From assembly GCF_007830435.1 (NCBI RefSeq), contig NZ_VLLC01000006.1:56404-120403 (forward strand): DNA of 64,000 nucleotides, in the 5' to 3' direction. The position numbers and the translations under genes were made by a program. Positions within the stretch are counted from its first letter, which is position 1, and the number at the start of each line of letters is the position of its first letter. This document shows positions 1 to 64,000 of this stretch, one piece after another. The notes beneath the pieces are model-generated. The model saw only the letters and a list, made by a program, of their open reading frames with translations. It made no database searches and was not told the origin of the DNA. The DNA comes from Desulfobotulus alkaliphilus (GTDB taxonomy: Bacteria > Desulfobacterota > Desulfobacteria > Desulfobacterales > ASO4-4).

Positions 1-142
1 CCGCTTCTTTCGCACAGGCCTGCAAAGCTCTGATCCGAAACGATTGCAATGTCACTTGAAAATAGCCACGGAGCCTTGCAACAGTACGATGCTGCTGTAA
101 TTACAGCATTGGCAGTTCAGAATAAACTGTGCTGAACAGTTA
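1..142. repeat. Palindromic repeat element, copy 1 (partial)
   Basis: The first 142 bases match one arm and one end of a ~340-bp element found three more times in this window (4159-4502, 22724-23042, 53763-54102). The end carries the terminal motif AAACTGTGCTGAACAGTTA, the reverse complement of the other terminus. The rest of the copy lies before the window. It sits just downstream of the ApbE stop codon. Bases 143-195 hold nothing recognisable. Confidence 0.85.
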
Positions 143-195
143 CAAGATCTGAAAGATTCCCACTTCCCGCTTCTTTAATATCCGATGCGCCATGG

Positions 196-1215
196 TCAAG
201 GCAGATTCTCCATAAAACCCGGACTCATCCAGCTTTCCGCAAGGCCATCTTCCATTTCCTTTATAATAAAGGCTTCCACCCCATCAAGCCCCAGAACCAT
301 TTTCTGTGCCTTTTCCATACCCATGACAGGAATGGCCGTGGCAAAGGCATCGGCCACCATGCAGCTTTCATGGCGCACCGAAGCACTGATAATCTTTGTA
401 TCCGCAGGCCTGCCCGAAACCGGGTCCAGAATATGGGAAAAACGCCTGCCGCCAGACTCAAAAAAATTACGGTAATCTCCGCTGGTGGCAAGGCAACCCT
501 TGCACGTTTCAAGCCGCAGCACAAGATCTGCAGGCGTGGCGCCGGGCACAGGCCGGGTGATGCCAAGGGTCCATGGACTGCCATCGGGCCTGCATCCCGC
601 CACCCGGACCTCACCACCGATCTCCACAAGATACTGTTTAACGCCAGCCCCTTCCAGTACCTCGGCCAGGAGGTCCACCCCGTAGCCCTTGGCAATGGCA
701 CCAAGATCCAGACTCACACCATCTTTTTCTTTTCCAATACGACCATCCCCATAAAATATAACCCGGTCAAATCCCACCAGCGATCGTGCACGGGCAAGCT
801 CTTCTTCACCGGGAATTTTTTCACTGTAACCTTCGGGCCCGAACCCCCACAGATTGACAAGGGGCAGCACCGTAGGATCCAGCGCCCCTTCCGTCAGGTC
901 ATGCACCCTGCGGGCGGCTTCCAGCACCCTTTTCAGATAAAAATCCGGCTGCATTTTTTCCCCTGCCTTCAGGGCATTGAATCTGGACACACCGCTGTCG
1001 GGAATATAAATGGAAAGGGAGCGGTTCACTTCCCCAAGGCGCGCATTCAGAAGACCAGCCATGGCTTCCCTGTCCACAGATGGCGGCAAAAGACACTTCA
1101 CCTGCCAAGTGGTGCCCATGGTATTGCCGGAAAAAGTTTCCATGCGCGCCCGGTCGCATCCCCATAAAACACCCGAAATAAAAAGAAAAAAAAGCACTTT
1201 AAAAACTATTTTCAT
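196..1215 (-). CDS. apbE: FAD:protein FMN transferase (ApbE lipoprotein)
   Basis: This 339-aa protein should covalently attach FMN to a threonine of periplasmic or membrane flavoproteins such as Rnf/Nqr subunits or FMN-binding-domain reductases. The start at 1215 is chosen because it gives a lipoprotein signal with lipobox LWGC (Cys about residue 20) and overlaps the kinase stop by one base (TGATG); an upstream in-frame start would run into the kinase gene. ApbE motifs are present: GNTMGTTWQVK near the N-terminus, DLGAIAKGYGVD in the middle, then SGDYRNFF, HILDPVSGRPA and a metal-site region VADAFATAIPVMG. It is the last gene of a three-gene operon with a sensor kinase and a secreted sulfite-oxidase-fold protein. 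No obvious flavoprotein target lies in the operon, so the substrate is unknown. Confidence 0.93.
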   Translation of the reverse strand: MKIVFKVLFFLFISGVLWGCDRARMETFSGNTMGTTWQVKCLLPPSVDREAMAGLLNARLGEVNRSLSIYIPDSGVSRFNALKAGEKMQPDFYLKRVLEAARRVHDLTEGALDPTVLPLVNLWGFGPEGYSEKIPGEEELARARSLVGFDRVIFYGDGRIGKEKDGVSLDLGAIAKGYGVDLLAEVLEGAGVKQYLVEIGGEVRVAGCRPDGSPWTLGITRPVPGATPADLVLRLETCKGCLATSGDYRNFFESGGRRFSHILDPVSGRPADTKIISASVRHESCMVADAFATAIPVMGMEKAQKMVLGLDGVEAFIIKEMEDGLAESWMSPGFMENLP

Positions 1216-3218
1216 CACACTTCCCGTCTGATCAGATCCATCACAGCCTGACGCAGCTGCGCATGTTTCACAGGCCGTGGCAGACAAAAAGCAAATTCCC
1301 CTCCCACGGTGCCACTACCCGGACAGAACATCCTTGAAGATAAAAGCCCCCAGGGAGGCAATCCGTTTTTGAAAGTAAAATCCTCCCCGGCCAAAAGTCC
1401 GAAGCCTTCCACATCCTCATCCACCAGAATCAGACAACAGGCTTTCATTTTATCGGAGGGAAGTTTTTTCAATACCTGCACTGAAGGTGAAAAATCCACG
1501 GCTGCTCCCCATTCCTGAAAATAAGCTTCCAGCTGGGAGCTGAGCAGGGGATGGGACACCACAAGCATCACCCTCCTGCCAGCCAGAAAACGGGAAACCC
1601 TCTCTTCGCTTTTCATCCCCTTAGCCAGCACAGCCGTAAACCAGAAAACACTGCCCCCGGTCTCTCTGGCGGCAAACCCCATGTCTCCACCCATGAGATT
1701 CACAAGCTGTTTTGAAATCACAAGCCCCAGCCCCGTACCCCCGTAGCGGCGGCTCATGGAAGAATCTCCCTGATAAAAGGGCTTAAACAGGGCATCCCCT
1801 GCATCTTCGGGAACACCAATCCCCGTATCCGCAACCTCAAAACGCAGCATCAGATTCTTTTCGGATTCACTTTCCATGGTAATCCTGAGACAGACCTCGC
1901 CTTTTTCCGTGAACTTCACGGCGTTGCCCAAAAGATTAACCAACACCTGCTTCAGCCGCAGGGCATCTCCCTCAAGGGCATCCGGAATTTCCCGGCGTAT
2001 CCATCCGGTAAGGCCAATTTTCCGGGTCGCCGCAGAAATGGCCAGTACATCAAGGCTTTCTTCCATCAAATCCCGCAGGGAAAAGGGCTCCTGACTGAGA
2101 TTCTCACATCCGGCCTCCATTTTGGAATAATCCAGCACCCTTGTGATAATTTCAAGCAGCCCCTCCCCTGAAGAACGGATCATTTCGGCATAATTTCTCT
2201 GCACGGGATCCATCTTTGTTTCCAGAAGCAGCTCCGCCATGCCAATGACCCCGTTCATGGGTGTACGGATCTCATGGCTCATGTTGGCCAGAAACTGCCC
2301 CTTGGCCTCACTGGCCGAATGGGCCTGAGAAGCAAGAATGCGGGTTTTTTCCATGAGATGTTCCAGTTGAATGAAATTATCCGCAAGCTGCCTGCCTATC
2401 CTTACAAAAATATCCCGAAGGGCTTCCATTTCACGGGTCGTCACCTTCACATCCTCAGGTCGTATCTCTTCCAGCCGCTGGCGCAGCACCAGGGGAGAGT
2501 CTGCCCCCTCCAGACGGGCCAGTTCGCTGGTGATCTCGGAGAGGGGGCGGAGATGGCGGTTCAGGACCAGAACAATGCTGCCCACAAGGGTCAGCAGCAT
2601 AAAAAGACCTCCTGCACCGGTCATCAGATAAAGCCCCGTAAGCTGCTGGCGCAGCTTTTCCGTGGAAAAACCCATGCGCAGATAGCCCATGACCTCTCCT
2701 GTATAATGAATGGGCCGGATCACATCCAAAACAGGTTCTCCGGCTCTTCCCCGCTCCCCGCCCATATATCCGACAGCCTGATTCAGGCGGGCATGGCGAA
2801 TCTGAAAAGATTTTTTTCCACCATAGGGAAAGAGGTGCAGATCCCTTTCATCGGCAAGGCTATAACTGCCGGGATCTAGCGGAAGCACGGAATCTTCCGG
2901 CATATCCAGCAGGGCATCATCCTGGGCAAGGATAATGATCCCCTCGGGATCCGTAACAAAAAAATAGATGAGGTCGGGATCATTGAAAAAATCATGGCTG
3001 AGATTCACCGCCAGATTGGCCCAGTTGGCATGGTATAAAAGCTGGCCGCTGCGCCGGGAAATTTCATTGACAACAAAATGAATTCTCCCGTAGCTGGTTT
3101 CCCGCAGGGCTTTCCCCGCCTTCTGGGAAATAAAAATTCCCAGAAGAAAAATCTGAACGGAAATCAGCAGGGTCACAATAAAAAGAATTCTGGTGCGCAG
3201 GCTGGGCTTATGCCTCAT
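1215..3218 (-). CDS. Membrane hybrid sensor histidine kinase with degenerate receiver
   Basis: A 667-aa kinase. Membrane segments at about 10-31 and 196-219 enclose a ~165-residue periplasmic sensor with Cache-like sequence ([20 protein letters not shown]). A HAMP-like linker follows, then a HisKA domain with [14 protein letters not shown] (phospho-His about 315), and an ATPase domain with N box [10 protein letters not shown]1 DTGIGVP and G2 [10 protein letters not shown]. Residues ~545-667 look like a decayed receiver: [10 protein letters not shown] replaces the acidic pocket, [11 protein letters not shown] lies near the usual phospho-Asp, and no clear Lys follows. The start has a good ribosome site (GGGAGGGACGG). 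It lies 14 nt after the secreted-protein gene and overlaps apbE, so the three are probably one transcript. No DNA-binding partner is adjacent. The secreted protein may be its periplasmic ligand-binding partner, which is inference. Confidence 0.88.
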
Positions 3219-3232
3219 CCGTCCCTCCCCCT

Positions 3233-4117
3233 TTATTCCAGAACAATTTCATGGATGAAAAAAAGCGTATCCGGATTGGGCAGCCTTTCTGCGAGCTGGG
3301 GATATTGCTGGGGGGGAACCCAGAGAAACCATGGGCCTCCGCAGGGAACCGACAGAGGCACACCGTCCTTATGGGAAAAAAGAAAAATTTCTTTTCCTTC
3401 CACCTCATTCCTTTCAAGGCGCAGATCCCGTCCCGCCAGTGCCTTGAAGGTCAGGGCGTCAAAGGAAAGGCCTTTGCTTTTTAAAAGATCCTCCACAATA
3501 AACCCCCGGAGTTCCTGTTTTCCAACATGGCCGGGGGACGTATGGCGATAGCCCTTGGGAACCGGTACCAGCATGTGCCGGAATACCATACCCGACTCCG
3601 AAACCCCATCTCCGGATACAGGATACACCGCATCCCCCTTCATAAGACGCAGGGGAACGCCCTGACCTTTTCCCGGAACAAGAGCCCTCACATACCAGGC
3701 ATTGACAGAGGGGTGAAGCTTCTCTTTCTTTTCAAAAATCACCTTCAGCGGACCACCGCGGGCCCGGGAAATCGGCCTCCCATTTTCGGACCAGGCAAGA
3801 AGTCCCCCTTTTTCACGGACAAAGTCCATGGGAAAAAAAGCCATATACTGGTCCTCACTGAGCAGGGTCACACTTTCCACATCCTTTCCCACCAGATCAC
3901 CAATAAAAGCTCCCTGAAAGGTCCGGAGTTCATTGCCGGGAAAATTGGGATCCAGACTTGCAATTTCAGAAACCCTGACAGAAAGATCCGTATTGACAAA
4001 GGAAATCTTTTCCTTCTGAAACGCCAAAACCGTAATCTCAGGGCCTTTTTCCGCAGAAACGGCATTGACCATGAAAAGAAAAAACAGAATGCTTAATCCG
4101 GCAAAAAAGAGACGCAC
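3233..4117 (-). CDS. Secreted protein with two sulfite-oxidase-fold-like halves
   Basis: A 294-aa protein with an N-terminal signal peptide (cleavage near VNAVSA, residue 22). The GTG start is supported by AGGAGG about 7 nt upstream. The mature part seems to contain two related halves, each ending in a Gly-Gly-Pro segment: half 1 has NGRPISRARGGPLKVIF, half 2 has DGVPLSVPCGGPWFLWVP. This pattern resembles molybdopterin-binding domains of the sulfite-oxidase/YedY fold. The typical Moco-ligating Cys context is not seen, so it may be a binding or sensor derivative rather than an enzyme. It heads the operon with a hybrid kinase and ApbE, which suggests a periplasmic sensing partner. The family match is from memory of motif shape and is moderate. 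Confidence 0.6.
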   Translation of the reverse strand: MRLFFAGLSILFFLFMVNAVSAEKGPEITVLAFQKEKISFVNTDLSVRVSEIASLDPNFPGNELRTFQGAFIGDLVGKDVESVTLLSEDQYMAFFPMDFVREKGGLLAWSENGRPISRARGGPLKVIFEKKEKLHPSVNAWYVRALVPGKGQGVPLRLMKGDAVYPVSGDGVSESGMVFRHMLVPVPKGYRHTSPGHVGKQELRGFIVEDLLKSKGLSFDALTFKALAGRDLRLERNEVEGKEIFLFSHKDGVPLSVPCGGPWFLWVPPQQYPQLAERLPNPDTLFFIHEIVLE

Positions 4118-4158
4118 CTGTCACCTCCTGAGTGGATGGGTAAAAGCAAGTACTCCTG

Positions 4159-4502
4159 TAATTGTTCAGCACAGTTTATTCTGAAACTCCAATACTGAAA
4201 TTGCAGCAGCTTCGCTGTTATTGCAAGGCGCTCTGGCTGTTTGCAAGTGACGTTGCAATCGTTTCGGATCAGAGCTTTGAAGGCCTGTGCGAAAGAAGCG
4301 GCAAACTGTCTGAGCCGCCACAAAGGCAGCGTGCTCAAGCCTGCCATGGTAATCAAAAAGTTTATCCTGCCTGTGGCGGGGAGTTTTTGCCGCTTCCGCA
4401 CAGGGCAAGAAACTCCCGAATAAGATTGCGTCACGGGCAAACAGCCAGGGTGCCGTGCATCTGTTTGGCAGCTATGGTACCTGGAAAACTGTGCTGAACA
4501 GT
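4159..4502. repeat. Palindromic MITE-like element, copy 2
   Basis: A complete ~344-bp copy. The termini are inverted repeats (left TTGTTCAGCACAGTTT, right AAACTGTGCTGAACAG), and the inverted match continues outward to AAGTAC on both sides. The two ~150-bp arms are complementary along most of their length: GATTGCAACGTCACTTGCAAACAGCC-type sequence on one arm faces GATTGCGTCACGGGCAAACAGCC-type on the other (both paraphrased from the two strands). It encodes no transposase; open frames on both strands are by-products of the palindrome. It lies just upstream of the secreted-protein operon on the minus strand and could affect its transcription. Confidence 0.85.
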
Positions 4503-4562
4503 CAGGTACTTCTGAAGGGAACACAGGAAAAATACCGTTCCCAAAAAATCAATCCAAGGTAT

Positions 4563-4585
4563 ACTATCAGACCTTTTATGATAGT
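4563..4585. promoter_or_regulatory. Inverted repeat upstream of dus
   Basis: A perfect 7-bp dyad, ACTATCA at 4563-4569 and TGATAGT at 4579-4585, with a 9-nt spacer, lies in the AT-rich gap between the palindromic element and the dihydrouridine synthase gene. It could be an operator or a small hairpin. No regulator can be assigned. Confidence 0.3.
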
Positions 4586-4676
4586 TTAATATAAAATTCC
4601 TTACTCTAACCCTCCGAACCCGAAAGCGTCAAGCAACATGCCTTTTTCATGCGACCCCGCATCTTCCGGAATACTT

Positions 4677-5681
4677 ATGGAAAAACTGAAAAGCCCCATG
4701 GATATCCGGGGAAAAACCGTATTCTCCCGCATTTTTCTGGCACCCATGGCAGGTATCAATCATGTGGCATTCCGGGAGTGTATAAGAAACTTCGGCGGCT
4801 GCGGCCTCCTTTTTACGGAAATGTGCAGCGCAAAGGCCCTGCCCCACGAAAACCCGGCCATCTCCGAAGTTTTCCGCTGGCAGCCGGAGGAACTGGACAG
4901 CCTTGTCTGCCAGATTTTCGGTGCAGACCCCCTTGCCATGGCAAAGGCCGCCCGGAGGATAGAAAACGAAGGGTTTTTTGGTGTGGATCTGAATTTCGGC
5001 TGTTCCGTATCTGCCATCTGCAAGCAGGGAGCCGGTGCGGCACTCCTCAAAAATCCGGATCAGGCCCTTGCCATCGTAAAAGAAGTACGGGCCGCCGTCT
5101 CCATCCCCCTGTCCGTAAAATTCCGCACAGGATGGGAGGACAAACCGGAAAAAACCCTTGAACTGGCCCGAAGACTGGAAGATGCCGGATGCGACTTTCT
5201 CACCTTCCACCCCAGAGTGGCACCGGACCGCAGATCCAGAAGGCCCAGATGGGAATATATCAAAGCCGTCAAAGAAGCCGTATCCATACCGGTTTTTGGC
5301 AACGGCAATGTCTTTACTCCGGAAGACGGATTGAAAATGCTGGAAGAAACAGGCTGCGATGGCCTCAGTATCGGACGCATGGCCGCCGCAAGGCCCTGGC
5401 TCTTTGCCCTGTGGACGGGAAAACTTGCCGGACCTCCGGATACGGCAGAAGTTCTCCTTTCCATACACACAAACTGCTGCCGTCATTTCGGGGAGCTCAG
5501 GGGCTTAAGGCTTTTTAAAAAAATCCTTCCCTATGCCATGGCGGCCTATCCCTTTGGCCACCGCATGCACGCCCGTATCCGCAGCGCAGAAAACGGACAA
5601 ATACTTAAAGAACGCATCCTTGAGGTTTTTGCAGACAGGCCGCAGGCCTCCCATGCACCCAACGGAAGCCTGATGGTGTAA
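4677..5681 (+). CDS. tRNA-dihydrouridine synthase (Dus family)
   Basis: An FMN-dependent enzyme that reduces uridine to dihydrouridine in tRNA D-loops. From the ATG at 4677 it is 334 aa; an upstream in-frame ATG at 4638 would add 13 residues that do not look like the family, and neither start has a strong ribosome site. Family features: LAPMAGINHVAFR near the start, LNFGCSV with the following CKQGAGAALL (catalytic-Cys region), VKFRTGW, FLTFHPR, VFGNGNVFTPEDG and a GLSIGRMAAARPW phosphate-binding segment. The sequence GCSVSAICKQGAG departs from the common GCP.....GGGSAL, so it belongs to a divergent Dus branch and the target position cannot be named. It stands alone between a repeat and a signalling operon. 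Confidence 0.88.
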   Translation: MEKLKSPMDIRGKTVFSRIFLAPMAGINHVAFRECIRNFGGCGLLFTEMCSAKALPHENPAISEVFRWQPEELDSLVCQIFGADPLAMAKAARRIENEGFFGVDLNFGCSVSAICKQGAGAALLKNPDQALAIVKEVRAAVSIPLSVKFRTGWEDKPEKTLELARRLEDAGCDFLTFHPRVAPDRRSRRPRWEYIKAVKEAVSIPVFGNGNVFTPEDGLKMLEETGCDGLSIGRMAAARPWLFALWTGKLAGPPDTAEVLLSIHTNCCRHFGELRGLRLFKKILPYAMAAYPFGHRMHARIRSAENGQILKERILEVFADRPQASHAPNGSLMV

Positions 5682-5777
5682 AAAAAGAATCCTTGCAAAA
5701 AAGACCTTCTTTATAATAGGTAGCCCATAAGAATATCATCAGGAAACGCAACGCTTTCATAAAGGGCGGAGTCTGCC

Positions 5778-7160
5778 ATGCCCACACCCCACATCAACCA
5801 TCTTTTTCAGACAGATCTGGATTTTCAGAAATTTCTGAACCACATTCCCATGGGTGTCTTTGTCACGGACAGGGAAAGGCGCATTATCTGTGTCAACCAC
5901 GGATTTGAGGCCCTTACGGGATTTTCTTCGGATCAGGCTCTGGGTCTTCCCTGCCGGGATATCCTCCGCAGCCGCCAGTGCATGCTGCATTGCCCCGTAA
6001 AAAAGGCCATGGAAACGGGGGAATCCCAGAGCATTGAAACAGACATCATATCCAGAGACCGCCAGCGCATTCCCGTACGCATGACCGCAGCCCCCCTGTG
6101 CGACGCCCATGGTAACCCCAGAGGATTTCTTGAAACCCTGGAAGATTTAAGGCCCCTGAAACAGCTGGGAGAAAAACAGAGCAAGGCCTTCAGCTTTTCC
6201 AGCCTCATTGGCCGCAGCCCCCAGATGGAAAAAATTTTTCAGATTCTGCCGGTTCTGGCCCAGAGTGATGCCTCTGTCCTCATTACAGGAGAAACGGGAA
6301 CGGGCAAGGATTTAGTAGCAGAGGCCCTTCACCGGAGCTCCGAGAGGGCCAGAGGGCCTTTTATCAAGGTAAACTGCGGTGCCCTGCCGGAAACCCTTCT
6401 GGAATCCGAGCTTTTCGGACACATGAAAGGGGCCTTTACCGGCGCCCAGGAAAACAAGCCCGGACGCTTCCGTCTGGCCCATGGCGGCACCCTCTTTCTC
6501 ACGGAAATAGGTGATCTGCCCCTAAGCCTTCAGGTAAAGCTCTTAACCTTTCTCGATGACCGCATCATCTTTCCCCTGGGCAGCACCCGAGGCTTTCCCG
6601 CCAATGTACGCATTGTTGCTGCCACCCACAGAAATCTTGAAAAAATGGTTCAGGAAAAAGCCTTCCGTCAGGATCTCCTTTTCAGGCTCAATGTGGCAAG
6701 GGTTCACCTGCCCCCCCTGCGGGAAAGGGAAGATGATGTCCGTCTGCTGCTGGATCATTTTCTGAATGCCTTCAACCGCCAGCTCAAAAAAAGTATCCGG
6801 GGCTATGCACCGGATGCCCTTGGCATTCTTCTGGCCTATTCCTTTGAGGGCAATGTGCGGGAGCTGAGAAATATTGTGGAGTATGCGGTGAATGTCTGCG
6901 CTGGCAGCACCATAAATACCTGCCACCTGCCCGCCTATCTGACCTGCCCCATATCCGGCCTGGAAACCGCACAGGAAAAAAAACCCTCCGTGATGCTGCA
7001 TCAGGGAAACCCGGAAGCCTCATGGAATACGGTGGAAAGACAGATGATTCTTAATGCACTGATTCAGGCAGGGGGCAGAAAAAGCAAGGCCGCCGTCCTC
7101 CTTGGCTGGGGTCGCAGCACCCTGTGGCGCAAAATCAAGCAGTACGGCATTAACGCATGA
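5778..7160 (+). CDS. PAS-AAA-Fis sigma-54-dependent activator with unusual Walker B
   Basis: A 460-aa enhancer-binding protein. Order: PAS (about 15-130), AAA+ ATPase (about 145-380), C-terminal Fis-type helix-turn-helix (GGRKSKAAVLLGWGRSTLWRK). Walker A is GETGTGKD, and the sigma-54 contact loop GAFTGA is intact. Walker B reads LFLTEIGDL: the usual Asp of DE is Thr (ACG codon), which may alter ATP hydrolysis. The PAS domain carries three cysteines (C-x8-C-x3-C in CRDILRSRQCMLHC), a possible redox or metal site. It heads a cluster with a NifX-like protein, a kinase and a receiver, 9 nt before the next gene. A perfect TATAAT lies at 5711-5716. Likely targets are the sigma-54 promoters downstream at 10.45, 17.04 or 20.24 kb (inference). 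Confidence 0.92.
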   Translation: MPTPHINHLFQTDLDFQKFLNHIPMGVFVTDRERRIICVNHGFEALTGFSSDQALGLPCRDILRSRQCMLHCPVKKAMETGESQSIETDIISRDRQRIPVRMTAAPLCDAHGNPRGFLETLEDLRPLKQLGEKQSKAFSFSSLIGRSPQMEKIFQILPVLAQSDASVLITGETGTGKDLVAEALHRSSERARGPFIKVNCGALPETLLESELFGHMKGAFTGAQENKPGRFRLAHGGTLFLTEIGDLPLSLQVKLLTFLDDRIIFPLGSTRGFPANVRIVAATHRNLEKMVQEKAFRQDLLFRLNVARVHLPPLREREDDVRLLLDHFLNAFNRQLKKSIRGYAPDALGILLAYSFEGNVRELRNIVEYAVNVCAGSTINTCHLPAYLTCPISGLETAQEKKPSVMLHQGNPEASWNTVERQMILNALIQAGGRKSKAAVLLGWGRSTLWRKIKQYGINA

Positions 7161-7169
7161 GGATAAAGC

Positions 7170-7529
7170 ATGGATAAAATACTGATCCCCATTTACGGGC
7201 AGGACATTGCCCCCCGTTTTGATCTGGCAACGGAAGTGGTGATTCTCATCCGGGAGGTGGGCAACCCCACACCGGAAGAGCGCATGATGGTGCTTCCCCA
7301 GGCTTCTGCGGAACAGCTCTGCCATCTCATCCTCAGCGATGGCATCGCTACCCTCATATGCGGTGGCATCGAAGAAGAATATTATCAGTATCTCTCATGG
7401 AAAAAAGTGGCCGTTCTGGATTCCGTGATGGGCCCCTGGCAGAAGGCTTCGGAACTCTTCATGGAAGGTCGGCTCAGGGCAGGCCAGTGCCTTCACACAC
7501 GCCGCATGGAGGGGAAAGATGTTTCTTAG
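7170..7529 (+). CDS. NifX/NifB-type dinitrogenase-cofactor-domain protein
   Basis: A 119-aa protein of the Nitro_FeMo-Co fold (NifX, NafY, NifB C-terminus), which in nitrogenase systems binds iron-molybdenum cofactor precursors. Family hallmarks are the opening ILIPIYGQDIAPRFD, the central LICGGIEEE and the length of ~120 aa. No nitrogenase genes are near. It is embedded in a signalling operon: 9 nt after the sigma-54 activator and overlapping the next kinase gene by 11 nt. It may be a small cytoplasmic sensor or metal-cluster carrier feeding the kinase or activator (inference). Confidence 0.8.
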   Translation: MDKILIPIYGQDIAPRFDLATEVVILIREVGNPTPEERMMVLPQASAEQLCHLILSDGIATLICGGIEEEYYQYLSWKKVAVLDSVMGPWQKASELFMEGRLRAGQCLHTRRMEGKDVS

Positions 7530-9279
7530 AAAACTCTGGCACAAAGCCGTCAATTCCATGCTGACCTTTCCCGAAGACAGCATCTCCCCCCACCGCTATG
7601 TCATTTTAAAACGCAACATCATCCTCATCATGTGCCTTGTCTGCATCATTCCCCTTGCCCTGATGGCGGGCATCAACTACAGCCTCTACAGGGCCAACCT
7701 TGAAAGTGAAATACTGCGCCCCATCCAGGTCATGGCAGAAGATACCCGCCACGCCTTTGAGCTTTTCATTGAAGAACGCCTCTCCACCGTCCGCTTCATT
7801 GCCCACGCCTATACCTATGATGAACTCCATAACGAAAAAACCCTGCAACGGGTTCTCAGGACCATGCGCTCGGAGTTTGTGGGCTTTGTGGATCTGGGAC
7901 TTATTAATCAGGATGGGATTCTCGTAAGTTATGCAGGACCCTACAAGCTTCTGGGGAAGGACTATTCCCAGCAGCCATCTTTCCAGGAAGCGTCCGTCCG
8001 GGGAGTCTATATTTCCGATGTTTTCATGGGCTACAGAAAATTTCCCCATGTGGTCATTGCCGTGCAACGCATGGCAGAAGATGGCAGTACCTGGTTTATA
8101 CGGGCCACGCTGGATACGGGCCGATACGAAGCCCTCATTGCCAGCATGGCCCTGCGGCCGGAGTTTGACGCCTTTCTCGTCAATCCCGATGGCATTCTCC
8201 AGACCAATGCCCGCTTTTACGGAAAAATACTGGAAGAATCCCCCTTTGACATCCCGCCGGGCATCCACGGAACCCACACCATCAAAACCATAGATCCCGC
8301 AGGAAAAGAAGTGCTTGTGGCCTTTGCGCCAGTACGCACGGATTATACCCTTGTGCTGGTCAAGCCCCTTTCCGTTCTTCTTCGCAGCTTCTATGCCATG
8401 AAGGTGGAGATGCTCATCATTTTCGGCGTTGGCGTTGTGGCCATTATCCTCGCCGTGGTGGGCGTTGCCGACGTACTGGTGCAACGCATCCGCAATTCCG
8501 ATGAAAAACGGGCCACGGCCATACAGGAGCTGCAGCATACCCAGAAACTTTCCTCCATTGGCCGTCTGGCCGCAGGGGTGGCCCACGAAATCAACAATCC
8601 CCTGGCCATCATCAATGAAAAGGCAGGGCTGATGCAGGACCTTGTGGGGCTTTCGGAACCCTTTGAGCGTCAGGACCGCTTCATGGCCCTTACGGACAAC
8701 ATCCTGCAATCCGTGGAGCGCTGCCGGACCATCACCCACAGACTCCTTGGTTTTGCAAGGCGCATTGACGTGCAGTTTGAAAAACTGGACCTCAACGGCG
8801 TTCTCAGGGATACCCTTGGCTTCCTTGAAAGGGAAGCCAGCTACCGCCAGATCGAGATGCAACTGCTTCTGTCTCCGGAACTGCCGCCCATTGTTTCAGA
8901 CAAGGGTCAGCTGCAGCAGGTTTTCCTCAATATACTCACCAATGCCTTTGCCGCAGTGGAAAACGGCGGCTGCATAAAAATACGCACCCGGTTTGAAATC
9001 CGCAAAAAAAAGGTTTTGGTCTCCATAGAAGACAATGGCTGCGGCATGGATGAAGAAATCCGTAAACATATCTTCGACCCCTTCTTTTCCACCAAAAAGG
9101 GCAGCGGTACGGGTCTCGGGCTTTCCATCACCTACGGAATCATCAACAAACTGGGCGGAACCATACAGGTCAACAGCAAGGAGGGAGAAGGCAGCACCTT
9201 TACCATTTCCCTGCCCCTGAAAGGAAACAGCAAAAGCAGTGAAGCAGAAAATCCTGCGGATGAAAGGGAAAAGGAATGA
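7519..9279 (+). CDS. Membrane sensor histidine kinase (dCache-like)
   Basis: A 586-aa kinase. Membrane segments at about 33-53 and 297-318 flank a ~240-residue periplasmic double-Cache-like sensor (VDLGLINQDGILVSYAGPY, then FPHVVIAVQRM). The cytoplasmic part has LSSIGRLAAGVAHEINNPL with phospho-His near 356, N box LTNAFAAVENGG, G1 EDNGCGMDEE, F box DPFFSTKKGSG and G2 TGLGLSITYG. This architecture resembles DctB-like kinases. It overlaps the NifX-like gene before it and the receiver gene after it (ATGA), so the three are translationally coupled. The cognate receiver is most likely the 9276 gene. The ligand is unknown. Confidence 0.92.
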   Translation: MFLRKLWHKAVNSMLTFPEDSISPHRYVILKRNIILIMCLVCIIPLALMAGINYSLYRANLESEILRPIQVMAEDTRHAFELFIEERLSTVRFIAHAYTYDELHNEKTLQRVLRTMRSEFVGFVDLGLINQDGILVSYAGPYKLLGKDYSQQPSFQEASVRGVYISDVFMGYRKFPHVVIAVQRMAEDGSTWFIRATLDTGRYEALIASMALRPEFDAFLVNPDGILQTNARFYGKILEESPFDIPPGIHGTHTIKTIDPAGKEVLVAFAPVRTDYTLVLVKPLSVLLRSFYAMKVEMLIIFGVGVVAIILAVVGVADVLVQRIRNSDEKRATAIQELQHTQKLSSIGRLAAGVAHEINNPLAIINEKAGLMQDLVGLSEPFERQDRFMALTDNILQSVERCRTITHRLLGFARRIDVQFEKLDLNGVLRDTLGFLEREASYRQIEMQLLLSPELPPIVSDKGQLQQVFLNILTNAFAAVENGGCIKIRTRFEIRKKKVLVSIEDNGCGMDEEIRKHIFDPFFSTKKGSGTGLGLSITYGIINKLGGTIQVNSKEGEGSTFTISLPLKGNSKSSEAENPADEREKE

Positions 9280-9656
9280 AAAAAAACTTAAGCATTCTCC
9301 TCGTGGATGATGAAGAGGAATTTGTGGTGACCCTGGCAGAAAGGCTTGAAATCCGGGGGTTTTCCCCCACCATTGCCGAAGACGGAGAAACAGCCCTTTC
9401 CATATTCACACCAGACACCTTTGATCTTGTACTTCTAGATCTCATGATGCCTGGCATCGGTGGCCTGGAAGTACTGGCAAAGCTCAAGGAAATCCAGCCC
9501 ACCGTTCCGGTGATCCTGCTAACGGGCCACGGTTCCACCAGAGAAGGCATGGAGGGTATGCGGTTGGGTGCCTTTGATTACCTTATGAAACCATTAAACA
9601 TTGAAGAGCTGATCCGAAAAATCCAGGAAGCCGTACCGGATACAGTGCAGCCCTGA
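9276..9656 (+). CDS. Stand-alone response regulator receiver
   Basis: A 126-aa single receiver domain with no output domain. It has the acidic pair VDDEEE, phospho-Asp near 55 in LVLLDLMMPG, the switch Thr in LLTGHGS and the Lys in YLMKPLN. Coupled to the preceding kinase by ATGA overlap, so that kinase is its probable phosphodonor. With no output domain it must act by protein contact or relay phosphate. Its closest-looking companions are the receivers beside the permeases at 11907, 19292 and 22279. Confidence 0.93.
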   Translation: MKKNLSILLVDDEEEFVVTLAERLEIRGFSPTIAEDGETALSIFTPDTFDLVLLDLMMPGIGGLEVLAKLKEIQPTVPVILLTGHGSTREGMEGMRLGAFDYLMKPLNIEELIRKIQEAVPDTVQP

Positions 9657-9671
9657 AGGGAGAAATTTAAA

Positions 9672-10268
9672 ATGCGTCATTTTGAGGAAATCCATTTTGC
9701 AGGAAAAATCACCGCTTCCGTTACCCATGAGCTGCGCAATGTTCTGGCGGTGATCCGGGAAACCAGCGGACTGATGCAGGATATCATGTCCCTGCAGGAT
9801 CAGGGGAAAAAAATCAGCGGGGAAGAGCGTATCCAGAGCGGTTTCAGGGCCATTTCAGATCAGATCCAGAGGGGAAGCCAGCTCATTGACCGTCTTAACC
9901 GCTTTGCCCACAGCTCCGACCACCCGGAGGAAAGTATCGATATCCAGGAGGCTGCCGCTGATTTTTTCCAACTGACGGAGCGTCTGTGCAGAATCCGGCG
10001 CATCACCCTTGTACCTGAAACAAGGGGGAACCCCATCCATATCACGGCCTCAAAATTCTATTTTTATGCGGCCCTCTTTCAGGCGCTGGAACACTGCCTG
10101 AGCCTTCCCGAAGACAGCCATATCCCCGTATCCTTTACAGAAAAATCAGAGATATACTTCCATGTATCAGGCCTTTTTGCCGAACCGGTGCAGAAAAAAC
10201 TGACCGGGGCCTTCCTCCTGACAGGTGATACCTGCAGCATTCGTATATCCCACAACACCGGTTCATAA
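9672..10268 (+). CDS. Histidine-kinase-like protein without recognisable ATPase domain
   Basis: A 198-aa soluble protein. The N-terminal ~100 residues look like a kinase dimerisation/phosphotransfer domain with ITASVTHELRNVLAVIRE, closely resembling active DHp sequences including the His-Glu-Leu-Arg-Asn core. The rest matches only the outline of an ATPase domain: ASKFYFYAALFQALEHCL resembles an N-box helix, but the Asn box and both glycine boxes are missing. It may be a phosphotransfer protein receiving phosphate from another kinase or receiver, like a pseudokinase-type Hpt. It starts 15 nt after the receiver gene with ribosome site AAGGGAG and probably ends the operon begun at 5778. Confidence 0.7.
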   Translation: MRHFEEIHFAGKITASVTHELRNVLAVIRETSGLMQDIMSLQDQGKKISGEERIQSGFRAISDQIQRGSQLIDRLNRFAHSSDHPEESIDIQEAAADFFQLTERLCRIRRITLVPETRGNPIHITASKFYFYAALFQALEHCLSLPEDSHIPVSFTEKSEIYFHVSGLFAEPVQKKLTGAFLLTGDTCSIRISHNTGS

Positions 10269-10449
10269 TGTGCCAAAACAACCAAAACACCCTGTTTCTT
10301 TTTGTCTCATAAAGTCTCAAGCCCAGATCCTTTTCTTCCCCGACCCGACCGCACCCCCAAAAACAGCCACCCCACACACAATAAAAATAACCTTAAAATC
10401 AAAATACTTAAATAGACAGGAAAACTGAAAACCCAGAATCTCCTGACCT

Positions 10450-10466
10450 TTGGCCCTGCCTTTGCA
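10450..10466 (+). promoter_or_regulatory. Sigma-54 promoter for the kinase-like/receiver fusion
   Basis: TTGGCCCTGCCTTTGCA shows the -24 GG (10452-10453) and -12 GC (10464-10465) exactly 10 nt apart, as sigma-54 requires. The start codon at 10525 lies ~60 nt downstream. The rest of the gap 10269-10503 is AT-rich with no gene. Confidence 0.7.
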
Positions 10467-10524
10467 TTAAGGAAATAATCCGAAAACAGGACAGCATCAT
10501 CCTTTGAACGCATCAGGAGCATCC

Positions 10525-11736
10525 ATGACCATCCTTTCCCTTTTCAGTGTTCGGTATGCCGGAAGCGAGTCTCTGGTGGATGATCTCTGCCAGAAAACCC
10601 GCTCCCGACTCTTCCGGGATACGGATATTATCGAACGCTGCTCCCTCAGACACCACATCAAACCTGCGACTCTTAAAAAAGCCCTCTACTCAGGAACCAG
10701 TGTATTCAATAATTTTACCCACGAAAAAGAGTATGCCACCGCCTGCCTCAGGGCCACCCTTGCCGACCTCCTGGAAACCGAAGGCCAGATTTTTACAGGC
10801 CATACGGCCCTGCTTCTCCCCTTCTCCCTGAGCCATGTTCTGAGAATTCACATCACAGCAGGCCACAGGTGGCGGATCATGCAGGCCAGAGCCATGGGAA
10901 CCACGGAAAAGGAAGCCGAAGAAGAAATCCGCCGTCACGACACCATCACCGCCCTCTGGACCCGCCACCTCTGGAAAAAACCGTCCATGGATAAAGACCA
11001 CTTCCATATGATGCTGACCATGGACAAGGCAGAAAATCCCCTGGAAGAAATCCTTGAAACCATGGCGCAGCCCCGGCACCAGATTACAAAAGAAGGCCGC
11101 TGGGCCATGGAGGATTTCCGCCTCAGGACAAGGGTGGAGCTTGAACTCAATCTGGCAGGCCACGATGTGGCGGTGGATGTTTTTCAGGGCAGGGGCCGCC
11201 CCACCATAGAAAAAAAATTTCCCAGACCCTCAAAACTGGCAGAAGAACTGCACAGCATTGTCAGGGCATCTCCCGGAGTGCAGGAGGTGGAAATCTGCAT
11301 GGGACCCGTATCCGCCGATGCCAGAAACTACCACAGATACGATGCTGCCGTGGCCTGCAAGGTTCTTCTGGTGGACGATGAAAAGGAATTTGTCCAGACA
11401 CTTTCGGAACGCCTGCGCATGAGGGAATATCCAAGCCATGCGGTCTTTTCCGGACAAGAGGCTTTGGATCTGCTGGAAGAGGATGCACCGGATGTCATGG
11501 TTCTGGATCTCATGATGCCCGGCATCAATGGGTTTGAGGTGCTCCGCAGGACAAAGCAAAGCTACCCGGAGATAGAAATCATCATTCTTTCCGGCCATGG
11601 TTCGGAGACTGACCGGCAGCGCTGCATGGACATGGGGGCCTTTGCCTGCCTCCAGAAGCCTGCGGATATCAATGAACTGAAGGCCGTCATCAATGAAGCC
11701 CATGCCCGTATCCTTAAAAGGCGGGAAACACCATGA
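10525..11736 (+). CDS. Cytidylate-kinase-like domain fused to a receiver
   Basis: A 403-aa protein. The ATG at 10525 follows AGGAG; a TTG 21 nt upstream is less likely. Residues ~1-185 resemble the cytidylate-kinase-like family (LFRDTDIIERC, IFTGHTALLLP, LRIHITAGHRWRIMQARAMG), but the P-loop is decayed (YAGSES instead of GSGGR), so nucleotide kinase activity is doubtful. Residues ~185-275 form a small alpha/beta linker, perhaps BON-like. Residues ~280-403 are a full receiver: VDDEKEF, phospho-Asp in VMVLDLMMPG, Ser in ILSGHGS and Lys in CLQKPAD. It is preceded by a sigma-54 promoter and followed by a receiver and an SLC13 permease. The domain combination suggests phosphorylation-controlled binding of a nucleotide or partner (inference). 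Confidence 0.8.
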   Translation: MTILSLFSVRYAGSESLVDDLCQKTRSRLFRDTDIIERCSLRHHIKPATLKKALYSGTSVFNNFTHEKEYATACLRATLADLLETEGQIFTGHTALLLPFSLSHVLRIHITAGHRWRIMQARAMGTTEKEAEEEIRRHDTITALWTRHLWKKPSMDKDHFHMMLTMDKAENPLEEILETMAQPRHQITKEGRWAMEDFRLRTRVELELNLAGHDVAVDVFQGRGRPTIEKKFPRPSKLAEELHSIVRASPGVQEVEICMGPVSADARNYHRYDAAVACKVLLVDDEKEFVQTLSERLRMREYPSHAVFSGQEALDLLEEDAPDVMVLDLMMPGINGFEVLRRTKQSYPEIEIIILSGHGSETDRQRCMDMGAFACLQKPADINELKAVINEAHARILKRRETP

Positions 11737-11739
11737 CAC

Positions 11740-11841
11740 ATGAAAAACACCGAAGGCATTCCTATGGATGTTGACCATAAAAAATATAAGAAACGTATAA
11801 AATTACAGGGAGATCTTCCCACAGACTGCCCTGTGGAATAA
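11740..11841 (+). CDS. Possible 33-residue peptide
   Basis: An ATG 3 nt after the preceding stop opens a 33-codon frame ending TAA at 11841. The product is highly charged with a Lys/Tyr-rich centre (HKKYKKRIK) and matches nothing I recognise. The ribosome site is weak (GGCGGG). Its position in the leader before a receiver gene would suit a leader peptide, but chance is equally likely. Confidence 0.2.
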   Translation: MKNTEGIPMDVDHKKYKKRIKLQGDLPTDCPVE

Positions 11842-11906
11842 AACAGTCCCTAAGGGTCCCCGAAACCCTTAAGGGCTTAGATGTCCGCAGGCGCCAAGGA
11901 GAAAAA

Positions 11907-12341
11907 ATGAAAATCAGAGTCATGCTCGTGGATGACGAGGCCCCCTTTGTGGATACCCTCGCCCAGAGGCTTACCATGCGGGATTTCAATGTAAGCAAGG
12001 CTTACAACGGAAATCAGTGCCTGGAAGCCATTACAGCAAACCCCCATGAAACCGATGTGGTGGTACTGGATATCCTCATGCCCGGTCTCAGCGGCATCGA
12101 GGTCTTAAAACGGATCAAGGCCATCAATCCCCTGATGCAGGTTGTGCTTCTTTCAGGGCAGGCAACGGTGGAGACGGCCATTGAAGGCATGAAACAGGGG
12201 GCCCATGATTTCCTCATCAAACCCACGGAGGCCGAAACCCTTGCCTTAAAAATCAGAGAAGCTGCCGCAGTCAAGGCCAGCCATGAGGATCGCATTCAGA
12301 AAGCAGAAACGGATAACATCATCCAGCATAAGGGCTGGTAA
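11907..12341 (+). CDS. Stand-alone receiver next to an SLC13 permease
   Basis: A 144-aa receiver with a ~25-residue charged helical tail (KASHEDRIQKAE). VDDEAPF, phospho-Asp in VVVLDILMPG, Ser in LLSGQAT and Lys in FLIKPTE are present. The ribosome site AAGGAG is good. A hairpin (arms CCCTAAGGGT and ACCCTTAAGGG, 11848-11875) precedes it, perhaps tuning expression relative to the upstream gene. The permease follows after ~90 nt. The tail resembles those of the receivers at 19292, 22279 and 45291 and of the receiver fused to SulP at 47337. Confidence 0.92.
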   Translation: MKIRVMLVDDEAPFVDTLAQRLTMRDFNVSKAYNGNQCLEAITANPHETDVVVLDILMPGLSGIEVLKRIKAINPLMQVVLLSGQATVETAIEGMKQGAHDFLIKPTEAETLALKIREAAAVKASHEDRIQKAETDNIIQHKGW

Positions 12342-12428
12342 TTTTTTCATTGGGGACAGACCCGGTAAATCCGGGGCTTTCCTGAAATCAGAATCCATCA
12401 TCCAAATATTATTCAAGGAGTGATTATT

Positions 12429-13904
12429 ATGAGTGCCTCTGCTGCCGTTCAAAAGGCTCAGGTTGACTACAAACGCCTCTTTTTCATGTTTCTGGGGCTC
12501 TTTCTTTTCTGCATCGTTTACTGGGCCCCCCCCTTCCCCGATGCCGTGGACCCTATGGGTGCCTCCTTCACCCTTTCCAAGGAAGCCAAGGGCGCCATTG
12601 CCATCTTCCTTCTGGCAGGCACCTGGTGGGTGTTTGAAGTTGTACCCATCGGCATTACCAGTATCCTCATCGGTGTCATGCAGGTCATGTTCCATGTGCG
12701 TTCCGCCAATGATGCCTTTAAAGACTTCATGACCCCTTCGGTCATGTTTATCTTTGCCTCCCTCATCATCGGCATCGTCTTTACCAAAACAGGACTGACC
12801 AAACGCATTGCCTACAAAATGCTCTCCATTGTGGGGGAGAAAACCCACCTCATCATGCTGGGCTGCTTTCTCATCACCGTAGCCCTCACCCATTTCATGG
12901 CCCACACCGCCGTGGCAGCCACCATGTACCCCCTGCTGCTGGCCGTTTATGCCATGTACTCCGATGATCCTTCCAAGCCCAGCAATTTCGGCAAAGGCCT
13001 TTTCATCGGCATGGCCTATGTGGCTGGCGCCGGAAGTATCGTCACCCTGCTGGGTGCGGCCCGTGCGCCTGTGGCCTTAGGCTTTTACAATGACATTGTC
13101 GGCCGTGAAATTTCCTTCTTCGAGCTGACCTACTACATGGCTCCCGTGGGCTGGCTCATGGCCTTCCTCATCTGGGGCATGATGCTCCTTCTCCTTCCCC
13201 CGGAAAAAAAGGAAATTGAAGGCGTCCGTGAAAGGGCTGCGGAGCTGGCCGCCCAGCAGGGTGGCATCACATCCAAGGAAATCATTGCCGCTGCCGTGGT
13301 CATCACCTGTATAGCCATCATGTCTTTAGGAAGCTTCATCCCGGCACTGGGCAAGCTGGATAAAACCGGCCTCATCCTCATCACCACCCTGATTTTCTTC
13401 ACCACCCGCATCCTCACCATTGAGGATCTGGAATCCGTACCCTGGAATATCATTCTCCTTTTCGGCGGTGCCATGAGTATCGGCTTCTGCCTCTGGCAGA
13501 CCGGGGCGGCCCAGTGGATGGCCGTACACTGGCTCACCCTCTTTGAAAAGGCCCACTGGTTTGTCTTTGTCATGGGTATGGCCGTTTTTGTTCTGGCCAT
13601 GACCAACTTCATCATGAACGTGGCTGCCATTGCCATTTCCATGCCGGTGGCCCTTGTCATTGCGCCCTACCTCAATGTGGCTCCCGAGGTTATCACCTTT
13701 GCAGCCCTTGTCACCGCAGGTATGCCCTTCCTCCTGCTGGTGGGTGCCGCACCCAACGCCATTGCCTATAACTCCGGCCAGTTCACCACAGGAGAGTTCT
13801 TTAAATATGGTATTATCGCCAGTATTCTGCTACTGGCTGTACTCAGTCTCTTTATTCTGGTCATCTGGCCCCTGATGGGGATGCCCGTCTCCATGCTGGG
13901 ATAA
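12429..13904 (+). CDS. DASS/SLC13-family anion permease
   Basis: A 491-aa polytopic membrane protein of the divalent-anion:sodium symporter type, which imports dicarboxylates, sulfate or related anions. The ATG at 12429 follows AAGGAG at 12415-12420. Two repeat halves are visible. The C-terminal signature region NFIMNVAAIAISMPVAL and the later VGAAPNAIAYNSGQF match the family's substrate/Na+ loop. It is clearly a different subgroup from the two near-identical permeases at 17739 and 20375. It lies downstream of a receiver and is closed by a strong terminator at 13917. The substrate cannot be read from sequence. Confidence 0.88.
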   Translation: MSASAAVQKAQVDYKRLFFMFLGLFLFCIVYWAPPFPDAVDPMGASFTLSKEAKGAIAIFLLAGTWWVFEVVPIGITSILIGVMQVMFHVRSANDAFKDFMTPSVMFIFASLIIGIVFTKTGLTKRIAYKMLSIVGEKTHLIMLGCFLITVALTHFMAHTAVAATMYPLLLAVYAMYSDDPSKPSNFGKGLFIGMAYVAGAGSIVTLLGAARAPVALGFYNDIVGREISFFELTYYMAPVGWLMAFLIWGMMLLLLPPEKKEIEGVRERAAELAAQQGGITSKEIIAAAVVITCIAIMSLGSFIPALGKLDKTGLILITTLIFFTTRILTIEDLESVPWNIILLFGGAMSIGFCLWQTGAAQWMAVHWLTLFEKAHWFVFVMGMAVFVLAMTNFIMNVAAIAISMPVALVIAPYLNVAPEVITFAALVTAGMPFLLLVGAAPNAIAYNSGQFTTGEFFKYGIIASILLLAVLSLFILVIWPLMGMPVSMLG

Positions 13905-13916
13905 CAGCTTCGATAC

Positions 13917-13953
13917 AAAAAACAGGGGACAGCATGACCGTCCCCTGTTTTTT
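13917..13953 (+). terminator. Intrinsic terminator after the first SLC13 gene
   Basis: Perfect 14-bp stem: AAAAAACAGGGGAC (13917-13930) pairs with GTCCCCTGTTTTTT (13940-13953), ending in a T run. It separates the permease from the next kinase gene and argues against the earlier in-frame ATG at 13934, which lies inside the loop. Confidence 0.9.
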
Positions 13954-13966
13954 CCAAGGAAACAAG

Positions 13967-15469
13967 ATGGACTCTCCGGTATCAGGCACATCGGATAAGG
14001 ACGGCATCCTCAGCCTAAGGAGCCGTCTTTACCTTTCCCTCGGCGGTATTCTTCTGCTGATGAGTGCGGGAACAGGCATCATGGCCTGGTACACCCGGAC
14101 CCTTGAAAATCTGGTCAACGAAGACATTCCCCGCAGCATTGCAGCCTTCCAGTCCGCTGAAGCCCTGGAAACGGCCATGATCAACCAGAAGGGCTTTGTT
14201 ACCTACTATATGCAGGACAGGGATCCTGAATGGCTGCGGAGACTGGGGGAATACCGGCGGATCTTCAGGGAGAAGCTGGAAGATGCGAAAAGCCGGGCCC
14301 GGACACCGGCCCAAAAAGACCTGATCCGGGAAATCGACAAAAACTATCAGCGTTATATTCTCATGAAAGACGGCGTCATTGACCATTATGTCTCTGGCCG
14401 CTTTCAGGAAGGACAGGAGCAGCATCCGGAAATCCGCATGCTCTTTTTCCGCATCATCCAGCTCTGCGAAGACTTTAAAACCCTTCAGGCCCATGCCCTC
14501 AGCGACCTTCAGGAAAATGTGAGAAAGGAAACCCGACAGGTCAGAAACCTCACCCTTTTCATTCTCCTCATCACCTCGGCCCTTGTTTTCGTCCTTGGCA
14601 TGGAAATATCAAGGCAGATTCTAAGGCCCTTAAGAAAACTGGCCCAGGCCACGGGAGCCATGAATTTCCAAAAAGGCAACGAGGTCAACGCCGTAAGCAG
14701 GGGCGTTCAGGGCCTGATCCGTGATGCTGGGGAGGCCTCCCGCAGGCTGGAGCGCAGCCGGGAAAATCTGGAACAGGCCGAACGCATGGTCATGGTGGCA
14801 AGGCTTGCCGCTGGCATGGCCCACTCCATACGCAATCCCCTCACCTCCGTCAAAATGCGGCTTTTTTCCCTGTCCCGCTCCCTGAAGCTGGATGAGGACC
14901 AGCGGGAGGATTTTGATGTCATTTCCAGCGAAATCAATCATATAGACACCATCGTTCAGCATTTTCTGGAATTTTCCAGACCCCCGAAACTGAAAATCCA
15001 GTCCATCTGCCCCTCGGATGTGGTGGATCAGGCCCTGACCCTGCTGAAACACAGGCTGGCCTCCTATGATGTCACCGTCACCCTGAACCGCAAAGAAGAA
15101 CTGCCCCAGATCGCAGGGGATCCGGAACAGCTCAAGGAGGTTCTGGTCAACCTCATTGAAAACAGTTGTCAGGCCATGGAAGGAAGACCCGGCCACATGG
15201 AAATATCCGAAGGCCTTGAAAACCAAGAAAAACCCATGGCCCGCATCCGCATCCATGATTCGGGGCCGGGTATCCCGGCGGACCTCCTTCCCCGCATCTT
15301 TGATCCCTTTGTCACCACCAAGGAAGACGGTACGGGCCTTGGCCTGAGTATTGCAAACCGCATCATCGAAAACCACGGCGGTTCCATTGAGGTACGTTCC
15401 GTACCCGGCAACGGAACCACCTTTGATATTCTGCTGCCATGCACGGACCGGAAAAAAGGAGAGGCCTGA
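13967..15469 (+). CDS. Membrane sensor histidine kinase, NtrC-type partner
   Basis: A 500-aa kinase. The start at 13967 follows AAGGAA and lies outside the upstream terminator. An N-terminal membrane segment (about 22-42) is followed by a ~150-residue helical sensor (CHASE3 or four-helix type), a second membrane segment near 190-205, a HAMP-like linker, and a DHp with LAAGMAHSIRNPLTSVK (His near 280). The ATPase domain has NLIENSCQAM, HDSGPGIP, FDPFVTTKEDG and TGLGLSIAN. Its stop overlaps the sigma-54 regulator start (TGATG), which makes it the evident cognate kinase. The pair probably controls the sigma-54 promoter at 17037. Confidence 0.92.
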   Translation: MDSPVSGTSDKDGILSLRSRLYLSLGGILLLMSAGTGIMAWYTRTLENLVNEDIPRSIAAFQSAEALETAMINQKGFVTYYMQDRDPEWLRRLGEYRRIFREKLEDAKSRARTPAQKDLIREIDKNYQRYILMKDGVIDHYVSGRFQEGQEQHPEIRMLFFRIIQLCEDFKTLQAHALSDLQENVRKETRQVRNLTLFILLITSALVFVLGMEISRQILRPLRKLAQATGAMNFQKGNEVNAVSRGVQGLIRDAGEASRRLERSRENLEQAERMVMVARLAAGMAHSIRNPLTSVKMRLFSLSRSLKLDEDQREDFDVISSEINHIDTIVQHFLEFSRPPKLKIQSICPSDVVDQALTLLKHRLASYDVTVTLNRKEELPQIAGDPEQLKEVLVNLIENSCQAMEGRPGHMEISEGLENQEKPMARIRIHDSGPGIPADLLPRIFDPFVTTKEDGTGLGLSIANRIIENHGGSIEVRSVPGNGTTFDILLPCTDRKKGEA

Positions 15470-16914
15470 TGGCCCACATTCTCATTATTGATGACGACGA
15501 TCAGCTCAGAACCAGTTTTCAGCGCCTGCTCACGGCAGAGGGCTTTCAGGTCAGTACCGCCGCATCCGGAGAAGCGGGCCTGCGCTTCATCGGAGAAAAG
15601 ATACCGGATCTGGTCATTGTGGACATACAGATGCCCGGCAAAAACGGCCTTGAAGTCTTTGCCATCATCCACGACAACCATCCCCGCCTGCCCGTCATCA
15701 TCATGACCGCCTTCGGCACCACGGAATCCGCCATCGAAGCCACCAAGGCCGGCGCCTTTGACTACATTTTAAAACCCTTTGACATTCCTGAAATGCTGAC
15801 GCTGATAGGAAAAGCCCTGGATGCGGGAAAATTCATGAAGACCCAGATTTCTTCGGGTGAAGACAGCGAACCCCCTGTCACCGTCAACGAGGCCATCATC
15901 GGCCGCAGCCCTGCCATGCAGCAGGTTTACAAGGCCATCGGCCGGGTTACGGCCACCGAGGCCACGGTGCTGATCCGGGGAGAGTCCGGCACAGGCAAGG
16001 AACTTGTGGCCAGTGCCATCTATCAGCACAGCAGCAGATCCGATAAACCCTTCCAGATCATCAACTGCGTTGCCATACCGGAAACCCTTCTGGAATCCGA
16101 GCTCTTCGGCTATGAAAAGGGAGCCTTTACCGGTGCCGTTCAGCGCCGCATGGGAAAAATTGAACAGGCCAACGGCGGTACGGTGTTTCTCGATGAAATC
16201 GGAGACATGCCCCTTTCCCTGCAGTCCAAGCTCCTGCGGCTGCTGCAGGAACGCAGCATTGAACGCATTGGCGGAAGGGACACCATTCCTGTGGATGTGC
16301 GCATCATTGCCGCCACCAACCGCAATCTGGAACAGGCCATAGAAGAGGGCATCTTCCGGGAAGATCTCTACTATCGCCTCAATGTGGTCAGCCTCACCCT
16401 GCCGCCCCTCAGGGAAAGAAAGGGAGACATAAGCCTTTTAACGGATTATTTCCTGCATCGTTTTGCCATGGAATCGGGCATGGAAAATCCGGGCATCAGC
16501 GATGAGGCCCGGGGCAGGCTGGAGCAGTATGACTGGCCCGGCAATATCCGGGAATTCGGCAATGTCCTGCACAAGGCCATTATCTTCAACCGGGGCATGC
16601 CCGTTGCTGCCGAGGATCTCGATATGGGAAACCCGCCACCCCTCAATGATACCACAAGAAAAACCCCGGATCTGGAGGACGGTATCCGGCAGTGGATACG
16701 CGCCGGTCTGGAAAAGGGAGAAAGTACTTCATTTTTTGATGAAACCATGGATACCTGTGCCCGGCTTATGGTCAGTGAAGCCCTGAAGTTCACCGGCGGC
16801 AACCGGTCCCAGGCCGCAAGGCTGCTGGGCATGTCCCGGCCCACCCTCCACGCCCGCATTGATAAGTATAACCTGAAAATGGAAACCTCCATAAAAACGG
16901 AAGCCGAAGACTGA
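15469..16914 (+). CDS. NtrC-family sigma-54 response regulator
   Basis: A 481-aa regulator: receiver (about 1-120, phospho-Asp in LVIVDIQMPG, Lys in YILKPFD), AAA+ domain (Walker A GESGTGKE, GAFTGA loop, intact Walker B VFLDEIGDM, arginine-finger region) and a Fis-type HTH (GGNRSQAARLLGMSRPTLHAR). The start at 15469 overlaps the kinase stop and follows AAAAGGAG; an in-frame ATG 30 nt earlier lies inside the kinase. The nearest sigma-54 promoter is 17037, only ~120 nt after this gene, so the CBS-permease-receiver operon is the likely target. Confidence 0.96.
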   Translation: MAHILIIDDDDQLRTSFQRLLTAEGFQVSTAASGEAGLRFIGEKIPDLVIVDIQMPGKNGLEVFAIIHDNHPRLPVIIMTAFGTTESAIEATKAGAFDYILKPFDIPEMLTLIGKALDAGKFMKTQISSGEDSEPPVTVNEAIIGRSPAMQQVYKAIGRVTATEATVLIRGESGTGKELVASAIYQHSSRSDKPFQIINCVAIPETLLESELFGYEKGAFTGAVQRRMGKIEQANGGTVFLDEIGDMPLSLQSKLLRLLQERSIERIGGRDTIPVDVRIIAATNRNLEQAIEEGIFREDLYYRLNVVSLTLPPLRERKGDISLLTDYFLHRFAMESGMENPGISDEARGRLEQYDWPGNIREFGNVLHKAIIFNRGMPVAAEDLDMGNPPPLNDTTRKTPDLEDGIRQWIRAGLEKGESTSFFDETMDTCARLMVSEALKFTGGNRSQAARLLGMSRPTLHARIDKYNLKMETSIKTEAED

Positions 16915-17036
16915 TCCAGCCTCCCGTCCAGAGACCTTACACCCCCTTGGACAGCCTGGAAACCATGCGGACACCACCCCCCTGACACCCACCAAAAAAA
17001 CCCAATATTTACAAGGCAATACCAAACAAAAAACTT

Positions 17037-17053
17037 CTGGCACACCCCTTGCA
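17037..17053 (+). promoter_or_regulatory. Sigma-54 promoter of the CBS-SLC13-receiver operon
   Basis: CTGGCACACCCCTTGCA is a consensus -24/-12 promoter (GG at 17039-17040, GC at 17051-17052). It lies 76 nt before the CBS gene and just after the NtrC-type regulator. The rest of the gap 16915-17128 holds no gene; activator sites may lie there. Confidence 0.9.
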
Positions 17054-17128
17054 AAATCTCCTCTCAGCAAACACCCGGGCTTAAAGAAAGCCCGTGTCCA
17101 TGAACCCCAGCGGGAGGAGAAAAAGCCC

Positions 17129-17680
17129 ATGCAACAATTTGTCAGAGACTTCATGGTCCCCACGGAAAAATTCCCCACCATTCAGGACTCCGCCACATTC
17201 ACCGAAGCCGTACTGGCCCTTGAGGCATCCCAGGAAGCCTTTCTTGCGGGCAAACAGGAGCAGCGCATCCTTCTTGTCTTTGATGATGCCGGTAAAATTG
17301 TAGGCAAACTCACCCCCATTGATATTGTCCGGGGGCTGGAACCCAATTTCGACAAGGTTGTGGATAAAGAAGCAGGTGCTTTTATCTCCAATGTCAATTA
17401 CGTCATTGATTCCATGAAAAAACAGACCCAGCTCTGGTCAAAACCCATTGACGATCTCTGTGTCAGGGCAAAGGACATGCGGGTCAGAGACTTTGTCAAA
17501 AGCACACCCCGTTCCCAGATCATTGGCGCAGATGCCAGCCTCAACGATGCCCTGCACGCCTTTGTGATTTTCGGCCATGACGCCATCTTTGCCATGGACG
17601 GACCCGTGGTGGCAGGGGTTCTGCGTTTTTCCGATGTTTACCGGGAAATCCAGAGACAGATCAAAGCCTGTAAAATTTAG
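17129..17680 (+). CDS. CBS-domain protein
   Basis: A 183-aa cytoplasmic protein with two CBS-type motifs: residues ~5-75 (FMVPTEKFPTIQDSATFTEA, then LLVFDDAGKIVGKLTPIDIV) and ~115-180 (VRDFVKSTPRSQIIGADASL, then GVLRFSDVYREI). CBS pairs bind adenosyl ligands and often gate channels or transporters by energy state. It is the first gene after the sigma-54 promoter and is followed 58 nt later by the permease, so control of permease activity by nucleotide level is a fair guess. Confidence 0.88.
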   Translation: MQQFVRDFMVPTEKFPTIQDSATFTEAVLALEASQEAFLAGKQEQRILLVFDDAGKIVGKLTPIDIVRGLEPNFDKVVDKEAGAFISNVNYVIDSMKKQTQLWSKPIDDLCVRAKDMRVRDFVKSTPRSQIIGADASLNDALHAFVIFGHDAIFAMDGPVVAGVLRFSDVYREIQRQIKACKI

Positions 17681-17738
17681 CGACGGATAAAACCGTCCGC
17701 ATTTTATATTCATTTATTTCTCACAAGGAGACTGAAAC

Positions 17739-19211
17739 ATGGCTGAAAACACACAGGAGCTGAAAAAACCCGGCCCCAATGAACTGGTGATTGATGAGCA
17801 TCCGGAAACACCCCCCCAGTCCGGCATGAGTATCATCATCAAATGCGCCATTGCCATTGCCTTAGGGATTTTTGTTTATATCCTTCCCACACCGGACAAC
17901 CTTTCCCCCGAAGGCCACAAGCTGCTGGCCCTTCTGGTCACGGTTCTTGTTCTCTGGATCACTGAAGCCATACCCATTGGTGTCACGGCCCTCTGCGTGG
18001 GTGCGGGCATGATCGCTTTAAATATTGTGGGCAGAAACGACGCCTGGACCCCCTATGCCAACCCTGCCGTTATGTTCGTTCTCATGATCATCATGTTCGG
18101 CGTTGTCTTGAATGAGGTGGGCCTTGCCAAACGCCTCATGTATCACCTTTTAAAAATTGCAGGCACCAATGTAAAAAAACTGAGCCTGATCCTTGCCGTG
18201 GGCTGCACTTCGCTGGCCACCATCCTCCACGATGCCACGGTTACCGTTGTCATGGTATTTGCCTTTGTTCCCGTTTTCATGGCCATGGGCATGAAGCCCG
18301 GCGCAGGCCACAAGCTGCCCAAATTCTTCCTCATGCTCATTCCCATGGCAGCATCCGCAGGGGGCTTTGGCACCATGATCGGTGGCGGTCGTAACCCACT
18401 GGCTCTGGAAATTCTTTATCGCTACACCCATGAGACCACAGGTGTGGGCAAGGTCATCGGCTTCATGGAGTACCTCATTATCCAGTTTCCCATCAGCCTT
18501 TTCACAGGCGTTGCCACCTGGGCTGTGGTTTACCTTCTCTTCAGACCCGAAGAAAAGGAGCTGGTGGGTGTTAAACTGGAAGATCCCGGTCCCATGAGTA
18601 CGGCGGAACTGGGTGTGGGCCTTGTTTTCCTTGGTGCCTTTATCCTCTGGTTCCTTGGAGATATCACGGGCTGGCATGTGAGTGTGGTGGCAGCCATGGC
18701 CATGGTGGGCTTCTGCGCTCCGGGCTGGGTTTCCTTTAAAACCATCTGTGACAAATTCCCCTGGGAGTCCTGGATTGTATTCGGCGCTGGCGTCTCCTTA
18801 GGCCTTGCCATGCTGAAAACCGGTGCAGGTCAGTTCCTTGCGGAATCCTGCCTGCCCCTCCTTGAAGGTCAGGGATCCTTTGTCACCTTCTTTGGCCTTG
18901 GCTTCTTCGGCTCCTTCCTCTCCAGCCTCATGAGTAACTCAGCAGCCGTGGCCCTGACCCTGCCCATCACCCTGCCCATGGCGGACATGCTGAACATGTC
19001 GCCTGTGGCCGTAGCCCTGCTGGCACCCATCACCACCTCCTTCATCATGCTGGTCATCGGCTGCCCTCCCACCATCATCGCCTACAGTGCTGGCTACTTC
19101 ACCCAGGTGGATTTCATTAAGGTAGCCGTGCCCTGGTGTATCTGCCTGCTGGTGATTTCCGTGGCTGCCGCCCTTTTATACTGGCCCATGATAGGGGTGT
19201 ATGGGGGTTAA
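17739..19211 (+). CDS. DASS/SLC13-family anion permease, paralog A
   Basis: A 490-aa permease with ~12 hydrophobic segments. Family signatures: first-half loop GGGRNPLAL with the preceding ASAGGFGTMI, and second-half MSNSAAVALTLPITLP followed by IGCPPTIIAYSAGYF. It is preceded by AAGGAG and followed by a terminator-like hairpin and a receiver gene. It is very similar end to end to the 20375 gene, so the permease-receiver pair has been duplicated in tandem. The substrate is a dicarboxylate, sulfate, sulfonate or similar anion; no residue seen here decides. Confidence 0.9.
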   Translation: MAENTQELKKPGPNELVIDEHPETPPQSGMSIIIKCAIAIALGIFVYILPTPDNLSPEGHKLLALLVTVLVLWITEAIPIGVTALCVGAGMIALNIVGRNDAWTPYANPAVMFVLMIIMFGVVLNEVGLAKRLMYHLLKIAGTNVKKLSLILAVGCTSLATILHDATVTVVMVFAFVPVFMAMGMKPGAGHKLPKFFLMLIPMAASAGGFGTMIGGGRNPLALEILYRYTHETTGVGKVIGFMEYLIIQFPISLFTGVATWAVVYLLFRPEEKELVGVKLEDPGPMSTAELGVGLVFLGAFILWFLGDITGWHVSVVAAMAMVGFCAPGWVSFKTICDKFPWESWIVFGAGVSLGLAMLKTGAGQFLAESCLPLLEGQGSFVTFFGLGFFGSFLSSLMSNSAAVALTLPITLPMADMLNMSPVAVALLAPITTSFIMLVIGCPPTIIAYSAGYFTQVDFIKVAVPWCICLLVISVAAALLYWPMIGVYGG

Positions 19212-19244
19212 AAACCCATTTTCAAACAACAACACCATCGAAAA

Positions 19245-19268
19245 AACCGGACCTCTTCAGGTCCGGTT
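19245..19268 (+). terminator. Hairpin between permease A and its receiver
   Basis: AACCGGACCT (19245-19254), loop CTTC, AGGTCCGGTT (19259-19268): a perfect 10-bp stem followed by CATAAAAAAAGG rather than a T run. It may be a weak terminator or a processing/stability element setting the permease:receiver ratio. The receiver's ribosome site follows within 15 nt. Confidence 0.6.
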
Positions 19269-19291
19269 CATAAAAAAAGGAGATAAAACCC

Positions 19292-19735
19292 ATGGAACCC
19301 ATACGCATTCTGGTGGTGGACGATGAAAAGGATTTTACGGAAATGCTCTGCCTGCGACTGACGGAGGCAGGACATATGGCAGAGGCGGTGCATGATGGTC
19401 AGGCCTGCCTCAAAAAACTGGATGAAAAACCCTTTGACGTTCTGATTCTGGATATCCGCATGCCCGGCATGGACGGCCTGCAGGTTCTCAGACAGATTAA
19501 AACGGACCATATTTCAACGGAAGTCATCCTGCTCACAGGCCACGGCTCCACGGAAACCGCCGTGGAAGGCATGAAAAAAGGCGCCTTTGACTATGCCCTG
19601 AAGCCCTACGACTTTGCGGATCTCTTAGATAAAATCAAAGAAGCCCGTATGGTTAAAAATGAAAGGGAAAGGCGGATCATAAAGGCGGAGGAACGTTCCC
19701 GACTGGACAAACTGGAAAAACACATGCGTTTTTAA
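19292..19735 (+). CDS. Stand-alone receiver paired with permease A
   Basis: A 147-aa receiver: VDDEKDF, phospho-Asp near 54 in LILDIRMPG, Thr in LLTGHGS, Lys in YALKPYD. A charged coiled tail follows (KNERERRIIKAEERSRLDKL). It has no output domain. It closely resembles the 22279 receiver and the receiver domain fused to the SulP permease at 47337 (shared VDDEKDFTEML, EVILLTGHGS and LLDKIK). This pattern suggests that it contacts the permease or a shared partner directly. Confidence 0.93.
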   Translation: MEPIRILVVDDEKDFTEMLCLRLTEAGHMAEAVHDGQACLKKLDEKPFDVLILDIRMPGMDGLQVLRQIKTDHISTEVILLTGHGSTETAVEGMKKGAFDYALKPYDFADLLDKIKEARMVKNERERRIIKAEERSRLDKLEKHMRF

Positions 19736-19786
19736 AGGCCTGTGGTCTGCTTATTGCAGCTAAACATCCATTGAATAAGCCCCACG

Positions 19787-19936
19787 AACGGGGAGTTCCC
19801 GTCCAGCCCCGCAGATTCCTTTCCCCCTCCGGAAAGGGATCAGATCGCCCCCCGATCAGCGGGGACCCTGCCCGGACGGGAAACTCCCTCCATACTCCCC
19901 GTTAAGAAGGACACCGGTTTTCCGGTGTCCTTTTTT
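19787..19936 (+). ncRNA. Candidate structured RNA with three-way junction
   Basis: Nested complementary segments can be drawn by eye. The outer 14-bp stem is GGGAGTTCCCGTCC (19791-19804) with GGACGGGAA-ACTCCC (19874-19888, one bulge), with a competing stem AACGGGGAGT (19787-19796) with ACTCCCCGTT (19894-19903). The inner stem is CCCCGC (19807-19812) with GCGGGG (19859-19864). Two hairpins lie inside it: ATTCCTTTCC with GGAAAGGGAT, and GATCG with CGATC. A perfect terminator follows at 19907. It could be a small RNA or the 3' end of the receiver mRNA. It matches no RNA class I know. Bases 19937-20236 show nothing coding. Confidence 0.55.
19907..19936 (+). terminator. Strong intrinsic terminator
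   Basis: AAGGACACCGG (19907-19917), loop TTTT, CCGGTGTCCTT (19922-19932) and a T run to 19936. It ends the 17-kb operon and the folded RNA. Confidence 0.92.
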
Positions 19937-20236
19937 CTTAGGATGATGCAGAAAATACACGCTCCCTTGCCAGAACAAAGCTCTTTCTGTGACCTGTCTG
20001 CCCAAAGCCTAAAGTGTAAAGGCCACTGACAAGACCCCCAAAAAACTGTCGGGTTTTTTTTCAATTCAGCCCCTGCCATTTCCCTTCTTTCATATCACGA
20101 ACCTGCCCTTCAAAAAAATAATGAGAAATCCATTAAGCCTTAAATAATCCCCATCCTCGCCACCTTCAGGGAATCCCAATTCAAAAAAAGAAAATTAACC
20201 AAATTTCTGCTTTTTAAAAAAACCAAAAGACATTTT

Positions 20237-20253
20237 CCGGTATCATCCTTGCA
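20237..20253 (+). promoter_or_regulatory. Sigma-54 promoter of permease B
   Basis: TCCGGTATCATCCTTGCAA has GG at 20239-20240 and GC at 20251-20252 with the required 10-nt spacing. The -24 box is less perfect than at 17037, the -12 TTGCA is ideal. The gene starts ~120 nt downstream. Confidence 0.6.
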
Positions 20254-20374
20254 AAAAAACCTTAAAAAGTGGCCTGAAATAAAAAAGCTATAAAAAATTC
20301 AGGCCTTTCTTCAACATCCTTCCCTGCTCAGGGAAGCAAAAATAAAACAGAAGATTGTGAAAGGAGTTTATACC

Positions 20375-21838
20375 ATGGGAGCCCAGGATCATGCGACCCC
20401 GCCCCCCAACCGCCTTGTTGACCACCATGAGGAACCCCAAAGTCCCCCGCAGTCCGGCATGAGCATCATCATCAAATGCACCGTTGCCGTTGCTCTGGGT
20501 ATCTTTGTCTATCTTCTTCCCACGCCGGACAATCTCTCTCCCGAAGGCCACAGACTGCTGGCCCTTCTGGTCACCATTCTTGTTCTATGGACAACCGAAG
20601 CCCTGCCCATCGGTGTCACAGCCCTCTGTGTCGGGGGCGGCATGATCGCCTTTGACATTGTGGGCAGAAACGATGCATGGACACCCTATGCCAACCCTGC
20701 GGTGATGTTTGTTCTCATGATCATCATGTTCGGTGTCATCCTCAACGAAGTGGGCCTTGCCAGACGGCTCATGTACTATCTGCTGAAATTTGCGGGAACC
20801 AACGTCAAAAAACTCAGCTTTATCCTTGCCGTGGGATGCACCCTTACGGCTACCGTACTCCACGATGCAACGGTCACCGTTATCATGGTGTTTGCCTTTG
20901 TTCCTGTTTTCATGGCCATGGGCATGAAGCCCGGCAGCGGCCACAAACTTCCCAAATTCTTTCTCATGCTCATTCCCATGGCTGCATCCGCAGGGGGCTT
21001 TGGCACCATGATCGGTGGCGGTCGTAACCCGCTGGCCCTGGAAGTGCTCTACCGCTACACCGAGGAAACCACGGGCGTGGGAAAGGTGATCGGCTTCATG
21101 GAGTACCTCATCATCCAGATGCCCATCAGTATCTTTACGGCCATTGCCACCTGGGCCGTGGTATATTTTCTTTTCAGACCCGAAGAAAAGGAACTCAAAG
21201 GCATTGAACTGGACGACCCCGGCCCCATGAGCACGGCGGAACTGGGGGTCAGCATTGTTTTTGTTCTGACCTTTATCCTCTGGTTTCTGGGAGATTTTAC
21301 GGGCTGGCATGTCAGCGTGGCCGCCTGTATTGCCATGGTAGGCTTCTGTGGCCCGGGATGGGTCTCCTTTAAAACCGTCTGCGACAAATTCCCCTGGGAA
21401 TCCTGGATCGTTTTTGGTGCCGGTGTTTCTCTGGGTATGGCCATGCTGCAGACGGGTGCGGGCCAGTTCCTTGCGGAAAGCCTGCTTCCCATGCTGGAAG
21501 GAAAAAGCAGCTTCACCATTTTCTATGGCCTTGGACTTTTCGGCTCCTTCCTCTCCAGTCTCATGAGCAACTCCGCAGCGGTGGCCCTGACCCTGCCCAT
21601 CACCCTGCCCATGGCGGACATGCTGAACATGTCTCCTGTGGCCGTAGCCCTTCTGGCCCCTGTGACCACCTCCTTTATCATGCTGGTCATCGGCTGCCCC
21701 CCCACCATCATTGCCTACAGCGCAGGCTATTTTACCCAGATAGACTTCATCAAGGTGGCCGTTCCCTGGTGCCTGATCCTGCTTCTTGTATCCGTGGCAG
21801 CGGCCCTGCTATACTGGCCTTTAATCGGCATACACTGA
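20375..21838 (+). CDS. DASS/SLC13-family anion permease, paralog B
   Basis: A 487-aa permease nearly collinear with the 17739 product: same N-terminal PPQSGMSIIIK, GGGRNPLAL loop, MSNSAAVALTLP and IGCPPTIIAYSAGYF. The ATG at 20375 follows GAAAGGAG; a GTG 18 nt upstream is part of that ribosome site. It has its own sigma-54 promoter. A small membrane protein gene lies 18 nt downstream, then a receiver. Differences from paralog A cluster in hydrophobic segments, so the substrate is probably the same or closely related. Confidence 0.9.
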   Translation: MGAQDHATPPPNRLVDHHEEPQSPPQSGMSIIIKCTVAVALGIFVYLLPTPDNLSPEGHRLLALLVTILVLWTTEALPIGVTALCVGGGMIAFDIVGRNDAWTPYANPAVMFVLMIIMFGVILNEVGLARRLMYYLLKFAGTNVKKLSFILAVGCTLTATVLHDATVTVIMVFAFVPVFMAMGMKPGSGHKLPKFFLMLIPMAASAGGFGTMIGGGRNPLALEVLYRYTEETTGVGKVIGFMEYLIIQMPISIFTAIATWAVVYFLFRPEEKELKGIELDDPGPMSTAELGVSIVFVLTFILWFLGDFTGWHVSVAACIAMVGFCGPGWVSFKTVCDKFPWESWIVFGAGVSLGMAMLQTGAGQFLAESLLPMLEGKSSFTIFYGLGLFGSFLSSLMSNSAAVALTLPITLPMADMLNMSPVAVALLAPVTTSFIMLVIGCPPTIIAYSAGYFTQIDFIKVAVPWCLILLLVSVAAALLYWPLIGIH

Positions 21839-21856
21839 TAAGAAAGGAGCTTACCC

Positions 21857-22114
21857 ATGGGCAGAGATGCGGAAAAAACCATGAAAGATCTTCCAGATGG
21901 CGAAAAGAAAAATGATGAAAAAATTAAAACCGAGGCAGACCACCTCTACGACCTGCTCCGGCCCCTGCATCATCTGCCCAGGGGTAAAAACACATGGAAC
22001 CCTGCAATCATTAAAAAATCATGGTTCTGGCCCCTCAGTGTGGCCATTCTGATGATTCTTTATTATGTTTATCCTCTGATCTGGGATTTTTTTGCCCAAA
22101 GCTCCGGTGGATAA
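21857..22114 (+). CDS. Small single-span membrane protein
   Basis: An 85-aa protein. The first ~50 residues are charged and soluble, followed by one membrane helix (about 57-76, FWPLSVAILMILYYVYPLIW) and a short tail. AAGGAG precedes the ATG. No family recognised. Its place between permease B and the receiver suggests an accessory subunit of the permease; permease A lacks such a partner. Confidence 0.7.
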   Translation: MGRDAEKTMKDLPDGEKKNDEKIKTEADHLYDLLRPLHHLPRGKNTWNPAIIKKSWFWPLSVAILMILYYVYPLIWDFFAQSSGG

Positions 22115-22146
22115 AACCCAGCGCTGCCGGGACCAGTTCCTGAAAT

Positions 22147-22260
22147 CCCCCCCTCTCCACCGGCGACCGAGATCCTCGAAGCCGGGCCCGGAGTGGGGGG
22201 CAATACACGGATTCAATGAATCCCGGAGCCAGCCTGAATAACATACAGCCCGAGGGGCTG
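22147..22260 (+). other. Folded leader upstream of the second receiver
   Basis: Several short helices are readable: CCCCCC (22148-22153) and CTCC (22155-22158) pair with GGAG and GGGGGG (22190-22200), enclosing CCGGC/GCCGG and CGAG/CTCG. Two separate hairpins follow, GGATTC-AAT-GAATCC (22209-22223) and CAGCCC-GAG-GGGCTG (22246-22260), the latter just before the ribosome site. It may limit read-through or translation of the receiver relative to the permease. Confidence 0.45.
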
Positions 22261-22278
22261 CACAGAAAGGAGACATCC

Positions 22279-22722
22279 ATGGTTCCCATCCGCATCCTTG
22301 TGGTGGACGATGAAAAGGACTTTACGGAAATACTCTGCATGAGACTCAACGCCGCAGGCTTTCAGGCCGATGAGGTGCATAGTGGTCTGGACGGCCTGAA
22401 AATGCTGGATACCAAGCCCTATGACGTTCTTATTCTGGATATCCGCATGCCCGGCATGGACGGACTTCAGGTACTGAGGCAGATCAAGACCGATCATATC
22501 TCAACGGAAGTAATTCTTCTTACGGGCCACGGCTCTACAGAAACCGCAGTGGAAGGCATGAAGCGGGGTGCCTTTGATTATGCCCTGAAACCCTATGACT
22601 TCAAGGAGCTGGTTGAAAAAATAAAAGAGGCCGCAGAGGTCAAAAGGAAAAGAGAAGCACGCATCCGGAGGGCCGAAGAACGCTCCCGTCTGGATAAATT
22701 GGAAAAAAGCATGCGGTTTTAG
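22279..22722 (+). CDS. Stand-alone receiver paired with permease B
   Basis: A 147-aa receiver. The ATG at 22279 follows AAAGGAG; an in-frame ATG 63 nt upstream lies in the folded leader. It has VDDEKDF, phospho-Asp in LILDIRMPG, LLTGHGS, YALKPYD and a charged tail ending KLEKSMRF. It is a close paralog of the 19292 product and the last gene of the island. A palindromic element begins 2 nt after its stop, so the element may supply its transcript end. Confidence 0.93.
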   Translation: MVPIRILVVDDEKDFTEILCMRLNAAGFQADEVHSGLDGLKMLDTKPYDVLILDIRMPGMDGLQVLRQIKTDHISTEVILLTGHGSTETAVEGMKRGAFDYALKPYDFKELVEKIKEAAEVKRKREARIRRAEERSRLDKLEKSMRF

Positions 22723-22723
22723 C

Positions 22724-23042
22724 TTATTCAGAATTTCCACCGCTGTAATTTCAACAGCTTCGTACTGCTGCAAGGCTCCGTGGCTATTTGCAAGTGACAT
22801 TGCAATCGTTTCGGATCAGAGCTTTGCAGGCCTGTGCGAAAGAAGCGGCAAACTGTCTGAGCCGCCACAAAGGCAGCGTGCTTAAGCCTGCCATGGTAAT
22901 CAAAAAGCTTATCCTGCCTGTGGCGGGGAGTTTTTGCCGCTTCCGCACAGGGCAAGAAGCTCCCGAATAAGATTGCGTCACGGGCAAATAGCCTGGATGC
23001 CTGTGCACCTGCCTGACAGCTATTATTGTGCTGAACAATTAC
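22724..23042. repeat. Palindromic MITE-like element, copy 3
   Basis: A ~319-bp copy in the same orientation as copy 2. The right end has the full terminal motif (TGTGCTGAACAATTA); the left end retains TTATTCAG but has lost about 15-20 bp beside it. The interior palindrome is intact. It sits between a receiver stop (2 nt) and the diguanylate cyclase start (21 nt after), replacing the whole intergenic space. Confidence 0.85.
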
Positions 23043-23063
23043 CATAATTGAAAGGAAGCCCCC

Positions 23064-25064
23064 ATGCTGCAGGGACCAGGAATGCGCCAGCGAATTTTCA
23101 CGGGTATTGCCGCCCTGGCCATCCTTGCCATGGCAACAGGGGGTATAGCCTTTTTCAATCTCATGCAGGTCCGCAGCCATGCGGAAACCCTCACAAAGCA
23201 CAACCTGCCCCAGCTTCAGATCGGCCACCAGATCCATCAGGAAGTCTCCCTGACCGGCTACCACATCCTCAACTACATTCTTCACGCAGATGCGGATGCG
23301 TGGGAAAGGGCCCGCCAGTCGACCCTTGCCTGCAACCGGATTCTCGAAAATGGAAAAGCACTGGCCCAGAAAAAAGGACTCCACGGATTTCAAAGACAGA
23401 TTCTTGAAATGCAAAGGGCACTGGACCACTACAGTCAGGCCCTTTCCGACATTGGACTTGCCATTGAAAGTATAGAAAAAAATCATAACTTTGCCAAAAA
23501 AGCCTCCCATGCCTTTGTTCAGAACATCCATGCCTATATGGACATGCAGTGGGCGGAGCTGGACCGGCAGATTGAATCGGTTTTCACAGGGATCCCCCTG
23601 CTGCGGGAAGGGCTGAACCTTTCCACGGAAGAAGAGCTGATCATCCGCCAGCAGCGGCTTCTGGCGGGCTCCCGCATACTGGACATGGGCCGGATGATAG
23701 AAAACGAGTTGTGGAAGGGCGAAGTCCATCGCAGCCCCTCCCTTCTGGCCCGCCTACTCCCCCGCATCCCTGCTCTCCAGCAGAGCATGACAGAACTTCT
23801 GCTAGTTACAAGACAACGCCACAATACCGAGCTTCTGAATACGGCCATGGCATCCATGGAAGAAACCGGCCTTGCCATCAGCAACCTTATTGAAATCAGA
23901 AAAAATGTGGAAAAAGCCCTCTTCGATCACAACACAGCCTATGGCGAGCTGTTCCATCTTGCCGGAAGTATCGCAGATCAGGCCCATGAAAATGCCATGC
24001 AGGGAGGAAACCGCACCCGCGCCATTGCCGATGGCTTTGTGAAGTTTCTTGTGCCTTCAGGCTTGATAGCCATCTGTATTCTTATGGTGCTTTACGTTCA
24101 GGTGGCCCACCTTGAAAAACAGAGAAGGGAAATGAACCAGCTCAGCCTCCTTGCGGAAAAACTCCAAAAAGCGCCCACACCCGAGGCTGCGGCAGAACTC
24201 ACCTTTAATGGGTGCAGAAAGCTATTTTATGAAGACTCCGGCATGGTGGCCCTGCTGGACGGGGATGGTCCCCCCCTGTGGCAAAAAGCATGGGGAAAAA
24301 AGCCTCCGGGTATTGCAGACCCTGGCGCTAAAAAATTAAACAGAAAAAGGGATACGGCCACAAAGGGGATCTTTTTTCACTCCATCCAGCCCCAGGAAGG
24401 GCCATCGGCCTTCTTAGCGATCAGGTTCCGCCACGGCTTTCCCATGCAGAGGCAGGCCGCAGGCGCAGCCCTTGCCCGCAACGTGGCAGATCACCTTAGC
24501 GCCAGCCTCAATGCCCTGCATCTCATGGAAAAACTCCGCATGGAATCCATCACCGATGCCCTCACGGGCCTTTACAACCGCAGGTACATGGAAGAAACCC
24601 TCCGCCGGGAGTTTTTACGCTGCCAGCGGAAAAACTGCTGCCTCAGTCTTCTTCTGCTGGATGCAGACCATTTCAAAAGGGTGAATGATACCCATGGCCA
24701 TGAAACGGGCGACCTTGTACTTATCCAGCTTGCCTCTCTCCTGAAACAGGATGTACGGGCCGATGATGTGGCCTGCCGCATCGGCGGTGAGGAATTCCTC
24801 CTCATCCTGCCGGGACTCTGCCCGGACTCCGCCCTTAAAAGGGCCGAAGAAATCCGAAGGCTCGTTTCCCTCACACCCACAGAGACCGAAGATGGCAGAA
24901 AAATTTCCATCACCGTTTCCATGGGCCTTGCCGTGTATCCCTATGATGCAAAAGATCCCGAAGGACTGATCCGTGTAGCAGACAAGGGGCTGTATGCGGC
25001 CAAGACCTCAGGCAGAAATCGGGTCTGCCGTTATGCTGAAGAAACAGCCCTTGGGCAGGTCTAA
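23064..25064 (+). CDS. HBM-type membrane diguanylate cyclase
   Basis: A 666-aa protein that should make cyclic di-GMP. Membrane segments near 10-32 and 325-345 flank a ~290-residue all-helical periplasmic sensor. A ~150-residue cytoplasmic linker (possible GAF-like: AAELTFNGCRKLFYEDSG) leads to a GGDEF domain with DALTGLYNRRYMEE and active-site RIGGEEFLLILPG. The sensor resembles those of the MCPs at 25395 and 29980 (NLPQLQIGHQIH, TGYHI, LVTRQRHN, AYGELFHLA), consistent with the helical bimodular (HBM) class that in McpS binds TCA-cycle acids. The ribosome site GAAAGGAAG lies just after the repeat element. Confidence 0.9.
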   Translation: MLQGPGMRQRIFTGIAALAILAMATGGIAFFNLMQVRSHAETLTKHNLPQLQIGHQIHQEVSLTGYHILNYILHADADAWERARQSTLACNRILENGKALAQKKGLHGFQRQILEMQRALDHYSQALSDIGLAIESIEKNHNFAKKASHAFVQNIHAYMDMQWAELDRQIESVFTGIPLLREGLNLSTEEELIIRQQRLLAGSRILDMGRMIENELWKGEVHRSPSLLARLLPRIPALQQSMTELLLVTRQRHNTELLNTAMASMEETGLAISNLIEIRKNVEKALFDHNTAYGELFHLAGSIADQAHENAMQGGNRTRAIADGFVKFLVPSGLIAICILMVLYVQVAHLEKQRREMNQLSLLAEKLQKAPTPEAAAELTFNGCRKLFYEDSGMVALLDGDGPPLWQKAWGKKPPGIADPGAKKLNRKRDTATKGIFFHSIQPQEGPSAFLAIRFRHGFPMQRQAAGAALARNVADHLSASLNALHLMEKLRMESITDALTGLYNRRYMEETLRREFLRCQRKNCCLSLLLLDADHFKRVNDTHGHETGDLVLIQLASLLKQDVRADDVACRIGGEEFLLILPGLCPDSALKRAEEIRRLVSLTPTETEDGRKISITVSMGLAVYPYDAKDPEGLIRVADKGLYAAKTSGRNRVCRYAEETALGQV

Positions 25065-25313
25065 ACATGTACGATCCGGAAAGGTCTTTGCCTTATCAAA
25101 ACAGCCTTAATATCTTTAGGGCCTTTAGGATAGAGACTTTAAGCATTTCAAAGGCTGCACCATAAAAAGGGCATCTCTGCCTGCCAAACTCAGATGCAGT
25201 CCCTGCAATCAGACCCCTTGCACCCTGTAAAAAAACCTGACTTCCCCACCACAAAACAGCAAGTCTGTACATAATATTCCCCCGCCACCAAAGGTATCTT
25301 ACGCCCCTTCTCT

Positions 25314-25330
25314 GTGGAACACTTATTGCT
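25314..25330 (+). promoter_or_regulatory. Probable sigma-54 promoter of the MCP gene
   Basis: TGTGGAACACTTATTGCTA has GG at 25316-25317 and GC at 25328-25329, 10 nt apart, with TTGC in the -12 box. The MCP start is ~65 nt downstream. The remaining gap 25065-25313 contains no gene or clear motif. Confidence 0.5.
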
Positions 25331-25394
25331 AAAACCCTTGAGAAGCTTCCCTTAAGGAGGCAGATAACCATTTGTGCCCACAGAGGAGGCAGTG

Positions 25395-27482
25395 ATGCTG
25401 AAAACCATGAAGTTGCGCACCCGACTGTTTGCAGGATTTGGCATTCTTACGGCCGTTATTTTCCTGATGAGCCTTGGCGCCGCCGTCAATCTTGGAAATA
25501 TCCGCTCCCAGACAGACGAACTCATCCATGAAAATCTCCCCCAGTGGTCCTTTGCCAACACCATTTATGCCCAGGTGGCAACCACCGGATACCATATGAC
25601 AGCCTATGAACTGAGCGGCAGTGAGGGGGATTTCAACGCTGCGGTGAATGCCTCTGGCCTTGCCCTGAAAACCGTGCAGGACGGCAGAAGAACCGATCTT
25701 GGAAAAAAAAATCCTGACTTTGCAAAAAAAATGCAGGACATGGAAAGCATTCTTTCCAGGTACCAGAACCTCATGAACCGCTCCCGGAGTGCTGCGGAAA
25801 ACATCCGGGAGAACCATAAGGCCGTGGCAAGATCTGCCGATCTTTTCATTGAAAACATCACTGGATACAACGGCATGCAGAAGGAAGCCATGGTGCAGCA
25901 GCTTGCCTCAGCCTTTGGCGACAGGGGAATGGTGAGGGCAGGGCTGAATCTGGCTTCCGAAGAGGAATTGCAGATCCGCCACGACCGTATTCAGGCAGGC
26001 AGCGACATTTTAAGCAGCGGCAATGCCCTGTATGCGGCCCTATGGGAGGCAGAATCCCGCAGAGACAGCGAGGCCCTCTCTGCTCTTCTGCCGGAAATCC
26101 ATCGGCTGCACCAAACCATGACAGAACTTGTGGAAGTAACCCGACAACCCCAGAACCTCAAGCAGCTCAGGGCTTCCATGGGAGCGCTGGACACCAATGT
26201 CAGCGCCGTTGAAAGCCTGATACGTTTGCGTCAGGGCGCCGTGGAAACAACAAGGGCCCAGAACCTTGCCTACAATGAACTCCTCAGCCTTGCCACGTCT
26301 CTTTCCAGTGAAGCCCACGGCCATGCCATGGAAGGGGGCGGGCAAACCAACCTTATTGTGCAGGGTTCCATGAAAACCCTCATACAGATGGCTGCAGCAG
26401 GCCTTATACTTGCCATTGTCCTCTCCTTCTTCATCATCCGGGCCATCACCGCCCCCATCCGGGAAACATCCCTTCTGCTGAAGGATATTGCCGAAGGTGA
26501 AGGAGATCTTACCAGAAGGCTTCATGTAAAAACCCGTGATGAAATGGGAGAAATGGCTGAATGGTTCAATCGTTTTGCGGAAAATATCCGGAAAATGGTT
26601 CAGCAGATCAGCCATAAGTCAGCGGACCTCAGCACAACAGCCAGAGAACTGACAACGCTTTCCGTCAGCATGGATGAAGAATCCGTGCATACCCGCAGCC
26701 TTTCAAAAAATACGGAAAGCTCCCTGTCCAGCACCAGCCGGGATATGCAGGATGTGGCCGCCGCCGTATCCCAGGCTTCGGGCAACCTTTCCACCATTGC
26801 AGCAGCCAGCGAAGAAATGACGGCCAGCATTTCAGAAATAGCCAGAAACGCTTCCAGTGCCAGTGACATTGCCAAAAAAGCCGCCATTGAAGGGGCTTCC
26901 GCCTCAGAACGCATGGCCAGCCTCGGTGCCTCTGCCCGCAGCATCGACAAGGTGACCGAAGCCATTGAGGCCATTTCCGCCCAGATCAACCTTCTGGCCC
27001 TGAACGCCACCATTGAGGCGGCCCGGGCAGGAGAGGCAGGCAGGGGCTTTGCCGTTGTTGCCAATGAAATCAAGGAGCTGGCCAGACAGACCGGCGAATC
27101 CACCCAGGAAATCAAATCCCGCATTGAAGACATTCAGGAGAGCAGCAGAAACTCCGAGCAGGAGATCATCGGTATCACAAAGATCATCAACGAGATTGAG
27201 GATATTGTGACCAGCATAGCCGCCGCCGTAGAAGAACAGGCCTTTACCATGCAGGAGGTAGCGGCCAATATTGGTGAAGCCGCTGCGGGTATCTCCGAGG
27301 TCAATGACAAGGTGGGGGCATCTGCAGGACGCATCGGGGAGGCCAGCCATGAAACCACAGAGGTTGCCCGTGCCGCCACCCGCATGGAGTCCGGCAGTCA
27401 CGGGGTCAGAAAAGGCGCCGAAGAACTGGCGGGCCTTGCGGAATCCCTGAAGGTCATGGTGGGCCGTTTCAGGACATCCTGA
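25395..27482 (+). CDS. Methyl-accepting chemotaxis protein (HBM-type sensor)
   Basis: A 695-aa chemoreceptor. The ATG at 25395 follows GAGGAGG; a GTG 21 nt upstream overlaps that site. Order: membrane helix (~10-32), helical HBM-like ligand domain (~35-330), second membrane helix (~338-358), HAMP, then a long signalling coiled coil with hairpin tip [20 protein letters not shown] and methylation-type helices. No CheR-tethering pentapeptide is seen at the C-terminus (ends GRFRTS). The EAL protein gene follows after 52 nt, so chemotaxis and cyclic di-GMP control may respond to the same ligand. Confidence 0.94.
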
Positions 27483-27534
27483 AGCAAAAAATCCGGATGC
27501 GGGCAGGCAGATTAAAAAAAGTGAGGATACCTCC

Positions 27535-28857
27535 ATGAACGTCGTGCAGCTTGACAATGACTATGCCGACAAAGATTCCTTTGAGCTGGTGGAAATAGAA
27601 CCCTTCCTTTATGAAAGGGATGGCCGCTGGCATGCCCGCTTTGAAGACATGACACTCTCATCGGTTTTTCAGCCCCTTTTCAGCCCTGCCCATCAGGCCT
27701 GCGTGGGCATGGAAGCGCTGGTACGTGTTCAGAACAGTCAGGGCAGCCACATTCCCCCTCCCCGGCTTTTTTCAGGAAAAAACCGGAAACGCATTGTGCT
27801 GGCAGACCGTATCTGCCGCCTGCTCCATGCAAAAAACTATCTTGACCTGAAGCGGAATGACTTCTGGTTATCCGTCAACATTGCCCATGAAGTGGCTGTC
27901 CACGGCCGCAGCTATGGACCTTTTCTTAAAGAAGTATTTTCAAAACTTGCCATCCGGCCCGAAAGCATTGTCCTTGAGATCATGGAGCACCCCGTGGAAG
28001 ACCCCCTTCTCCTTGATTCCGCCCTGGCCTTTTACCGAAAAATTGGCTGCCATATTGCTCTGGATGACTTCGGTGCGGGCCGGTCCCATTTTGACCGGGT
28101 CTGGCGGCTCAATCCCCAGATTGTTAAGCTGGACAGAAATCTCATTGCCCATGCCAGTAAAAACGCCCGCATCAAACATATCTTCTGCGGTATGGTTTCC
28201 CTGCTCCAGCAGAGCGGCAGCCTTGTGCTGGTAGAAGGAATTGAAAGCGAGGAAGAGGCTGTCATCGTCCTTGAGGCAGGGGCAGATCTGGTTCAGGGCT
28301 ACTATTTTGAAAAACCCGGCCCAAGTCCGTCCTTTGATTTCAAAGGCTGGGGAAACCTTTACAGAAAGTACCACAGAAACACCGCACTGACGGAAGAGAA
28401 AAACCATGACCGGTATGCCCTGCTGGGAGAAGCCTTCAGCAAGGGATGTGATGCCATTGCCAGAGGAAGCAGCCTTATGGATGCATGTAAAAATCTCCTT
28501 GAACACCCCGATGTGCTTCGCTGCTTCTGCCTCACTTCCGAAGGGCACCTTCTGGGAGAACCCGTTTTTCCAGATGCCGCATCCAGGGTTTCTCCTCCTT
28601 CCCTCATGCCCCTGATTCCCGGCAAAGCCAGGGACAATCTTTTCCGGCCCTATCTGAAAAACGCCCTGCGCTATCCGGGAAAGATCTGCCGGACCCGGCC
28701 CTACCGCTCATTTTTTCAGGACGGACTTTGTGTCACCCTTTCCCGGATGATCAGCAGTGAGGCATCCGGATACAGCATCATTTTCTGCTGCGACATACGG
28801 GAGCCATGGCAGAATTCCCCGGAAGAAACCCCGGAAACGTCCCTTTCCAGTATCTGA
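27535..28857 (+). CDS. EAL-domain protein, probable cyclic di-GMP phosphodiesterase
   Basis: A 440-aa soluble protein. The EAL domain (~40-265) keeps the key residues: EAL in GMEALVRV, Asn in LSVNIAHE, Glu in LEIMEHP, DD in ALDDFGAG, Lys in VKLDRNLI, Glu in VEGIESE and QGYYF. Catalysis is therefore plausible. The C-terminal ~160 residues (from about 285) resemble a PDC/Cache-like sensory fold (YRKYHRNTAL, then LRCFCLTSEGHLL, and ending in SGYSIIFCCDI), as in cytoplasmic EAL proteins with a C-terminal sensor. It follows an MCP and precedes CheW. A short hairpin (CCCTTTC/GAAAGGG, ~28842-28862) spans the stop and may terminate transcription. Confidence 0.88.
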   Translation: MNVVQLDNDYADKDSFELVEIEPFLYERDGRWHARFEDMTLSSVFQPLFSPAHQACVGMEALVRVQNSQGSHIPPPRLFSGKNRKRIVLADRICRLLHAKNYLDLKRNDFWLSVNIAHEVAVHGRSYGPFLKEVFSKLAIRPESIVLEIMEHPVEDPLLLDSALAFYRKIGCHIALDDFGAGRSHFDRVWRLNPQIVKLDRNLIAHASKNARIKHIFCGMVSLLQQSGSLVLVEGIESEEEAVIVLEAGADLVQGYYFEKPGPSPSFDFKGWGNLYRKYHRNTALTEEKNHDRYALLGEAFSKGCDAIARGSSLMDACKNLLEHPDVLRCFCLTSEGHLLGEPVFPDAASRVSPPSLMPLIPGKARDNLFRPYLKNALRYPGKICRTRPYRSFFQDGLCVTLSRMISSEASGYSIIFCCDIREPWQNSPEETPETSLSSI

Positions 28858-28938
28858 AAGGGGCAATGAAAAGAAATTTTTGAATATGCCATTTTTTCGA
28901 AACCGAAAATTATAAAATAACTATTACCATTTAATCCT

Positions 28939-28958
28939 TTGTGAGAACATGCTCACAA
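28939..28958. promoter_or_regulatory. Inverted repeat upstream of cheW
   Basis: TTGTGAG (28939-28945), spacer AACATG, CTCACAA (28952-28958): a perfect 7-bp dyad in the AT-rich gap 28861-29013. Likely an operator; the spacing does not fit CRP. Confidence 0.4.
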
Positions 28959-29013
28959 TAGCATTCTGTAAAAATATTTTAATAAAAAGCATCATAATTA
29001 AGAGGTATACTTT

Positions 29014-29499
29014 ATGGAAAATCAAAGTTTAAGCGGTACATACCTGACATTTTCTTTGGGAGAAGAGAATTACGGCATAGTAATTATCAAGGTTAAGGAA
29101 ATCATCGGTATGATGACCATTACCTCCGTGCCACAAACGCCGGATTTTATTAAGGGGGTCATAAACCTAAGGGGCAAGGTTATTCCCGTTGTGGATCTTC
29201 GCCTTAAGTTTTCCATGCCACCCACGGATTACACGGACCGGACCTGTATCATTGTCGTTGAAGTATGGAGCCTCTCCTCCTCCATCCAGATGGGCTGTGT
29301 TGTGGACTCTGTGTCCGAGGTACTGAACATCAAGGCCGAAGACATAGAACCTGCCCCTTCCTTTGGAACAAAACTCAATACGGATTATATTCTCGGCATG
29401 GCCAAAATGGACGGCAAGGTCAATATCCTCCTGGACATCGACAGCATCCTGACCACCGAGGAAGTTGACTTCCTCAATGCAGAAAAAACGAACGACTAA
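29014..29499 (+). CDS. cheW: Chemotaxis adaptor CheW
   Basis: A 161-aa single CheW domain linking chemoreceptors to CheA. Typical segments: YLTFSLGEENYGIVIIKVKEII, TSVPQTPDFIKGVINLRG, IPVVDLRLKF, CIIVVEV and GCVVDSVSEVLNI. The 5' part and its leader are AT-richer than neighbouring genes. No CheA, CheR or CheB gene lies in the window, so it serves receptors with a kinase encoded elsewhere. A 599-bp duplicated segment begins 30 nt after its stop. Confidence 0.95.
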   Translation: MENQSLSGTYLTFSLGEENYGIVIIKVKEIIGMMTITSVPQTPDFIKGVINLRGKVIPVVDLRLKFSMPPTDYTDRTCIIVVEVWSLSSSIQMGCVVDSVSEVLNIKAEDIEPAPSFGTKLNTDYILGMAKMDGKVNILLDIDSILTTEEVDFLNAEKTND

Positions 29500-29528
29500 A
29501 CCCAGTAAACAATCAGCAGGAGAACAGA

Positions 29529-29812
29529 TTTTTCAAAAAACCGACAATGTGTAAAGATTTCTGTCACCGATACGGAGGAGGGTATGCATCTGACATTGCC
29601 CATGGACACAGTGAGGCTCAGCCAGAATCAGGCAGCATCTTTTTTCGATCTCCCATCCCCCGTCCGAGGAGCATCCCAGGCCCAGGAGCTGGGACTTGCA
29701 CCTGTTGTGGCCCACAGAGTCATAAAAAACCTTTGGCGGCAGCCTGCATCCTGTCAAAACCGGAGAGCTTTCCGGTGAAATCCAGGGTTTTCTCCCCTAC
29801 CCCAAGTGTTGA
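29529..29812 (+). pseudogene. Remnant of receiver-kinase 3' end
   Basis: The last ~94 codons of the 39027 gene without any start or upstream part. Reading in that frame breaks by one extra A near 29730 (GTCATAAAAAACC against GTCATAGAAACC in the intact copy). The old stop TGA is at 29810-29812. Not expected to make a functional product. Confidence 0.85.
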
Positions 29813-30127
29813 CAGGACCGGAATTTGCATACCCTGCGTCCATATAAGACCCCCTGATATACCCGTGGCTCCTGCAGGATCAAAACCCAAAAAGTCCTTT
29901 AAAATTCAGGGGCTTTCAACCTTAAAGAGGAGCTGCACCCGGAAAACTTCTGTCAACTCTTTCAAAAAGGAAAAATTCCATGAAAAAATCCTGGACCATA
30001 GGAAAAAAACTCATCACGGCTTTCCTTTCCGTTTCCCTCATCACCCTCTTTGTGGGCCTTGTCAGTTTTGTCAGCATGTTCCGCGTATCCGGTGTGGCAG
30101 AAAACCTTGCCCAAAGCAGTGTACCCG
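29529..30127 (+). repeat. 599-bp direct repeat, left copy
   Basis: Matches 39890-40488 over its full length with roughly 8 percent scattered differences. It joins the 3' end of a receiver-kinase gene (intact at 39027) to the 5' end of an MCP gene (intact here). Homology stops sharply on both sides: upstream at TTTTTCAAAAAACCGAC, downstream at GTACCCG. Confidence 0.95.
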
Positions 30128-32028
30128 CCGTAGCCGTGGCAAACGATGTGGAACGCATGGCCATGATGACCATGTATGCCTCCCGCGGATACGCCTACAC
30201 GGAAAACAGGGAATTTCTTCGGGCCGCAAGGGAGAGCCTTGCCCTCACCATGGAACACATCAGGGAAGCCAGTGCCCATGCCACCGCAAGAAACATGGCC
30301 TTTCTTTCGGACAATGCGGATACTGCGGCAAGGGCCACGGAAGCCTACGGCCAGCTTCTGGACCAGACGGTACAGCAGACTGAAATCATTGGCAGGGCTG
30401 TCTTAAGTGCCGATGGGGCAGCAGAACAGTTCGTGCAGAGCATGGAGGCCTATCTCGGGGTGCAGGAAAGGGCCATGGAAAGCTTTCTTGAACAAAACCT
30501 TTCTACGGCAGAAAGGTCCATGAGCGAAGAAGGCCGCCGCTTCATCCGTGACGAGGTGTGGATACGCACCATCAGAATCAAGGCCGGAAACGACATTCTG
30601 GATCTGGGAACCGCCATCATCACAGACACCTGGCGGGCCATTGCGGGCAGGGACGTGCAGCGGTTCAGGCAGACCATGGAGCGCTTTGACGGACTCAACC
30701 GCAGCCTTGAAGATCTGATACGGGTAACCCGGCAGGAGCACAACCTGAGACTGCTCCAGACCTGCCTCAGGGCGGCTTCGGACTACCATGAAAACATGGA
30801 AATTTTTCTTAATGCGTGGCTGGAGCGGGAAGCGCTGGGGGAACAGAGAAACAGGGCTGCGGAACAGGTGCTGCAGGCGGCCTCAGCTACGGCTGCCGCA
30901 GGCATTGCGGACACAGGGCAGGCCGCCCTTTCCGTGACCCAACAACTGGGCCTTGCCTCCACCATCATCAGTATTTCTGCAATTTTTGCCGTAGCTGCGG
31001 CCATCGGCCTTGGCCTTATCATCACACGGAGCATCAATACCAATTTAAGCCGCATCATTGGAGGCCTTAACGAAGGTTCAGATCAGGTGGCTTCGGCTTC
31101 GGGTCAGATATCTTCCGCCAGCATCTCCCTTGCCGAAGGCGCCAGCGAGCAGGCCGCATCCATAGAAGAAACTTCTTCTTCCATGGAAGAAATATCTTCC
31201 ATGATCAAACAGAATGCGGACAATGCAGGGGAAGCAAATACCCTTATGGGTCAGACAAGGGAGGTGGTAAACACCGCCACTGCCTCCATGGCCGAGCTTA
31301 CCGGCTCCATGACAGACATTTCAAAGGCCAGCGACGAAACCTCTAAAATCATAAAAACCATAGACGAGATCGCCTTCCAGACCAACCTGCTGGCCCTCAA
31401 TGCCGCCGTTGAGGCGGCCCGCGCCGGGGAAGCAGGTGCCGGTTTTGCCGTGGTTGCCGATGAGGTGAGAAACCTTGCCATGCGGGCTGCGGAAGCGGCA
31501 AAAAACACAGCAGAACTCATTGATGGTACGGTGAAAAAGGTACAGCAGGGAAGCGAGCTTGTCAGCCGCACCAACAGCGCCTTCAGTGAGGTAGCTTCCA
31601 GCAACACCCAGGTGGGTCAGCTTGTGGCGGAAATTGCCGCCGCCTCCAAGGAGCAGGCACAGGGCATAGAACAGATCAACAGGGCCGTTGCGGAAATGGA
31701 TAAGGTTGTACAGCATAATGCAGCCAATGCCGAGGAATCCGCTTCCGCTTCCGAAGAAATGAATGCACAGGCCGAACAGATGAAATCCATGGTTCAGGAA
31801 CTGGTGGCCATGGTGGGTGGTGCTGCTGCCAGTGCCAGAAGGCATTCCTATGGCACGACCCATTACAGGGAAGAAAGCCAGAACCGCCCGTCCCCTGCAA
31901 GGACACAGGCTCCGGCAAGGCTGAATCAGGACAGAAGCCTGAAACGCCCCGCCCAAACCAAAGGCAAAGAAATCAACCCAAAGCAGGTGATCCCCATGGA
32001 TGACGACGATGATTTCACCCGCTTCTGA
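29980..32028 (+). CDS. Methyl-accepting chemotaxis protein with C-terminal tether motif
   Basis: A 682-aa chemoreceptor. An N-terminal membrane helix (~10-32), ~290-residue helical periplasmic domain, second membrane helix (~322-345) and signalling domain with tip [20 protein letters not shown]. The sensor shares its layout with the 23064 and 25395 proteins ([20 protein letters not shown]). The C-terminus is a flexible basic linker ending in an acidic stretch and DFTRF, which looks like a CheR/CheB-tethering pentapeptide. The start has AAAAGGAAAA. The first ~50 codons lie in the 599-bp repeat; a truncated copy of them is at 40341. Confidence 0.94.
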
Positions 32029-32084
32029 TAAATGAAGAATGGGAAGTGAGAAGTTCTTGCAAAGGGCAATGAAAGGAAAAAACC

Positions 32085-33353
32085 ATGAAACCTAAGGCCG
32101 ACCGGTCTTCCCACGGCATCTGGGCCGTGGATTTCAAAATTACCATCTCCTTTATTGCCATGGTCAGCATTATTCTCTGCGTGGGTATGGCGGGCTTTGG
32201 CGCCGTTTCCATGCTGCAGACATCCTTAAAAAATTTTGGAGAAAACCGCATACCGGACTTAAAGGCTCTGGCTGTCCTGAACCAGCACCGCATGGCCATA
32301 CGTGGTGATACCTTTGCCGTCAGCCTTCTCCTTCATGAAAAGGCTGATGCAAAAGCCTATGGAGCCATCAGGGTACATCAGCAGGAAGCCTGGAAATATA
32401 TAGATGAAGCCTGGCTGGCCCTGCGGACCAACCCCAGACAGTCAGAAAAGGGAATCGAGCTTATTCGGCGTGCTGAAGCGGACTACGATGCCTGGCGCAG
32501 CATCCACCGGCGCATGGACACGGTTCTGCAGCAACTGGCGGACCCTGCCAACAGCCTGCGGCAGACGGAGCTGCACCATCAGTACATGCAGCTCACGGCA
32601 GAGGCCCTGCCCCTGTCCAACACCATATCCCTTACCTTTGACGGCCTCACGGATAACAATATTGCCAACACATCTGCCATGGTAGAACGCAGCCTTGGCA
32701 TTGCAGGCATCCTGCACAAGGGAGCCGTATTTTCCCTTCTGCTGGGTACTGGAATCTCGATTTTTCTTTTTATTCTGAGCCACAGGGCAAGGCAGGAATC
32801 CGCAAGGCAGAGATGGATAGCCCATCAGGATCTTGAACGGAGAAGGGCCAATCTTCAGGCCATTTTTGACACAGCCCCCGTGGGAATGATTCTTCTCAAC
32901 GGGGAGGGAAAGGTGCGACAGATCAACCCCGTTGTCTCAGGTATCACAGGCATGCCGGGAAGTTGCGGAATGTTCAGGCAGATTGGGGAATTTCTGAACT
33001 GCATCCATGCCCATTTACCGGAAAAGGGCTGCGGATACAGAAAGGAAGGCCCCTGCGGTCAGTGCCGTATCCGGGCAGCCCTTGAGTGCGCCCTTGAGGC
33101 CCGCAAGGAAATACGGGGCGTGGAAAGCGCCCATACCCTCAGCATACACGGAAGAACGGAGAATTTCTTTTTTCAGATCAGCGCAGCGCCCCTCTTTCTG
33201 GACGGCAGCAACCACGTTCTCCTGACCCTCTTTGACATCACAGACCACAAGGAAACCGAGGCGGAACTCCGCAGCAGCAACATGATGCTGGAAAAAACCA
33301 TCGCCCATGCCAGTAATCTGGCCAGAAAAGCCGCCCTCAGCTCCAGGGATTAA
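32085..33353 (+). CDS. Sensor protein truncated before its kinase domain
   Basis: A 422-aa protein. Membrane helices near 17-40 and 213-233 enclose a four-helix periplasmic sensor. A cytoplasmic PAS domain follows (~255-395) with a cysteine cluster (LNCIHAHLPEKGCGY, then GPCGQCRIR). The chain ends in a coiled coil (EKTIAHASNLARKAALSSRD) at the point where related hybrid kinases continue into the HisKA domain. No kinase follows; the stop overlaps the 3' end of an opposing toxin gene. It may be a decapitated hybrid kinase, or a protein that works through other kinases. The ribosome site AAAGGAAAAA is good. Confidence 0.75.
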   Translation: MKPKADRSSHGIWAVDFKITISFIAMVSIILCVGMAGFGAVSMLQTSLKNFGENRIPDLKALAVLNQHRMAIRGDTFAVSLLLHEKADAKAYGAIRVHQQEAWKYIDEAWLALRTNPRQSEKGIELIRRAEADYDAWRSIHRRMDTVLQQLADPANSLRQTELHHQYMQLTAEALPLSNTISLTFDGLTDNNIANTSAMVERSLGIAGILHKGAVFSLLLGTGISIFLFILSHRARQESARQRWIAHQDLERRRANLQAIFDTAPVGMILLNGEGKVRQINPVVSGITGMPGSCGMFRQIGEFLNCIHAHLPEKGCGYRKEGPCGQCRIRAALECALEARKEIRGVESAHTLSIHGRTENFFFQISAAPLFLDGSNHVLLTLFDITDHKETEAELRSSNMMLEKTIAHASNLARKAALSSRD

Positions 33354-33756
33354 GCATTTCTACACCGCTGCTTTCCATATCCTTTATATTTCTTGTCACC
33401 ACAACAAGATCATGGGATATCCCGGTAGCAGCGATAAGAGAATCCATGGTGGGCATTTTTAGTCCCGACTTTTCTGCCTTTGCCTGAATTTTACCCCAGA
33501 TGGCTGCGGTCTTTAAGTCAAAATTTATTATTTTATGCTGAAATCTTTTTTTCAAATCAAAGGAGACCCACCAGTGAAGATCGTTTCGCTTTTTACCTTC
33601 CGGCAGCTTTTCAATACCTCTATACAGTTCACCAATGGTCAAAACACTGATGAATAATTGTATTTCTTCAACACTGGAGATCCATTGAACTACTTTGGAA
33701 TCCGGATGCTTTTTAATCAGCTCCGAAATAACACATGTATCCAGAAGATAATTCAT
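33337..33756 (-). CDS. vapC: VapC-type PIN-domain toxin
   Basis: A 139-aa PIN endoribonuclease. The acidic active-site residues are visible: Asp in LLDTCVISE, Glu in ISVLTIGELYRG, Asp in MPTMDSLIAA and the C-terminal VVVTRNIKDM. Its ATG overlaps the antitoxin stop (ATGA), so the two are coupled. Its 3' end overlaps the truncated sensor gene by 17 nt. Confidence 0.92.
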   Translation of the reverse strand: MNYLLDTCVISELIKKHPDSKVVQWISSVEEIQLFISVLTIGELYRGIEKLPEGKKRNDLHWWVSFDLKKRFQHKIINFDLKTAAIWGKIQAKAEKSGLKMPTMDSLIAATGISHDLVVVTRNIKDMESSGVEMLNPWS

Positions 33757-34007
33757 AGGTCTATATCCCTTGAAATATCCTTGCTCCTTGATAAATCAAT
33801 ATCTGCATCTGCCAGTGGTGAATTCTTAAAAAACTGCACCAGACTCGTTTTGGGTTTTGTAAGGCTTTTGTACTCTTCAACTGAAAGCACAACAACGGCT
33901 TCCTTTCCATGCCTCGTTACAATTTGAGGCCCTTTTTTTTGAGCAGTCTCTACAAGATGGCTGAATTTATTTTTTGCGTCCTGGAGCTGCCAGTAATTTT
34001 CAATCAT
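33753..34007 (-). CDS. Phd/YefM-type antitoxin
   Basis: An 84-aa antitoxin with the Phd/YefM opening (YWQLQDAKNKFSHLVETAQ, GPQIVTRHGKEAVVVLS, then VEEYKSL) and a disordered acidic tail that would wrap the toxin. It is first in the minus-strand operon, as usual for self-repressing modules. A sigma-70 promoter lies at 34061-34089. Confidence 0.92.
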   Translation of the reverse strand: MIENYWQLQDAKNKFSHLVETAQKKGPQIVTRHGKEAVVVLSVEEYKSLTKPKTSLVQFFKNSPLADADIDLSRSKDISRDIDL

Positions 34008-34060
34008 GATGTCACCTATTTACTCTTGTTAAAGCCACAAGTTCAAGCTAGACTGTCTAA

Positions 34061-34089
34061 ACAATAAAGATCTCAGCCCGCAAAGTCAA
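34061..34089 (-). promoter_or_regulatory. Sigma-70 promoter of the VapC module
   Basis: On the minus strand TTGACT (34089-34084), 17-nt spacer, TATTGT (34066-34061), about 55 nt before the antitoxin start. Confidence 0.6.
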
Positions 34090-34109
34090 TACTGTGTAAA
34101 TAGAGGTGC

Positions 34110-34138
34110 TTGCCATGTGCATTGTATTTATGTATTAT
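34110..34138 (+). promoter_or_regulatory. Sigma-70 promoter of the DUF433/DUF5615 module
   Basis: TTGCCA (34110-34115), 17-nt spacer, TATTAT (34133-34138), 35 nt before the start at 34174. Confidence 0.65.
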
Positions 34139-34173
34139 TATGAGGCACTTAAATTTGTTTTTAGGAGGATGCA

Positions 34174-34410
34174 ATGTCAACATTTGCAAGAATTACCTTT
34201 GATTCCAGAGTAATGGGAGGCAAACCCTGTATTCGTGGTATGCGGATAACAGCCGGTACAATTGTAGGATTGGTAGCTTCGGGTCATAGCAAGGAAAAAA
34301 TATTAAATCTTTATCCTTATCTTGAATCTGAGGATATTGACGAAGCGCTTGCCTATGCTGCCTGGCGTGTTGAGGAAATTGACATACCGCTTATGCATGA
34401 ATCTGCATGA
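34174..34410 (+). CDS. DUF433-family antitoxin
   Basis: A 78-aa protein of the DUF433 (VapB45-like) family: ITFDSRVMGGKPCIRGMRIT, then VASGHSKEKILNLYPYLESE and a helix ALAYAAWR. Such proteins carry a winged-helix and neutralise DUF5615 PIN-like partners. TAGGAGG precedes the ATG, and the stop overlaps the toxin start (ATGA). Confidence 0.92.
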   Translation: MSTFARITFDSRVMGGKPCIRGMRITAGTIVGLVASGHSKEKILNLYPYLESEDIDEALAYAAWRVEEIDIPLMHESA

Positions 34411-34775
34411 AATTCCTGATAGATATGAATCTTTACCCTCAGTGGGTATCCGTGTTTGAAAATGCCGGCTGGGAAGCCCAACATTGGTCGTTTATCGGGA
34501 AACCAAACACACCTGACAAAGAAATTTTTGAATATGCCAAGTCCAATGGATATGTCATTTTTACACACGACTTGGATTTTGGAACCATACTCGCCGCAAC
34601 AAATACGGATTTTCCAAGCGTCATTCAAATTAGAATCCAGGATGTAACGCCTGAACATCTATCCGACTACATCATTTCAGCAACACATCAGTTTAAAAAA
34701 CATCTCGAAGAAGGGGCTTTGATTACCATCGATGAAAAAAAATCCAGGGCCCGTATTCTACCTCTCCGAAAATAA
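34407..34775 (+). CDS. DUF5615 PIN-like toxin
   Basis: A 122-aa PIN-like nuclease of the Mut7-C/DUF5615 type: start KFLIDMNLYPQW supplies the first Asp, GYVIFTHDLDFGTIL the central acidic pair. Translationally coupled to the DUF433 antitoxin. It ends 29 nt before the hybrid-kinase start. Confidence 0.9.
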   Translation: MKFLIDMNLYPQWVSVFENAGWEAQHWSFIGKPNTPDKEIFEYAKSNGYVIFTHDLDFGTILAATNTDFPSVIQIRIQDVTPEHLSDYIISATHQFKKHLEEGALITIDEKKSRARILPLRK

Positions 34776-34804
34776 AACGCCATTTGCCATTGAAAAACTC
34801 TAAA

Positions 34805-37800
34805 ATGCGCAATACCGAAAAGAAAAACAAGACTCCCCTGATAAGGCAGCCCGTACTTGCGGTACTGCTGATTGTCCTTCTTGCAGGAACCCTGCTGCTC
34901 ACCTCATGGAGAATCCATCTTGCGGAAAGGGAGTTTCTGGCCCGCCTTCTGGTGCAGACAGAACTTCTTGCGGAAACCATCAACCCTGAACGGGTCATGG
35001 CTCTATCGGGATCTGCTGACGATCTTAATAAGCCTGAATACCAGCGCTTAAAAAAACAGTTCGAAACGGCCATCCGCCTGTCAACGGACTACCGCTACAT
35101 CTATCTCATGGGCAGAGACGGGGAAGGCCGTCTTTTTTTCTTCATCGATGTGGGGCAGACAGATACGGGGATCAAGGATGCCCTACCCGGCACCCTCTAC
35201 CTTGACGATCATGACGGCTCCATGTCCAGAATTTTTACGGAAAATTTCTCCATATCCGGAGGTCCATACACGGATGCCTGGGGCACCTTCATGTCCGGCG
35301 TTGCGCCCGTGAGAGATCCCAGAAACGGTGAGGTGCTTGCTATCCTTGGTCTGGATGTGGATGTCAGGGCATGGAAACAGAGTCTTTATCCAAAAACCCT
35401 GCCCCCATTGATTTTTATGCTCTTCCTTATTGCTGCCCTGTTCATGGTCTCACACCTTTTGTCCCAGTCAAGGAAAAATGAAAATCGCCTTCCTGCCCCT
35501 GTGCATTTTCTTATTCCCACGACCCTTTTTATCCTTGGCATTGCCTTTTCTGCCCTGCTTGGCTGGGCTGGCCATTCCTATGAGAATCACAGGCGTCACG
35601 GTATTTTTTCAGAACTGGCCCACGGGCAGGTACGGGCCGTAAAAGAAGCGCTCTTTGATCTCCGGGACTATCAGCTTGAAGGACTCGCTGCTTTCTTTAA
35701 AGGGTCAGAAAAGGTTGAAACCCATGAATTTCATGCATACACGAACCACCTTGTAAAAGATTCAGCTATCCATGCCTGGGGCTGGGCACCCCTTGTCCGG
35801 GATAATGAAAAAACAGACTTTGAAAATACCATTCGCAGTAAGGGGATGAAGGATTTCAGGGTCTGGCAAAGGGATGGTAAGGACAGACAGATTTCCCCTG
35901 CCATGCAGGGGGGATATTTTCCACTCATGATGGTCAGTCCTGTGGAAGGAAACGAAACGGCTCTGGGCTTTGATCTGGGTTCGGAACCTTTACGCAGAGC
36001 TGCAATGGAAAAATCCTGGCGTACAGGTCTTGTCACGGCATCCGTTCCCCTTAGCCTGATTCATCAGAATTCGGGAGAAAAGGGAATTTTTGTGTTCCGC
36101 CCTGTTTTTTCCAAAGAAACATCCGGTGAACCCCAGGGTTTTGTTATGGCTGTGGTGAGGATGGAGCCGCTTCTTCGTTCTGTCTCATCCCCCAGAGCCC
36201 TGACGAATTTTACCATCTTTTTCCTCTCTCCGGACAAAGGGGCAGAGTTTCTTGCCCGGATGGAAAGCGGCCCTGAAATTTCTGCTGCAGGGTTTGCCCT
36301 CTCTTACCCCATCTTTATTTTTGGCAGGGTATTTGTTGTTACCGTGAAGGCCAATGCAAAATTCCTCCGGCTCTCCCCCCCGAGATCCGGTTTTTTTATT
36401 TTCCTGACAGGAAGCCTTCTGAGCACAGTCCTTGCTCTTTTTCTCAGCCATGTGCTCCAGCGGCGCAGGATACTGGAAGAAATGGTTGAGGAAAAAAGTT
36501 CAGAGCTGCAAAAAAAAACCATGATCCTTGAAAACATCATGGAAACAACCCTCTCAGGCTATTGGGTCTGGAATATACCTGAAAAGAGTCTGTATCTCAG
36601 CCCCGGTTTTAAAACCATGTTCGGGTACAAAGAGGAGGAGCTGCCCAACACCATCAGGACCTGGAAAAGCCTGCTTCATGGGCCGGACTATGCTGCCGCT
36701 CAAGAAAACTTTCTAAAACACACCCTCAGCCATGGCAGAGAGCCGTTTTTCTGTGAACTAAGGTATATCCACAAAGAAGGACACATCATTTGGGCCATCT
36801 GTACAGGCAGTGTCATTTCATGGGCTGAGGACGGCTCCCCCTTGCGCATGGTCGGATGCCACGTGGACATCACGGCTCAGAAAGAGGTACAGGCAAGAAT
36901 CAAGGCCCTCAGTGAGAGGCAGCAGTCCCTTCTCATGACGGTTCCGGACATTGTGATGGAGGTGGACACCCACAGGATCTATACATGGGCCAATGAGGCG
37001 GGAATACAGTTTTTCGGAGAAGATGTCATTGGCAGAGAAGCGCAGGACTTCTTTGAGGGAGAACAGACTACCTATGAAATTGTAAAACCCCTCTTCCTTG
37101 GGGATGAACAGGTAATTTCTCTGGAAAGCTGGCAGATGAGAAGGGATGGTGCCAAGCGTCTCCTGTCGTGGCGCTGCCGAACGCTCAAGGATGAAAATGG
37201 TTATGTGACAGGTGTGCTTGCAATAGCAAGGGACATTACGGAAAATCAGCAGCACGCAAGAAATCTCATTGAAACCAGCCTGGACCCTATGGTTACCATC
37301 AGTGCCGAAGGAATCATTACGGATGTGAACATGGCTGCGGAAAAAATAACGGGCATCAGCCGGGATCGCCTCATGGGAAGTGATTTTTCAGCTTACTTCA
37401 CGGATTCCGAATCAGCCCGCCAGGGATACCGGGACGTGCTGGAAAAGGGTGAGATCAGGGATTATCCCCTTGTGGTACGCCACACTTCCGGAAAACTCTA
37501 CGATGTTCTCTTCAACGCCTCCGTCTATCGCAGTGAGGAAGGGGAAATCCTTGGCATTTTTGCGGCAGCCCGGGACATCACGGACCGGAAACATGTGGAG
37601 CTTGAGCTACAGAAAGCCAAGGACGCCGCCGAACAGGCCAGCAGGGCCAAAAGTGCCTTTGTGGCCAGCATGAGCCATGAAATCCGCACACCCCTCAATG
37701 CCATTATCGGATTCAGCTCCATTCTGGAACGCCACCCCCTCCTTGCTACCCAACAGCGGGAACAGGTGGCACTCATCCGTCAAAGTGGTGATCACCTGCT

Positions 37801-39022
37801 GGAGCTGATCAATGAAATCCTTGAAATGGCCAGAATAGAAGCCGATGCACTCACCTTCCATCCGGAAATTTTCAGCCTGAAGGCCTTTTTACATGACATG
37901 GAAAAAGTGAGCCATAACAGGGCCGAAGCAAAGGGCCTTCATTTTCAGGTCATCTGCCAGAATACTCCTGAATTTGTGAAAGGAGATGTGATCAAACTGA
38001 GGCAGATTCTCATCAATCTTCTGGGAAATGCCATAAAATTCACCACATCCGGCATGGTTCAGCTCCATGTAAGGGTGGAAGACGGCCCCCGTCAGGGGAG
38101 CCTTCAGCTTGTGGCACAGGTGGAAGATACGGGACCGGGTATTCACGAAGATGAGCTGGCCAGAATTTTTCTGCCCTTCCATCAGGCGGATGAAGGTCTG
38201 AGGGCTGGAGGCACAGGCCTTGGCCTTGCCATCTGCCGACATCTTGCAGAGTTCATGGACGGGGAAATCAGCGCAGAAAGTCAGCCGGGATCCGGCTCCG
38301 TCTTCACGCTCCGGGTTCCGGTACAAAGGGCCGATGCAGCCGGGAGCCAGCCCTCTGCTTCTCCGGACAAAAAAATTATCGGACTCAGAGTCAGACCCGA
38401 TGCCCGCAGGATTCTCATTGTGGATGATCTGGATCAGAACCGCCGTATGCTGCATACCATGCTCTCTCCCTTCGGGTTTGACATCCGGGAGGCGGAGAAT
38501 GGACAGGAGGCACTGGAAATTTTTGAAATATGGCAGCCCCATGCCATCCTCATGGACATGCGGATGCCCGTCATGGACGGCCTTGAAGCCACGCGCCGCA
38601 TCAAAAGCCATGGAAGCGGAGCAAATACACCTGTCATTGCGGTCACAACCCTTGTAATGAAGGAAGATATGCAGGATATGCTGGCATCGGGTATGGCAGC
38701 CTGCCTGAACAAACCCTTTAAAATGGAAGAGCTGTTCAAACTTCTGGCGGAAACCCTCCATCTTGAGCTGATGTATAAAGAAGAAACAGAGCCAGATGAA
38801 ACAATGATATATCCTTCCCTCACCCCCGATGACATAAAGCACCTTTCCCCAAACCTGATTCACAGCATGAAAGAGGCCGTTGAAAACGGAGAAATCACCC
38901 GTATGAATGACATCCTTGAATCCCTGAGGCAGGAAGACGCTGTCCTTGCGGGCAGAATCAAAAAACTGAGCGATGCCTTTGAGTATGAAAAACTGCTGCG
39001 CATTCTGAATCGGGAAGGATAA
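34805..39022 (+). CDS. Large hybrid sensor kinase (Cache, CHASE, PAS repeats, receiver)
   Basis: A ~1405-aa hybrid kinase. The ATG at 34805 is chosen; a TTG at 34784 is alternative, and neither has a strong ribosome site. Order (rough residues): membrane helix 10-30; Cache-like region to ~205; two membrane helices to ~260; CHASE domain ~265-450 (FHAYTNHLVKDSAIHAWGW); membrane helix ~530; three PAS/PAC units ~565-940; HisKA with [19 protein letters not shown]; ATPase with NLLGNAIKFT, VEDTGPGI and GGTGLGLAICRH; receiver with LIVDDLDQ, phospho-Asp in ILMDMRMPVMDG and Lys in CLNKPFK; a ~70-residue helical tail. Two sensor modules suggest integration of extracellular signals. The receiver-kinase gene follows after 4 nt. 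Confidence 0.93.
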   Translation: MRNTEKKNKTPLIRQPVLAVLLIVLLAGTLLLTSWRIHLAEREFLARLLVQTELLAETINPERVMALSGSADDLNKPEYQRLKKQFETAIRLSTDYRYIYLMGRDGEGRLFFFIDVGQTDTGIKDALPGTLYLDDHDGSMSRIFTENFSISGGPYTDAWGTFMSGVAPVRDPRNGEVLAILGLDVDVRAWKQSLYPKTLPPLIFMLFLIAALFMVSHLLSQSRKNENRLPAPVHFLIPTTLFILGIAFSALLGWAGHSYENHRRHGIFSELAHGQVRAVKEALFDLRDYQLEGLAAFFKGSEKVETHEFHAYTNHLVKDSAIHAWGWAPLVRDNEKTDFENTIRSKGMKDFRVWQRDGKDRQISPAMQGGYFPLMMVSPVEGNETALGFDLGSEPLRRAAMEKSWRTGLVTASVPLSLIHQNSGEKGIFVFRPVFSKETSGEPQGFVMAVVRMEPLLRSVSSPRALTNFTIFFLSPDKGAEFLARMESGPEISAAGFALSYPIFIFGRVFVVTVKANAKFLRLSPPRSGFFIFLTGSLLSTVLALFLSHVLQRRRILEEMVEEKSSELQKKTMILENIMETTLSGYWVWNIPEKSLYLSPGFKTMFGYKEEELPNTIRTWKSLLHGPDYAAAQENFLKHTLSHGREPFFCELRYIHKEGHIIWAICTGSVISWAEDGSPLRMVGCHVDITAQKEVQARIKALSERQQSLLMTVPDIVMEVDTHRIYTWANEAGIQFFGEDVIGREAQDFFEGEQTTYEIVKPLFLGDEQVISLESWQMRRDGAKRLLSWRCRTLKDENGYVTGVLAIARDITENQQHARNLIETSLDPMVTISAEGIITDVNMAAEKITGISRDRLMGSDFSAYFTDSESARQGYRDVLEKGEIRDYPLVVRHTSGKLYDVLFNASVYRSEEGEILGIFAAARDITDRKHVELELQKAKDAAEQASRAKSAFVASMSHEIRTPLNAIIGFSSILERHPLLATQQREQVALIRQSGDHLLELINEILEMARIEADALTFHPEIFSLKAFLHDMEKVSHNRAEAKGLHFQVICQNTPEFVKGDVIKLRQILINLLGNAIKFTTSGMVQLHVRVEDGPRQGSLQLVAQVEDTGPGIHEDELARIFLPFHQADEGLRAGGTGLGLAICRHLAEFMDGEISAESQPGSGSVFTLRVPVQRADAAGSQPSASPDKKIIGLRVRPDARRILIVDDLDQNRRMLHTMLSPFGFDIREAENGQEALEIFEIWQPHAILMDMRMPVMDGLEATRRIKSHGSGANTPVIAVTTLVMKEDMQDMLASGMAACLNKPFKMEELFKLLAETLHLELMYKEETEPDETMIYPSLTPDDIKHLSPNLIHSMKEAVENGEITRMNDILESLRQEDAVLAGRIKKLSDAFEYEKLLRILNREG

Positions 39023-39026
39023 AAAC

Positions 39027-40172
39027 ATGGATCAGAAAAAAGCAAAAATCATGGTTGTGGATGATACGCCTGCCAACCTGAAACTCCTGCACCAGATCCT
39101 TACGGCAGAGGGCTACCGGGTTTTTGCCTTTCTCTCGGGCAGTCAGGCCCTGAAGGCCGCTGAAAAAAATCCGCCGGACCTTATTATCCTTGACATCATG
39201 ATGCCGGACATGGATGGCTTTGGGCTATGCAGAATCCTTAAAAAAGATAACACCCTGAATGCCATCCCCGTGATCTTCATCAGTGCCCTGAATGACACCC
39301 AAAACAAAATAAAAGCTTTTTCCGAAGGTGGCGTGGACTATATCGCCAAGCCCTTTCAGGAAGAGGAAGTCCTTGCACGGGTCAGCACCCACCTGAAAAT
39401 TGTGGGCCTGCAGCAGCACCTTTACCGCCACAACGAAAATCTGGAACAGCTTGTAAAGGAACGTACCCGTGAGCTGGCCCTTGCCAACACAAGGCTTGTG
39501 GAGATGACCCGCCTGAAGGACAATTTTCTTTCCATGATTTCCCATGAACTGCGCACACCCGCCAACGGACTTCTCGGACTTGGGGAACTCCTCATTGAAG
39601 GCTGCCCGGAGAATGATGAGACGAAGATGTTTGCATCCATGTTCCGGGAAAGCAGCCAGCGCATGAGAAACCTGATTGAGGATGCAGAGCTCATCGTTTC
39701 CATGGACATGGCGGTCTGCAACGGCAAAGGAAACATTCTCTTTCCGGAGCTCATGGCAGAGGTAGAGGCATCGCTTCCGGAAATTTCCATGGATATGACA
39801 CTTTCCCCCAGCCTTTCCTCACGCATTCTGCATATGGACAGGGACCTTCTGCAAAAAACCATGACTACCCTGATGTGTCTTGCCGCATCTTTTTCAAAAA
39901 ACCGACAATGTGTAAAAATTTCTGTCACCGATACGGAAAATGGCATCAACCTGACATTGCCCATGGACACAGTGATGCTCAGCCAGAATCAGGCAGCATC
40001 ATTTTTTGACCTCCCATCCCCCGTCCGGGGGGCATCCCAGGCCCAGGAGCTGGGACTTGCACCTGTTGTGGCCCACAGGGTCATAGAAACCTTTGGCGGC
40101 AGCCTGCATCTTGTCAAAACCGGGGAGCTTTCCGGTGAAATCCGGGGCTTTCTCCCCTACCCCAAGTGTTGA
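39027..40172 (+). CDS. Receiver-HisKA protein with degenerate ATPase domain
   Basis: A 381-aa soluble protein. The N-terminal receiver (VVDDTPAN, phospho-Asp in LIILDIMMPDMDG, Lys in YIAKPFQ) is followed by a coiled coil and a DHp with LSMISHELRTPANGLLGLGE. The C-terminal ~150 residues have the outline of an ATPase domain (RDLLQKTMTTLMCLAASF; LGLAPVVAHRVIETFGG), but the Asn box and G1 box are missing, so autophosphorylation is doubtful. It may receive phosphate from the preceding hybrid kinase (4-nt gap). Its last 283 nt lie in the 599-bp repeat and are duplicated as a remnant at 29529. Confidence 0.85.
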   Translation: MDQKKAKIMVVDDTPANLKLLHQILTAEGYRVFAFLSGSQALKAAEKNPPDLIILDIMMPDMDGFGLCRILKKDNTLNAIPVIFISALNDTQNKIKAFSEGGVDYIAKPFQEEEVLARVSTHLKIVGLQQHLYRHNENLEQLVKERTRELALANTRLVEMTRLKDNFLSMISHELRTPANGLLGLGELLIEGCPENDETKMFASMFRESSQRMRNLIEDAELIVSMDMAVCNGKGNILFPELMAEVEASLPEISMDMTLSPSLSSRILHMDRDLLQKTMTTLMCLAASFSKNRQCVKISVTDTENGINLTLPMDTVMLSQNQAASFFDLPSPVRGASQAQELGLAPVVAHRVIETFGGSLHLVKTGELSGEIRGFLPYPKC

Positions 40173-40488
40173 CAGGACCGGAATTTGCATACCCTGCCTC
40201 CATAAACACCCTCTGATATACCCGTGGCTCCTGCAGGGTCAAAACCCAAAAAGCCCTTTAAAATGAAGGGGCTCTCAGCCTTAAAGGGGGAGGCTGGACC
40301 CGGAAGGCTTCTGTCAACTCTTTCAAAACGGGAAAATTCCATGAAAAAATCCTGGACCATAGGAAAAAAACTCATCACGGCTTTCCTTTCCGTTTCCCCC
40401 ATTACCCTCTTTGTGGGCCTTGTCAGTTTTGTCAGCATCTTCCGCGTATCCGGTGTGGCAGAAAGCCTTGCCCAAAGCAGCGTACCCG
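39890..40488 (+). repeat. 599-bp direct repeat, right copy
   Basis: Same-orientation partner of 29529-30127. It contains the intact 3' end of the receiver-kinase and a truncated MCP start. Homology ends at 40488, 3 nt before the aldehyde dehydrogenase stop codon on the other strand. Confidence 0.95.
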
Positions 40489-40508
40489 AAATTAAATTCT
40501 GCCCATGA
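40341..40508 (+). pseudogene. Truncated MCP gene start
   Basis: The first 49 or so codons match the MCP at 29980, including signal helix and the [18 protein letters not shown] opening, with its ribosome site. After the repeat ends, the frame runs a few codons into antisense aldehyde dehydrogenase sequence and stops at 40508. A 55-aa membrane stub at most. Confidence 0.85.
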
Positions 40509-41868
40509 GATTCCTGAACCACCGGGGATAGGGCGGGTAGCGCAGGGGAAGATCCAGCCCTGTACGGGTTTGAACAATGCTTTTGTAATGGGAGAAGGTT
40601 CTGAATCCCTCTTTGCCGTGGTAGGCCCCCATGCCGCTGGGGCCCACACCTCCGAAGGGCAGATGGTGGGAAGACAGATGCACCAGCGTATCGTTGACAC
40701 AGGCCCCGCCGGAGGTGGTTTCCCGCAGCACCTTTTCGCAAAAAATTCTGTCTTCGCTGAAAACATAGAGGGCCAGCGGCCTTGGGCGGTTCTGTACAAA
40801 GCGGATGGCGCTTTCCATGTCAGAAACGGAAACAAGGGGCAGAATGGGTCCGAAAATTTCTTCCTGCATCACAGGGCTTTCAGCAGACACATTTCCAAGT
40901 ACTGTGGGCGCAAGAAAACGCTCTTTTCTCTCATGGTTTCCACCCACAAGAACATTCTGATTTTCAAGGAGACCCACCAGCCGGTCAAAGTGCCTTTCAT
41001 TGATGATGCGGCCATAAAAGGGGCTTTGGGCCGGGTAATCCCCGTAAAAGGCTGCAAGGTATTTTTTTAAGGCTTTGATGAATCGGGGCAGAATGCCTTC
41101 TTCCACCAGCACATAATCCGGGGCCACGCAGGTCTGGCCCGCATTCATGAACTTTCCCCACACGATACGCTTTGCCGCCAGTTCCACATGGGCGTCGGCG
41201 GCCACAAGGGCCGGGCTTTTCCCCCCAAGCTCCAGGGTAACGGGGGTGAGATGGCGGCTGGCCGCTTCCATGACAATGCGGCCCACGGCTTCTCCGCCGG
41301 TGAAAAAAATATGGTCAAAGGCATGGGAGAGCAGTTCTGTTGTTTCCGGAACACCGCCTTCCACAAGGGCCACTTCCTCGGGCAAAAAAGCATCCGAAAT
41401 GATCTTTGCAAGGATGGCAGATGTGGCAGGAGCCATTTCCGACGGCTTCAGAATCACCGTATTTCCGGCGGCAAGGGCAGGAATGAGGGGCATCAGGGAA
41501 AGGTTGAAGGGATAATTCCAGGGTGCGATGATGAGCACCGTTCCCAAGGGCTGGGGCTGGATGCGGCTTTTTGAGCCAAAGAGGGTAAGGGGGGTTGGCA
41601 CAGACCGGCTTTTCATCCATGAAGAAAGATGCTTCAGGGTGAATTCAATTTCCTTTCTCACTTCCCGGATTTCCGTGAGCAACGCTTCTTCCGGAGATTT
41701 GCCAAGGTCTGAAGCCAGTGCTTCCAGAATCTCCCTTTCATGCTGCCTGATACTGTGGCTGAGGGTTTCAAGTCGCTTTTTTCTGGACTGGAGGGTGAGG
41801 GTCTTTCCCTCACCAAAGAAAAAACGCTGTTTTGCAATGAGATCTGAAATAAAATTCTTATTTGACAT
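40492..41868 (-). CDS. Class-3-type aldehyde dehydrogenase
   Basis: A 458-aa NAD(P)-dependent aldehyde dehydrogenase. The ATG at 41868 follows GGGAGG; an in-frame ATG 36 nt upstream lies inside the operator region. Motifs: LIIAPWNYPFNL, ILKPSE, FTGGEAVGR, catalytic Glu in VTLELGGKSPALV, catalytic Cys in NAGQTCVAPDYVL and QEEIFGPILP. The short length and Cys/Glu contexts fit the class-3 group acting on fatty or aromatic aldehydes. It is divergent from a TetR regulator with two operators between them. The 3' end abuts the duplicated 599-bp segment. Confidence 0.94.
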   Translation of the reverse strand: MSNKNFISDLIAKQRFFFGEGKTLTLQSRKKRLETLSHSIRQHEREILEALASDLGKSPEEALLTEIREVRKEIEFTLKHLSSWMKSRSVPTPLTLFGSKSRIQPQPLGTVLIIAPWNYPFNLSLMPLIPALAAGNTVILKPSEMAPATSAILAKIISDAFLPEEVALVEGGVPETTELLSHAFDHIFFTGGEAVGRIVMEAASRHLTPVTLELGGKSPALVAADAHVELAAKRIVWGKFMNAGQTCVAPDYVLVEEGILPRFIKALKKYLAAFYGDYPAQSPFYGRIINERHFDRLVGLLENQNVLVGGNHERKERFLAPTVLGNVSAESPVMQEEIFGPILPLVSVSDMESAIRFVQNRPRPLALYVFSEDRIFCEKVLRETTSGGACVNDTLVHLSSHHLPFGGVGPSGMGAYHGKEGFRTFSHYKSIVQTRTGLDLPLRYPPYPRWFRNLMGRI

Positions 41869-41887
41869 AGAGCCTCCCCATGGATAT

Positions 41888-41928
41888 AAATGACGTTGAG
41901 TCATTTATTAAATGACCTCAAGTCATTT
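41888..41928. promoter_or_regulatory. Double operator between aldehyde dehydrogenase and TetR genes
   Basis: Two perfect palindromes AAATGAC-N5-GTCATTT at 41888-41906 and 41910-41928, centres 22 bp apart (about two helical turns), lie in the divergent promoter region. They are likely sites for the adjacent TetR-family protein, repressing both genes. Confidence 0.8.
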
Positions 41929-41958
41929 GTCAACACGGAAAACCGACAGGAAAAAAAT

Positions 41959-42603
41959 TTGAAAAAACGTGCCATGAATGATGCGGCCAAGGCAAAGCGG
42001 CGTCAGGCCATACTGGATACGGCAAGGCATCTTTACGGGGATGGACAGGAGCTTTCCGTTCCCATTGCAGACATTGCTGCGGCTGCGGGGCTGGCCAAGG
42101 GAACCTTCTATCTTTACTTCAAAAACCGTGAAACCCTGGATCTTGCTCTGCTGCAGGAGGCTCTGGGCCGCTGCTTTGACGCCCTTGATCTTGCCCTTGA
42201 AAAGGGGCTGGGTGCAGAAGCCATTCCGGGCCTTCTCTGCGATGCGGCCATGGACTCCCTGCTGGTGCGCCTTGGAAGCCGTTACAACCTCATCCTCGAA
42301 GGCTGCGGGGATTATGAAGCCGTGGTGGATTTCAAGGAGTATCTGAACCTGCGCATGGAAAAAAGTGCTTCTGCCATGGCAGCCATTTTTCCCGGCCTTG
42401 GCGAAGCAGCAATCCTTGAGCTTCTCATCGGCAGCTTTTCCACCATGATCGGACTCTGGCAGATGGCCGAACCCGCAGGAATGGCAAAGGATATTCTGGC
42501 CGCAAGGGGCTTAAGGCATCTGCAGGTGGATTTTGCTTCCCTCTTTCCCCGGCTGGTGCAGGATCTCTGGACAGGGGCCTTGCTGCGCTACAAAAAGCAG
42601 TAG
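41959..42603 (+). CDS. TetR/AcrR-family regulator
   Basis: A ~214-aa repressor. TTG at 41959 has an AGG ribosome site 8 nt upstream; ATG at 41974 is the alternative. The longest frame (from 41890) would start inside the operators and is rejected. The N-terminal HTH reads RRQAILDTARHLYGDG, then SVPIADIAAAAGLAKGTFYLYFKNRETL, the classic TetR signature. The C-terminal ligand domain is unassigned. Divergence from the aldehyde dehydrogenase suggests that it senses an aldehyde, acyl-CoA or related ligand. Confidence 0.9.
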   Translation: MKKRAMNDAAKAKRRQAILDTARHLYGDGQELSVPIADIAAAAGLAKGTFYLYFKNRETLDLALLQEALGRCFDALDLALEKGLGAEAIPGLLCDAAMDSLLVRLGSRYNLILEGCGDYEAVVDFKEYLNLRMEKSASAMAAIFPGLGEAAILELLIGSFSTMIGLWQMAEPAGMAKDILAARGLRHLQVDFASLFPRLVQDLWTGALLRYKKQ

Positions 42604-42781
42604 CCCATGAAAACCGGAAACAGCCCCATAGCAAAAGTTCCTGCAATACACCCCAAAAAACATGACCATGAACAATTCCCTTACACCCGACCCTGCACAT
42701 TGCCAAGTGACCGGACAACCCATGCATTCTCCAAACACCCGAAACCCTTTATTTTAAGGCCTTAAAAAGCAAAAACAAACC

Positions 42782-42798
42782 ATGGCATCTGCTTTGCA
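42782..42798 (+). promoter_or_regulatory. Sigma-54 promoter, distal
   Basis: ATGGCATCTGCTTTGCA: GG at 42784-42785, GC at 42796-42797, 10-nt spacing, ideal TTGCA. It lies in the 463-nt gap 42604-43066, which holds no gene. Confidence 0.65.
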
Positions 42799-42985
42799 AA
42801 AGTACCCCACAGACAAAGACCGCCCGTTCCATCCAAAAAAACCGGAATCCCTGTCATTTTTTTTAACACCCTGTAAAAGAAGCCCGGAAAAGAAACCAGC
42901 ATCCTGTAAAAAAACACGCCACCCTTCTTTTGTTAACATATAAAGAATTCTTCTTTTTACAGCCACAAGCCTAAGCCATAAGACT

Positions 42986-43002
42986 CCGGCCCCGTATTTG
43001 CA
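42986..43002 (+). promoter_or_regulatory. Sigma-54 promoter, proximal
   Basis: CCGGCCCCGTATTTGCA: GG at 42988-42989, GC at 43000-43001. It lies 65 nt before the receiver-like gene at 43067. Two sigma-54 promoters in one gap suggest strong or dual control of the second signalling-transport island. Confidence 0.6.
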
Positions 43003-43066
43003 CAGCACACAGATGAACTGTGCAGGGGGCAATGGGACAGCCTCCCAGCCAAAGGAAGGAAAAACC

Positions 43067-43465
43067 ATGATCCCGTGCCTATACATTCTTTTTGCGGATC
43101 CCAACCCCCACATATGCCAGCTTCTCCAGAGGGAACTCCGCATGCTGCCCTGCAAAGCACTGGCTTTCTGTACAGGATATGCTCTCATGGAAAGAATTCA
43201 GCAGGATACAAAAAATGGCATTACACCGGATCTTGTGGTACTGGATCCGGATCTGGCGGATATCCGCAGGGAAGACCTGCTGGCAGCCCTGCACATGCAG
43301 CTTCCCACAACACCGCTGGTACTGCATTCCCTCCATGCAGAACAAAGACACCGCATGGATATGCCCCTGCCGCCCCTCCTGATTTTTATTGAAAAAAACA
43401 GCGGCAGCCATATCCGTATCCGCAGGCTCATTGAAACCCGCATACAATGGCAGGGGGATCATTAA
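43067..43465 (+). CDS. Receiver-like protein, divergent
   Basis: A 132-aa protein. The ATG at 43067 follows AAGGAAGG; an in-frame start 69 nt upstream overlaps the promoter. It keeps the outline of a receiver: YILFADPNPHIC where the acidic pair would be (one Asp left), phospho-Asp candidate in LVVLDPDLADI, and Lys in LIFIEKNSG. The MPG loop after the Asp is missing. Phosphorylation is uncertain. It is the first gene after the sigma-54 promoters and ends 2 nt before the kinase start, so it may be a kinase partner or inhibitor. Confidence 0.65.
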   Translation: MIPCLYILFADPNPHICQLLQRELRMLPCKALAFCTGYALMERIQQDTKNGITPDLVVLDPDLADIRREDLLAALHMQLPTTPLVLHSLHAEQRHRMDMPLPPLLIFIEKNSGSHIRIRRLIETRIQWQGDH

Positions 43466-43467
43466 AA

Positions 43468-45246
43468 ATGAAAAAAACCAAACCAGACACACTTTCTTTT
43501 ATACCGTTTCCCTCGGCACATGGAGAAGCCATAAAACCCCATGATGCCTACGCAAGGCTTGCCCGGCGTATGGTCATCACATCCCTTTTTATCAGCCTTG
43601 CCCCCCTCCTCCTGGTGCTGGCCATTACCCTGAACAGGTATGACAGCACCACAAGGGAAAAAATATACAATAACCTCAGTGCCGTTGTGGAACACAACCG
43701 TGCTGAGATTGATGCTTTTCTAAAGGAAAAAACATCCAACCTCCAGAGTCTCATCCTTTTTTCACCTCCGGAGGTTTTGCAGGAGCCCGGTGTCATGGAA
43801 TCCCATCTCCGCAGACTACGGCGGGTATATGGCCCTGTTTTTGAAGATATCGGCCTGGTCTCCGCAACCACAGGCATCCTTACAAGCTATGCAGGTCCCT
43901 TCAGGCTGGGTGCTGCGGATTACAGTCAGGCCGAATGGTATCTGGAATTTCTTCAGAGCAATCAAACCCATGCCGTAAGTGATGTTTTCCTTGGCCTGCG
44001 CGGCATGCCCCACTTCATTATCATGGTTAAAGCCATTGATAACAATGGAAAGCCATGGATACTCCGGGCCACCATTGATTTTGAATCCTTTAACACCATT
44101 GTCCGGAATCTCAGGATCGGCGAAAGGGGTTTTGTCACCATCCTTAACCGTCAGGGCGAGCTGCAGACCCGGCCCCTTCAGGATATCTCCCCCCACACCG
44201 AAGTGTACCAGAAGCTTTTAAACAGCCCCTCCGGAGATGCTCTCATTTTTCATCAGGCCAAAGATAAAAACGGCCATAACCAGATTTATGTGGCAGGTTT
44301 TCTGAAAAACGGTGAATGGATGCTGATTTCCCAGCAACCCGAATCCGATGCCTTTTCCGATCTCATCCGGACCCGCAAAATGGGCATTTTCCTCTTTATG
44401 GGCTGCACTCTGGTCATTGCCTTTCTGGCCACCCGTTTTTCTAGGCAACTGGTACACGCCCTCCAGAGAAAGGAAGCAGAAAAACAGATGATGAACCGGC
44501 AGGTCATTGAAACGGGCAAGCTGGCTTCCATAGGGGAACTTGCCTCGGGCATTGCCCATGAAATCAACAACCCCGTGGCCATTATGGTGGAAGAAGCCGG
44601 CTGGATAGACGATCTCCTTGCGGAAGAAAACCCCGATCAGATCAAAAACATGGATGAATTCCGCACCTCCCTCAACCAGATCCGCACCCAGGGCCAGCGC
44701 TGCAAGGAAATTACCCGCAAGCTCCTCACCTTTGCCCGGAAATCCGAATCCAGCAACGAAGCCCTTCTGATCAATGACATGATCCGGGAAGTGCTTCCCC
44801 TCTGCGAACCAAGGGCCCGCTATGCCCAGGTGAGCATAGAAACCCGCCTTGCTCCGGATCTGCACAGGGTCATGGCCTCAAGGACCGAGGTACAGCAGGT
44901 GATACTCAACCTTGCCAACAATGCCATTGATGCCATGGAAAACGAGGGGGGCAGCCTCTCCTTTGAAACGGTAAATCATGATGATTTTCTGGAGATTCTC
45001 ATAACAGATACGGGCCCCGGCATACCCGAAGCCAACCTGAAACGCATCTTTGATCCTTTTTTCACCACCAAGCCGGTGGGCAAGGGAACGGGGCTGGGCC
45101 TTTCCATCTGTTACGGCATCATTGCCACCATGGGCGGAAAGCTTGAGGTGGAAAGCATGATGGGTGCAGGCACCACCTTCCGGATTCTTCTGCCTGCCAT
45201 ACGGGAAATAAACGTGGATGAAGAAAATTCCTTTCACGAATCATAA
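43468..45246 (+). CDS. Membrane sensor histidine kinase (dCache-like)
   Basis: A 592-aa kinase resembling the 7519 product. The ATG at 43468 is preferred over one 21 nt upstream inside the previous gene. Membrane segments near 38-58 and 305-325 flank a double-Cache-like sensor ([36 protein letters not shown]). Cytoplasmic motifs: [59 protein letters not shown] and [10 protein letters not shown]. Two stand-alone receivers and a receiver-kinase follow, so its phosphoryl targets are local. Confidence 0.93.
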
Positions 45247-45290
45247 ACAGAGTCAAAAACCTTTAACGCCATCGGCAAGGAGTGAAAATC

Positions 45291-45725
45291 ATGATTAAAA
45301 GAAAAGTTCTTCTCACAGATGATGAAACCGGCTTTGTGGAAACCCTTTCCAAACGACTGGAAAAAAGGGATTTCCGGCTGGCTGCCGCCTTTTCAGGAGA
45401 CGAGGCCCTCAGGGTTCTGGCGGAAAACCCCTGGGTGGATGTGGTCATTCTTGACGTAAAAATGCCCGGCATGGACGGCATTGAAACCCTAAGCCGCATC
45501 AAGCTGGAGTTTCCCCTGGTGGAAGTCATCATGCTCACAGGCCATGCCACGGTGGAAACGGCCATCGACGGCATGAAAAAAGGTGCCTTTGATTATCTCA
45601 TGAAACCCTGTGACATCGATATCCTCACGGCCAAGGTGGATGAAGCCACCGCAAGGAAAAAGGCCCATGAGGAAAAAATTGTGAGTGCAAAAGCCATGGC
45701 CATCGCCAACCAGAGGGGGGACTGA
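45291..45725 (+). CDS. Stand-alone receiver with charged tail
   Basis: A 144-aa receiver; the ATG at 45291 follows AAGGAG (a GTG at 45282 overlaps that site). TDDETGF replaces the usual VDDE, phospho-Asp in VVILDVKMPG, Thr in MLTGHAT, Lys in YLMKPCD, and a tail ARKKAHEEKIVSAKA like the permease-linked receivers. The stop overlaps the next start (TGATG). Confidence 0.93.
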   Translation: MIKRKVLLTDDETGFVETLSKRLEKRDFRLAAAFSGDEALRVLAENPWVDVVILDVKMPGMDGIETLSRIKLEFPLVEVIMLTGHATVETAIDGMKKGAFDYLMKPCDIDILTAKVDEATARKKAHEEKIVSAKAMAIANQRGD

Positions 45726-46099
45726 TGCCTGAAGCCTGCCGTCTGCTCCTCGTGGACGATGAATCCGGCTATGTCCGTGTTCTGGGAAACCGTCTGGAAA
45801 AAAGGGGCTTTTCCGTGCTTCGGGCCACCAGCGGTGCCGATGCCATCCGTCTTCTCCGCCATGATACTGCGGATGTGGCCATACTGGATCTGAAGATGGA
45901 AGATATGGACGGCTTGGATGTACTGAAAATTTTCCAGCGCATGGCCCCGGAAACCGCCGTTATCATGCTCACCGGTCACGGCAGCGAAGAAGCCAGAAAA
46001 GAGGCCCTGAAGGCAGGGGCCTCCGACTATCTGACCAAACCCTGTGAACTGGAAACCATGCTGGAAGCCATCAACAGAATCCTTGACATAAGGGGATAG
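45725..46099 (+). CDS. Stand-alone receiver
   Basis: A 124-aa receiver without tail: VDDESGY, phospho-Asp in VAILDLKMEDMDG (the usual Pro-Gly after Met is Glu-Asp), Thr in MLTGHGS, Lys in YLTKPCE. Coupled to the receiver before it; the receiver-kinase begins 3 nt later. Three receivers in a row with two kinases suggest a relay or a phosphate sink. Confidence 0.93.
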   Translation: MPEACRLLLVDDESGYVRVLGNRLEKRGFSVLRATSGADAIRLLRHDTADVAILDLKMEDMDGLDVLKIFQRMAPETAVIMLTGHGSEEARKEALKAGASDYLTKPCELETMLEAINRILDIRG

Positions 46100-46102
46100 G
46101 CC

Positions 46103-47266
46103 ATGCCCAACACCGGAAGACGTTACCATGATGTTTCCCTTGTGCTGGTGGACGATGAACAGGCCTTCCGCGAAGCCCTGGCCAGACGCCTTGAGAAACG
46201 AAATCTGAAGGTTTTCCCCACGGGTTCTGCCCGTGAGGCCATGGCCCTGCTGGAAACAGAAAATGCGGACGTGGTGGTTTCCGACATACGCATGCCGGAA
46301 CAGGACGGGCTCAGTCTCATGGCCCGAATCCGGGAGATTTACCCTGACATGGAGGTGATTCTCTTAACGGGTCAGGGGGATATCCGGGAGGGGGTTGAGG
46401 GGATCAGGGCCGGTGCCTTTGACTACATCACCAAGCCTGTGGAGATCGACCACATAGAAAGCAAGATCTTTCAGGCTGCGGCAGCGGTGCGCCGCCGCAG
46501 GGAAAGGAAGGCCGAAGGTGAAATCCGCAAAGAGCTTGAGGAAAGGGCCATTCAGGCAGAAAAACTTGCCACCGTGGGCACCCTTGCCACGGGCGTTGCC
46601 CATGAGATCAACAATCCCCTTGCCATCATCAATGAAGCGGCAGGGTGGATAGGGCAGGTGATGGACCGGCCTTCCATGCAGGATCTTCCGGAAAAAGCCA
46701 GCCTGAAACGGGCCTCGGATGTCATACAGACCGCCGTGGAAAGGGCAAGGCGCATTACCCACCAGCTTCTGGGCATGGTCCGCAGGGAGGCCGAAGCCCC
46801 CGGACCCTGTGACATGCCTGCCTTTCTTCAGGAAGTGGCCTCCCTGAGCCGTACCATCCATCCTGAAAGTGAAGTCACCATTGTGGTGGAAAACGGTCCG
46901 GAACTCACCCTTTTTACCGATCCCCACAGGCTTCGGCAGATCCTTGTAAATCTTGTGGAAAACGCCATACAGGCCATGCCAAAAGGCGGCTGCGTCAGTC
47001 TTTCCGCCTTTGCACCGGAAAAGGAAAAAATATCCATACAGATCAAAGACACGGGCCCCGGTATCCCTGAAAGCGTAAAAAAGAGAATTTTTGATCCCTT
47101 TTACACCACAAAGCCCCAGGGCAAGGGTACGGGTCTTGGCCTTTACCTCTGCCGGGATCTGGCCCATCAGCTGGGCGGAGAGCTTGTGGTTTCCAGTCGG
47201 CCCGGGGAAGGAGCCTCCTTTATCCTCACCCTTCCCGGAGTACTGCCAAAAACGGCATCCACCTGA
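46103..47266 (+). CDS. Soluble receiver-histidine kinase
   Basis: A 387-aa protein: N-terminal receiver (VDDEQAF, phospho-Asp in VVVSDIRMPEQDG, LLTGQGD, YITKPVE), coiled linker, DHp with LATVGTLATGVAHEINNPLAI, and a full ATPase domain ([47 protein letters not shown]). Input is through its own receiver, so it can be driven by the 43468 kinase and in turn phosphorylate the receivers at 45291 and 45725 or the receiver on the SulP permease, whose gene begins 70 nt later. Confidence 0.93.
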   Translation: MPNTGRRYHDVSLVLVDDEQAFREALARRLEKRNLKVFPTGSAREAMALLETENADVVVSDIRMPEQDGLSLMARIREIYPDMEVILLTGQGDIREGVEGIRAGAFDYITKPVEIDHIESKIFQAAAAVRRRRERKAEGEIRKELEERAIQAEKLATVGTLATGVAHEINNPLAIINEAAGWIGQVMDRPSMQDLPEKASLKRASDVIQTAVERARRITHQLLGMVRREAEAPGPCDMPAFLQEVASLSRTIHPESEVTIVVENGPELTLFTDPHRLRQILVNLVENAIQAMPKGGCVSLSAFAPEKEKISIQIKDTGPGIPESVKKRIFDPFYTTKPQGKGTGLGLYLCRDLAHQLGGELVVSSRPGEGASFILTLPGVLPKTAST

Positions 47267-47336
47267 CAAACCTCACCCATAAAAAAACACAGGGAGGTTT
47301 CCTTATCCCCTGAATAACGAAATAACCGGAGGATTC

Positions 47337-49388
47337 ATGATTTCCACCTTATCCATGCCCCGCATCCGGGGAGATCTTTTCGGAGGACTGACCGCAGGAG
47401 TTGTGGCCCTTCCCCTGGCCCTGGCCTTTGGTGTGGCTTCGGGAGCCGGAGCTGCAGCAGGCTTATACGGAGCCATCATGCTGGGCCTGATTGCTGCTCT
47501 GGCGGGCGGAACGAAAATGCAGATCTCCGGCCCTACCGGCCCCATGACCGTGGTTTTTGCTGCCATTCTCATATCCATGGAGGGAAACATTGCCATGGTC
47601 ATGGGTGCCGTTCTTGTCTGTGGTGTGGTACAGATCCTGCTTGGCCTCAGCAAGACCGGAGCCCTTGTCAAATTTATTCCCTACCCGGTGGTATCGGGTT
47701 TCATGAGCGGCATCGGGCTCATCATTATCCTTCTTCAGATTGCTCCGCTGCTGGGCGCACCCTCACAGGCTTCACCCACGGGTGCAATTTTTGCCATACC
47801 TGAAACCTTAATGTCCATTAATTTTCAGGCGGCCTTTCTATCCCTCCTTACCCTGCTCATTGTTTTCCTGACTCCCATGAGCATCAGCCGTATTCTCCCC
47901 TCTCCCCTGCTGGCCCTCATCAGCGTAACCCTCATCTCCATTGCAGCGGGCTTCAAAGTGCCTGTCATAGGAGAAATTCCCATGGGGCTACCGGACCTCA
48001 CCCTGCCTCTCTTCAGCATGGAAACCCTGAAGCCCGTGATTGTTGCAGGCGTTACCCTTGCCCTTCTCGGCAGCATAGACAGCCTTCTCACCTCCCTTGT
48101 GGCGGACTCCGTAACAGGTACCCGCCACAACTCCAACCGGGAGCTTGTGGGGCAGGGCCTTGGCAATACCCTATGCGCATTTGTGGGGGGGATTCCCGGA
48201 GCCGGAGCCACCATGCGCACAGTCGTGAATATCAAAGCAGGGGGAAGTACACGCATCAGCGGCGTCACCCATGCGGTTTTTCTTCTGATTCTTCTTCTGG
48301 GCGCCGCACCTCTGGCCCAGAACATTCCTCTGGCCGTTCTTGCAGGCATCCTCATCAAAGTAGGACTGGATATTCTGGACTACCGTTTTATCAAACTTCT
48401 TAAAACAGCCCCCAAAGATGATCTCATGGTCATGACCGCAGTCTTTGTACTCACGGTTTTTGTGGATCTCATCATTGCCGTAGGAGTGGGGGTTCTCTTT
48501 TCCATGGCACTGATCACCAAAAGGGTCAGCAGTCAGGCCCGCGTCAGCATCTGGCCCGATGACGAGAGTGCCACCAGCCGTATGCAGGGACAAGTAAGGG
48601 TACTTGAAATTCAGGGAGCTTTTTTCTTCGGATCCACCAGTCGCCTCACGGACAATGTGGATCAGGTAATGGGTACAAAGGTCATCATTTTCAACTGCAG
48701 TCGCATCCCCTTCATTGACCTGAGTGCCGTTTTTGCGCTGGAGGAAACCATTGAACGGCTCAAAGCCTCAAAAATCACCTCCCTTGTGGTCATGCCCCCG
48801 CAAATCAGGGCACAGCTCATCAACCTGAACCATGAAGGACTTCCATCCCAGATAATATTTCCGGACCTTAAAAGCGCACTCATGGAAGCAGAAATCTTTA
48901 CGCAGCCTGAAAAAAGCCCCAAAGCTCTGGTCCCCGGTGCCCGTATTCTGCTGGTGGATGATGAAAAGGACTTCACGGAAATGCTTGCTCTGCGCCTTGA
49001 AGAAAGGGGACACATTATTTCCCTTGCCCACGACGGCAGGGAAGGACTGAACCTTCTTAGGGAAAAGCCACAGGATGTGGTTGTACTGGATCTCCGCATG
49101 CCCGGGATGGGCGGACTTGAGGTACTGGCAGAGTTGAAAAAAGAGTTTCCCTCCGTAGAGGTTATTCTTCTCACAGGCCACGGAAGCGAAGAAAGTGCCG
49201 TTCAGGGTATGCGCATGGGAGCCTTTGACTACCTCCTTAAACCCGCAGAATTTTCAGAACTTCTGGATAAAATCAAGGCCGCCCGAAGGCGCAAGGTCAG
49301 CCAGGAAGAGCGTATACGTCAGGCAGAAGCAAGACTTATATCTCCCCGGACTCCCCAAAGTACGGATCTGCAGCATCAGGAAAACTAA
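47337..49388 (+). CDS. SulP anion permease fused to STAS and receiver domains
   Basis: A 683-aa protein. Residues ~10-410 are a SulP (SLC26) membrane domain: GDLFGGLTAGVVALPLALAF, ISGPTGPMTVV, then SLLTSLVADSVTGTRHNSNR and GAGATMRTVVNIKAGG. Residues ~425-525 are a STAS domain (LEIQGAFFFGST, FIDLSAVFALEE). Residues ~534-650 are a complete receiver: LLVDDEKDFTEML, phospho-Asp ~585 in VVVLDLRMPGMGG, Thr in ILLTGHGS, Lys ~635 in YLLKPAE, with a tail like the stand-alone receivers. Frame is continuous with no break at the junction. It follows a kinase cluster. This architecture predicts phosphorylation-controlled anion transport. Substrates of SulP proteins include sulfate, bicarbonate and dicarboxylates. 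Confidence 0.93.
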   Translation: MISTLSMPRIRGDLFGGLTAGVVALPLALAFGVASGAGAAAGLYGAIMLGLIAALAGGTKMQISGPTGPMTVVFAAILISMEGNIAMVMGAVLVCGVVQILLGLSKTGALVKFIPYPVVSGFMSGIGLIIILLQIAPLLGAPSQASPTGAIFAIPETLMSINFQAAFLSLLTLLIVFLTPMSISRILPSPLLALISVTLISIAAGFKVPVIGEIPMGLPDLTLPLFSMETLKPVIVAGVTLALLGSIDSLLTSLVADSVTGTRHNSNRELVGQGLGNTLCAFVGGIPGAGATMRTVVNIKAGGSTRISGVTHAVFLLILLLGAAPLAQNIPLAVLAGILIKVGLDILDYRFIKLLKTAPKDDLMVMTAVFVLTVFVDLIIAVGVGVLFSMALITKRVSSQARVSIWPDDESATSRMQGQVRVLEIQGAFFFGSTSRLTDNVDQVMGTKVIIFNCSRIPFIDLSAVFALEETIERLKASKITSLVVMPPQIRAQLINLNHEGLPSQIIFPDLKSALMEAEIFTQPEKSPKALVPGARILLVDDEKDFTEMLALRLEERGHIISLAHDGREGLNLLREKPQDVVVLDLRMPGMGGLEVLAELKKEFPSVEVILLTGHGSEESAVQGMRMGAFDYLLKPAEFSELLDKIKAARRRKVSQEERIRQAEARLISPRTPQSTDLQHQEN

Positions 49389-49398
49389 TATTCTGACC

Positions 49399-49440
49399 TG
49401 CCGTTTCTTGAGTACCTGAGGCATTGCTCAAGAAACGGCA
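49399..49440 (+). terminator. Perfect 14-bp hairpin after the SulP-receiver gene
   Basis: TGCCGTTTCTTGAG (49399-49412) pairs with CTCAAGAAACGGCA (49427-49440) around a 14-nt loop. No T run follows, so it may be a factor-dependent end or a stability element. Confidence 0.55.
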
Positions 49441-50197
49441 CTGATTTATCGGGACAGGTCGAAGCAGCTCAAAGTACAATTTTTGCACTGTCCTGGTATT
49501 TTACTGGAGTTTTTCCGCTTTTTCTCTGCTTCCCTTCCTGCAATTCTATCCGTCATACATTCCTCAAAGACATAATGAAACATACCTGTTTCTTTCGCCA
49601 TCCACCTTTACAGCCCGGGCCGTGTCGATAAAAATGAATACTGCAATACCCTTAGCCCTCACAGACAAAACCCCATTCGCCTGTCCTGAACAGCATTTAT
49701 AAAAAAATAGACTTCCTTATTTTTCCGTGCTATCAGATTTTCCTAACCTGATCATGAAATGTTCTTATCAAATTAAATATAGCCAGATAAGACGCTTCAT
49801 ATGCAGATGAACTATAGGCATCTTTCCTTCAGAGGAAGCATGCCTGTATGTATTTTATTTCAACTTTTTTCAAAAGGAAACCTTGATATTTATGAAAAAA
49901 ACCTTTTTAAACCAAGCATCCCCCACACAAGGGCGCAATTCTTTTCACAGAAAAATCTGTATTCCCGAAATGCCATTCCGTAAAACCAAAGGAATGTCTT
50001 TCGGTAATTTAATCATTCATGCCTGAGCTAAAACCGCCTTTTTTGCCCCTTTCGTCAGGCCCGAATTTATCCCTTTCATGCCACTGTGCAAAATAGGATC
50101 AAAATTCCCGCCTCCCCTGAACGGAACAAAAAATCCTGGTTTTCATCCGGGCACCCTGTACTCATACAACATTGATGAAGGATTCGGAGAGAACACC
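49441..50197. other. AT-rich gene-free region
   Basis: About 760 nt between the two SulP genes with no convincing gene, RNA fold or sigma-54 promoter. Short frames here have no ribosome site or coding character. The promoter of the second SulP gene must lie here. Confidence 0.6.
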
Positions 50198-51772
50198 ATG
50201 ACTAACACCTTTTCCACCAAAACCCTCCGGGGAGATCTTTTCGGCGGACTCACCGCCGGCATTGTCGCCCTCCCCCTTGCCCTTGCCTTTGGCGTTGCTT
50301 CCGGTGCAGGAGCCGCCGCAGGCCTTTACGGAGCCATCATGCTGGGCATGGTGGCCGCCATTTTTGGCGGTACCCGCACCCAGATATCCGGCCCCACAGG
50401 CCCCATGACCGTTGTATTTGCATCCATTCTCGTGGCTGTAGGCGGTGACCTTGCCACGGCCATGTCTGCTGTACTCATTGCCGGACTTATCCAGATCATC
50501 ATGGGCTGCGTAAAGGTTGGCGGCCTCGTGCGCTTTATCCCCTACCCTGTGATATCCGGTTTTATGAGCGGCATCGGCATTATCATCATTCTGCTGCAGA
50601 TAGCCCCTCTAATGGGAACATCTCCCAAAACGTCACCCTTCCTTGCCATCATGACACTGCCCTCCACCCTTATGGCCCTTAATTTTCAGGCACTGATACT
50701 GGGCGGGCTGACCCTGCTCATCGTTTTTTTTACTCCCATGCGCATCAGCCGGATAATTCCATCCCCTCTGATTGCCCTGATCGCCATAACCCTTCTCTCC
50801 ATGGGACTGGGCTTCAAGGTTCCCGTCATCGGTGAAATTCCCCTTGGACTTCCTGAATTTATCATGCCAGCCTTCTGTCTCCAGGCATGGACCACCATCC
50901 TTGTTCTGGGCATTACCCTTGCCCTTCTGGGAAGCATTGACTCCCTGCTTACTTCCCTTGTGGCAGACTCGGTCACAGGCACCCGCCATAAACCCAACCG
51001 GGAACTGATCGGTCAGGGTCTGGGAAATATGATGTGTTCCTTTGTGGGGGGCCTTCCCGGCGCAGGCGCCACCATGCGCACGGTGGTCAACATCAAGGCA
51101 GGTGGACAGACAAGAATCAGCGGTGTCACCCATGCAAGCCTTCTGCTCATCCTTCTTCTGGGAGCCGCGCCCCTGGCCACCAACATCCCCATGGCGGTTC
51201 TTGCGGGTATTCTCATCAAAGTCGGCGTTGATATTCTGGACTACAAGCTCCTTCGCCTCATAAAAACCGCTCCACGGACAGACCTTTCCGTTATGGCCGT
51301 GGTTTTCGGACTCACGGTGTTTGTGGATCTCATCATTGCCGTGGGCGCAGGCGTTTTCATGTCTATGGGTATGATCATCCACCGTATGGTCCGGCAGGCC
51401 AACTTCAAAATTTACCCTCTGGATAACACCCGATCCGATGCCATGGAAGGCAGAATCCGTATCCTTGAAATAAACGGCCCCTTTTTCTTCGGTTCCATGA
51501 GCAAGCTTGTGGATGAAGTGGACACGGTACTGGATACAAAGGTAATTATTTTTGATTGCCGCAAGGTTCCCTTCATTGACCTGAGTGCTATTTTTGCTCT
51601 GGAAGAAATTATTCTCCGCCTTAAGAGCTCGCACATTCAAACCTTCATTGTACTAAGTGAAGTACTCCGAAATGAACTTGTGCATCTCCACGACAAAGAT
51701 CTTCCCGAAGAAATTCTCTTTGTGGATTTTGAAAACGCACTGGAAGAAGCAAGAAAAATAGATAAAAAATAA
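50198..51772 (+). CDS. SulP anion permease with STAS domain
   Basis: A 524-aa SulP (SLC26) permease. The ATG at 50198 follows GGAGAG; a longer frame from 50078 adds 40 residues unlike the family. It is strongly similar to the membrane and STAS parts of the 47337 product (GDLFGGLTAGIVALPLALAF, ISGPTGPMTVV, SLLTSLVADSVTGTRH, LEINGPFFFGSM, FIDLSAIFALEE) but ends after STAS. So one paralog carries the receiver and the other does not, a natural pair for testing what the receiver adds. Confidence 0.94.
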   Translation: MTNTFSTKTLRGDLFGGLTAGIVALPLALAFGVASGAGAAAGLYGAIMLGMVAAIFGGTRTQISGPTGPMTVVFASILVAVGGDLATAMSAVLIAGLIQIIMGCVKVGGLVRFIPYPVISGFMSGIGIIIILLQIAPLMGTSPKTSPFLAIMTLPSTLMALNFQALILGGLTLLIVFFTPMRISRIIPSPLIALIAITLLSMGLGFKVPVIGEIPLGLPEFIMPAFCLQAWTTILVLGITLALLGSIDSLLTSLVADSVTGTRHKPNRELIGQGLGNMMCSFVGGLPGAGATMRTVVNIKAGGQTRISGVTHASLLLILLLGAAPLATNIPMAVLAGILIKVGVDILDYKLLRLIKTAPRTDLSVMAVVFGLTVFVDLIIAVGAGVFMSMGMIIHRMVRQANFKIYPLDNTRSDAMEGRIRILEINGPFFFGSMSKLVDEVDTVLDTKVIIFDCRKVPFIDLSAIFALEEIILRLKSSHIQTFIVLSEVLRNELVHLHDKDLPEEILFVDFENALEEARKIDKK

Positions 51773-51808
51773 ACGCTTCATATTTTTTTCTGACCCCTCC
51801 TTTTAAAA

Positions 51809-51862
51809 CACGGAGCAGATCGTGCAAAATATGCACCCGGATATTCTGCCTTCTGCTCCGTG
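51809..51862 (+). terminator. Hairpin after the second SulP gene
   Basis: CACGGAGCAGA (51809-51819) pairs with TCTGCTCCGTG (51852-51862); an inner hairpin GTGCA/TGCAC (51822-51836) lies inside. No strong T run. The remaining gap to 52270 has no gene; a perfect TATAAT at 52163-52168 may belong to the MFS gene. Confidence 0.5.
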
Positions 51863-52270
51863 CTCCTCCCATGTCCTTTCATTTTCAGGCCTGCTATCCC
51901 TTAGCGCCATTTATCAGACACCCAGCAACCACTGCATGAACTACAAGCATTCTTTGCACACCATATAAGCCGGAGGTCTTCTCCAGTCTCTGATACAAAA
52001 TCCCTTTACCTTTGGTGCAGTAAATCAGCCTGAATGACTCCTGCACTGATCCGACAGCTTATCGGCCTGCGGCAGCCACTTCCGCTCATTAGAAAAAACT
52101 GCAGTCCTGTTCCGGCACGGAAAAAAACATCAAAAAATACTTTGTTTACAACAAAACCATGGTATAATGATCAGAATTCCGGTTTACGGCAACGGATCTG
52201 TATTTGACAGCATGATATCAAAATACTAAAGATGTGCGTCGCATGACAACATCCCCGTTGATACCGATGA

Positions 52271-52300
52271 CGGAAATTCATCCGGCCGGTGTCATTTCCG
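52271..52300. promoter_or_regulatory. Operator-like dyad before the MFS gene
   Basis: CGGAAAT (52271-52277) and ATTTCCG (52294-52300) are placed symmetrically around a central CCGGCCGG (52282-52289). It lies 32 nt before the MFS start, downstream of the TATAAT, a place suited to a repressor site. Confidence 0.5.
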
Positions 52301-52332
52301 GGGCGAAAAGCATTATATAAGGAGGACGTACA

Positions 52333-53622
52333 ATGACTGAAGGGAAGGTCATGAACCGGTGGCTTGTGGTGATGGGTGCCATCATGGTTCAGATGTGTCT
52401 GGGGGCAATCTACGCCTGGTCCGTGTTCACGGGAGCACTGCAGGATGCCGGTTGGACGGCGGCCCAGACACAGGTGGTATTTTCCGTGGCACTGGTTTCC
52501 TATGCCCTGTCCATGGTGGGTGCAGGCTTCAAGCTGAATACGGTGGGCCCCCGAAATATGGCCATACTGGGCGGTCTGATTCTCGGTACCGGCTATGTGA
52601 TTGCAGGCCTTTTCGGTGGCACAAACTTCTGGATACTGCTGATTTTCATCGGTATTGTGGGCGGTACAGGTATTGGTGTAGGCTATGTGGTACCCATTGC
52701 CGTGGGCATGCGCTGGTTTCCCGATAAAAAGGGTCTCATCACTGGCCTTGCCGTAGCAGGCTTCGGCCTCGGTGCCATGCTCTGGGTCAAGCTTGCGGGA
52801 AGCATGGGTAACCTCATTGCCAATTTCGGCTTAGGCACCACTTTCATTATTCTCGGCATCACCTTTGCCGTTTTTGTTACCATCGGCGGGATGTTCATGG
52901 TCTTCCCTCCCGAAGGCTGGCTGCCCGCAGGCTATACACCTGAGACCAGCTCTGCCGGAGGAACCAGCAGTGTGGCTGTGGAATTCGGTGCCGGTGAAAT
53001 GGTAAAAACCCCGCAGTTCTGGATGATCTTTTTCACCTTTGCCTTCCTTGCCAGTGCAGGCCTCATGAGCATCGGCCTCATGCAGCTTTATCCCATGGAA
53101 GCCCTCATGGCCAATGGCATGGACAGGGTTTCGGCCATGGCCGTTGCGGGAACCGCCATGGCTGTCTTCTTTTCCATCGCCAATGCCGCAGGCCGCGTGG
53201 TATGGGGCATGATCTCCGATGTTCTGGGCCGTAAAAACTCCATGGTCATCCTTGCCTTCTCCCAGGGTCTCGTGGTCATGGCCTTTACCTATATGGCCGG
53301 AACACCGGCCCTTCTCTACCTCGGCGCCACCCTCATCGGTTTCAACTTCGGTGGCGGTCTTGCCCTCTTCCCCACCCTGACAGCGGACACCTTCGGTACC
53401 CAGAGTGTGGGCAGAAACTACCCCCTCATTTTCCTTGCCTATGGCGCAGGCGCCCTGCTGGGTCCCAACCTCGGCGGCATTCTGGGGGGCATGGGGAAAT
53501 TTGGAATGGCCTTCACCATCTGCGGTATCCTCTGTCTCATGGGCGGTATCCTTACCATGATGCTGCGCGCCCCTGAAAAAAAAACGGATGAGGCCGTAGA
53601 AGCCGAAATGGAAGCCGCATAA
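52333..53622 (+). CDS. MFS transporter, OFA (oxalate/formate antiporter) family
   Basis: A 429-aa, ~12-helix carrier. OFA-type features: QMCLGAIYAWSVFTGAL in helix 1, GIGVGYVVPIAVGMRWFPDKKGLITGLAVAGFG around helix 4-5, and GRVVWGMISDVLGRKNSMV after helix 7-8. OFA carriers exchange small carboxylates such as oxalate, formate, lactate or pyruvate; the substrate here is not evident. AAGGAGG precedes the start. Single-gene unit with its own operator-like dyad and a terminator at 53715. Confidence 0.9.
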   Translation: MTEGKVMNRWLVVMGAIMVQMCLGAIYAWSVFTGALQDAGWTAAQTQVVFSVALVSYALSMVGAGFKLNTVGPRNMAILGGLILGTGYVIAGLFGGTNFWILLIFIGIVGGTGIGVGYVVPIAVGMRWFPDKKGLITGLAVAGFGLGAMLWVKLAGSMGNLIANFGLGTTFIILGITFAVFVTIGGMFMVFPPEGWLPAGYTPETSSAGGTSSVAVEFGAGEMVKTPQFWMIFFTFAFLASAGLMSIGLMQLYPMEALMANGMDRVSAMAVAGTAMAVFFSIANAAGRVVWGMISDVLGRKNSMVILAFSQGLVVMAFTYMAGTPALLYLGATLIGFNFGGGLALFPTLTADTFGTQSVGRNYPLIFLAYGAGALLGPNLGGILGGMGKFGMAFTICGILCLMGGILTMMLRAPEKKTDEAVEAEMEAA

Positions 53623-53714
53623 AAGATGGATTCATCCGTAAGATAATTTTCATAAAAACAAGACCTAATGCCTCCTTCTCCACCGGGAAAGGGAGGCCGG
53701 GTGAAGATTCAAAG

Positions 53715-53754
53715 CAAACGGTCAGCCTCCCCTGAAAGGGAGACTGACCGTTTG
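53715..53754 (+). terminator. Terminator after the MFS gene
   Basis: CAAACGGTCAG-c-CTCCC (53715-53731) pairs with GGGAG-a-CTGACCGTTTG (53738-53754), loop CTGAAA, followed by TTTATG. Stem of 16 pairs with one mismatch. A weaker hairpin (CCTCC/GGGAGG) precedes it. Confidence 0.8.
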
Positions 53755-53762
53755 TTTATGCG

Positions 53763-54102
53763 TAACTGTTCAGCACAGTTTTCCAAAACTACGCAAGCCA
53801 GATGCACAGGCTCCAGGCTATTTGCCCGTGACGCAATCTTATTCGGGAGCTTCTTGCCCTGTGCGGAAGCGGCAAAAACTCGCCGCCACAGGCAGGATAA
53901 GCTTTTTGATTACCATGGCAGGCTTAAGCACGCTGCCTTTGTGGCGGCTCAGACAGTTTGCCGCTTCTTTCGCACAGGCCTGCAAAGCTCTGATCCGAAA
54001 CGATTGCAATGTCACTTGCAAATAGCCACGGAGCCTTGCAGCAGTACGAAGCTGCTGCAATTTTAGCATCGGCAGTTCGGAATAAACCATGCTGAATAAT
54101 TA
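53763..54102. repeat. Palindromic MITE-like element, copy 4
   Basis: A ~340-bp copy in inverted orientation relative to copies 2 and 3. Left end TAACTGTTCAGCACAGTTT, right end AAACCATGCTGAATAATTA (imperfect inverted repeat). The interior is nearly identical to copy 3. It sits between the MFS terminator and the convergent DUF4198 gene. Frames on both strands are by-products. Confidence 0.85.
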
Positions 54103-54139
54103 GGTTTATGTTTAACAAGCCTGCCCAGATACAGAACTG

Positions 54140-54958
54140 TCAGATCTCAGGAACAAAGGGCAGGGCAAAGGTCATGGTGGCCGTGTAGCTGATGCTCTCA
54201 CATTTTAAAGCCTTCTCACCCGTGGCGGGAAAACTCCGGCTGGCCGTTACGATCCAGGGACCGTAAAATTCTTCCAGCGTCAGCTTTGCCATGCCTGCGG
54301 CATTGGAGCGGGTTTTTTCTGTCCGGGCATTGGGCGCCACAAGGTTGCTTGCCGTCACTTCATAATCCGCTGCGGGCTTGCCATCCACCAGCACCCTGAC
54401 CTCAAGGCTGTCCCCCGGCTGCAGGCGGTTGGGATTGACCATGGGCACAATTTCCACCTTCTGCCCTATGGGTGTTGCAAAGGGATTGCTGTCCGGTCCG
54501 TCTAAGGGAAGGGTCCGCTGGGGCAGAACAGAAACCAGGGCCTTGGCATATTTTTCATAATAGATCTGGTGAAAATCCTTTTTCCCTTCCACAGGACCAT
54601 AAAAGGCTGGTTTTGTATGGGCCGCAAAAACCCTGGCTCCCGGCGTATGCATATCCACACGCAATGCCCGGAAACCCTCACTGCCCACCTCCATGGGAAT
54701 ACGGCTGCCATCGGGCTCTATGCGCTCCAGCCCGCCCCAGACCCTGTCCGAGATAAAATCCGCCACCGGATAACTGTGGCCCCACCCGAAATAAACAACG
54801 GTCTTGGCCCTTGGCGTGGGTGCATACTTGGCGTGCTGCCAGAGGGCAGGCGTATAATCGGTCATATTGATCCACAGATCATGGGCAAAAACCTGGGATA
54901 CCATCAGGCCCAGTCCCATAAATATGCCCGCCATCAACTTTCCTGCTTTTTTCTTCAT
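54140..54958 (-). CDS. DUF4198-family periplasmic protein
   Basis: A 272-aa secreted protein. The ATG at 54958 follows AAGGAG (a GTG one codon earlier is less likely). Signal peptide to about residue 25 (SQVFAHDLW). The mature start HDLWINMTDY and the C-terminal Ig-like segment (DSLEVRVLVDGKPAADYEVT, NAAGMAKLTL) are typical of DUF4198, a family often found with nickel or cobalt uptake systems. It is divergent from the reductase cluster across a 439-nt gap and may be a periplasmic binder of the same cargo. Confidence 0.85.
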   Translation of the reverse strand: MKKKAGKLMAGIFMGLGLMVSQVFAHDLWINMTDYTPALWQHAKYAPTPRAKTVVYFGWGHSYPVADFISDRVWGGLERIEPDGSRIPMEVGSEGFRALRVDMHTPGARVFAAHTKPAFYGPVEGKKDFHQIYYEKYAKALVSVLPQRTLPLDGPDSNPFATPIGQKVEIVPMVNPNRLQPGDSLEVRVLVDGKPAADYEVTASNLVAPNARTEKTRSNAAGMAKLTLEEFYGPWIVTASRSFPATGEKALKCESISYTATMTFALPFVPEI

Positions 54959-55397
54959 CACCTTCTCCTTTTTTAGTTTAAGCGAAAAATCTAAAACAAT
55001 GCCTACATTTCTGTTTTTTAAAAGTCAATTTGTTTTTGAATTGTAAAAATAAACTTTACACATACAAATTCTTTCCCCAAACCAATATTTTCAGCCATGG
55101 AAACCTGAATCAGAAAGATGACAGGAAGAGGCCCTGTGCCTTTGGCGGTCTCCCCTGAAGGACTCCTTCCCCATATCTTCCGGCTTTTCATCCAGTGATT
55201 TTGTAAACCGGATCTTTGCAAACTTAAACAATCTTTACAGATATAAATTATTTAGCCTAGACAAATTTTATTCTTGACTTCGCATACCACCCCGACTATC
55301 TCTTCCCGAATTGACAGAGGGATTTCCACGGCTCCCCATTCCGGGGCCTGAGCACAGGCAAAAAAATGACCCACATTTTTAAAAGGTTTTTTTACCC
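54959..55397. other. Divergent intergenic region
   Basis: A 439-nt AT-rich gap between divergent genes with no coding frame. It must hold promoters for both sides. I see no Fur, NikR or riboswitch signature that I would trust. Confidence 0.4.
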
Positions 55398-56624
55398 ATG
55401 AAAAAACGATGCCCCGCAGCAAGTCTTCCGCCCATGCAAAAATCCCGCAGGGGCAGGTGCTTTTTTCCACTGCTGCTTGCCCTTATCTTTTTTCTTCCCA
55501 TGGCAAGCCCTGCAGACCCCGGCTTTCTTTTCCTTGAACCCGGCCCTGAAATGCGACGTTCCGGTGGGGGCAATACCCAGGGGGGCGGCCATGGTACAGG
55601 TATGGGTATGCAGAGAAAAAAAGAGGGGCAGGAAGCATCGGAAAATGAAAGGCAGGCCGACAGCAAAAAAACGGGAATGGAGGAAAAGGAAGAAAAAAGC
55701 GCCATGAAATCCAAGGGAAAGGGGCATCCCGGATCAGCGGCTCCGGAATCGGAAAAAGGAGAAAAAAAAGAACGGGAAAAAAGGGCAGCCATGTCCCACC
55801 CCGCCCACTATACCCTGCTTCTGGGCTGGCCACCTGCCATGAAAGCCCAAGCCCCGGAGGATCTTCTCAGGGCAGAGACGGCCATCCTGAGACCGGATCT
55901 TTCCAGAGAGATTCTTACACCACAGAAAGAAGGCCCCGCCATCCGCATCCGGGATGCGGCCCTGATTCAGGGGACCTACCACATCAGCGCATCACTGGAA
56001 AAAACCGACGATGAGGGCAGGATATTCAGGCTTTTCACCACAGCTTCCATGCGCAACACAGGAGAAAAGACAGATCCTCCCGAAAAAAATCCGGAAACTG
56101 CCCTTGAAGCCCATCTGCCATGGTTTTCCATGGAAGACCTGAGTCCGGATCCCGGCAACAACTTTGCAAGAATTCACAGAAAATATACGGGCGACACCCT
56201 GCCCCTGAGAATCCGGCTGGGGGGCATGCCCGTACCGGACCTTCCCGTTACCCTCACCACGGCAGAGGGCTGGCAGCAGACCCTGCACACGGATGAGGCC
56301 GGTCAGGTCAAGTTCATCCTGATCAAAGAACGCTTCCATGACAAAGGTGTGAACAAAGCCCCCATTACCTTTTATGCAAGGGCAGAACTGGACAGCCGTT
56401 CCGAAAAGCATCTGGAGATCATAAAAAGCGTCCGACCGGATGCCGGTGACAATCCCCCCGCTGGAACAGAGATTCTACGCACCTCCCTTGCCCTGACCGT
56501 TCATCCCACGCCCCTGGACTGGGAAAGCCGGGCCGCAGGATTTTACACCCTGATTCTCACGGGCCTTGTCATCGGGCTGGGTACGGCCATCCGGAGAAGA
56601 AAACGGAGGGGAAGATGGTTCTGA
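55398..56624 (+). CDS. Secreted, C-terminally anchored protein with charged low-complexity region
   Basis: A 408-aa protein of unknown function. It has a signal peptide (hydrophobic ~21-37, then SPADPG). Residues ~50-130 are Gly/Met then Lys/Glu-rich low complexity. A folded middle (~235-375) includes an Ig-like segment resembling the DUF4198 C-terminus (GMPVPDLPVTLTT, then HTDEAGQVKFIL). A C-terminal membrane helix (~382-400) is followed by Arg/Lys. An in-frame ATG at 55434 is an alternative start. It is first in the operon before the polyferredoxin (70 nt), so it may be a periplasmic receptor or binder for the cargo. Confidence 0.65.
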   Translation: MKKRCPAASLPPMQKSRRGRCFFPLLLALIFFLPMASPADPGFLFLEPGPEMRRSGGGNTQGGGHGTGMGMQRKKEGQEASENERQADSKKTGMEEKEEKSAMKSKGKGHPGSAAPESEKGEKKEREKRAAMSHPAHYTLLLGWPPAMKAQAPEDLLRAETAILRPDLSREILTPQKEGPAIRIRDAALIQGTYHISASLEKTDDEGRIFRLFTTASMRNTGEKTDPPEKNPETALEAHLPWFSMEDLSPDPGNNFARIHRKYTGDTLPLRIRLGGMPVPDLPVTLTTAEGWQQTLHTDEAGQVKFILIKERFHDKGVNKAPITFYARAELDSRSEKHLEIIKSVRPDAGDNPPAGTEILRTSLALTVHPTPLDWESRAAGFYTLILTGLVIGLGTAIRRRKRRGRWF

Positions 56625-56694
56625 TACGGCCCCCATCAAGTGCTTGTCTCTGCAAGGAAATACCTGTTTTTTCGATTGTCCGGAGGAAAAAACC

Positions 56695-57717
56695 ATGCGC
56701 GTAGACCGTATCCGCCTCTTTGTTCAGGCCCTGTGTTTTGTTTTTCTCATCTATGGCGGCCTTACCATATTCTCCATTGGCACTGCCATTCCCACCATGG
56801 CCTGCATTTATGCGGAAAACCGGGGAGGCTCCTGCTTTCTTTATCCTTTTCAGCGCTTTCTCTCCATGCCCTGGGCCATGCTCTTCGGCAGTGCAGCCAC
56901 AGCCTTTCTCATCTATCTGGGCACCTTTTTCCTGTGGGCGCTGGTTTTTGGTAAAACCTTCTGCGGCTGGATATGCCCCTTGGGTTTTCTTCAGGATCTC
57001 ATCACAAAAATCCGGGAATGGGTGGGCATTGACGGCTCCCGCTTTGCCTGGAAAACACGGGACCGCTTCCAGTGGGTGAAGTATGCCCTTCTGGCACTGC
57101 TCATCCTTTTACCCATGGGCATAGGAAACAGCCTCCTCGGGCTGCCCAGATTCACGCCGGATCTGGCCGTTCCCTTCTGCCAGATCTGTCCGGGTAAACC
57201 CCTCATCCCCCTCTTTGAAGGCGACCTCAGCCATCTGATCATTGATTTTTCCAGCACCACAAAACTTGTTCTCTCAAGCCTTTCCATGCTCATTGCAGGA
57301 CTTTTCCTTGTGGGAGGCTTTGTCAAACGCCGCTACATCTGTGCCTTCTGCCCCATGGCGGCCCTGCTCTCCCTCTTTGACCGTATCGGCTTTGTGGGAC
57401 TTAAAAAAAAAGGAGAAGCCTGCACCTGCTGCGGCAACTGCTTCAGGGCCTGCCCCATGGAAATCCGGGAGATCGCCGAGCTCCGGGACAAAAAACACAT
57501 GGTCACCCAGGACTGCATGCTCTGCATGCGCTGCATTGAAGTCTGCCCGGAAAACAAGGCACTGACGGCCACCATCATAGGACTGCCCGTTTTTTCCGCA
57601 TCCGCCGAAGGCTTCCTGAAACGCCAGAATAAAACAGCTTCAGCAGGAGGCCCCTTCCATGGGGAGACCCCGGCCCTGCAAGATACCGCCACAGACCCAG
57701 AAAGTGCTTCCAAATGA
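56695..57717 (+). CDS. NapH-like membrane polyferredoxin
   Basis: A 340-aa membrane iron-sulfur protein. The ATG at 56695 follows GGAGGAAAA; an earlier in-frame start lies within the previous gene. Four or more membrane helices carry the NapH/NosR-type Cys motifs FCGWICPLGF, PFCQICPGKP and ICAFCPMAA. The C-terminal part has two ferredoxin [4Fe-4S] motifs, CTCCGNCFRACP and CMLCMRCIEVCP. Such proteins pass electrons from quinol or a membrane pool to cytoplasmic or periplasmic acceptors. Its stop overlaps the reductase start (ATGA), so it is the probable electron donor for the activator/reductase pair. Confidence 0.92.
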   Translation: MRVDRIRLFVQALCFVFLIYGGLTIFSIGTAIPTMACIYAENRGGSCFLYPFQRFLSMPWAMLFGSAATAFLIYLGTFFLWALVFGKTFCGWICPLGFLQDLITKIREWVGIDGSRFAWKTRDRFQWVKYALLALLILLPMGIGNSLLGLPRFTPDLAVPFCQICPGKPLIPLFEGDLSHLIIDFSSTTKLVLSSLSMLIAGLFLVGGFVKRRYICAFCPMAALLSLFDRIGFVGLKKKGEACTCCGNCFRACPMEIREIAELRDKKHMVTQDCMLCMRCIEVCPENKALTATIIGLPVFSASAEGFLKRQNKTASAGGPFHGETPALQDTATDPESASK

Positions 57718-59078
57718 AATCTGCCATCATCAAAAAACTGTCTGCCATTTCCGGAAAAAAAAGCCCTGAGGCTGCGGGAAGTCCTGAAGGTTCTTCAAAG
57801 GGCTCTCCCGAAGACCGTGTGGCCAGACGCCTGTCCCTGCACATGGCCATGGCCGTGCGGGAAATTTATGACGCCATTGCCATGGAAAAAAACCGGCCCG
57901 TATCCATGACCCCCTTTGACACCCTTTTTAAAAACTTTGCCGATGCACCGGAAAAAATTCTGCCCACAGGTCCCAGAAAAAAAATCGGCATCTACTGCAT
58001 GGCCGTGCCCGAAGAGCTGATCTACGCCGCAGGTGCCCTTCCCGTAAGGCTCTGCGCGGGCAGCGGCGATGCCGCAGAAGCCGGAGAAGCCCTTTTTCCG
58101 GACGTCTCCTGCCCCATGGTCAAGGCGGCCACGGGCTTCACCCGCACAGGTGTTCTGCCCATGTACAGGGAATGCGATCTCATCATCATTCCCACCACCT
58201 GCGACTGGAAGGTCAAACTGGGGGAGCTGATCTCCCGCCATGTTCCCGTAATGATGCTCTCGGTCCCCAAGTTCAAGGCAGCGGAAAGCTCCCGCAGGTT
58301 CTGGTACGCAGAAATCCGCAGACTGATGCATGCACTGGAAAAGGTTACCGGAAAACGCATCACCAGAAAAAAACTGAGGGCCGCCATGGATATGATGCAC
58401 AAGGCCCAGCAGGAATTCAGAAGGCTGCAGACCCTGCGCATGGATGACCTTTCCCTTATCCGGGGCAGGGATGCGGCTGCCGTGGCCAATGCCTGGTTCT
58501 ATATGGACGGAGCCGACTGGACCCTTGCTGCAAGAAATCTCAATGAAGAGCTTCTGGAAAGAAAAGAAAAGGGCATCGGCACAGCTCCCAGAACGGCCCC
58601 CCGCATTCTGCTCACCGGCTCCCCTGTGATTTTTCCCAACTGGAAAATACCGGATCTCATTGAAAATGCAGGCGGCACCCTCACCTGTGACGAGTTGTGC
58701 AGCTCCGGCAGGCTGCTCTGGGACATGGCCTGCATCGACGAACCCCTTTTTGACGATATGCTGGATGCTCTGGCGGACCGCTGTCTCCTGCCCTGCACCT
58801 GCCCCGTGTTCACGGACAGGGAAGACCGTAAAACCAGACTTTTCAGAATGATCAAAGACTACCGGGTGGAAGGGGTGGTGCATCACGTACTGAAAGGGTG
58901 CCATCCCTATGACATGGAACTGCGGCCCTTAGAGGCGGAGCTTGCTGCGGCAGGGGTTTCACAGCTCAAGATAGAAACGGACTACAGTCCCGAAGATACG
59001 GAACCCCTGCGCACCCGTGTGGAAGCCTTTGTGGAAACCCTTAAGGGCAGACGGCTGCGCATGGGAAAAAGCGCATAA
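57714..59078 (+). CDS. HgdB-like 2-hydroxyacyl-CoA-dehydratase-family reductase (DCCP-type)
   Basis: A 454-aa protein of the 2-hydroxyacyl-CoA dehydratase D-subunit family, including double-cubane-cluster proteins. Cysteines that could bind clusters: VSCPMVKAATGF, IIPTTCDWKVK, LTCDELCSSGR, PCTCPVFTDRE and VVHHVLKGCHPYDME. The family opening GIYCMAVPEELIYAAGALPVRL is clear. There is no second subunit or CoA-ester gene nearby, so it fits the single-subunit DCCP/YjiM type, which performs ATP-driven low-potential reductions. The neighbouring activase and polyferredoxin fit that role. The true substrate is unknown. Confidence 0.88.
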   Translation: MKSAIIKKLSAISGKKSPEAAGSPEGSSKGSPEDRVARRLSLHMAMAVREIYDAIAMEKNRPVSMTPFDTLFKNFADAPEKILPTGPRKKIGIYCMAVPEELIYAAGALPVRLCAGSGDAAEAGEALFPDVSCPMVKAATGFTRTGVLPMYRECDLIIIPTTCDWKVKLGELISRHVPVMMLSVPKFKAAESSRRFWYAEIRRLMHALEKVTGKRITRKKLRAAMDMMHKAQQEFRRLQTLRMDDLSLIRGRDAAAVANAWFYMDGADWTLAARNLNEELLERKEKGIGTAPRTAPRILLTGSPVIFPNWKIPDLIENAGGTLTCDELCSSGRLLWDMACIDEPLFDDMLDALADRCLLPCTCPVFTDREDRKTRLFRMIKDYRVEGVVHHVLKGCHPYDMELRPLEAELAAAGVSQLKIETDYSPEDTEPLRTRVEAFVETLKGRRLRMGKSA

Positions 59079-59254
59079 CCCAAGTCCACCAGAATAGTGA
59101 CCATACTTCTGAAGGCTTCGTTTAAATGGCTGCAAAATGGATATGTAGTACCCATAAAAAATCACTTCGCTTGATTTCATTGGATTTTCATAAAAAAAAT
59201 GACGGGCTTGGGATAGAAAAAATGCATAGAGAGGACGCATAGAAAGGAGGACAT

Positions 59255-60055
59255 ATGGATCTTTACCTTGGCATAGACATCGGCTCCACCACCACCAAAA
59301 TTGCCCTCATGGATACCGAAGGCCTTATGGGAAGCCGGGTGCAGTCCACGGGAGTACACTGCGGTGACACCGTGGAAACCGCCCTGAAGGATCTTCTCCG
59401 TGAAACCGGTCTGCGGCGGGAAGACATCCGCAAAACCGTGGCCACGGGCTATGGCCGCCGCCTCATTCCCTTTGCCGATGAGGTGATCAGTGAAATTACG
59501 GCCAATGTCCGGGGAACCTCCTGGAGCTGCACGGATCTGGATACGCCGGTACGCACCATCCTCAACATCGGTGGGCAGGACAGCAAGGTCATTGCCGTAG
59601 ACAGTTTCGGGGTTACGGAAAACTTTGCCATGAATGACAAGTGCGCCGCAGGAACGGGCCGTTTTCTGGAAACCGTGGCAAGGATACTGGAAATCAACAT
59701 GACAGACTTAGGCCCCCTTTCCATGGAAGCGGAGATCCCCCTGAAAATCAATGCCACCTGTGCCGTGTTTGCGGAATCCGAAATCATCTCCCTCATTGCC
59801 CGTAAAAAAGCCCCCTCGGAAATTGCCGCAGGAGCCCACTATGCCATTGCAAGGCGGCTTTCCCGCATGGCACGGCGGGTGGGTGTGACGGAACCCGTGG
59901 CCTTTGACGGCGGCCCTGCCCTGAACCGGGGCCTTGTAAAGGCCATAGAAGATGAGCTGGCCCTGGATATCCATGTCCCGGCATGGCCCCAGATCACAAC
60001 GGCCATCGGTGCCGCCCTTCTGGCAAGGGATGCCCACATGGCGGCCGCCGCATGA
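59255..60055 (+). CDS. Acyl-CoA-dehydratase activase (HgdC/YjiL-like ATPase)
   Basis: A 266-aa ASKHA-fold iron-sulfur ATPase. Motifs: GIDIGSTTTKIAL, NIGGQDSKVIAVD, the cluster Cys in NDKCAAGTGRFLE and the second in INATCAVFAESE, then VAFDGGPALNRG. The dimer holds one [4Fe-4S] cluster and couples ATP hydrolysis to injecting one electron into the HgdB-like partner encoded just upstream (176-nt gap). AAGGAGG precedes the ATG. It overlaps the SafE-like gene (ATGA). Confidence 0.95.
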   Translation: MDLYLGIDIGSTTTKIALMDTEGLMGSRVQSTGVHCGDTVETALKDLLRETGLRREDIRKTVATGYGRRLIPFADEVISEITANVRGTSWSCTDLDTPVRTILNIGGQDSKVIAVDSFGVTENFAMNDKCAAGTGRFLETVARILEINMTDLGPLSMEAEIPLKINATCAVFAESEIISLIARKKAPSEIAAGAHYAIARRLSRMARRVGVTEPVAFDGGPALNRGLVKAIEDELALDIHVPAWPQITTAIGAALLARDAHMAAAA

Positions 60056-60699
60056 GTGCTCTGCCTGCACTTCCCATGGAATTCCCCGCCCTTTTTCTGG
60101 CGGGTCTGGCCTTTGGCCTTGGCATCTGCAGCACCTCCTGCCTTCCCCTGATGGGAACCTGCATTCTGGGAAACAGCAGGAAAGCTTCCGATGGCATACT
60201 GGCCCTGCTGAGCTTTGTCTGCGGCAGACTGTTCACCGCAGGCCTTATCGGTGCCATTTTCGGCAGGCTGGGGCAGGCGGCCATGGCCCGGCTGGAAACC
60301 CCGTCCATGGCACTGGCTTCGGGCCTCTTCACCCTTCTGGCGGGACTCTTTCTCCTGTTCCGGCCACGGTGCAGCGGATGTGCCAGCAGGAAAAGGGCGG
60401 CTGCCCCTCCCCTGCTGCTGGGTCTGGCAAGCCCTCTGGTGCCCTGCCTGCCCTATGCGGCCATGATGGCGGCAGCGGCGGCCTCGGGTTCCGCCATGAA
60501 GGGTGCGGGCCTTGCCGTGGTTTTCACCCTTGGCACCAGCCTTTCTCCCCTGATTCTGGCCTGCATGGCCATGGGTTGGGTGGGAGCAGGCATGGCCGGA
60601 AAACTTCCCCGGCAGATTGAAGGCTTTTCAAGGGCTGCCGGACTGGTGGTGGCCATTTTCGGCATCAAAACCCTGCTGCTGGGTCTGGGGATGGCCTGA
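60052..60699 (+). CDS. DsbD/SafE-like membrane protein
   Basis: A 215-aa, ~6-helix protein of the DsbD_2/COG2836 group. The ATG at 60052 overlaps the activase stop; an upstream in-frame start lies inside the activase. Conserved Cys positions are GICSTSCLPLMG in helix 1 and SPLVPCLPY in helix 4, the place of the redox pair in CcdA/DsbD. It could move reducing power across the membrane or export a small anion. Its coupling to the activase ties it to the reductase system. Confidence 0.8.
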   Translation: MSALPALPMEFPALFLAGLAFGLGICSTSCLPLMGTCILGNSRKASDGILALLSFVCGRLFTAGLIGAIFGRLGQAAMARLETPSMALASGLFTLLAGLFLLFRPRCSGCASRKRAAAPPLLLGLASPLVPCLPYAAMMAAAAASGSAMKGAGLAVVFTLGTSLSPLILACMAMGWVGAGMAGKLPRQIEGFSRAAGLVVAIFGIKTLLLGLGMA

Positions 60700-60772
60700 G
60701 TGCAGAAGCAGGGACCAGATCATCCCTTGCAGGGGCAGGCCCCTGTGCCTCCCCTTCTCCCCTCTTCTGTCG

Positions 60773-60799
60773 GCGGGTACCCGTAAAGGGTTCCCCTAC
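60773..60799. repeat. REP-like palindrome, copy A
   Basis: A 27-bp sequence with core CCCGTAAAGGG, nearly identical in reverse complement to 63581-63607 (two differences). The gap 60700-61166 also holds GTCCTTAA/TTAAGGAC (60889-60918) but no gene; the TonB receptor promoter must lie here. Confidence 0.6.
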
Positions 60800-61166
60800 A
60801 AAAAGGGACCATAAAAAACATCCGTAGGGGCACCCCCCCTTGCCTGCCCTACCTGCTCCTTTATGGCGTTGAGGCTGGTTGTGGGTATTGTCCTTAAGGG
60901 CTTTAAGGTCGTTAAGGACTTTAAAGAAGATGAGGGTAAAAGCGCATTGCCGAACCCTCAAAACGATATTTTTACACCCCAGTGATCCTTGCGGCCATGG
61001 AAGTTCATGCCCTGCATGAACAGCCATCGCCCAGGGTTTTAGTCGCAACTAAACCATTAAGCATGACAAAATTATTTTACATAAAATCTTTAACCTTTCT
61101 GATGACCAGCAAGGCTCAGACTGCGTGGTTATCAGATTCACTTTTAAGATATAAAGGAGATGTGGC

Positions 61167-63011
61167 ATGCATTGCAGCAGTTTGAAAAAAACCTTCTTTC
61201 CATTTCTGGCAGCAGGTCTTCTGGCCCTGCCCGCCCATGCCTTTCACCCGCCCGAAAGCGAGCTGGAGCAGATTGTGGTCAGTGCCAGCCGCAGCGAACA
61301 GCGGGTGGAAGACGCCATCAGTCAGGTTCATGTCATCACCGCAGCGGATATTGAAGCCCGGCAGATCAAAAATGTTCAGGGGCTTTTAAGGGATATCCCC
61401 GGCGTTCAGATCAGACAGAACACCGGCTCATGGGGCAATGGCGGCAATGTGCAGCTCATGGGCATGAACCCGGACCAGACCCTTATCCTTGTGGATGGAC
61501 AGCGCTTCACGGGTGGGCACGGCAGTGTGGATATTTCCTCCATCCCCGTAGAAAACATTGAGCGCATCGAAATCGTCAAAGGCCCCGGTTCCGCCCTCTA
61601 TGGCTCCGACGCCATGGCCGGTGTCATCCATATCATCACAAAAAAAGCAGGAACAGGAACAGACTTCCGCACCGGCCTCAGCGCAGGCAGCCGGAACCGC
61701 TCCCTTGCCACGGCAGGGATGAGCACGGGCAATGAAAACATGGGGCTTCGTCTGGATTACTCCCGCAGCCGCACCACCGGCGTTGATAAAGATGAAGACA
61801 CCATGGAAAACGAAACCCTTGCCGCAAGCCTCGATTACCGGCCCACAGAAAGGTTCTCCCTGCGTATCCAGCCCTTTTTTTCCCGGCAGACCAATGAAGT
61901 TACAGGAGAAGCCAACCGCATTCAGGAACGCAGCCGCCTCAATGCCAGTGCGGATATCCGTCCCGATGCCCTTTCAAAGCTTCAGGTCCGGGGCAGTTAT
62001 TTTTCCCATGACCACAAAAAAAAGGACAAAAGCTTTGATTCCGTGTCCACCCTCCATGAGTTTGAAACCGCCTATTCCCGCATGGTGGGCCTCCACACCC
62101 TGAGTGCAGGCTATGCCTATACGGGGGAGTCCATTGACGACAAACACAAGAATTACACAAAAGACTCCCAGGATACCCATGCTGTTTTCCTGCAGGATGA
62201 AATGGACTTCGGCAGGCTTTCCCTCACGGTGGGGGGCCGTGTGGACCACCATGATGAGTGGGGCACAGAGGCCCATCCCAGGGCAGGCCTCCTTTTCCGG
62301 GCAACGGACAATCTTCGGTTCAGGGCTTCCGCAGGCACGGCCTTCATGGCCCCCACCCTCCTGAAACTCTATGCCGACGGCTGGCGTATGGGCCCGTGGA
62401 CCATGCATGCCAACCCCGACCTGAAGCCGGAAAAATCCCTCTCCTATCAGGCAGGCATGGACTATCAGATCCATGAAAGCCTTCTGGTACGGGCAGGCCT
62501 CTTCCGCAATGAAATTGATGATCTTGTTGAAACCTTAAGAAACACCCAGGCAAGGACCATGACCTACCGCAACATCAGCGAAGCCCTCACCCAGGGAGCA
62601 GAAACCAGCATCATCTGGCGGCCCGTATCCTCCTTTGCCGCCACCCTTGGCTACACCTGGACGGATACGGAAAACAAAGATACGGGAAAAAAACTTCTCG
62701 ACCGGCCCGAACACAGGGCAACGCTGGATCTGGACTACCATCTGGCACGGCCCGACCTGCGTTTCCGCCTCACCACGGCATGGACAGGGGAACGGGAATA
62801 TGAAGAACAAATGGCTCAGCACGGCCAGACCCTGACCATAAGAAAAACCCGCAGCGCCTACACCATGGTGGATCTGGCCATTACCCATCATGTCACAAAA
62901 AATCTTGAAATATTTACCCGCCTTGAAAACCTCACCAATGAAAAAGACGTTAGCGATGAGCCGGACATCGACGGTACGGAGTGGATGGCGGGCATGAATT
63001 TCAGGTTCTGA
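61167..63011 (+). CDS. TonB-dependent outer-membrane receptor
   Basis: A 614-aa receptor. Signal peptide to about residue 25 (LLALPAHAF). A TonB-box-like EQIVVSASRSEQ is followed by a plug domain (VQGLLRDIPGVQIRQ, GMNPDQTLILVDGQRF, ERIEIVKGPGSALYGSDAMAGVIHIIT) and a 22-strand barrel ending ...GMNFRF with the terminal aromatic. The relatively short barrel resembles colicin-I-receptor/BtuB-like cobalamin, heme or siderophore receptors. AAGGAG precedes the start. It follows the reductase cluster and probably imports its metal or substrate. No BtuFCD-type transporter is near. Confidence 0.94.
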   Translation: MHCSSLKKTFFPFLAAGLLALPAHAFHPPESELEQIVVSASRSEQRVEDAISQVHVITAADIEARQIKNVQGLLRDIPGVQIRQNTGSWGNGGNVQLMGMNPDQTLILVDGQRFTGGHGSVDISSIPVENIERIEIVKGPGSALYGSDAMAGVIHIITKKAGTGTDFRTGLSAGSRNRSLATAGMSTGNENMGLRLDYSRSRTTGVDKDEDTMENETLAASLDYRPTERFSLRIQPFFSRQTNEVTGEANRIQERSRLNASADIRPDALSKLQVRGSYFSHDHKKKDKSFDSVSTLHEFETAYSRMVGLHTLSAGYAYTGESIDDKHKNYTKDSQDTHAVFLQDEMDFGRLSLTVGGRVDHHDEWGTEAHPRAGLLFRATDNLRFRASAGTAFMAPTLLKLYADGWRMGPWTMHANPDLKPEKSLSYQAGMDYQIHESLLVRAGLFRNEIDDLVETLRNTQARTMTYRNISEALTQGAETSIIWRPVSSFAATLGYTWTDTENKDTGKKLLDRPEHRATLDLDYHLARPDLRFRLTTAWTGEREYEEQMAQHGQTLTIRKTRSAYTMVDLAITHHVTKNLEIFTRLENLTNEKDVSDEPDIDGTEWMAGMNFRF

Positions 63012-63050
63012 TACTAAAAAATCAGACCCCGCACAGCAGCCCAAAAACAT

Positions 63051-63094
63051 AAAAGGGCTGAATCCCGTTAATTATTGAGGGGTTCAGCCCTTTT
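63051..63094 (+). terminator. Terminator after the TonB receptor
   Basis: AAAAGGGCTGAATCCC (63051-63066) pairs with GGGGTTCAGCCCTTTT (63079-63094) and runs into a T-rich tract. Confidence 0.92.
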
Positions 63095-63529
63095 CCTTTT
63101 CTTTCCCCTGCTTCGGCTCAGCCAGAGTTTACTGTTCCGGTTGTTGTCAGGTCGAAAGGCATGCGGAGAGGTTATGGTGTCATCACTTGCAGAGGGGATG
63201 AAATGACCGGATACTTCCAACAGGCACTGTGGGTCTCTTCCTCCCACAGGATCTGCATGAAGGCCCCTTCAAGGCTGTGTTCCGGGGCTTTCCGCCCCAT
63301 CTGTCCGTTCAAAACCGGACATATCCATACACTTGGGTACAATAATATGATAAGAATTTTTGTGAATATTCCTTTTTCTGTCAAGGGACAAAAATCCCGC
63401 AGACGCTTTAAAGGAAGCCACTAGGGGGCATGAAAAATCTTTTTACCAAAACTCTTCTGATTACTATTCTGACTCAGCCACAGCTTGCTGGTCTGGTTGT
63501 TGTCAGGCCCATGGTGCGAGCTTTAATAC

Positions 63530-63607
63530 GGGCAGGCGCAAGGCCTGCCCCTACGAATGGTTTTTACGGCCCTGTTTTTTGTAGGGGCACCCTTTACGGG
63601 TGCCCGC
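63530..63607. repeat. REP-like palindromes, copies B
   Basis: Two units: a palindrome with arms GGGCAGG and GCCTGCCCCTAC (63530-63554) and the 27-bp unit 63581-63607, the inverted match of copy A. Both share the GTAGGGGC core typical of scattered REP-type repeats. The region 63095-63727 shows no convincing gene; short frames across it lack coding character. Confidence 0.55.
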
Positions 63608-63727
63608 AAACAAGCGTAAAATCTGGTCATATAATTTCCATGATTAAAGTTCGCATGGCTGAAAGACAGTGGTAATCAGAAAAACTCTTGTTTAAAGGGA
63701 TGATTTTTTAACCCATACGGAGAAGTT

Positions 63728-64000
63728 ATGAACCCAGAAAAGGATGAAAAGAAAAAGCAGGATGCCATGCTCCAGCAGGAAATACGGAGCAGCAGGAAGT
63801 TCTCCATGGCAGAAGCCATAGGCAGGGAGGGAGGACATTTTATGAAGGGCCACAATCCTGTGCCTGCCATTGATCAGCTTGTGGCTAAACTCAATGATTT
63901 TATCAGGGATCACACCCCTGACGCCTCAAGAATACTCATATCCGTGCTTCAGGAAAGGGTAAAAAACAACAGCCTTGCCCTTTCTGAGCAGTCAGAAAAA
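63728..64000 (+). CDS. Unknown protein, partial at window end
   Basis: The ATG at 63728 follows GGAGAAG. 91 codons run without a stop to the window edge. The first ~15 residues are Lys/Glu-rich, then SMAEAIGREGG and two predicted amphipathic helices (PVPAIDQLVAKLNDFI, SRILISVLQERV). I do not recognise the family. No membrane segment or cofactor motif so far. Confidence 0.6.
   Translation, partial: MNPEKDEKKKQDAMLQQEIRSSRKFSMAEAIGREGGHFMKGHNPVPAIDQLVAKLNDFIRDHTPDASRILISVLQERVKNNSLALSEQSEK

Follow-up and report, generated by a model that had tools for sequence, protein, structure and literature searches.

A SulP permease of Desulfobotulus alkaliphilus with a C-terminal receiver domain, a candidate for direct phosphorelay control of anion transport

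The output of a two-component system is usually taken to be gene regulation or motility. Within the window, the whole 64,000-nucleotide stretch of Desulfobotulus alkaliphilus DNA analysed here, a gene at 47337-49388 (+ strand) joins an anion permease to a phospho-acceptor receiver, and the question arises whether in this case the phosphorelay ends in a transporter. The gene is a single open frame of 683 amino acids with zero internal stops in translation. Pfam analysis identified three domains in the order Sulfate_transp (residues 11-368; 47367-48440; E = 3e-82), STAS (residues 417-497; 48585-48827; E = 1e-11) and Response_reg (residues 537-647; 48945-49277; E = 1.5e-28), all exceeding the gathering cut-offs. 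Both the membrane domain (276.8 bits against a curated cut-off of 23.2) and the STAS domain (44.5 bits against 22.6) are those of the SulP/SLC26 family. The catalytic set of the receiver is complete, including the acidic pair D541/D542, the phospho-acceptor D585 (codon at 49089-49091), T613 and K635, all of which are unchanged across 20 related receivers in an alignment. The original prediction of one chain holding SulP, STAS and a complete receiver with Asp near 585 and Lys near 635 is borne out by the open frame, the Pfam domains and these catalytic residues.

A missed stop, a frameshift or a mis-assembly could have joined two separate genes in this way, but the intact fused frame is present in both of the other species of the genus compared (G001, 98% identity; G002, 88% identity), the gene order around it is the same in all three species, and the sequence is under purifying selection with an overall omega of about 0.07-0.11. 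The membrane, STAS and receiver parts, on both sides of the junction, all show little nonsynonymous change, and drift is confined to the last 30 residues or so. Since the frame, the gene order and the selection are all shared, an artefact was rejected as having a negligible probability; the break between STAS and receiver that the original prediction had singled out for checking is not there in any of the three species, and the fusion is a real, selected protein.

The STAS and receiver domains are connected by a linker of low confidence in the AlphaFold2 model (about residues 519-534; 48891-48938), with pLDDT under 50 at residues 524-534. The model as a whole (pTM 0.56) includes no confident STAS-receiver contact, as expected from an alignment without receiver rows, from which the receiver was modelled. 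Behind the receiver, a C-terminal helix and tail (49278-49385) are recognised from the alignment, the domain-wise dN and the model, in which the helix covers residues 636-667; the first part of the tail, EERIRxAE, is common to the stand-alone receivers found beside permeases, and its end is fast-evolving. Shortly 3' of the stop codon lies a perfect 14-bp inverted repeat (49399-49440) without a T run, which was not called by the terminator scan and is a possible transcript end.

The search for other SulP-STAS-receiver proteins that had been proposed with the original prediction was carried out, and only members of the genus were found. No further SulP-receiver fusion was detected in the best 80 SulP loci of a genome scan of about 85,000 species, among the SulPs of 395 genomes of the phylum (30 loci read), or on plasmids, on which the four places covering more than 80% of the query represent a Staphylococcus SulP beside a universal stress protein. 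Within these three sets, the fusion is limited to one genus and three species. The long SulP frames read in the phylum set are, as judged from the C-termini of the 30 loci, SulP-STAS-cNMP-like proteins. These resemble the fusion in adding a C-terminal regulatory domain to a SulP, and several belong to the same phylum, but the added domain there is cyclic-nucleotide-like, whereas Response_reg is the sole Pfam domain after STAS in the fusion. Transporter and two-component parts are also combined in the SLC5-STAC histidine kinases (CbrA, CrbS) and in the Amt-histidine kinase (PMC5764959). Those proteins, however, are sensors with the kinase in the chain, whereas HisKA and HATPase domains are absent by Pfam from the fusion, which holds a receiver only and of which the transporter would be the output. 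Control of the PII type (GlnK on AmtB, SbtB on SbtA) is alike in that a cytoplasmic signalling protein acts directly on a permease, as proposed here, but the regulator is a separate, ligand-binding trimer and no His-Asp phosphotransfer is involved. SulPs with other regulatory C-termini are already known; the novelty, if it can be shown, would lie in a clade of receivers that serves secondary transporters specifically. In the open-access literature, neither a SulP-STAS-receiver protein nor receiver control of a SulP was found, in line with the statement of the original prediction that no such mechanism was known to it, and the architecture appears to be undescribed.

As to the transported ion, the best solved relative of the fusion is BicA (6ki1; phmmer E = 7e-100), the cyanobacterial SulP/SLC26 Na+/HCO3- symporter, which shares with it the SulP fold, the STAS domain and six ligand residues but is without a receiver. 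The Na+/HCO3- ligand residues of BicA, T69, D258, T262, G300, A301 and T302 (PMC13249358), correspond in the alignment to T67, D248, T252, G290, A291 and T292 of the fusion. Because all six are kept, Na+-coupled bicarbonate is more likely to be the substrate than sulfate, and the label "sulfate" on this BicA-like permease is probably a mislabel. BicA represents clade A of the SulPs in sulfate reducers, and Marietou et al. assigned the BicA-like SulPs of these bacteria to bicarbonate or dicarboxylates, not to sulfate (PMC5840216). A second SulP gene, also on the + strand and also syntenic, starts with the ATG at 50198 and ends at 51772. Its product is about 66% identical to the fusion and contains, by Pfam, SulP and STAS alone, just as had been read from the sequence at the outset.

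Upstream of the fusion, the + strand carries a series of phosphorelay genes: a membrane Cache-domain histidine kinase with the H-box IAHEINNP (43447-45246), two stand-alone receivers (45282-45725 and 45725-46099), which belong to the R1 and R2 clades, respectively, and a soluble receiver-histidine kinase of the RECHK clade (46103-47266). The successive same-strand gaps from 43447 through 45282, 45725 and 46103 to 47337 are 35, -1, 3 and 70 bp. The Cache kinase is preceded by a degenerate receiver (43067-43465), which gives a partial Pfam match, has lost the acidic pair and is syntenic in three species; in several other genomes, too, short receivers like it are found ahead of the kinase. The block of genes from 43067 to 46103 and both SulP genes are syntenic in the three species of the genus; the flanking genes differ. 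The kinase at 46103 had been put forward as the candidate phosphodonor, but the putative partner is not that kinase by itself: it is a conserved module made up of the Cache kinase, two receivers, the receiver-kinase and the upstream pseudo-receiver.

None of the module genes encodes a DNA-binding output recognised by Pfam. This bears on the direction of signalling, for the fusion might instead report the transport state or the substrate supply to the kinases, with the fused receiver serving as a docking and feedback point. A SulP protein within a two-component complex is on record in E. coli, in which the kinase DcuS is tuned by DctA and by the SulP protein DauA (PMC5703999), and the transporter here shares one gene cluster with kinases. 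Such reverse signalling, which we would regard as the main rival reading, is nevertheless unlikely, as the fusion chain terminates in a receiver, the receiving part, and not in a kinase, and as the module is without a transcriptional output for such a report to reach.

The module is distributed far beyond the genus. Relatives of the Cache kinase were detected at E<1e-40 in 185 of 194 genomes of the order, not all of them being orthologs, and the neighbourhoods of the 40 closest (45-51% identical) were read. The commonest complete module is composed of the kinase, one or two receivers, an SLC13 permease of about 530 amino acids, the receiver-kinase and a stand-alone receiver of about 146 amino acids, and was found complete at 18 of the 40 loci, a 19th being cut by a contig end. 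In a second form, the permease is of the TauE/SafE type and is accompanied by a PEP-utilising enzyme. The existence of both forms indicates that the phosphorelay is tied to families of anion transporters, the transporter itself being interchangeable. At L211 (190-4968) the kinase/receiver module is followed by the TauE/SafE permease, a 228-amino-acid membrane protein of unknown kind and an 866-amino-acid PPDK/PEP-utiliser protein, a set that recurs at L214, L216, L228 and L257. At L251 (1283-7843) a TauE/SafE permease stands in the SLC13 position and the receiver-kinase and the terminal receiver are retained; this seems to be a further exchange of permease. A special divergence of the Cache sensor accompanying the change of transporter was also considered and found unsupported, the cache and kinase parts both being about 9-11 points lower.

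In a tree of the module receivers, the classes (R1, R2, RECHK and terminal) match the position in the module. The original prediction had noted the likeness of the fused receiver to stand-alone receivers beside SLC13 permeases, two of which are encoded in the window on the + strand: an SLC13 permease and its receiver at 19292 (17739-19735), which represent the unfused counterpart, and a second such pair with the receiver at 22216 (20357-22722). The trees agree with this eye-made comparison. Among 49 receivers, the fused receiver, those at 19292 and 22216 and the terminal receivers of the SLC13 modules form one clade (support 90/92), the uniting branch being recovered in 88% of bootstrap trees, and within this permease-side clade the fused receiver is nearest to the window's own SLC13-side receivers (87/85). 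It shares on average 60% identity with terminal receivers, compared with 47-50% for the other receiver classes. Relative to the fusion locus, the SLC13 and TauE/SafE modules of Desulfobacterota share homologous kinases and receivers, with receivers of the same clade, but differ in the permease family and in that the receiver is unfused.

A profile of the permease-side clade was then scored over the 40 order-wide loci. It gave at least 239 bits wherever the SLC13 present was of the module or the 17739 type and 184 bits or less at the 20 others, so that permease-side receivers accompany matching SLC13 permeases at 20 of 20 sampled loci (one of them, L208, counted by position, its receiver being cut by an N gap) and are found at 0 of 20 loci without them; this co-occurrence partly reflects one inherited module, the 40 loci not being independent. 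Two loci with a receiver-kinase but without a permease have no permease-side receiver, while at L250 an SLC13 permease and a permease-side receiver occur together in a kinase-free neighbourhood. At L251 a weaker permease-side receiver follows the TauE/SafE module, and at further loci beyond the 40 such receivers again adjoin such SLC13 permeases. The profile separation together with these further loci indicates that the permease-side receiver tracks the permease. Among the matches to permease-side receivers listed in the 395 phylum genomes at over 200 bits, all are short, stand-alone frames except the fusion.

Several receivers lie within this one module, and phosphate sinks are known where several receivers share a module. 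The fused receiver could accordingly be a phosphate sink or a membrane tether for the relay, phosphorylated without effect on transport. We consider this distinctly improbable, because it leaves unexplained both why a receiver clade should follow permeases, including the L250 pair with no kinase nearby, and why fusion to the permease should be selected.

It is, in our judgement, somewhat more probable than not that phosphorylation of the receiver switches the transport activity of the fusion post-translationally. This reading is favoured by a module without DNA-binding output and by a receiver clade that follows permeases and not kinases, a link that the fusion makes explicit. In the scheme proposed, the fusion would work as an anion symporter of the BicA-like SulP kind, with Na+-coupled bicarbonate uptake as its most likely activity; the Cache kinase at 43447 would set the phosphorylation state of D585, either directly or via the two receivers and the soluble receiver-kinase; and the phosphorylated receiver would act on STAS or on the dimer interface and thereby change transport. 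The STAS domain of BicA is needed for dimerisation and transport; regulation of BicA is thought to be post-translational as well, but to run by different means, SbtB and phosphorylation (PMC13249358). With the receiver placed on STAS through a linker of about 15 residues, any effect of D585 phosphorylation on transport may well be exerted through STAS.

The same dependence of BicA dimerisation and transport on STAS would also fit control of assembly, stability or location of the transporter instead of its transport cycle, and receivers commonly dimerise when phosphorylated. Nothing specific speaks against this version, which sequence cannot separate from a switch of the transport cycle, but we take it to be very unlikely. 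Against switching of transport in general, it should be counted that the unfused paralog at 50198 has no receiver in its chain and evidently functions all the same, that the fusion is limited to one genus (three species), and that a receiver may also serve as a phosphate sink.

The fusion suggests that permease-side receivers control transporters directly. More tentatively, with somewhat less than even confidence, the permease-side receivers of Desulfobacterota may be dedicated subunits that switch SLC13, TauE/SafE and SulP permeases by His-Asp phosphorylation, the fusion revealing a branch of two-component systems with transporters as output. It would then hint at what many of the orphan single-domain receivers encoded next to transporters do in these anaerobes. 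The fusion offers a concrete single-protein system for testing direct phospho-control of ion uptake, and it bears on how anion entry may be controlled faster than by transcription in these bacteria.

With regard to origin, the SulPs of the genus appear to have been gained horizontally, since the tree joins them to the SulPs of Thauera, Pseudothauera, Nitrincola and Desulfuromonadales (SH-aLRT 100) and separates them from the SulPs found elsewhere in the order. The genus lacks a module-type SLC13, the best match being 36% identical and of the 17739/20357 type; the place of that permease is occupied by the two BicA-like SulPs, one of which has the permease-side-clade receiver as its tail. The simplest history would be that an acquired SulP took the place of SLC13 in the order-wide permease-phosphorelay module and was then joined to the permease-partner receiver. 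The fused receiver may be the terminal receiver of the module itself, or it may have been copied from the SLC13-side receiver at 19292 or 22216. In the sister species G001, a remnant of a third SulP lies on contig C1 at 83799-84496 (in L168), matching only query residues 4-106 and 403-520, which adjoin each other.

Other genes of the window are also of note. In the SLC13 block, the gene at 10504-11736 encodes another unusual receiver fusion, in which the receiver lies behind a Cytidylate_kin2-like domain, and is kept in the other two species (94% and 66%). The region 9672-10268 encodes a 198-amino-acid protein with HisKA but without a recognised ATPase domain, which adjoins a Cache kinase and a receiver, is conserved in the genus (77% and 54%) and is possibly a phosphotransfer protein. 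At 40343-40508, beside an aldehyde dehydrogenase gene, the N-terminus of the chemoreceptor-like gene at 29980 recurs in truncated and nearly identical form.

Follow-up and report, generated by a model that had tools for sequence, protein, structure and literature searches.

A putative import-and-reduce gene cluster for a metal-containing nutrient in Desulfobotulus alkaliphilus

Introduction

What double-cubane reductases do physiologically is, to our knowledge, unsettled. DCCP of Carboxydothermus hydrogenoformans (PDB 6eno, 7yyl) and YjiM of E. coli belong to the same fold family as the reductase treated here, and share with it an adjacent ATPase activator. All six cysteines of 6eno that were compared recur in the present reductase. 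The module described below differs from both by an extra cysteine forming a CxC motif, an obligate membrane polyferredoxin partner and a linkage to receptor and riboswitch. In addition, the reductase in the window, the whole stretch of 64,000 nucleotides that was analysed, scores below the cut-off of the DCCP family model NF040772. The polyferredoxin resembles NapH, NosR and PceC in four helices, two CxxxCP-type motifs and two Fer4 motifs. Unlike these proteins, it has an ATP-driven reductase as partner and four additional invariant cysteines predicted to face outward, while an FMN domain, NapG or a terminal oxidoreductase are missing.

Three further systems involve a TonB receptor. PepSY-DUF2271-DUF4198 systems share a secreted DUF4198 protein, the receptor and transmembrane electron transfer (PMC8238504), whereas the window cluster uses iron-sulfur proteins and ATP hydrolysis. 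No PepSY or DUF2271 match occurred among nine proteins scanned at 50078-63011, and no ApbE was identified in the cluster. Hmu heme de-chelation of Bacteroidota involves a CobN-like protein adjoining a TonB receptor (PMC12583661), as in two relatives of the module (L053 and L067). However, the operons of these relatives have a cobalamin riboswitch, and a CobN-like protein is absent from the window. BtuB/BtuFCD uptake is similar in its TonB receptor, in the riboswitch found in part of the family and in the BtuF, FecCD or CbiZ neighbours of some members, but the module adds a reductive part, and the window receptor fails the BtuB model. Very low potentials at a metallo-tetrapyrrole are likewise reached with ATP when MCR and corrinoid proteins are activated, although this is cytoplasmic and proceeds without receptor or membrane polyferredoxin (PMC12176620).

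The module comprises an anchored DUF4198-fold protein, a polyferredoxin, a reductase and its activator, often followed by a DsbD_2 protein, plus a TonB receptor and a DUF4198 protein. Its analysis points to a route, not described before, by which a nutrient containing cobalt or another metal would be imported and reduced. An earlier description was not found in a literature search that had most subscription papers outside its reach.

Gene set and layout

The genes named in the sequence-only reading are all present (Table 1), every reading frame is open and the expected families are matched. That reading had also described the genes as overlapping. The overlap holds for polyferredoxin and reductase and for activator and DsbD_2 protein (ATGA). 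It does not hold for reductase and activator, separated by 176 bp, nor for the polyferredoxin and its upstream gene, as the homology-based start ATG 56695 leaves no overlap. A gap of 467 bp lies between the DsbD_2 gene and the receptor gene. Within the 4.0 Mb genome, no PF06050 protein other than the reductase and no PF12801 protein other than the polyferredoxin was found. The dyad between the divergent genes was considered as a regulon motif and rejected, because its exact form occurs once in the genome and a backwards control equally once.

Table 1. Features of the cluster, in positions of the window
Feature	Position	Strand	Basis or remark
DUF4198 protein, predicted secreted metal-binding	54140..54961	-	PF10670, 85.8 bits
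Perfect dyad TGTAAA-N7-TTTACA, between divergent genes	55042..55060		may be an operator
Secreted protein with C-terminal membrane anchor, predicted DUF4198 fold	55398..56624	+	AlphaFold model, VIA
NapH-like polyferredoxin, four helices, two C-terminal Fer4 motifs	56695..57717	+	homology, Fer4_5, Fer4
Double-cubane-type reductase (HgdB/DCCP-like)	57714..59078	+	PF06050, NF040772
ATPase activator of the reductase	59255..60055	+	TIGR00241, PF01869
DsbD_2/SafE-type membrane protein	60052..60699	+	PF13386
TonB-dependent receptor	61167..63011	+	Plug plus barrel

Reductase and activator

The reductase matches PF06050 over its full length (profile positions 1-342, 325 bits). Best of all models is NF040772 with 335.1 bits, below the curated cut-off of 350. 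The six cysteines shared with 6eno (C95, C133, C163, C329, C363 and C396), which we take to be cluster ligands, are each conserved in all 26 modules compared. They include two that are absent from HadC (positions 76 and 309 of the 6eno sequence). An extra cysteine forms a CxC motif at C361/C363 in 25 of the 26 modules, against 13% of reductase-only relatives. The activator is assigned by TIGR00241 (249 bits, cut-off 125) and PF01869 (192 bits). The proposed pair of an HgdB-like double-cubane-type reductase and its ATPase activator matches the expected families.

Polyferredoxin and DsbD_2 protein

The polyferredoxin exceeds the Fer4_5 cut-off (44.8 against 22 bits) and also matches Fer4. It reaches 77 bits with either NapH model, far from the cut-offs of 213 (TIGR02163) and 234 (PRK09477). 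Its extra cysteines C37, C47, C162 and C165 are predicted on the outer face, both pairs in loops on one side of the four predicted helices. These four are present without exception in the 54-55 modules with data, and are missing from one Paracoccus NapH and one Agrobacterium NosR. A sequence search of solved structures matched the Fer4 part only, and Foldseek yielded no significant match for the membrane part. The DsbD_2 protein matches PF13386 with 60 bits (cut-off 24.9). Its cysteines 26, 30, 110 and 132 are invariant in an alignment of eight homologues.

DUF4198-fold proteins

DUF4198 proteins bind Ni2+, Zn2+ and Co2+, one of them Ni2+ with a Kd of 18 nM, and have TonB receptors as neighbours (PMC12537917). 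The divergently encoded protein of the window lies above the PF10670 cut-off of 34 bits. Inspection by eye places a histidine directly behind its predicted signal peptide (QVFA|HDLW). Its homologues adjoin the receptor gene in L052 and L033, and the homologue in L075 shares 57% identity.

The second protein had been described as secreted and anchored. Both attributes stand; no Pfam family, PF10670 at its cut-off of 34 included, and no PHROGs entry matches it, while a predicted metal-protein fold can now be added. Its AlphaFold model (mean pLDDT 67, moderate confidence) aligned in a VIA search with the Zcp structure 9mhm (Z 16.8) and the Ni-bound DUF4198 protein 9gcb (Z 15.2). The next best hit reached Z 6.0, and unrelated rows 6 or less. 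The anchored protein is thus predicted to share the fold of solved DUF4198 proteins. Homologues in L052 and L053 give weak PF10670 matches of 21.8 and 23 bits (cut-off 34). Within the same operon as the module, a Sulfurovum protein fuses Fer4_5 to a weak DUF4198 match.

Distribution and co-conservation

The module is conserved yet patchily distributed. Polyferredoxin and reductase are paired in members of Desulfobacterota, Planctomycetota, Acidobacteriota and Campylobacterota; the copy in the cultivable Sulfurovum mangrovi is plasmid-borne. Among 395 Desulfobacterota genomes, the polyferredoxin was found in 15, adjoining a PF06050 gene in nearly every case, and the reductase family alone in 163. 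Gene order and content recur in distant genomes, which supports beyond chance the view that the genes form a set. The whole set occurs together in L052 and L033. A TonB receptor is encoded within 10 kb of 15 of the 31 modules and a DUF4198 protein near six, compared with none of the 15 reductase-only loci in either case, counts that overstate independence because the modules are phylogenetically related. The co-conservation of both genes with the module, on which the earlier proposal depended, is thereby confirmed. Genes for ExbB, ExbD and TonB are also frequent near modules. A single-protein search for close relatives in genome contigs recovered six loci, including L052, L053 and L057. In L053, L057 and L065, the 10 kb around the module contain no activator gene.

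Link to cobalamin

A cobalamin riboswitch (RF00174) is located upstream of 8 of the 31 modules on the same strand, 0.9-3.3 kb from the polyferredoxin gene. In five of these, the anchored-protein gene alone lies between the two. The riboswitch was also detected in 4 of 20 modules found later, and upstream of none of eight reductase-only loci. A Poisson estimate gives 0.06 expected against 8 seen; it serves as a guide only, since the modules are related, two of the eight riboswitches lie slightly beyond the assumed 3 kb and the total of approximately 115 comes from a manual count. Genes for CbiZ (L057, L071, L076), CobN-like proteins (L053, L067) or CbiM/CbiQ (L081) neighbour six modules in total. 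The two operons with CobN-like genes also contain DUF2162 and MotA/ExbB-type genes, and FecCD/BtuF genes are present in L057. On the basis of the riboswitches and of the CbiZ and CobN-like neighbours, the substrate of the family at large is most likely a cobalt compound, i.e. a corrinoid. The sequence-only reading had proposed uptake plus low-potential reduction of a cofactor, metal complex or small molecule; the genomic evidence supports this and narrows it, family-wide, to a cobalt compound.

Neither a riboswitch nor another known RNA was found in the window, permissive thresholds included, and RF00174 is absent from its nearest relatives (L052, L033, L034-L036, L078). The sole RF00174 of the genome precedes BtuF/BtuC/BtuD-type genes and another receptor, indicating a separate corrinoid uptake route. 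On these two grounds, candidate substrates in the window's own branch include a corrinoid, iron and other metal complexes.

The window receptor scores best of all with the BtuB model TIGR01779 (254 bits, cut-off 600). In a comparison with PDB entries, BtuB is outscored by the colicin I receptor Cir. The identity to the riboswitch-linked receptor of the same genome (L087) is 24%. Elsewhere, receptors fit best as siderophore (L036, L078) or heme receptors (L068, L071, L075). Receptor scores were set aside as a substrate test because they discriminate weakly: among receptors with a linked riboswitch, those of L066 and L071 resemble heme receptors by score and that of L087 a siderophore receptor.

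Proposed mechanism and alternatives

The cluster is probably an import-and-reduce system for a metal-containing nutrient. Gene content, co-conservation, the riboswitch linkage of relatives, cysteine conservation and predicted folds are the basis from which we infer, as best explanation, electron direction, cluster types, substrate and chemical step. The receptor would bring the metal compound into the periplasm, where one soluble and one membrane-anchored DUF4198-fold protein would hold the compound or its metal. On the cytoplasmic side, electrons of very low potential would be driven into the double-cubane-type reductase by its ATPase activator. The polyferredoxin would take them across the membrane via its Fer4 and CxxxCP cysteines to the outer-face four-cysteine site, and the compound would be reduced there. 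Once reduced, it could be set free, shed a ligand or be handed on. The role of the DsbD_2 protein may be to donate thiol electrons or to maintain the cysteines in the reduced state. It is tentatively proposed that the ATP-driven reductase pushes very-low-potential electrons outward through the polyferredoxin, that the outer-face iron-sulfur or metal site reduces a TonB-imported corrinoid or other metallo-tetrapyrrole in the periplasm, and that DUF4198-fold proteins, joined in some members by CobN-like ones, release or remodel the metal. Such a corrinoid-reducing machine, coupled to transport, would be categorically new and the first physiological role for double-cubane proteins. Outward flow would mean ATP-powered periplasmic reduction at potentials beyond quinol-linked systems, and a new step in the acquisition of cobalt or other metals by anaerobes. 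The module gives one branch of the double-cubane reductases a constant membrane partner and a receptor, and in several genomes the ligand class is named by a riboswitch. With these, what the ATP-driven reductases reduce becomes directly testable, using corrinoids, heme and metal chelates.

The electron direction could be reverse. The polyferredoxin would then carry electrons from quinol or the periplasm to activator and reductase, and an imported corrinoid would be reduced in the cytoplasm, for instance with Co(II) becoming Co(I) ahead of adenosylation or CbiZ remodelling. CbiZ and the FecCD/BtuF-type importer of some operons fit this direction. According to work cited in PMC12176620, corrinoids are known to need ATP-driven reduction to reach Co(I), and literature cited in PMC8238504 assigns classical NapH a part in quinol oxidation. 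Inward flow is nevertheless unlikely, as it leaves the anchored DUF4198-fold protein, the Sulfurovum fusion and the invariant outer-face cysteines without a role, and beside the window module there is no gene for an inner-membrane ABC importer. An iron function of the window branch, with cobalt confined to other branches, has somewhat better prospects but is still rather unlikely. A TonB-imported ferric chelate or heme would be reduced in the periplasm and Fe2+ taken up via FeoB. FeoB and a Fur-like gene flank L052, the closest homologue, and FeoB and a DtxR-like gene lie near L033 (both regulators read by eye), which points to iron. PepSY-DUF2271-DUF4198 systems are Fur-regulated and tied to iron reduction (PMC8238504; PMC3751524), HmuS-type CobN homologues take iron out of heme (PMC12583661), and the siderophore and heme assignments of receptors agree. 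However, FeoB is near few modules and also near one reductase-only locus, Feo genes are absent near the window module, and the heme-scoring receptors in cobalamin-riboswitch operons weaken the assignments.

Alternatively, nickel, cobalt or zinc ions might enter bound to metallophores and be accepted by DUF4198 proteins, without a tetrapyrrole taking part. This accords with the nanomolar Ni2+ affinity, with Zcp structures containing Cu, Zn and Co, with CbiM and CbiQ adjoining L081 and a ZIP transporter adjoining L052, and with the His-rich anchored proteins of L034-L036 and L078. It is quite doubtful, since Ni2+ or Zn2+ can be released without a strong reductant and, in other branches, neighbours such as CbiZ and BtuF-type proteins speak for corrinoids. 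That the enzyme is an ordinary 2-hydroxyacyl-CoA dehydratase, or a general double-cubane reductase with unrelated neighbours, is highly improbable despite the common fold family. Adjacency to CoA-metabolism genes, regarded beforehand as counter-evidence, was not consistent among homologous modules; in one exception (L065), CoA-transferase-like genes, recognized by eye, lie 1.5 kb away on the opposite strand. All dehydratase and benzoyl-CoA reductase models remain far below their cut-offs (HadC-type 113 against 700, BzdN 85 against 454, BcrC 54 against 421 bits). The reductase is a single subunit, with no second PF06050 protein found in the genome, and it is strongly co-conserved with polyferredoxin and receptor.

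Gene cluster in the window

All genes of the possible import-and-reduce cluster named in the sequence-only reading were recovered by open reading frame (ORF) calls and family searches in the window (G000:C7:56404-120403; genome size 4.0 Mb). They had been described as overlapping, which applies to polyferredoxin/reductase and activator/DsbD_2 (ATGA); all other joints are gaps. The reductase is the sole PF06050 protein and the polyferredoxin the sole Fer4_5 protein found in the genome, indicating that both are dedicated to this cluster.

Features of the cluster (window positions)
Feature	Position	Strand	Basis or remark
DUF4198 gene	54140-54961	minus	divergent from rest; ORF, family search
Dyad TGTAAA-N7-TTTACA	55042-55060		perfect
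Dyad copy	55202-55220		one mismatch
Secreted, C-terminally anchored protein	55398-56624		ORF
NapH-like polyferredoxin	56695-57717		ORF, family search
HgdB/double-cubane-type reductase	57714-59078		ORF, family search
ATPase activator	59255-60055		ORF, family search
DsbD_2 protein	60052-60699		ORF, family search
Palindromic element, copy 1	60773-60832		inverted relative to copy 2
TonB receptor	61167-63011		ORF, family search
Palindromic element, copy 2	63546-63615		inverted relative to copy 1

Both dyads lie in the intergenic region that separates the anchored-protein gene from the divergent DUF4198 gene; the exact one occurs once in the genome and is a possible operator. The palindromic element (~60-80 bp) flanking the receptor gene has at least 40 copies genome-wide and thus resembles a REP/MITE-type repeat. 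Relocation of the receptor gene, which is placed upstream in the relatives, may have been aided by this element.

Distribution

Relatives of the reductase occur in 163 of 395 Desulfobacterota genomes. A break follows the first five matches (39-44% identity), all preceded by a polyferredoxin of the same type. At locus L052 (Syntrophaceae UBA4059), the nearest relative found, the genes for receptor, DUF4198, anchored protein, polyferredoxin, reductase, activator and DsbD_2 form an unbroken series on a single strand; polyferredoxin, reductase and activator are 77, 74 and 84% identical to those of the window. Locus L033 has the same gene set. A profile built from the polyferredoxin (A1) matched only 15 of the 395 genomes, nearly always beside an independently detected reductase gene. 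It matched 3/149 genomes of the order of L052, and 3/294 and 2/297 in the phyla of L053 and L056, the last two counts including the query genomes. The module built around polyferredoxin and reductase was present in 27/37 genomes of one Desulfobacterota family, and a copy resides on a Sulfurovum mangrovi plasmid. By these counts, which rest on related genomes and truncated contigs, the module is rare and widely scattered, as expected of a horizontally moved trait. In that family, a genome often has at least two copies (loci considered: L055, L056, L064-L080, L100-L129). Judging by bin names (Nc350 and Ehx436, for instance), some of the other carriers may come from termite guts.

Neighbouring genes and riboswitches

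Neighbours were surveyed to a distance of 10 kb around 31 modules, many of which sit on short contigs, and around 15 loci with a reductase of this family but no polyferredoxin (reductase-only); these counts, too, draw on related genomes. Some genes of relatives were called by eye, and several relatives (L057, L066, L082) come from metagenome bins that contain frameshifts. The proposed membership of the TonB receptor and DUF4198 genes was supported: they neighbour 15 and 6 of the 31 modules, against 0/15 reductase-only loci for each. DsbD_2 (7/31) and Ton/Exb genes (several modules) were likewise found near 0/15 reductase-only loci, one of which adjoins FeoB. Corrinoid and cobalt genes stand beside modules only: CbiZ at L057, L071 and L076, FecCD and BtuF-type genes also at L057, CbiM and CbiQ at L081, and CobN-like genes at L053 and L067. 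An activator gene was not found within 10 kb of the L053, L057 and L065 reductases and may be encoded elsewhere in these genomes. As the sequence-only reading had it for the window, CoA-ester genes are not consistent neighbours.

At L053 (11186-17727) and L067 (1129-6697), the CobN-like gene, DUF2162 and MotA/ExbB-type genes adjoin module and cobalamin riboswitch. The sets resemble the Hmu de-chelatase and lie inside a B12-riboswitch operon; the L053 CobN-like protein has a signal-like, His-rich N-terminus. L065 is the only module seen with CoA-transferase-like neighbours (12649-15610, opposite strand, with BKACE-like genes; by eye), which adjoin the riboswitch-linked module.

Cobalamin riboswitches (RF00174, 64-115 bits) precede eight modules on the same strand, 0.9-3.3 kb from the polyferredoxin. 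The anchored-protein gene alone intervenes at L065, L067, L071, L076 and L079, and receptor, BtuF or Exb/Ton genes at L053, L057 and L066. A terminator-like hairpin follows the L065 riboswitch (by eye). RF00174 was not found in eight reductase-only loci. Twenty later modules, mostly searched in just 1.5 kb of upstream sequence and not fully independent because all are from one bacterial family, added four riboswitches, one partial. A c-di-AMP riboswitch lies near an ordinary double-cubane reductase (L037, 9006-9152, minus).

Protein features

Polyferredoxin cysteines C37 and C47 are kept in 54/54 and C162 and C165 in 55/55 modules with data; all four are missing from one Paracoccus NapH and one Agrobacterium NosR. 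Four long helices (3-24, 67-85, 119-144, 188-210) are predicted by AlphaFold (pLDDT 80), a layout in which the two cysteine pairs fall in loops on the same side and the Fer4 domain on the other. The N-terminus (MRVDRIR) and the loops adjoining the CxxxCP motifs are basic, so by the positive-inside rule both pairs probably face outside.

The reductase retains six cysteines aligned with the double-cubane cluster protein 6eno, which we take to be cluster ligands; the dehydratase-type HadC is without two of them. An additional cysteine creates a CxC in 25/26 modules versus 13% of reductase-only relatives. DsbD_2 homologues have cysteines 26, 30, 110 and 132 in common.

The anchored protein has no Pfam match. 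Its model (pLDDT 67) matched Zcp (Z 16.8), of which there are structures with Cu, Zn and Co, and a DUF4198 protein with bound Ni (Z 15.2); all other matches had Z of 6 or less. In Sulfurovum, a protein that combines Fer4_5 with a weak DUF4198 match occupies its position. A His follows the predicted cleavage site of the signal peptide in the window DUF4198 protein (by eye) and in most of its family, one member of which binds Ni2+ with a Kd of 18 nM (PMC12537917).

Substrate and proposed mechanism

Cobalt or a corrinoid is the best-supported substrate class for the family at large; for the window itself, the balance for a corrinoid or cobalt is about even. The top family model of its receptor is a B12 receptor, scoring far below the cut-off, and PDB comparison placed Cir slightly above BtuB. 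Against a corrinoid, the genome's only RF00174 (L087, G000:C16:36001-50000) heads a separate operon in which BtuF-, BtuD- and BtuC-type genes accompany a TonB receptor that is 24% identical to that of the window. Cobalamin riboswitches were found neither in the window nor in L052, L033 or the L034-L036/L078 branch. Iron is a considerably less probable substrate, for which FeoB and Fur/DtxR-like genes near L052 and L033 (regulators by eye) speak. In the polyferredoxin tree (midpoint root, for drawing only), window and L052 are sisters (100/100), group with L034, L035, L036 and L078 (96/94) and are nested in a 13-member clade (100/100) including riboswitch-bearing L053 and L057; other riboswitch-bearing modules fall outside. 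Possibly, an early cobalt link was followed by loss or substrate change in this branch; several gains are possible as well.

In the most likely scheme, the receptor would import a metal compound, as its family suggests, and DUF4198-fold proteins, to judge by that fold, would bind it or its metal. Judged by their families, activator and reductase would use ATP to provide low-potential electrons, which the polyferredoxin, given its cysteines and topology, may conduct to the outer face. There, the metal centre might be reduced, then released or remodelled. The reverse flow, in which the polyferredoxin feeds a cytoplasmic corrinoid reductase, must be taken seriously as a rival, given the CbiZ and BtuF-type neighbours. 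The proposed mechanism has parallels in PepSY-DUF2271-DUF4198 systems, which have links both to iron reduction and to TonB receptors (PMC8238504), and in the activation of F430 and corrinoids at the expense of ATP (PMC12176620).
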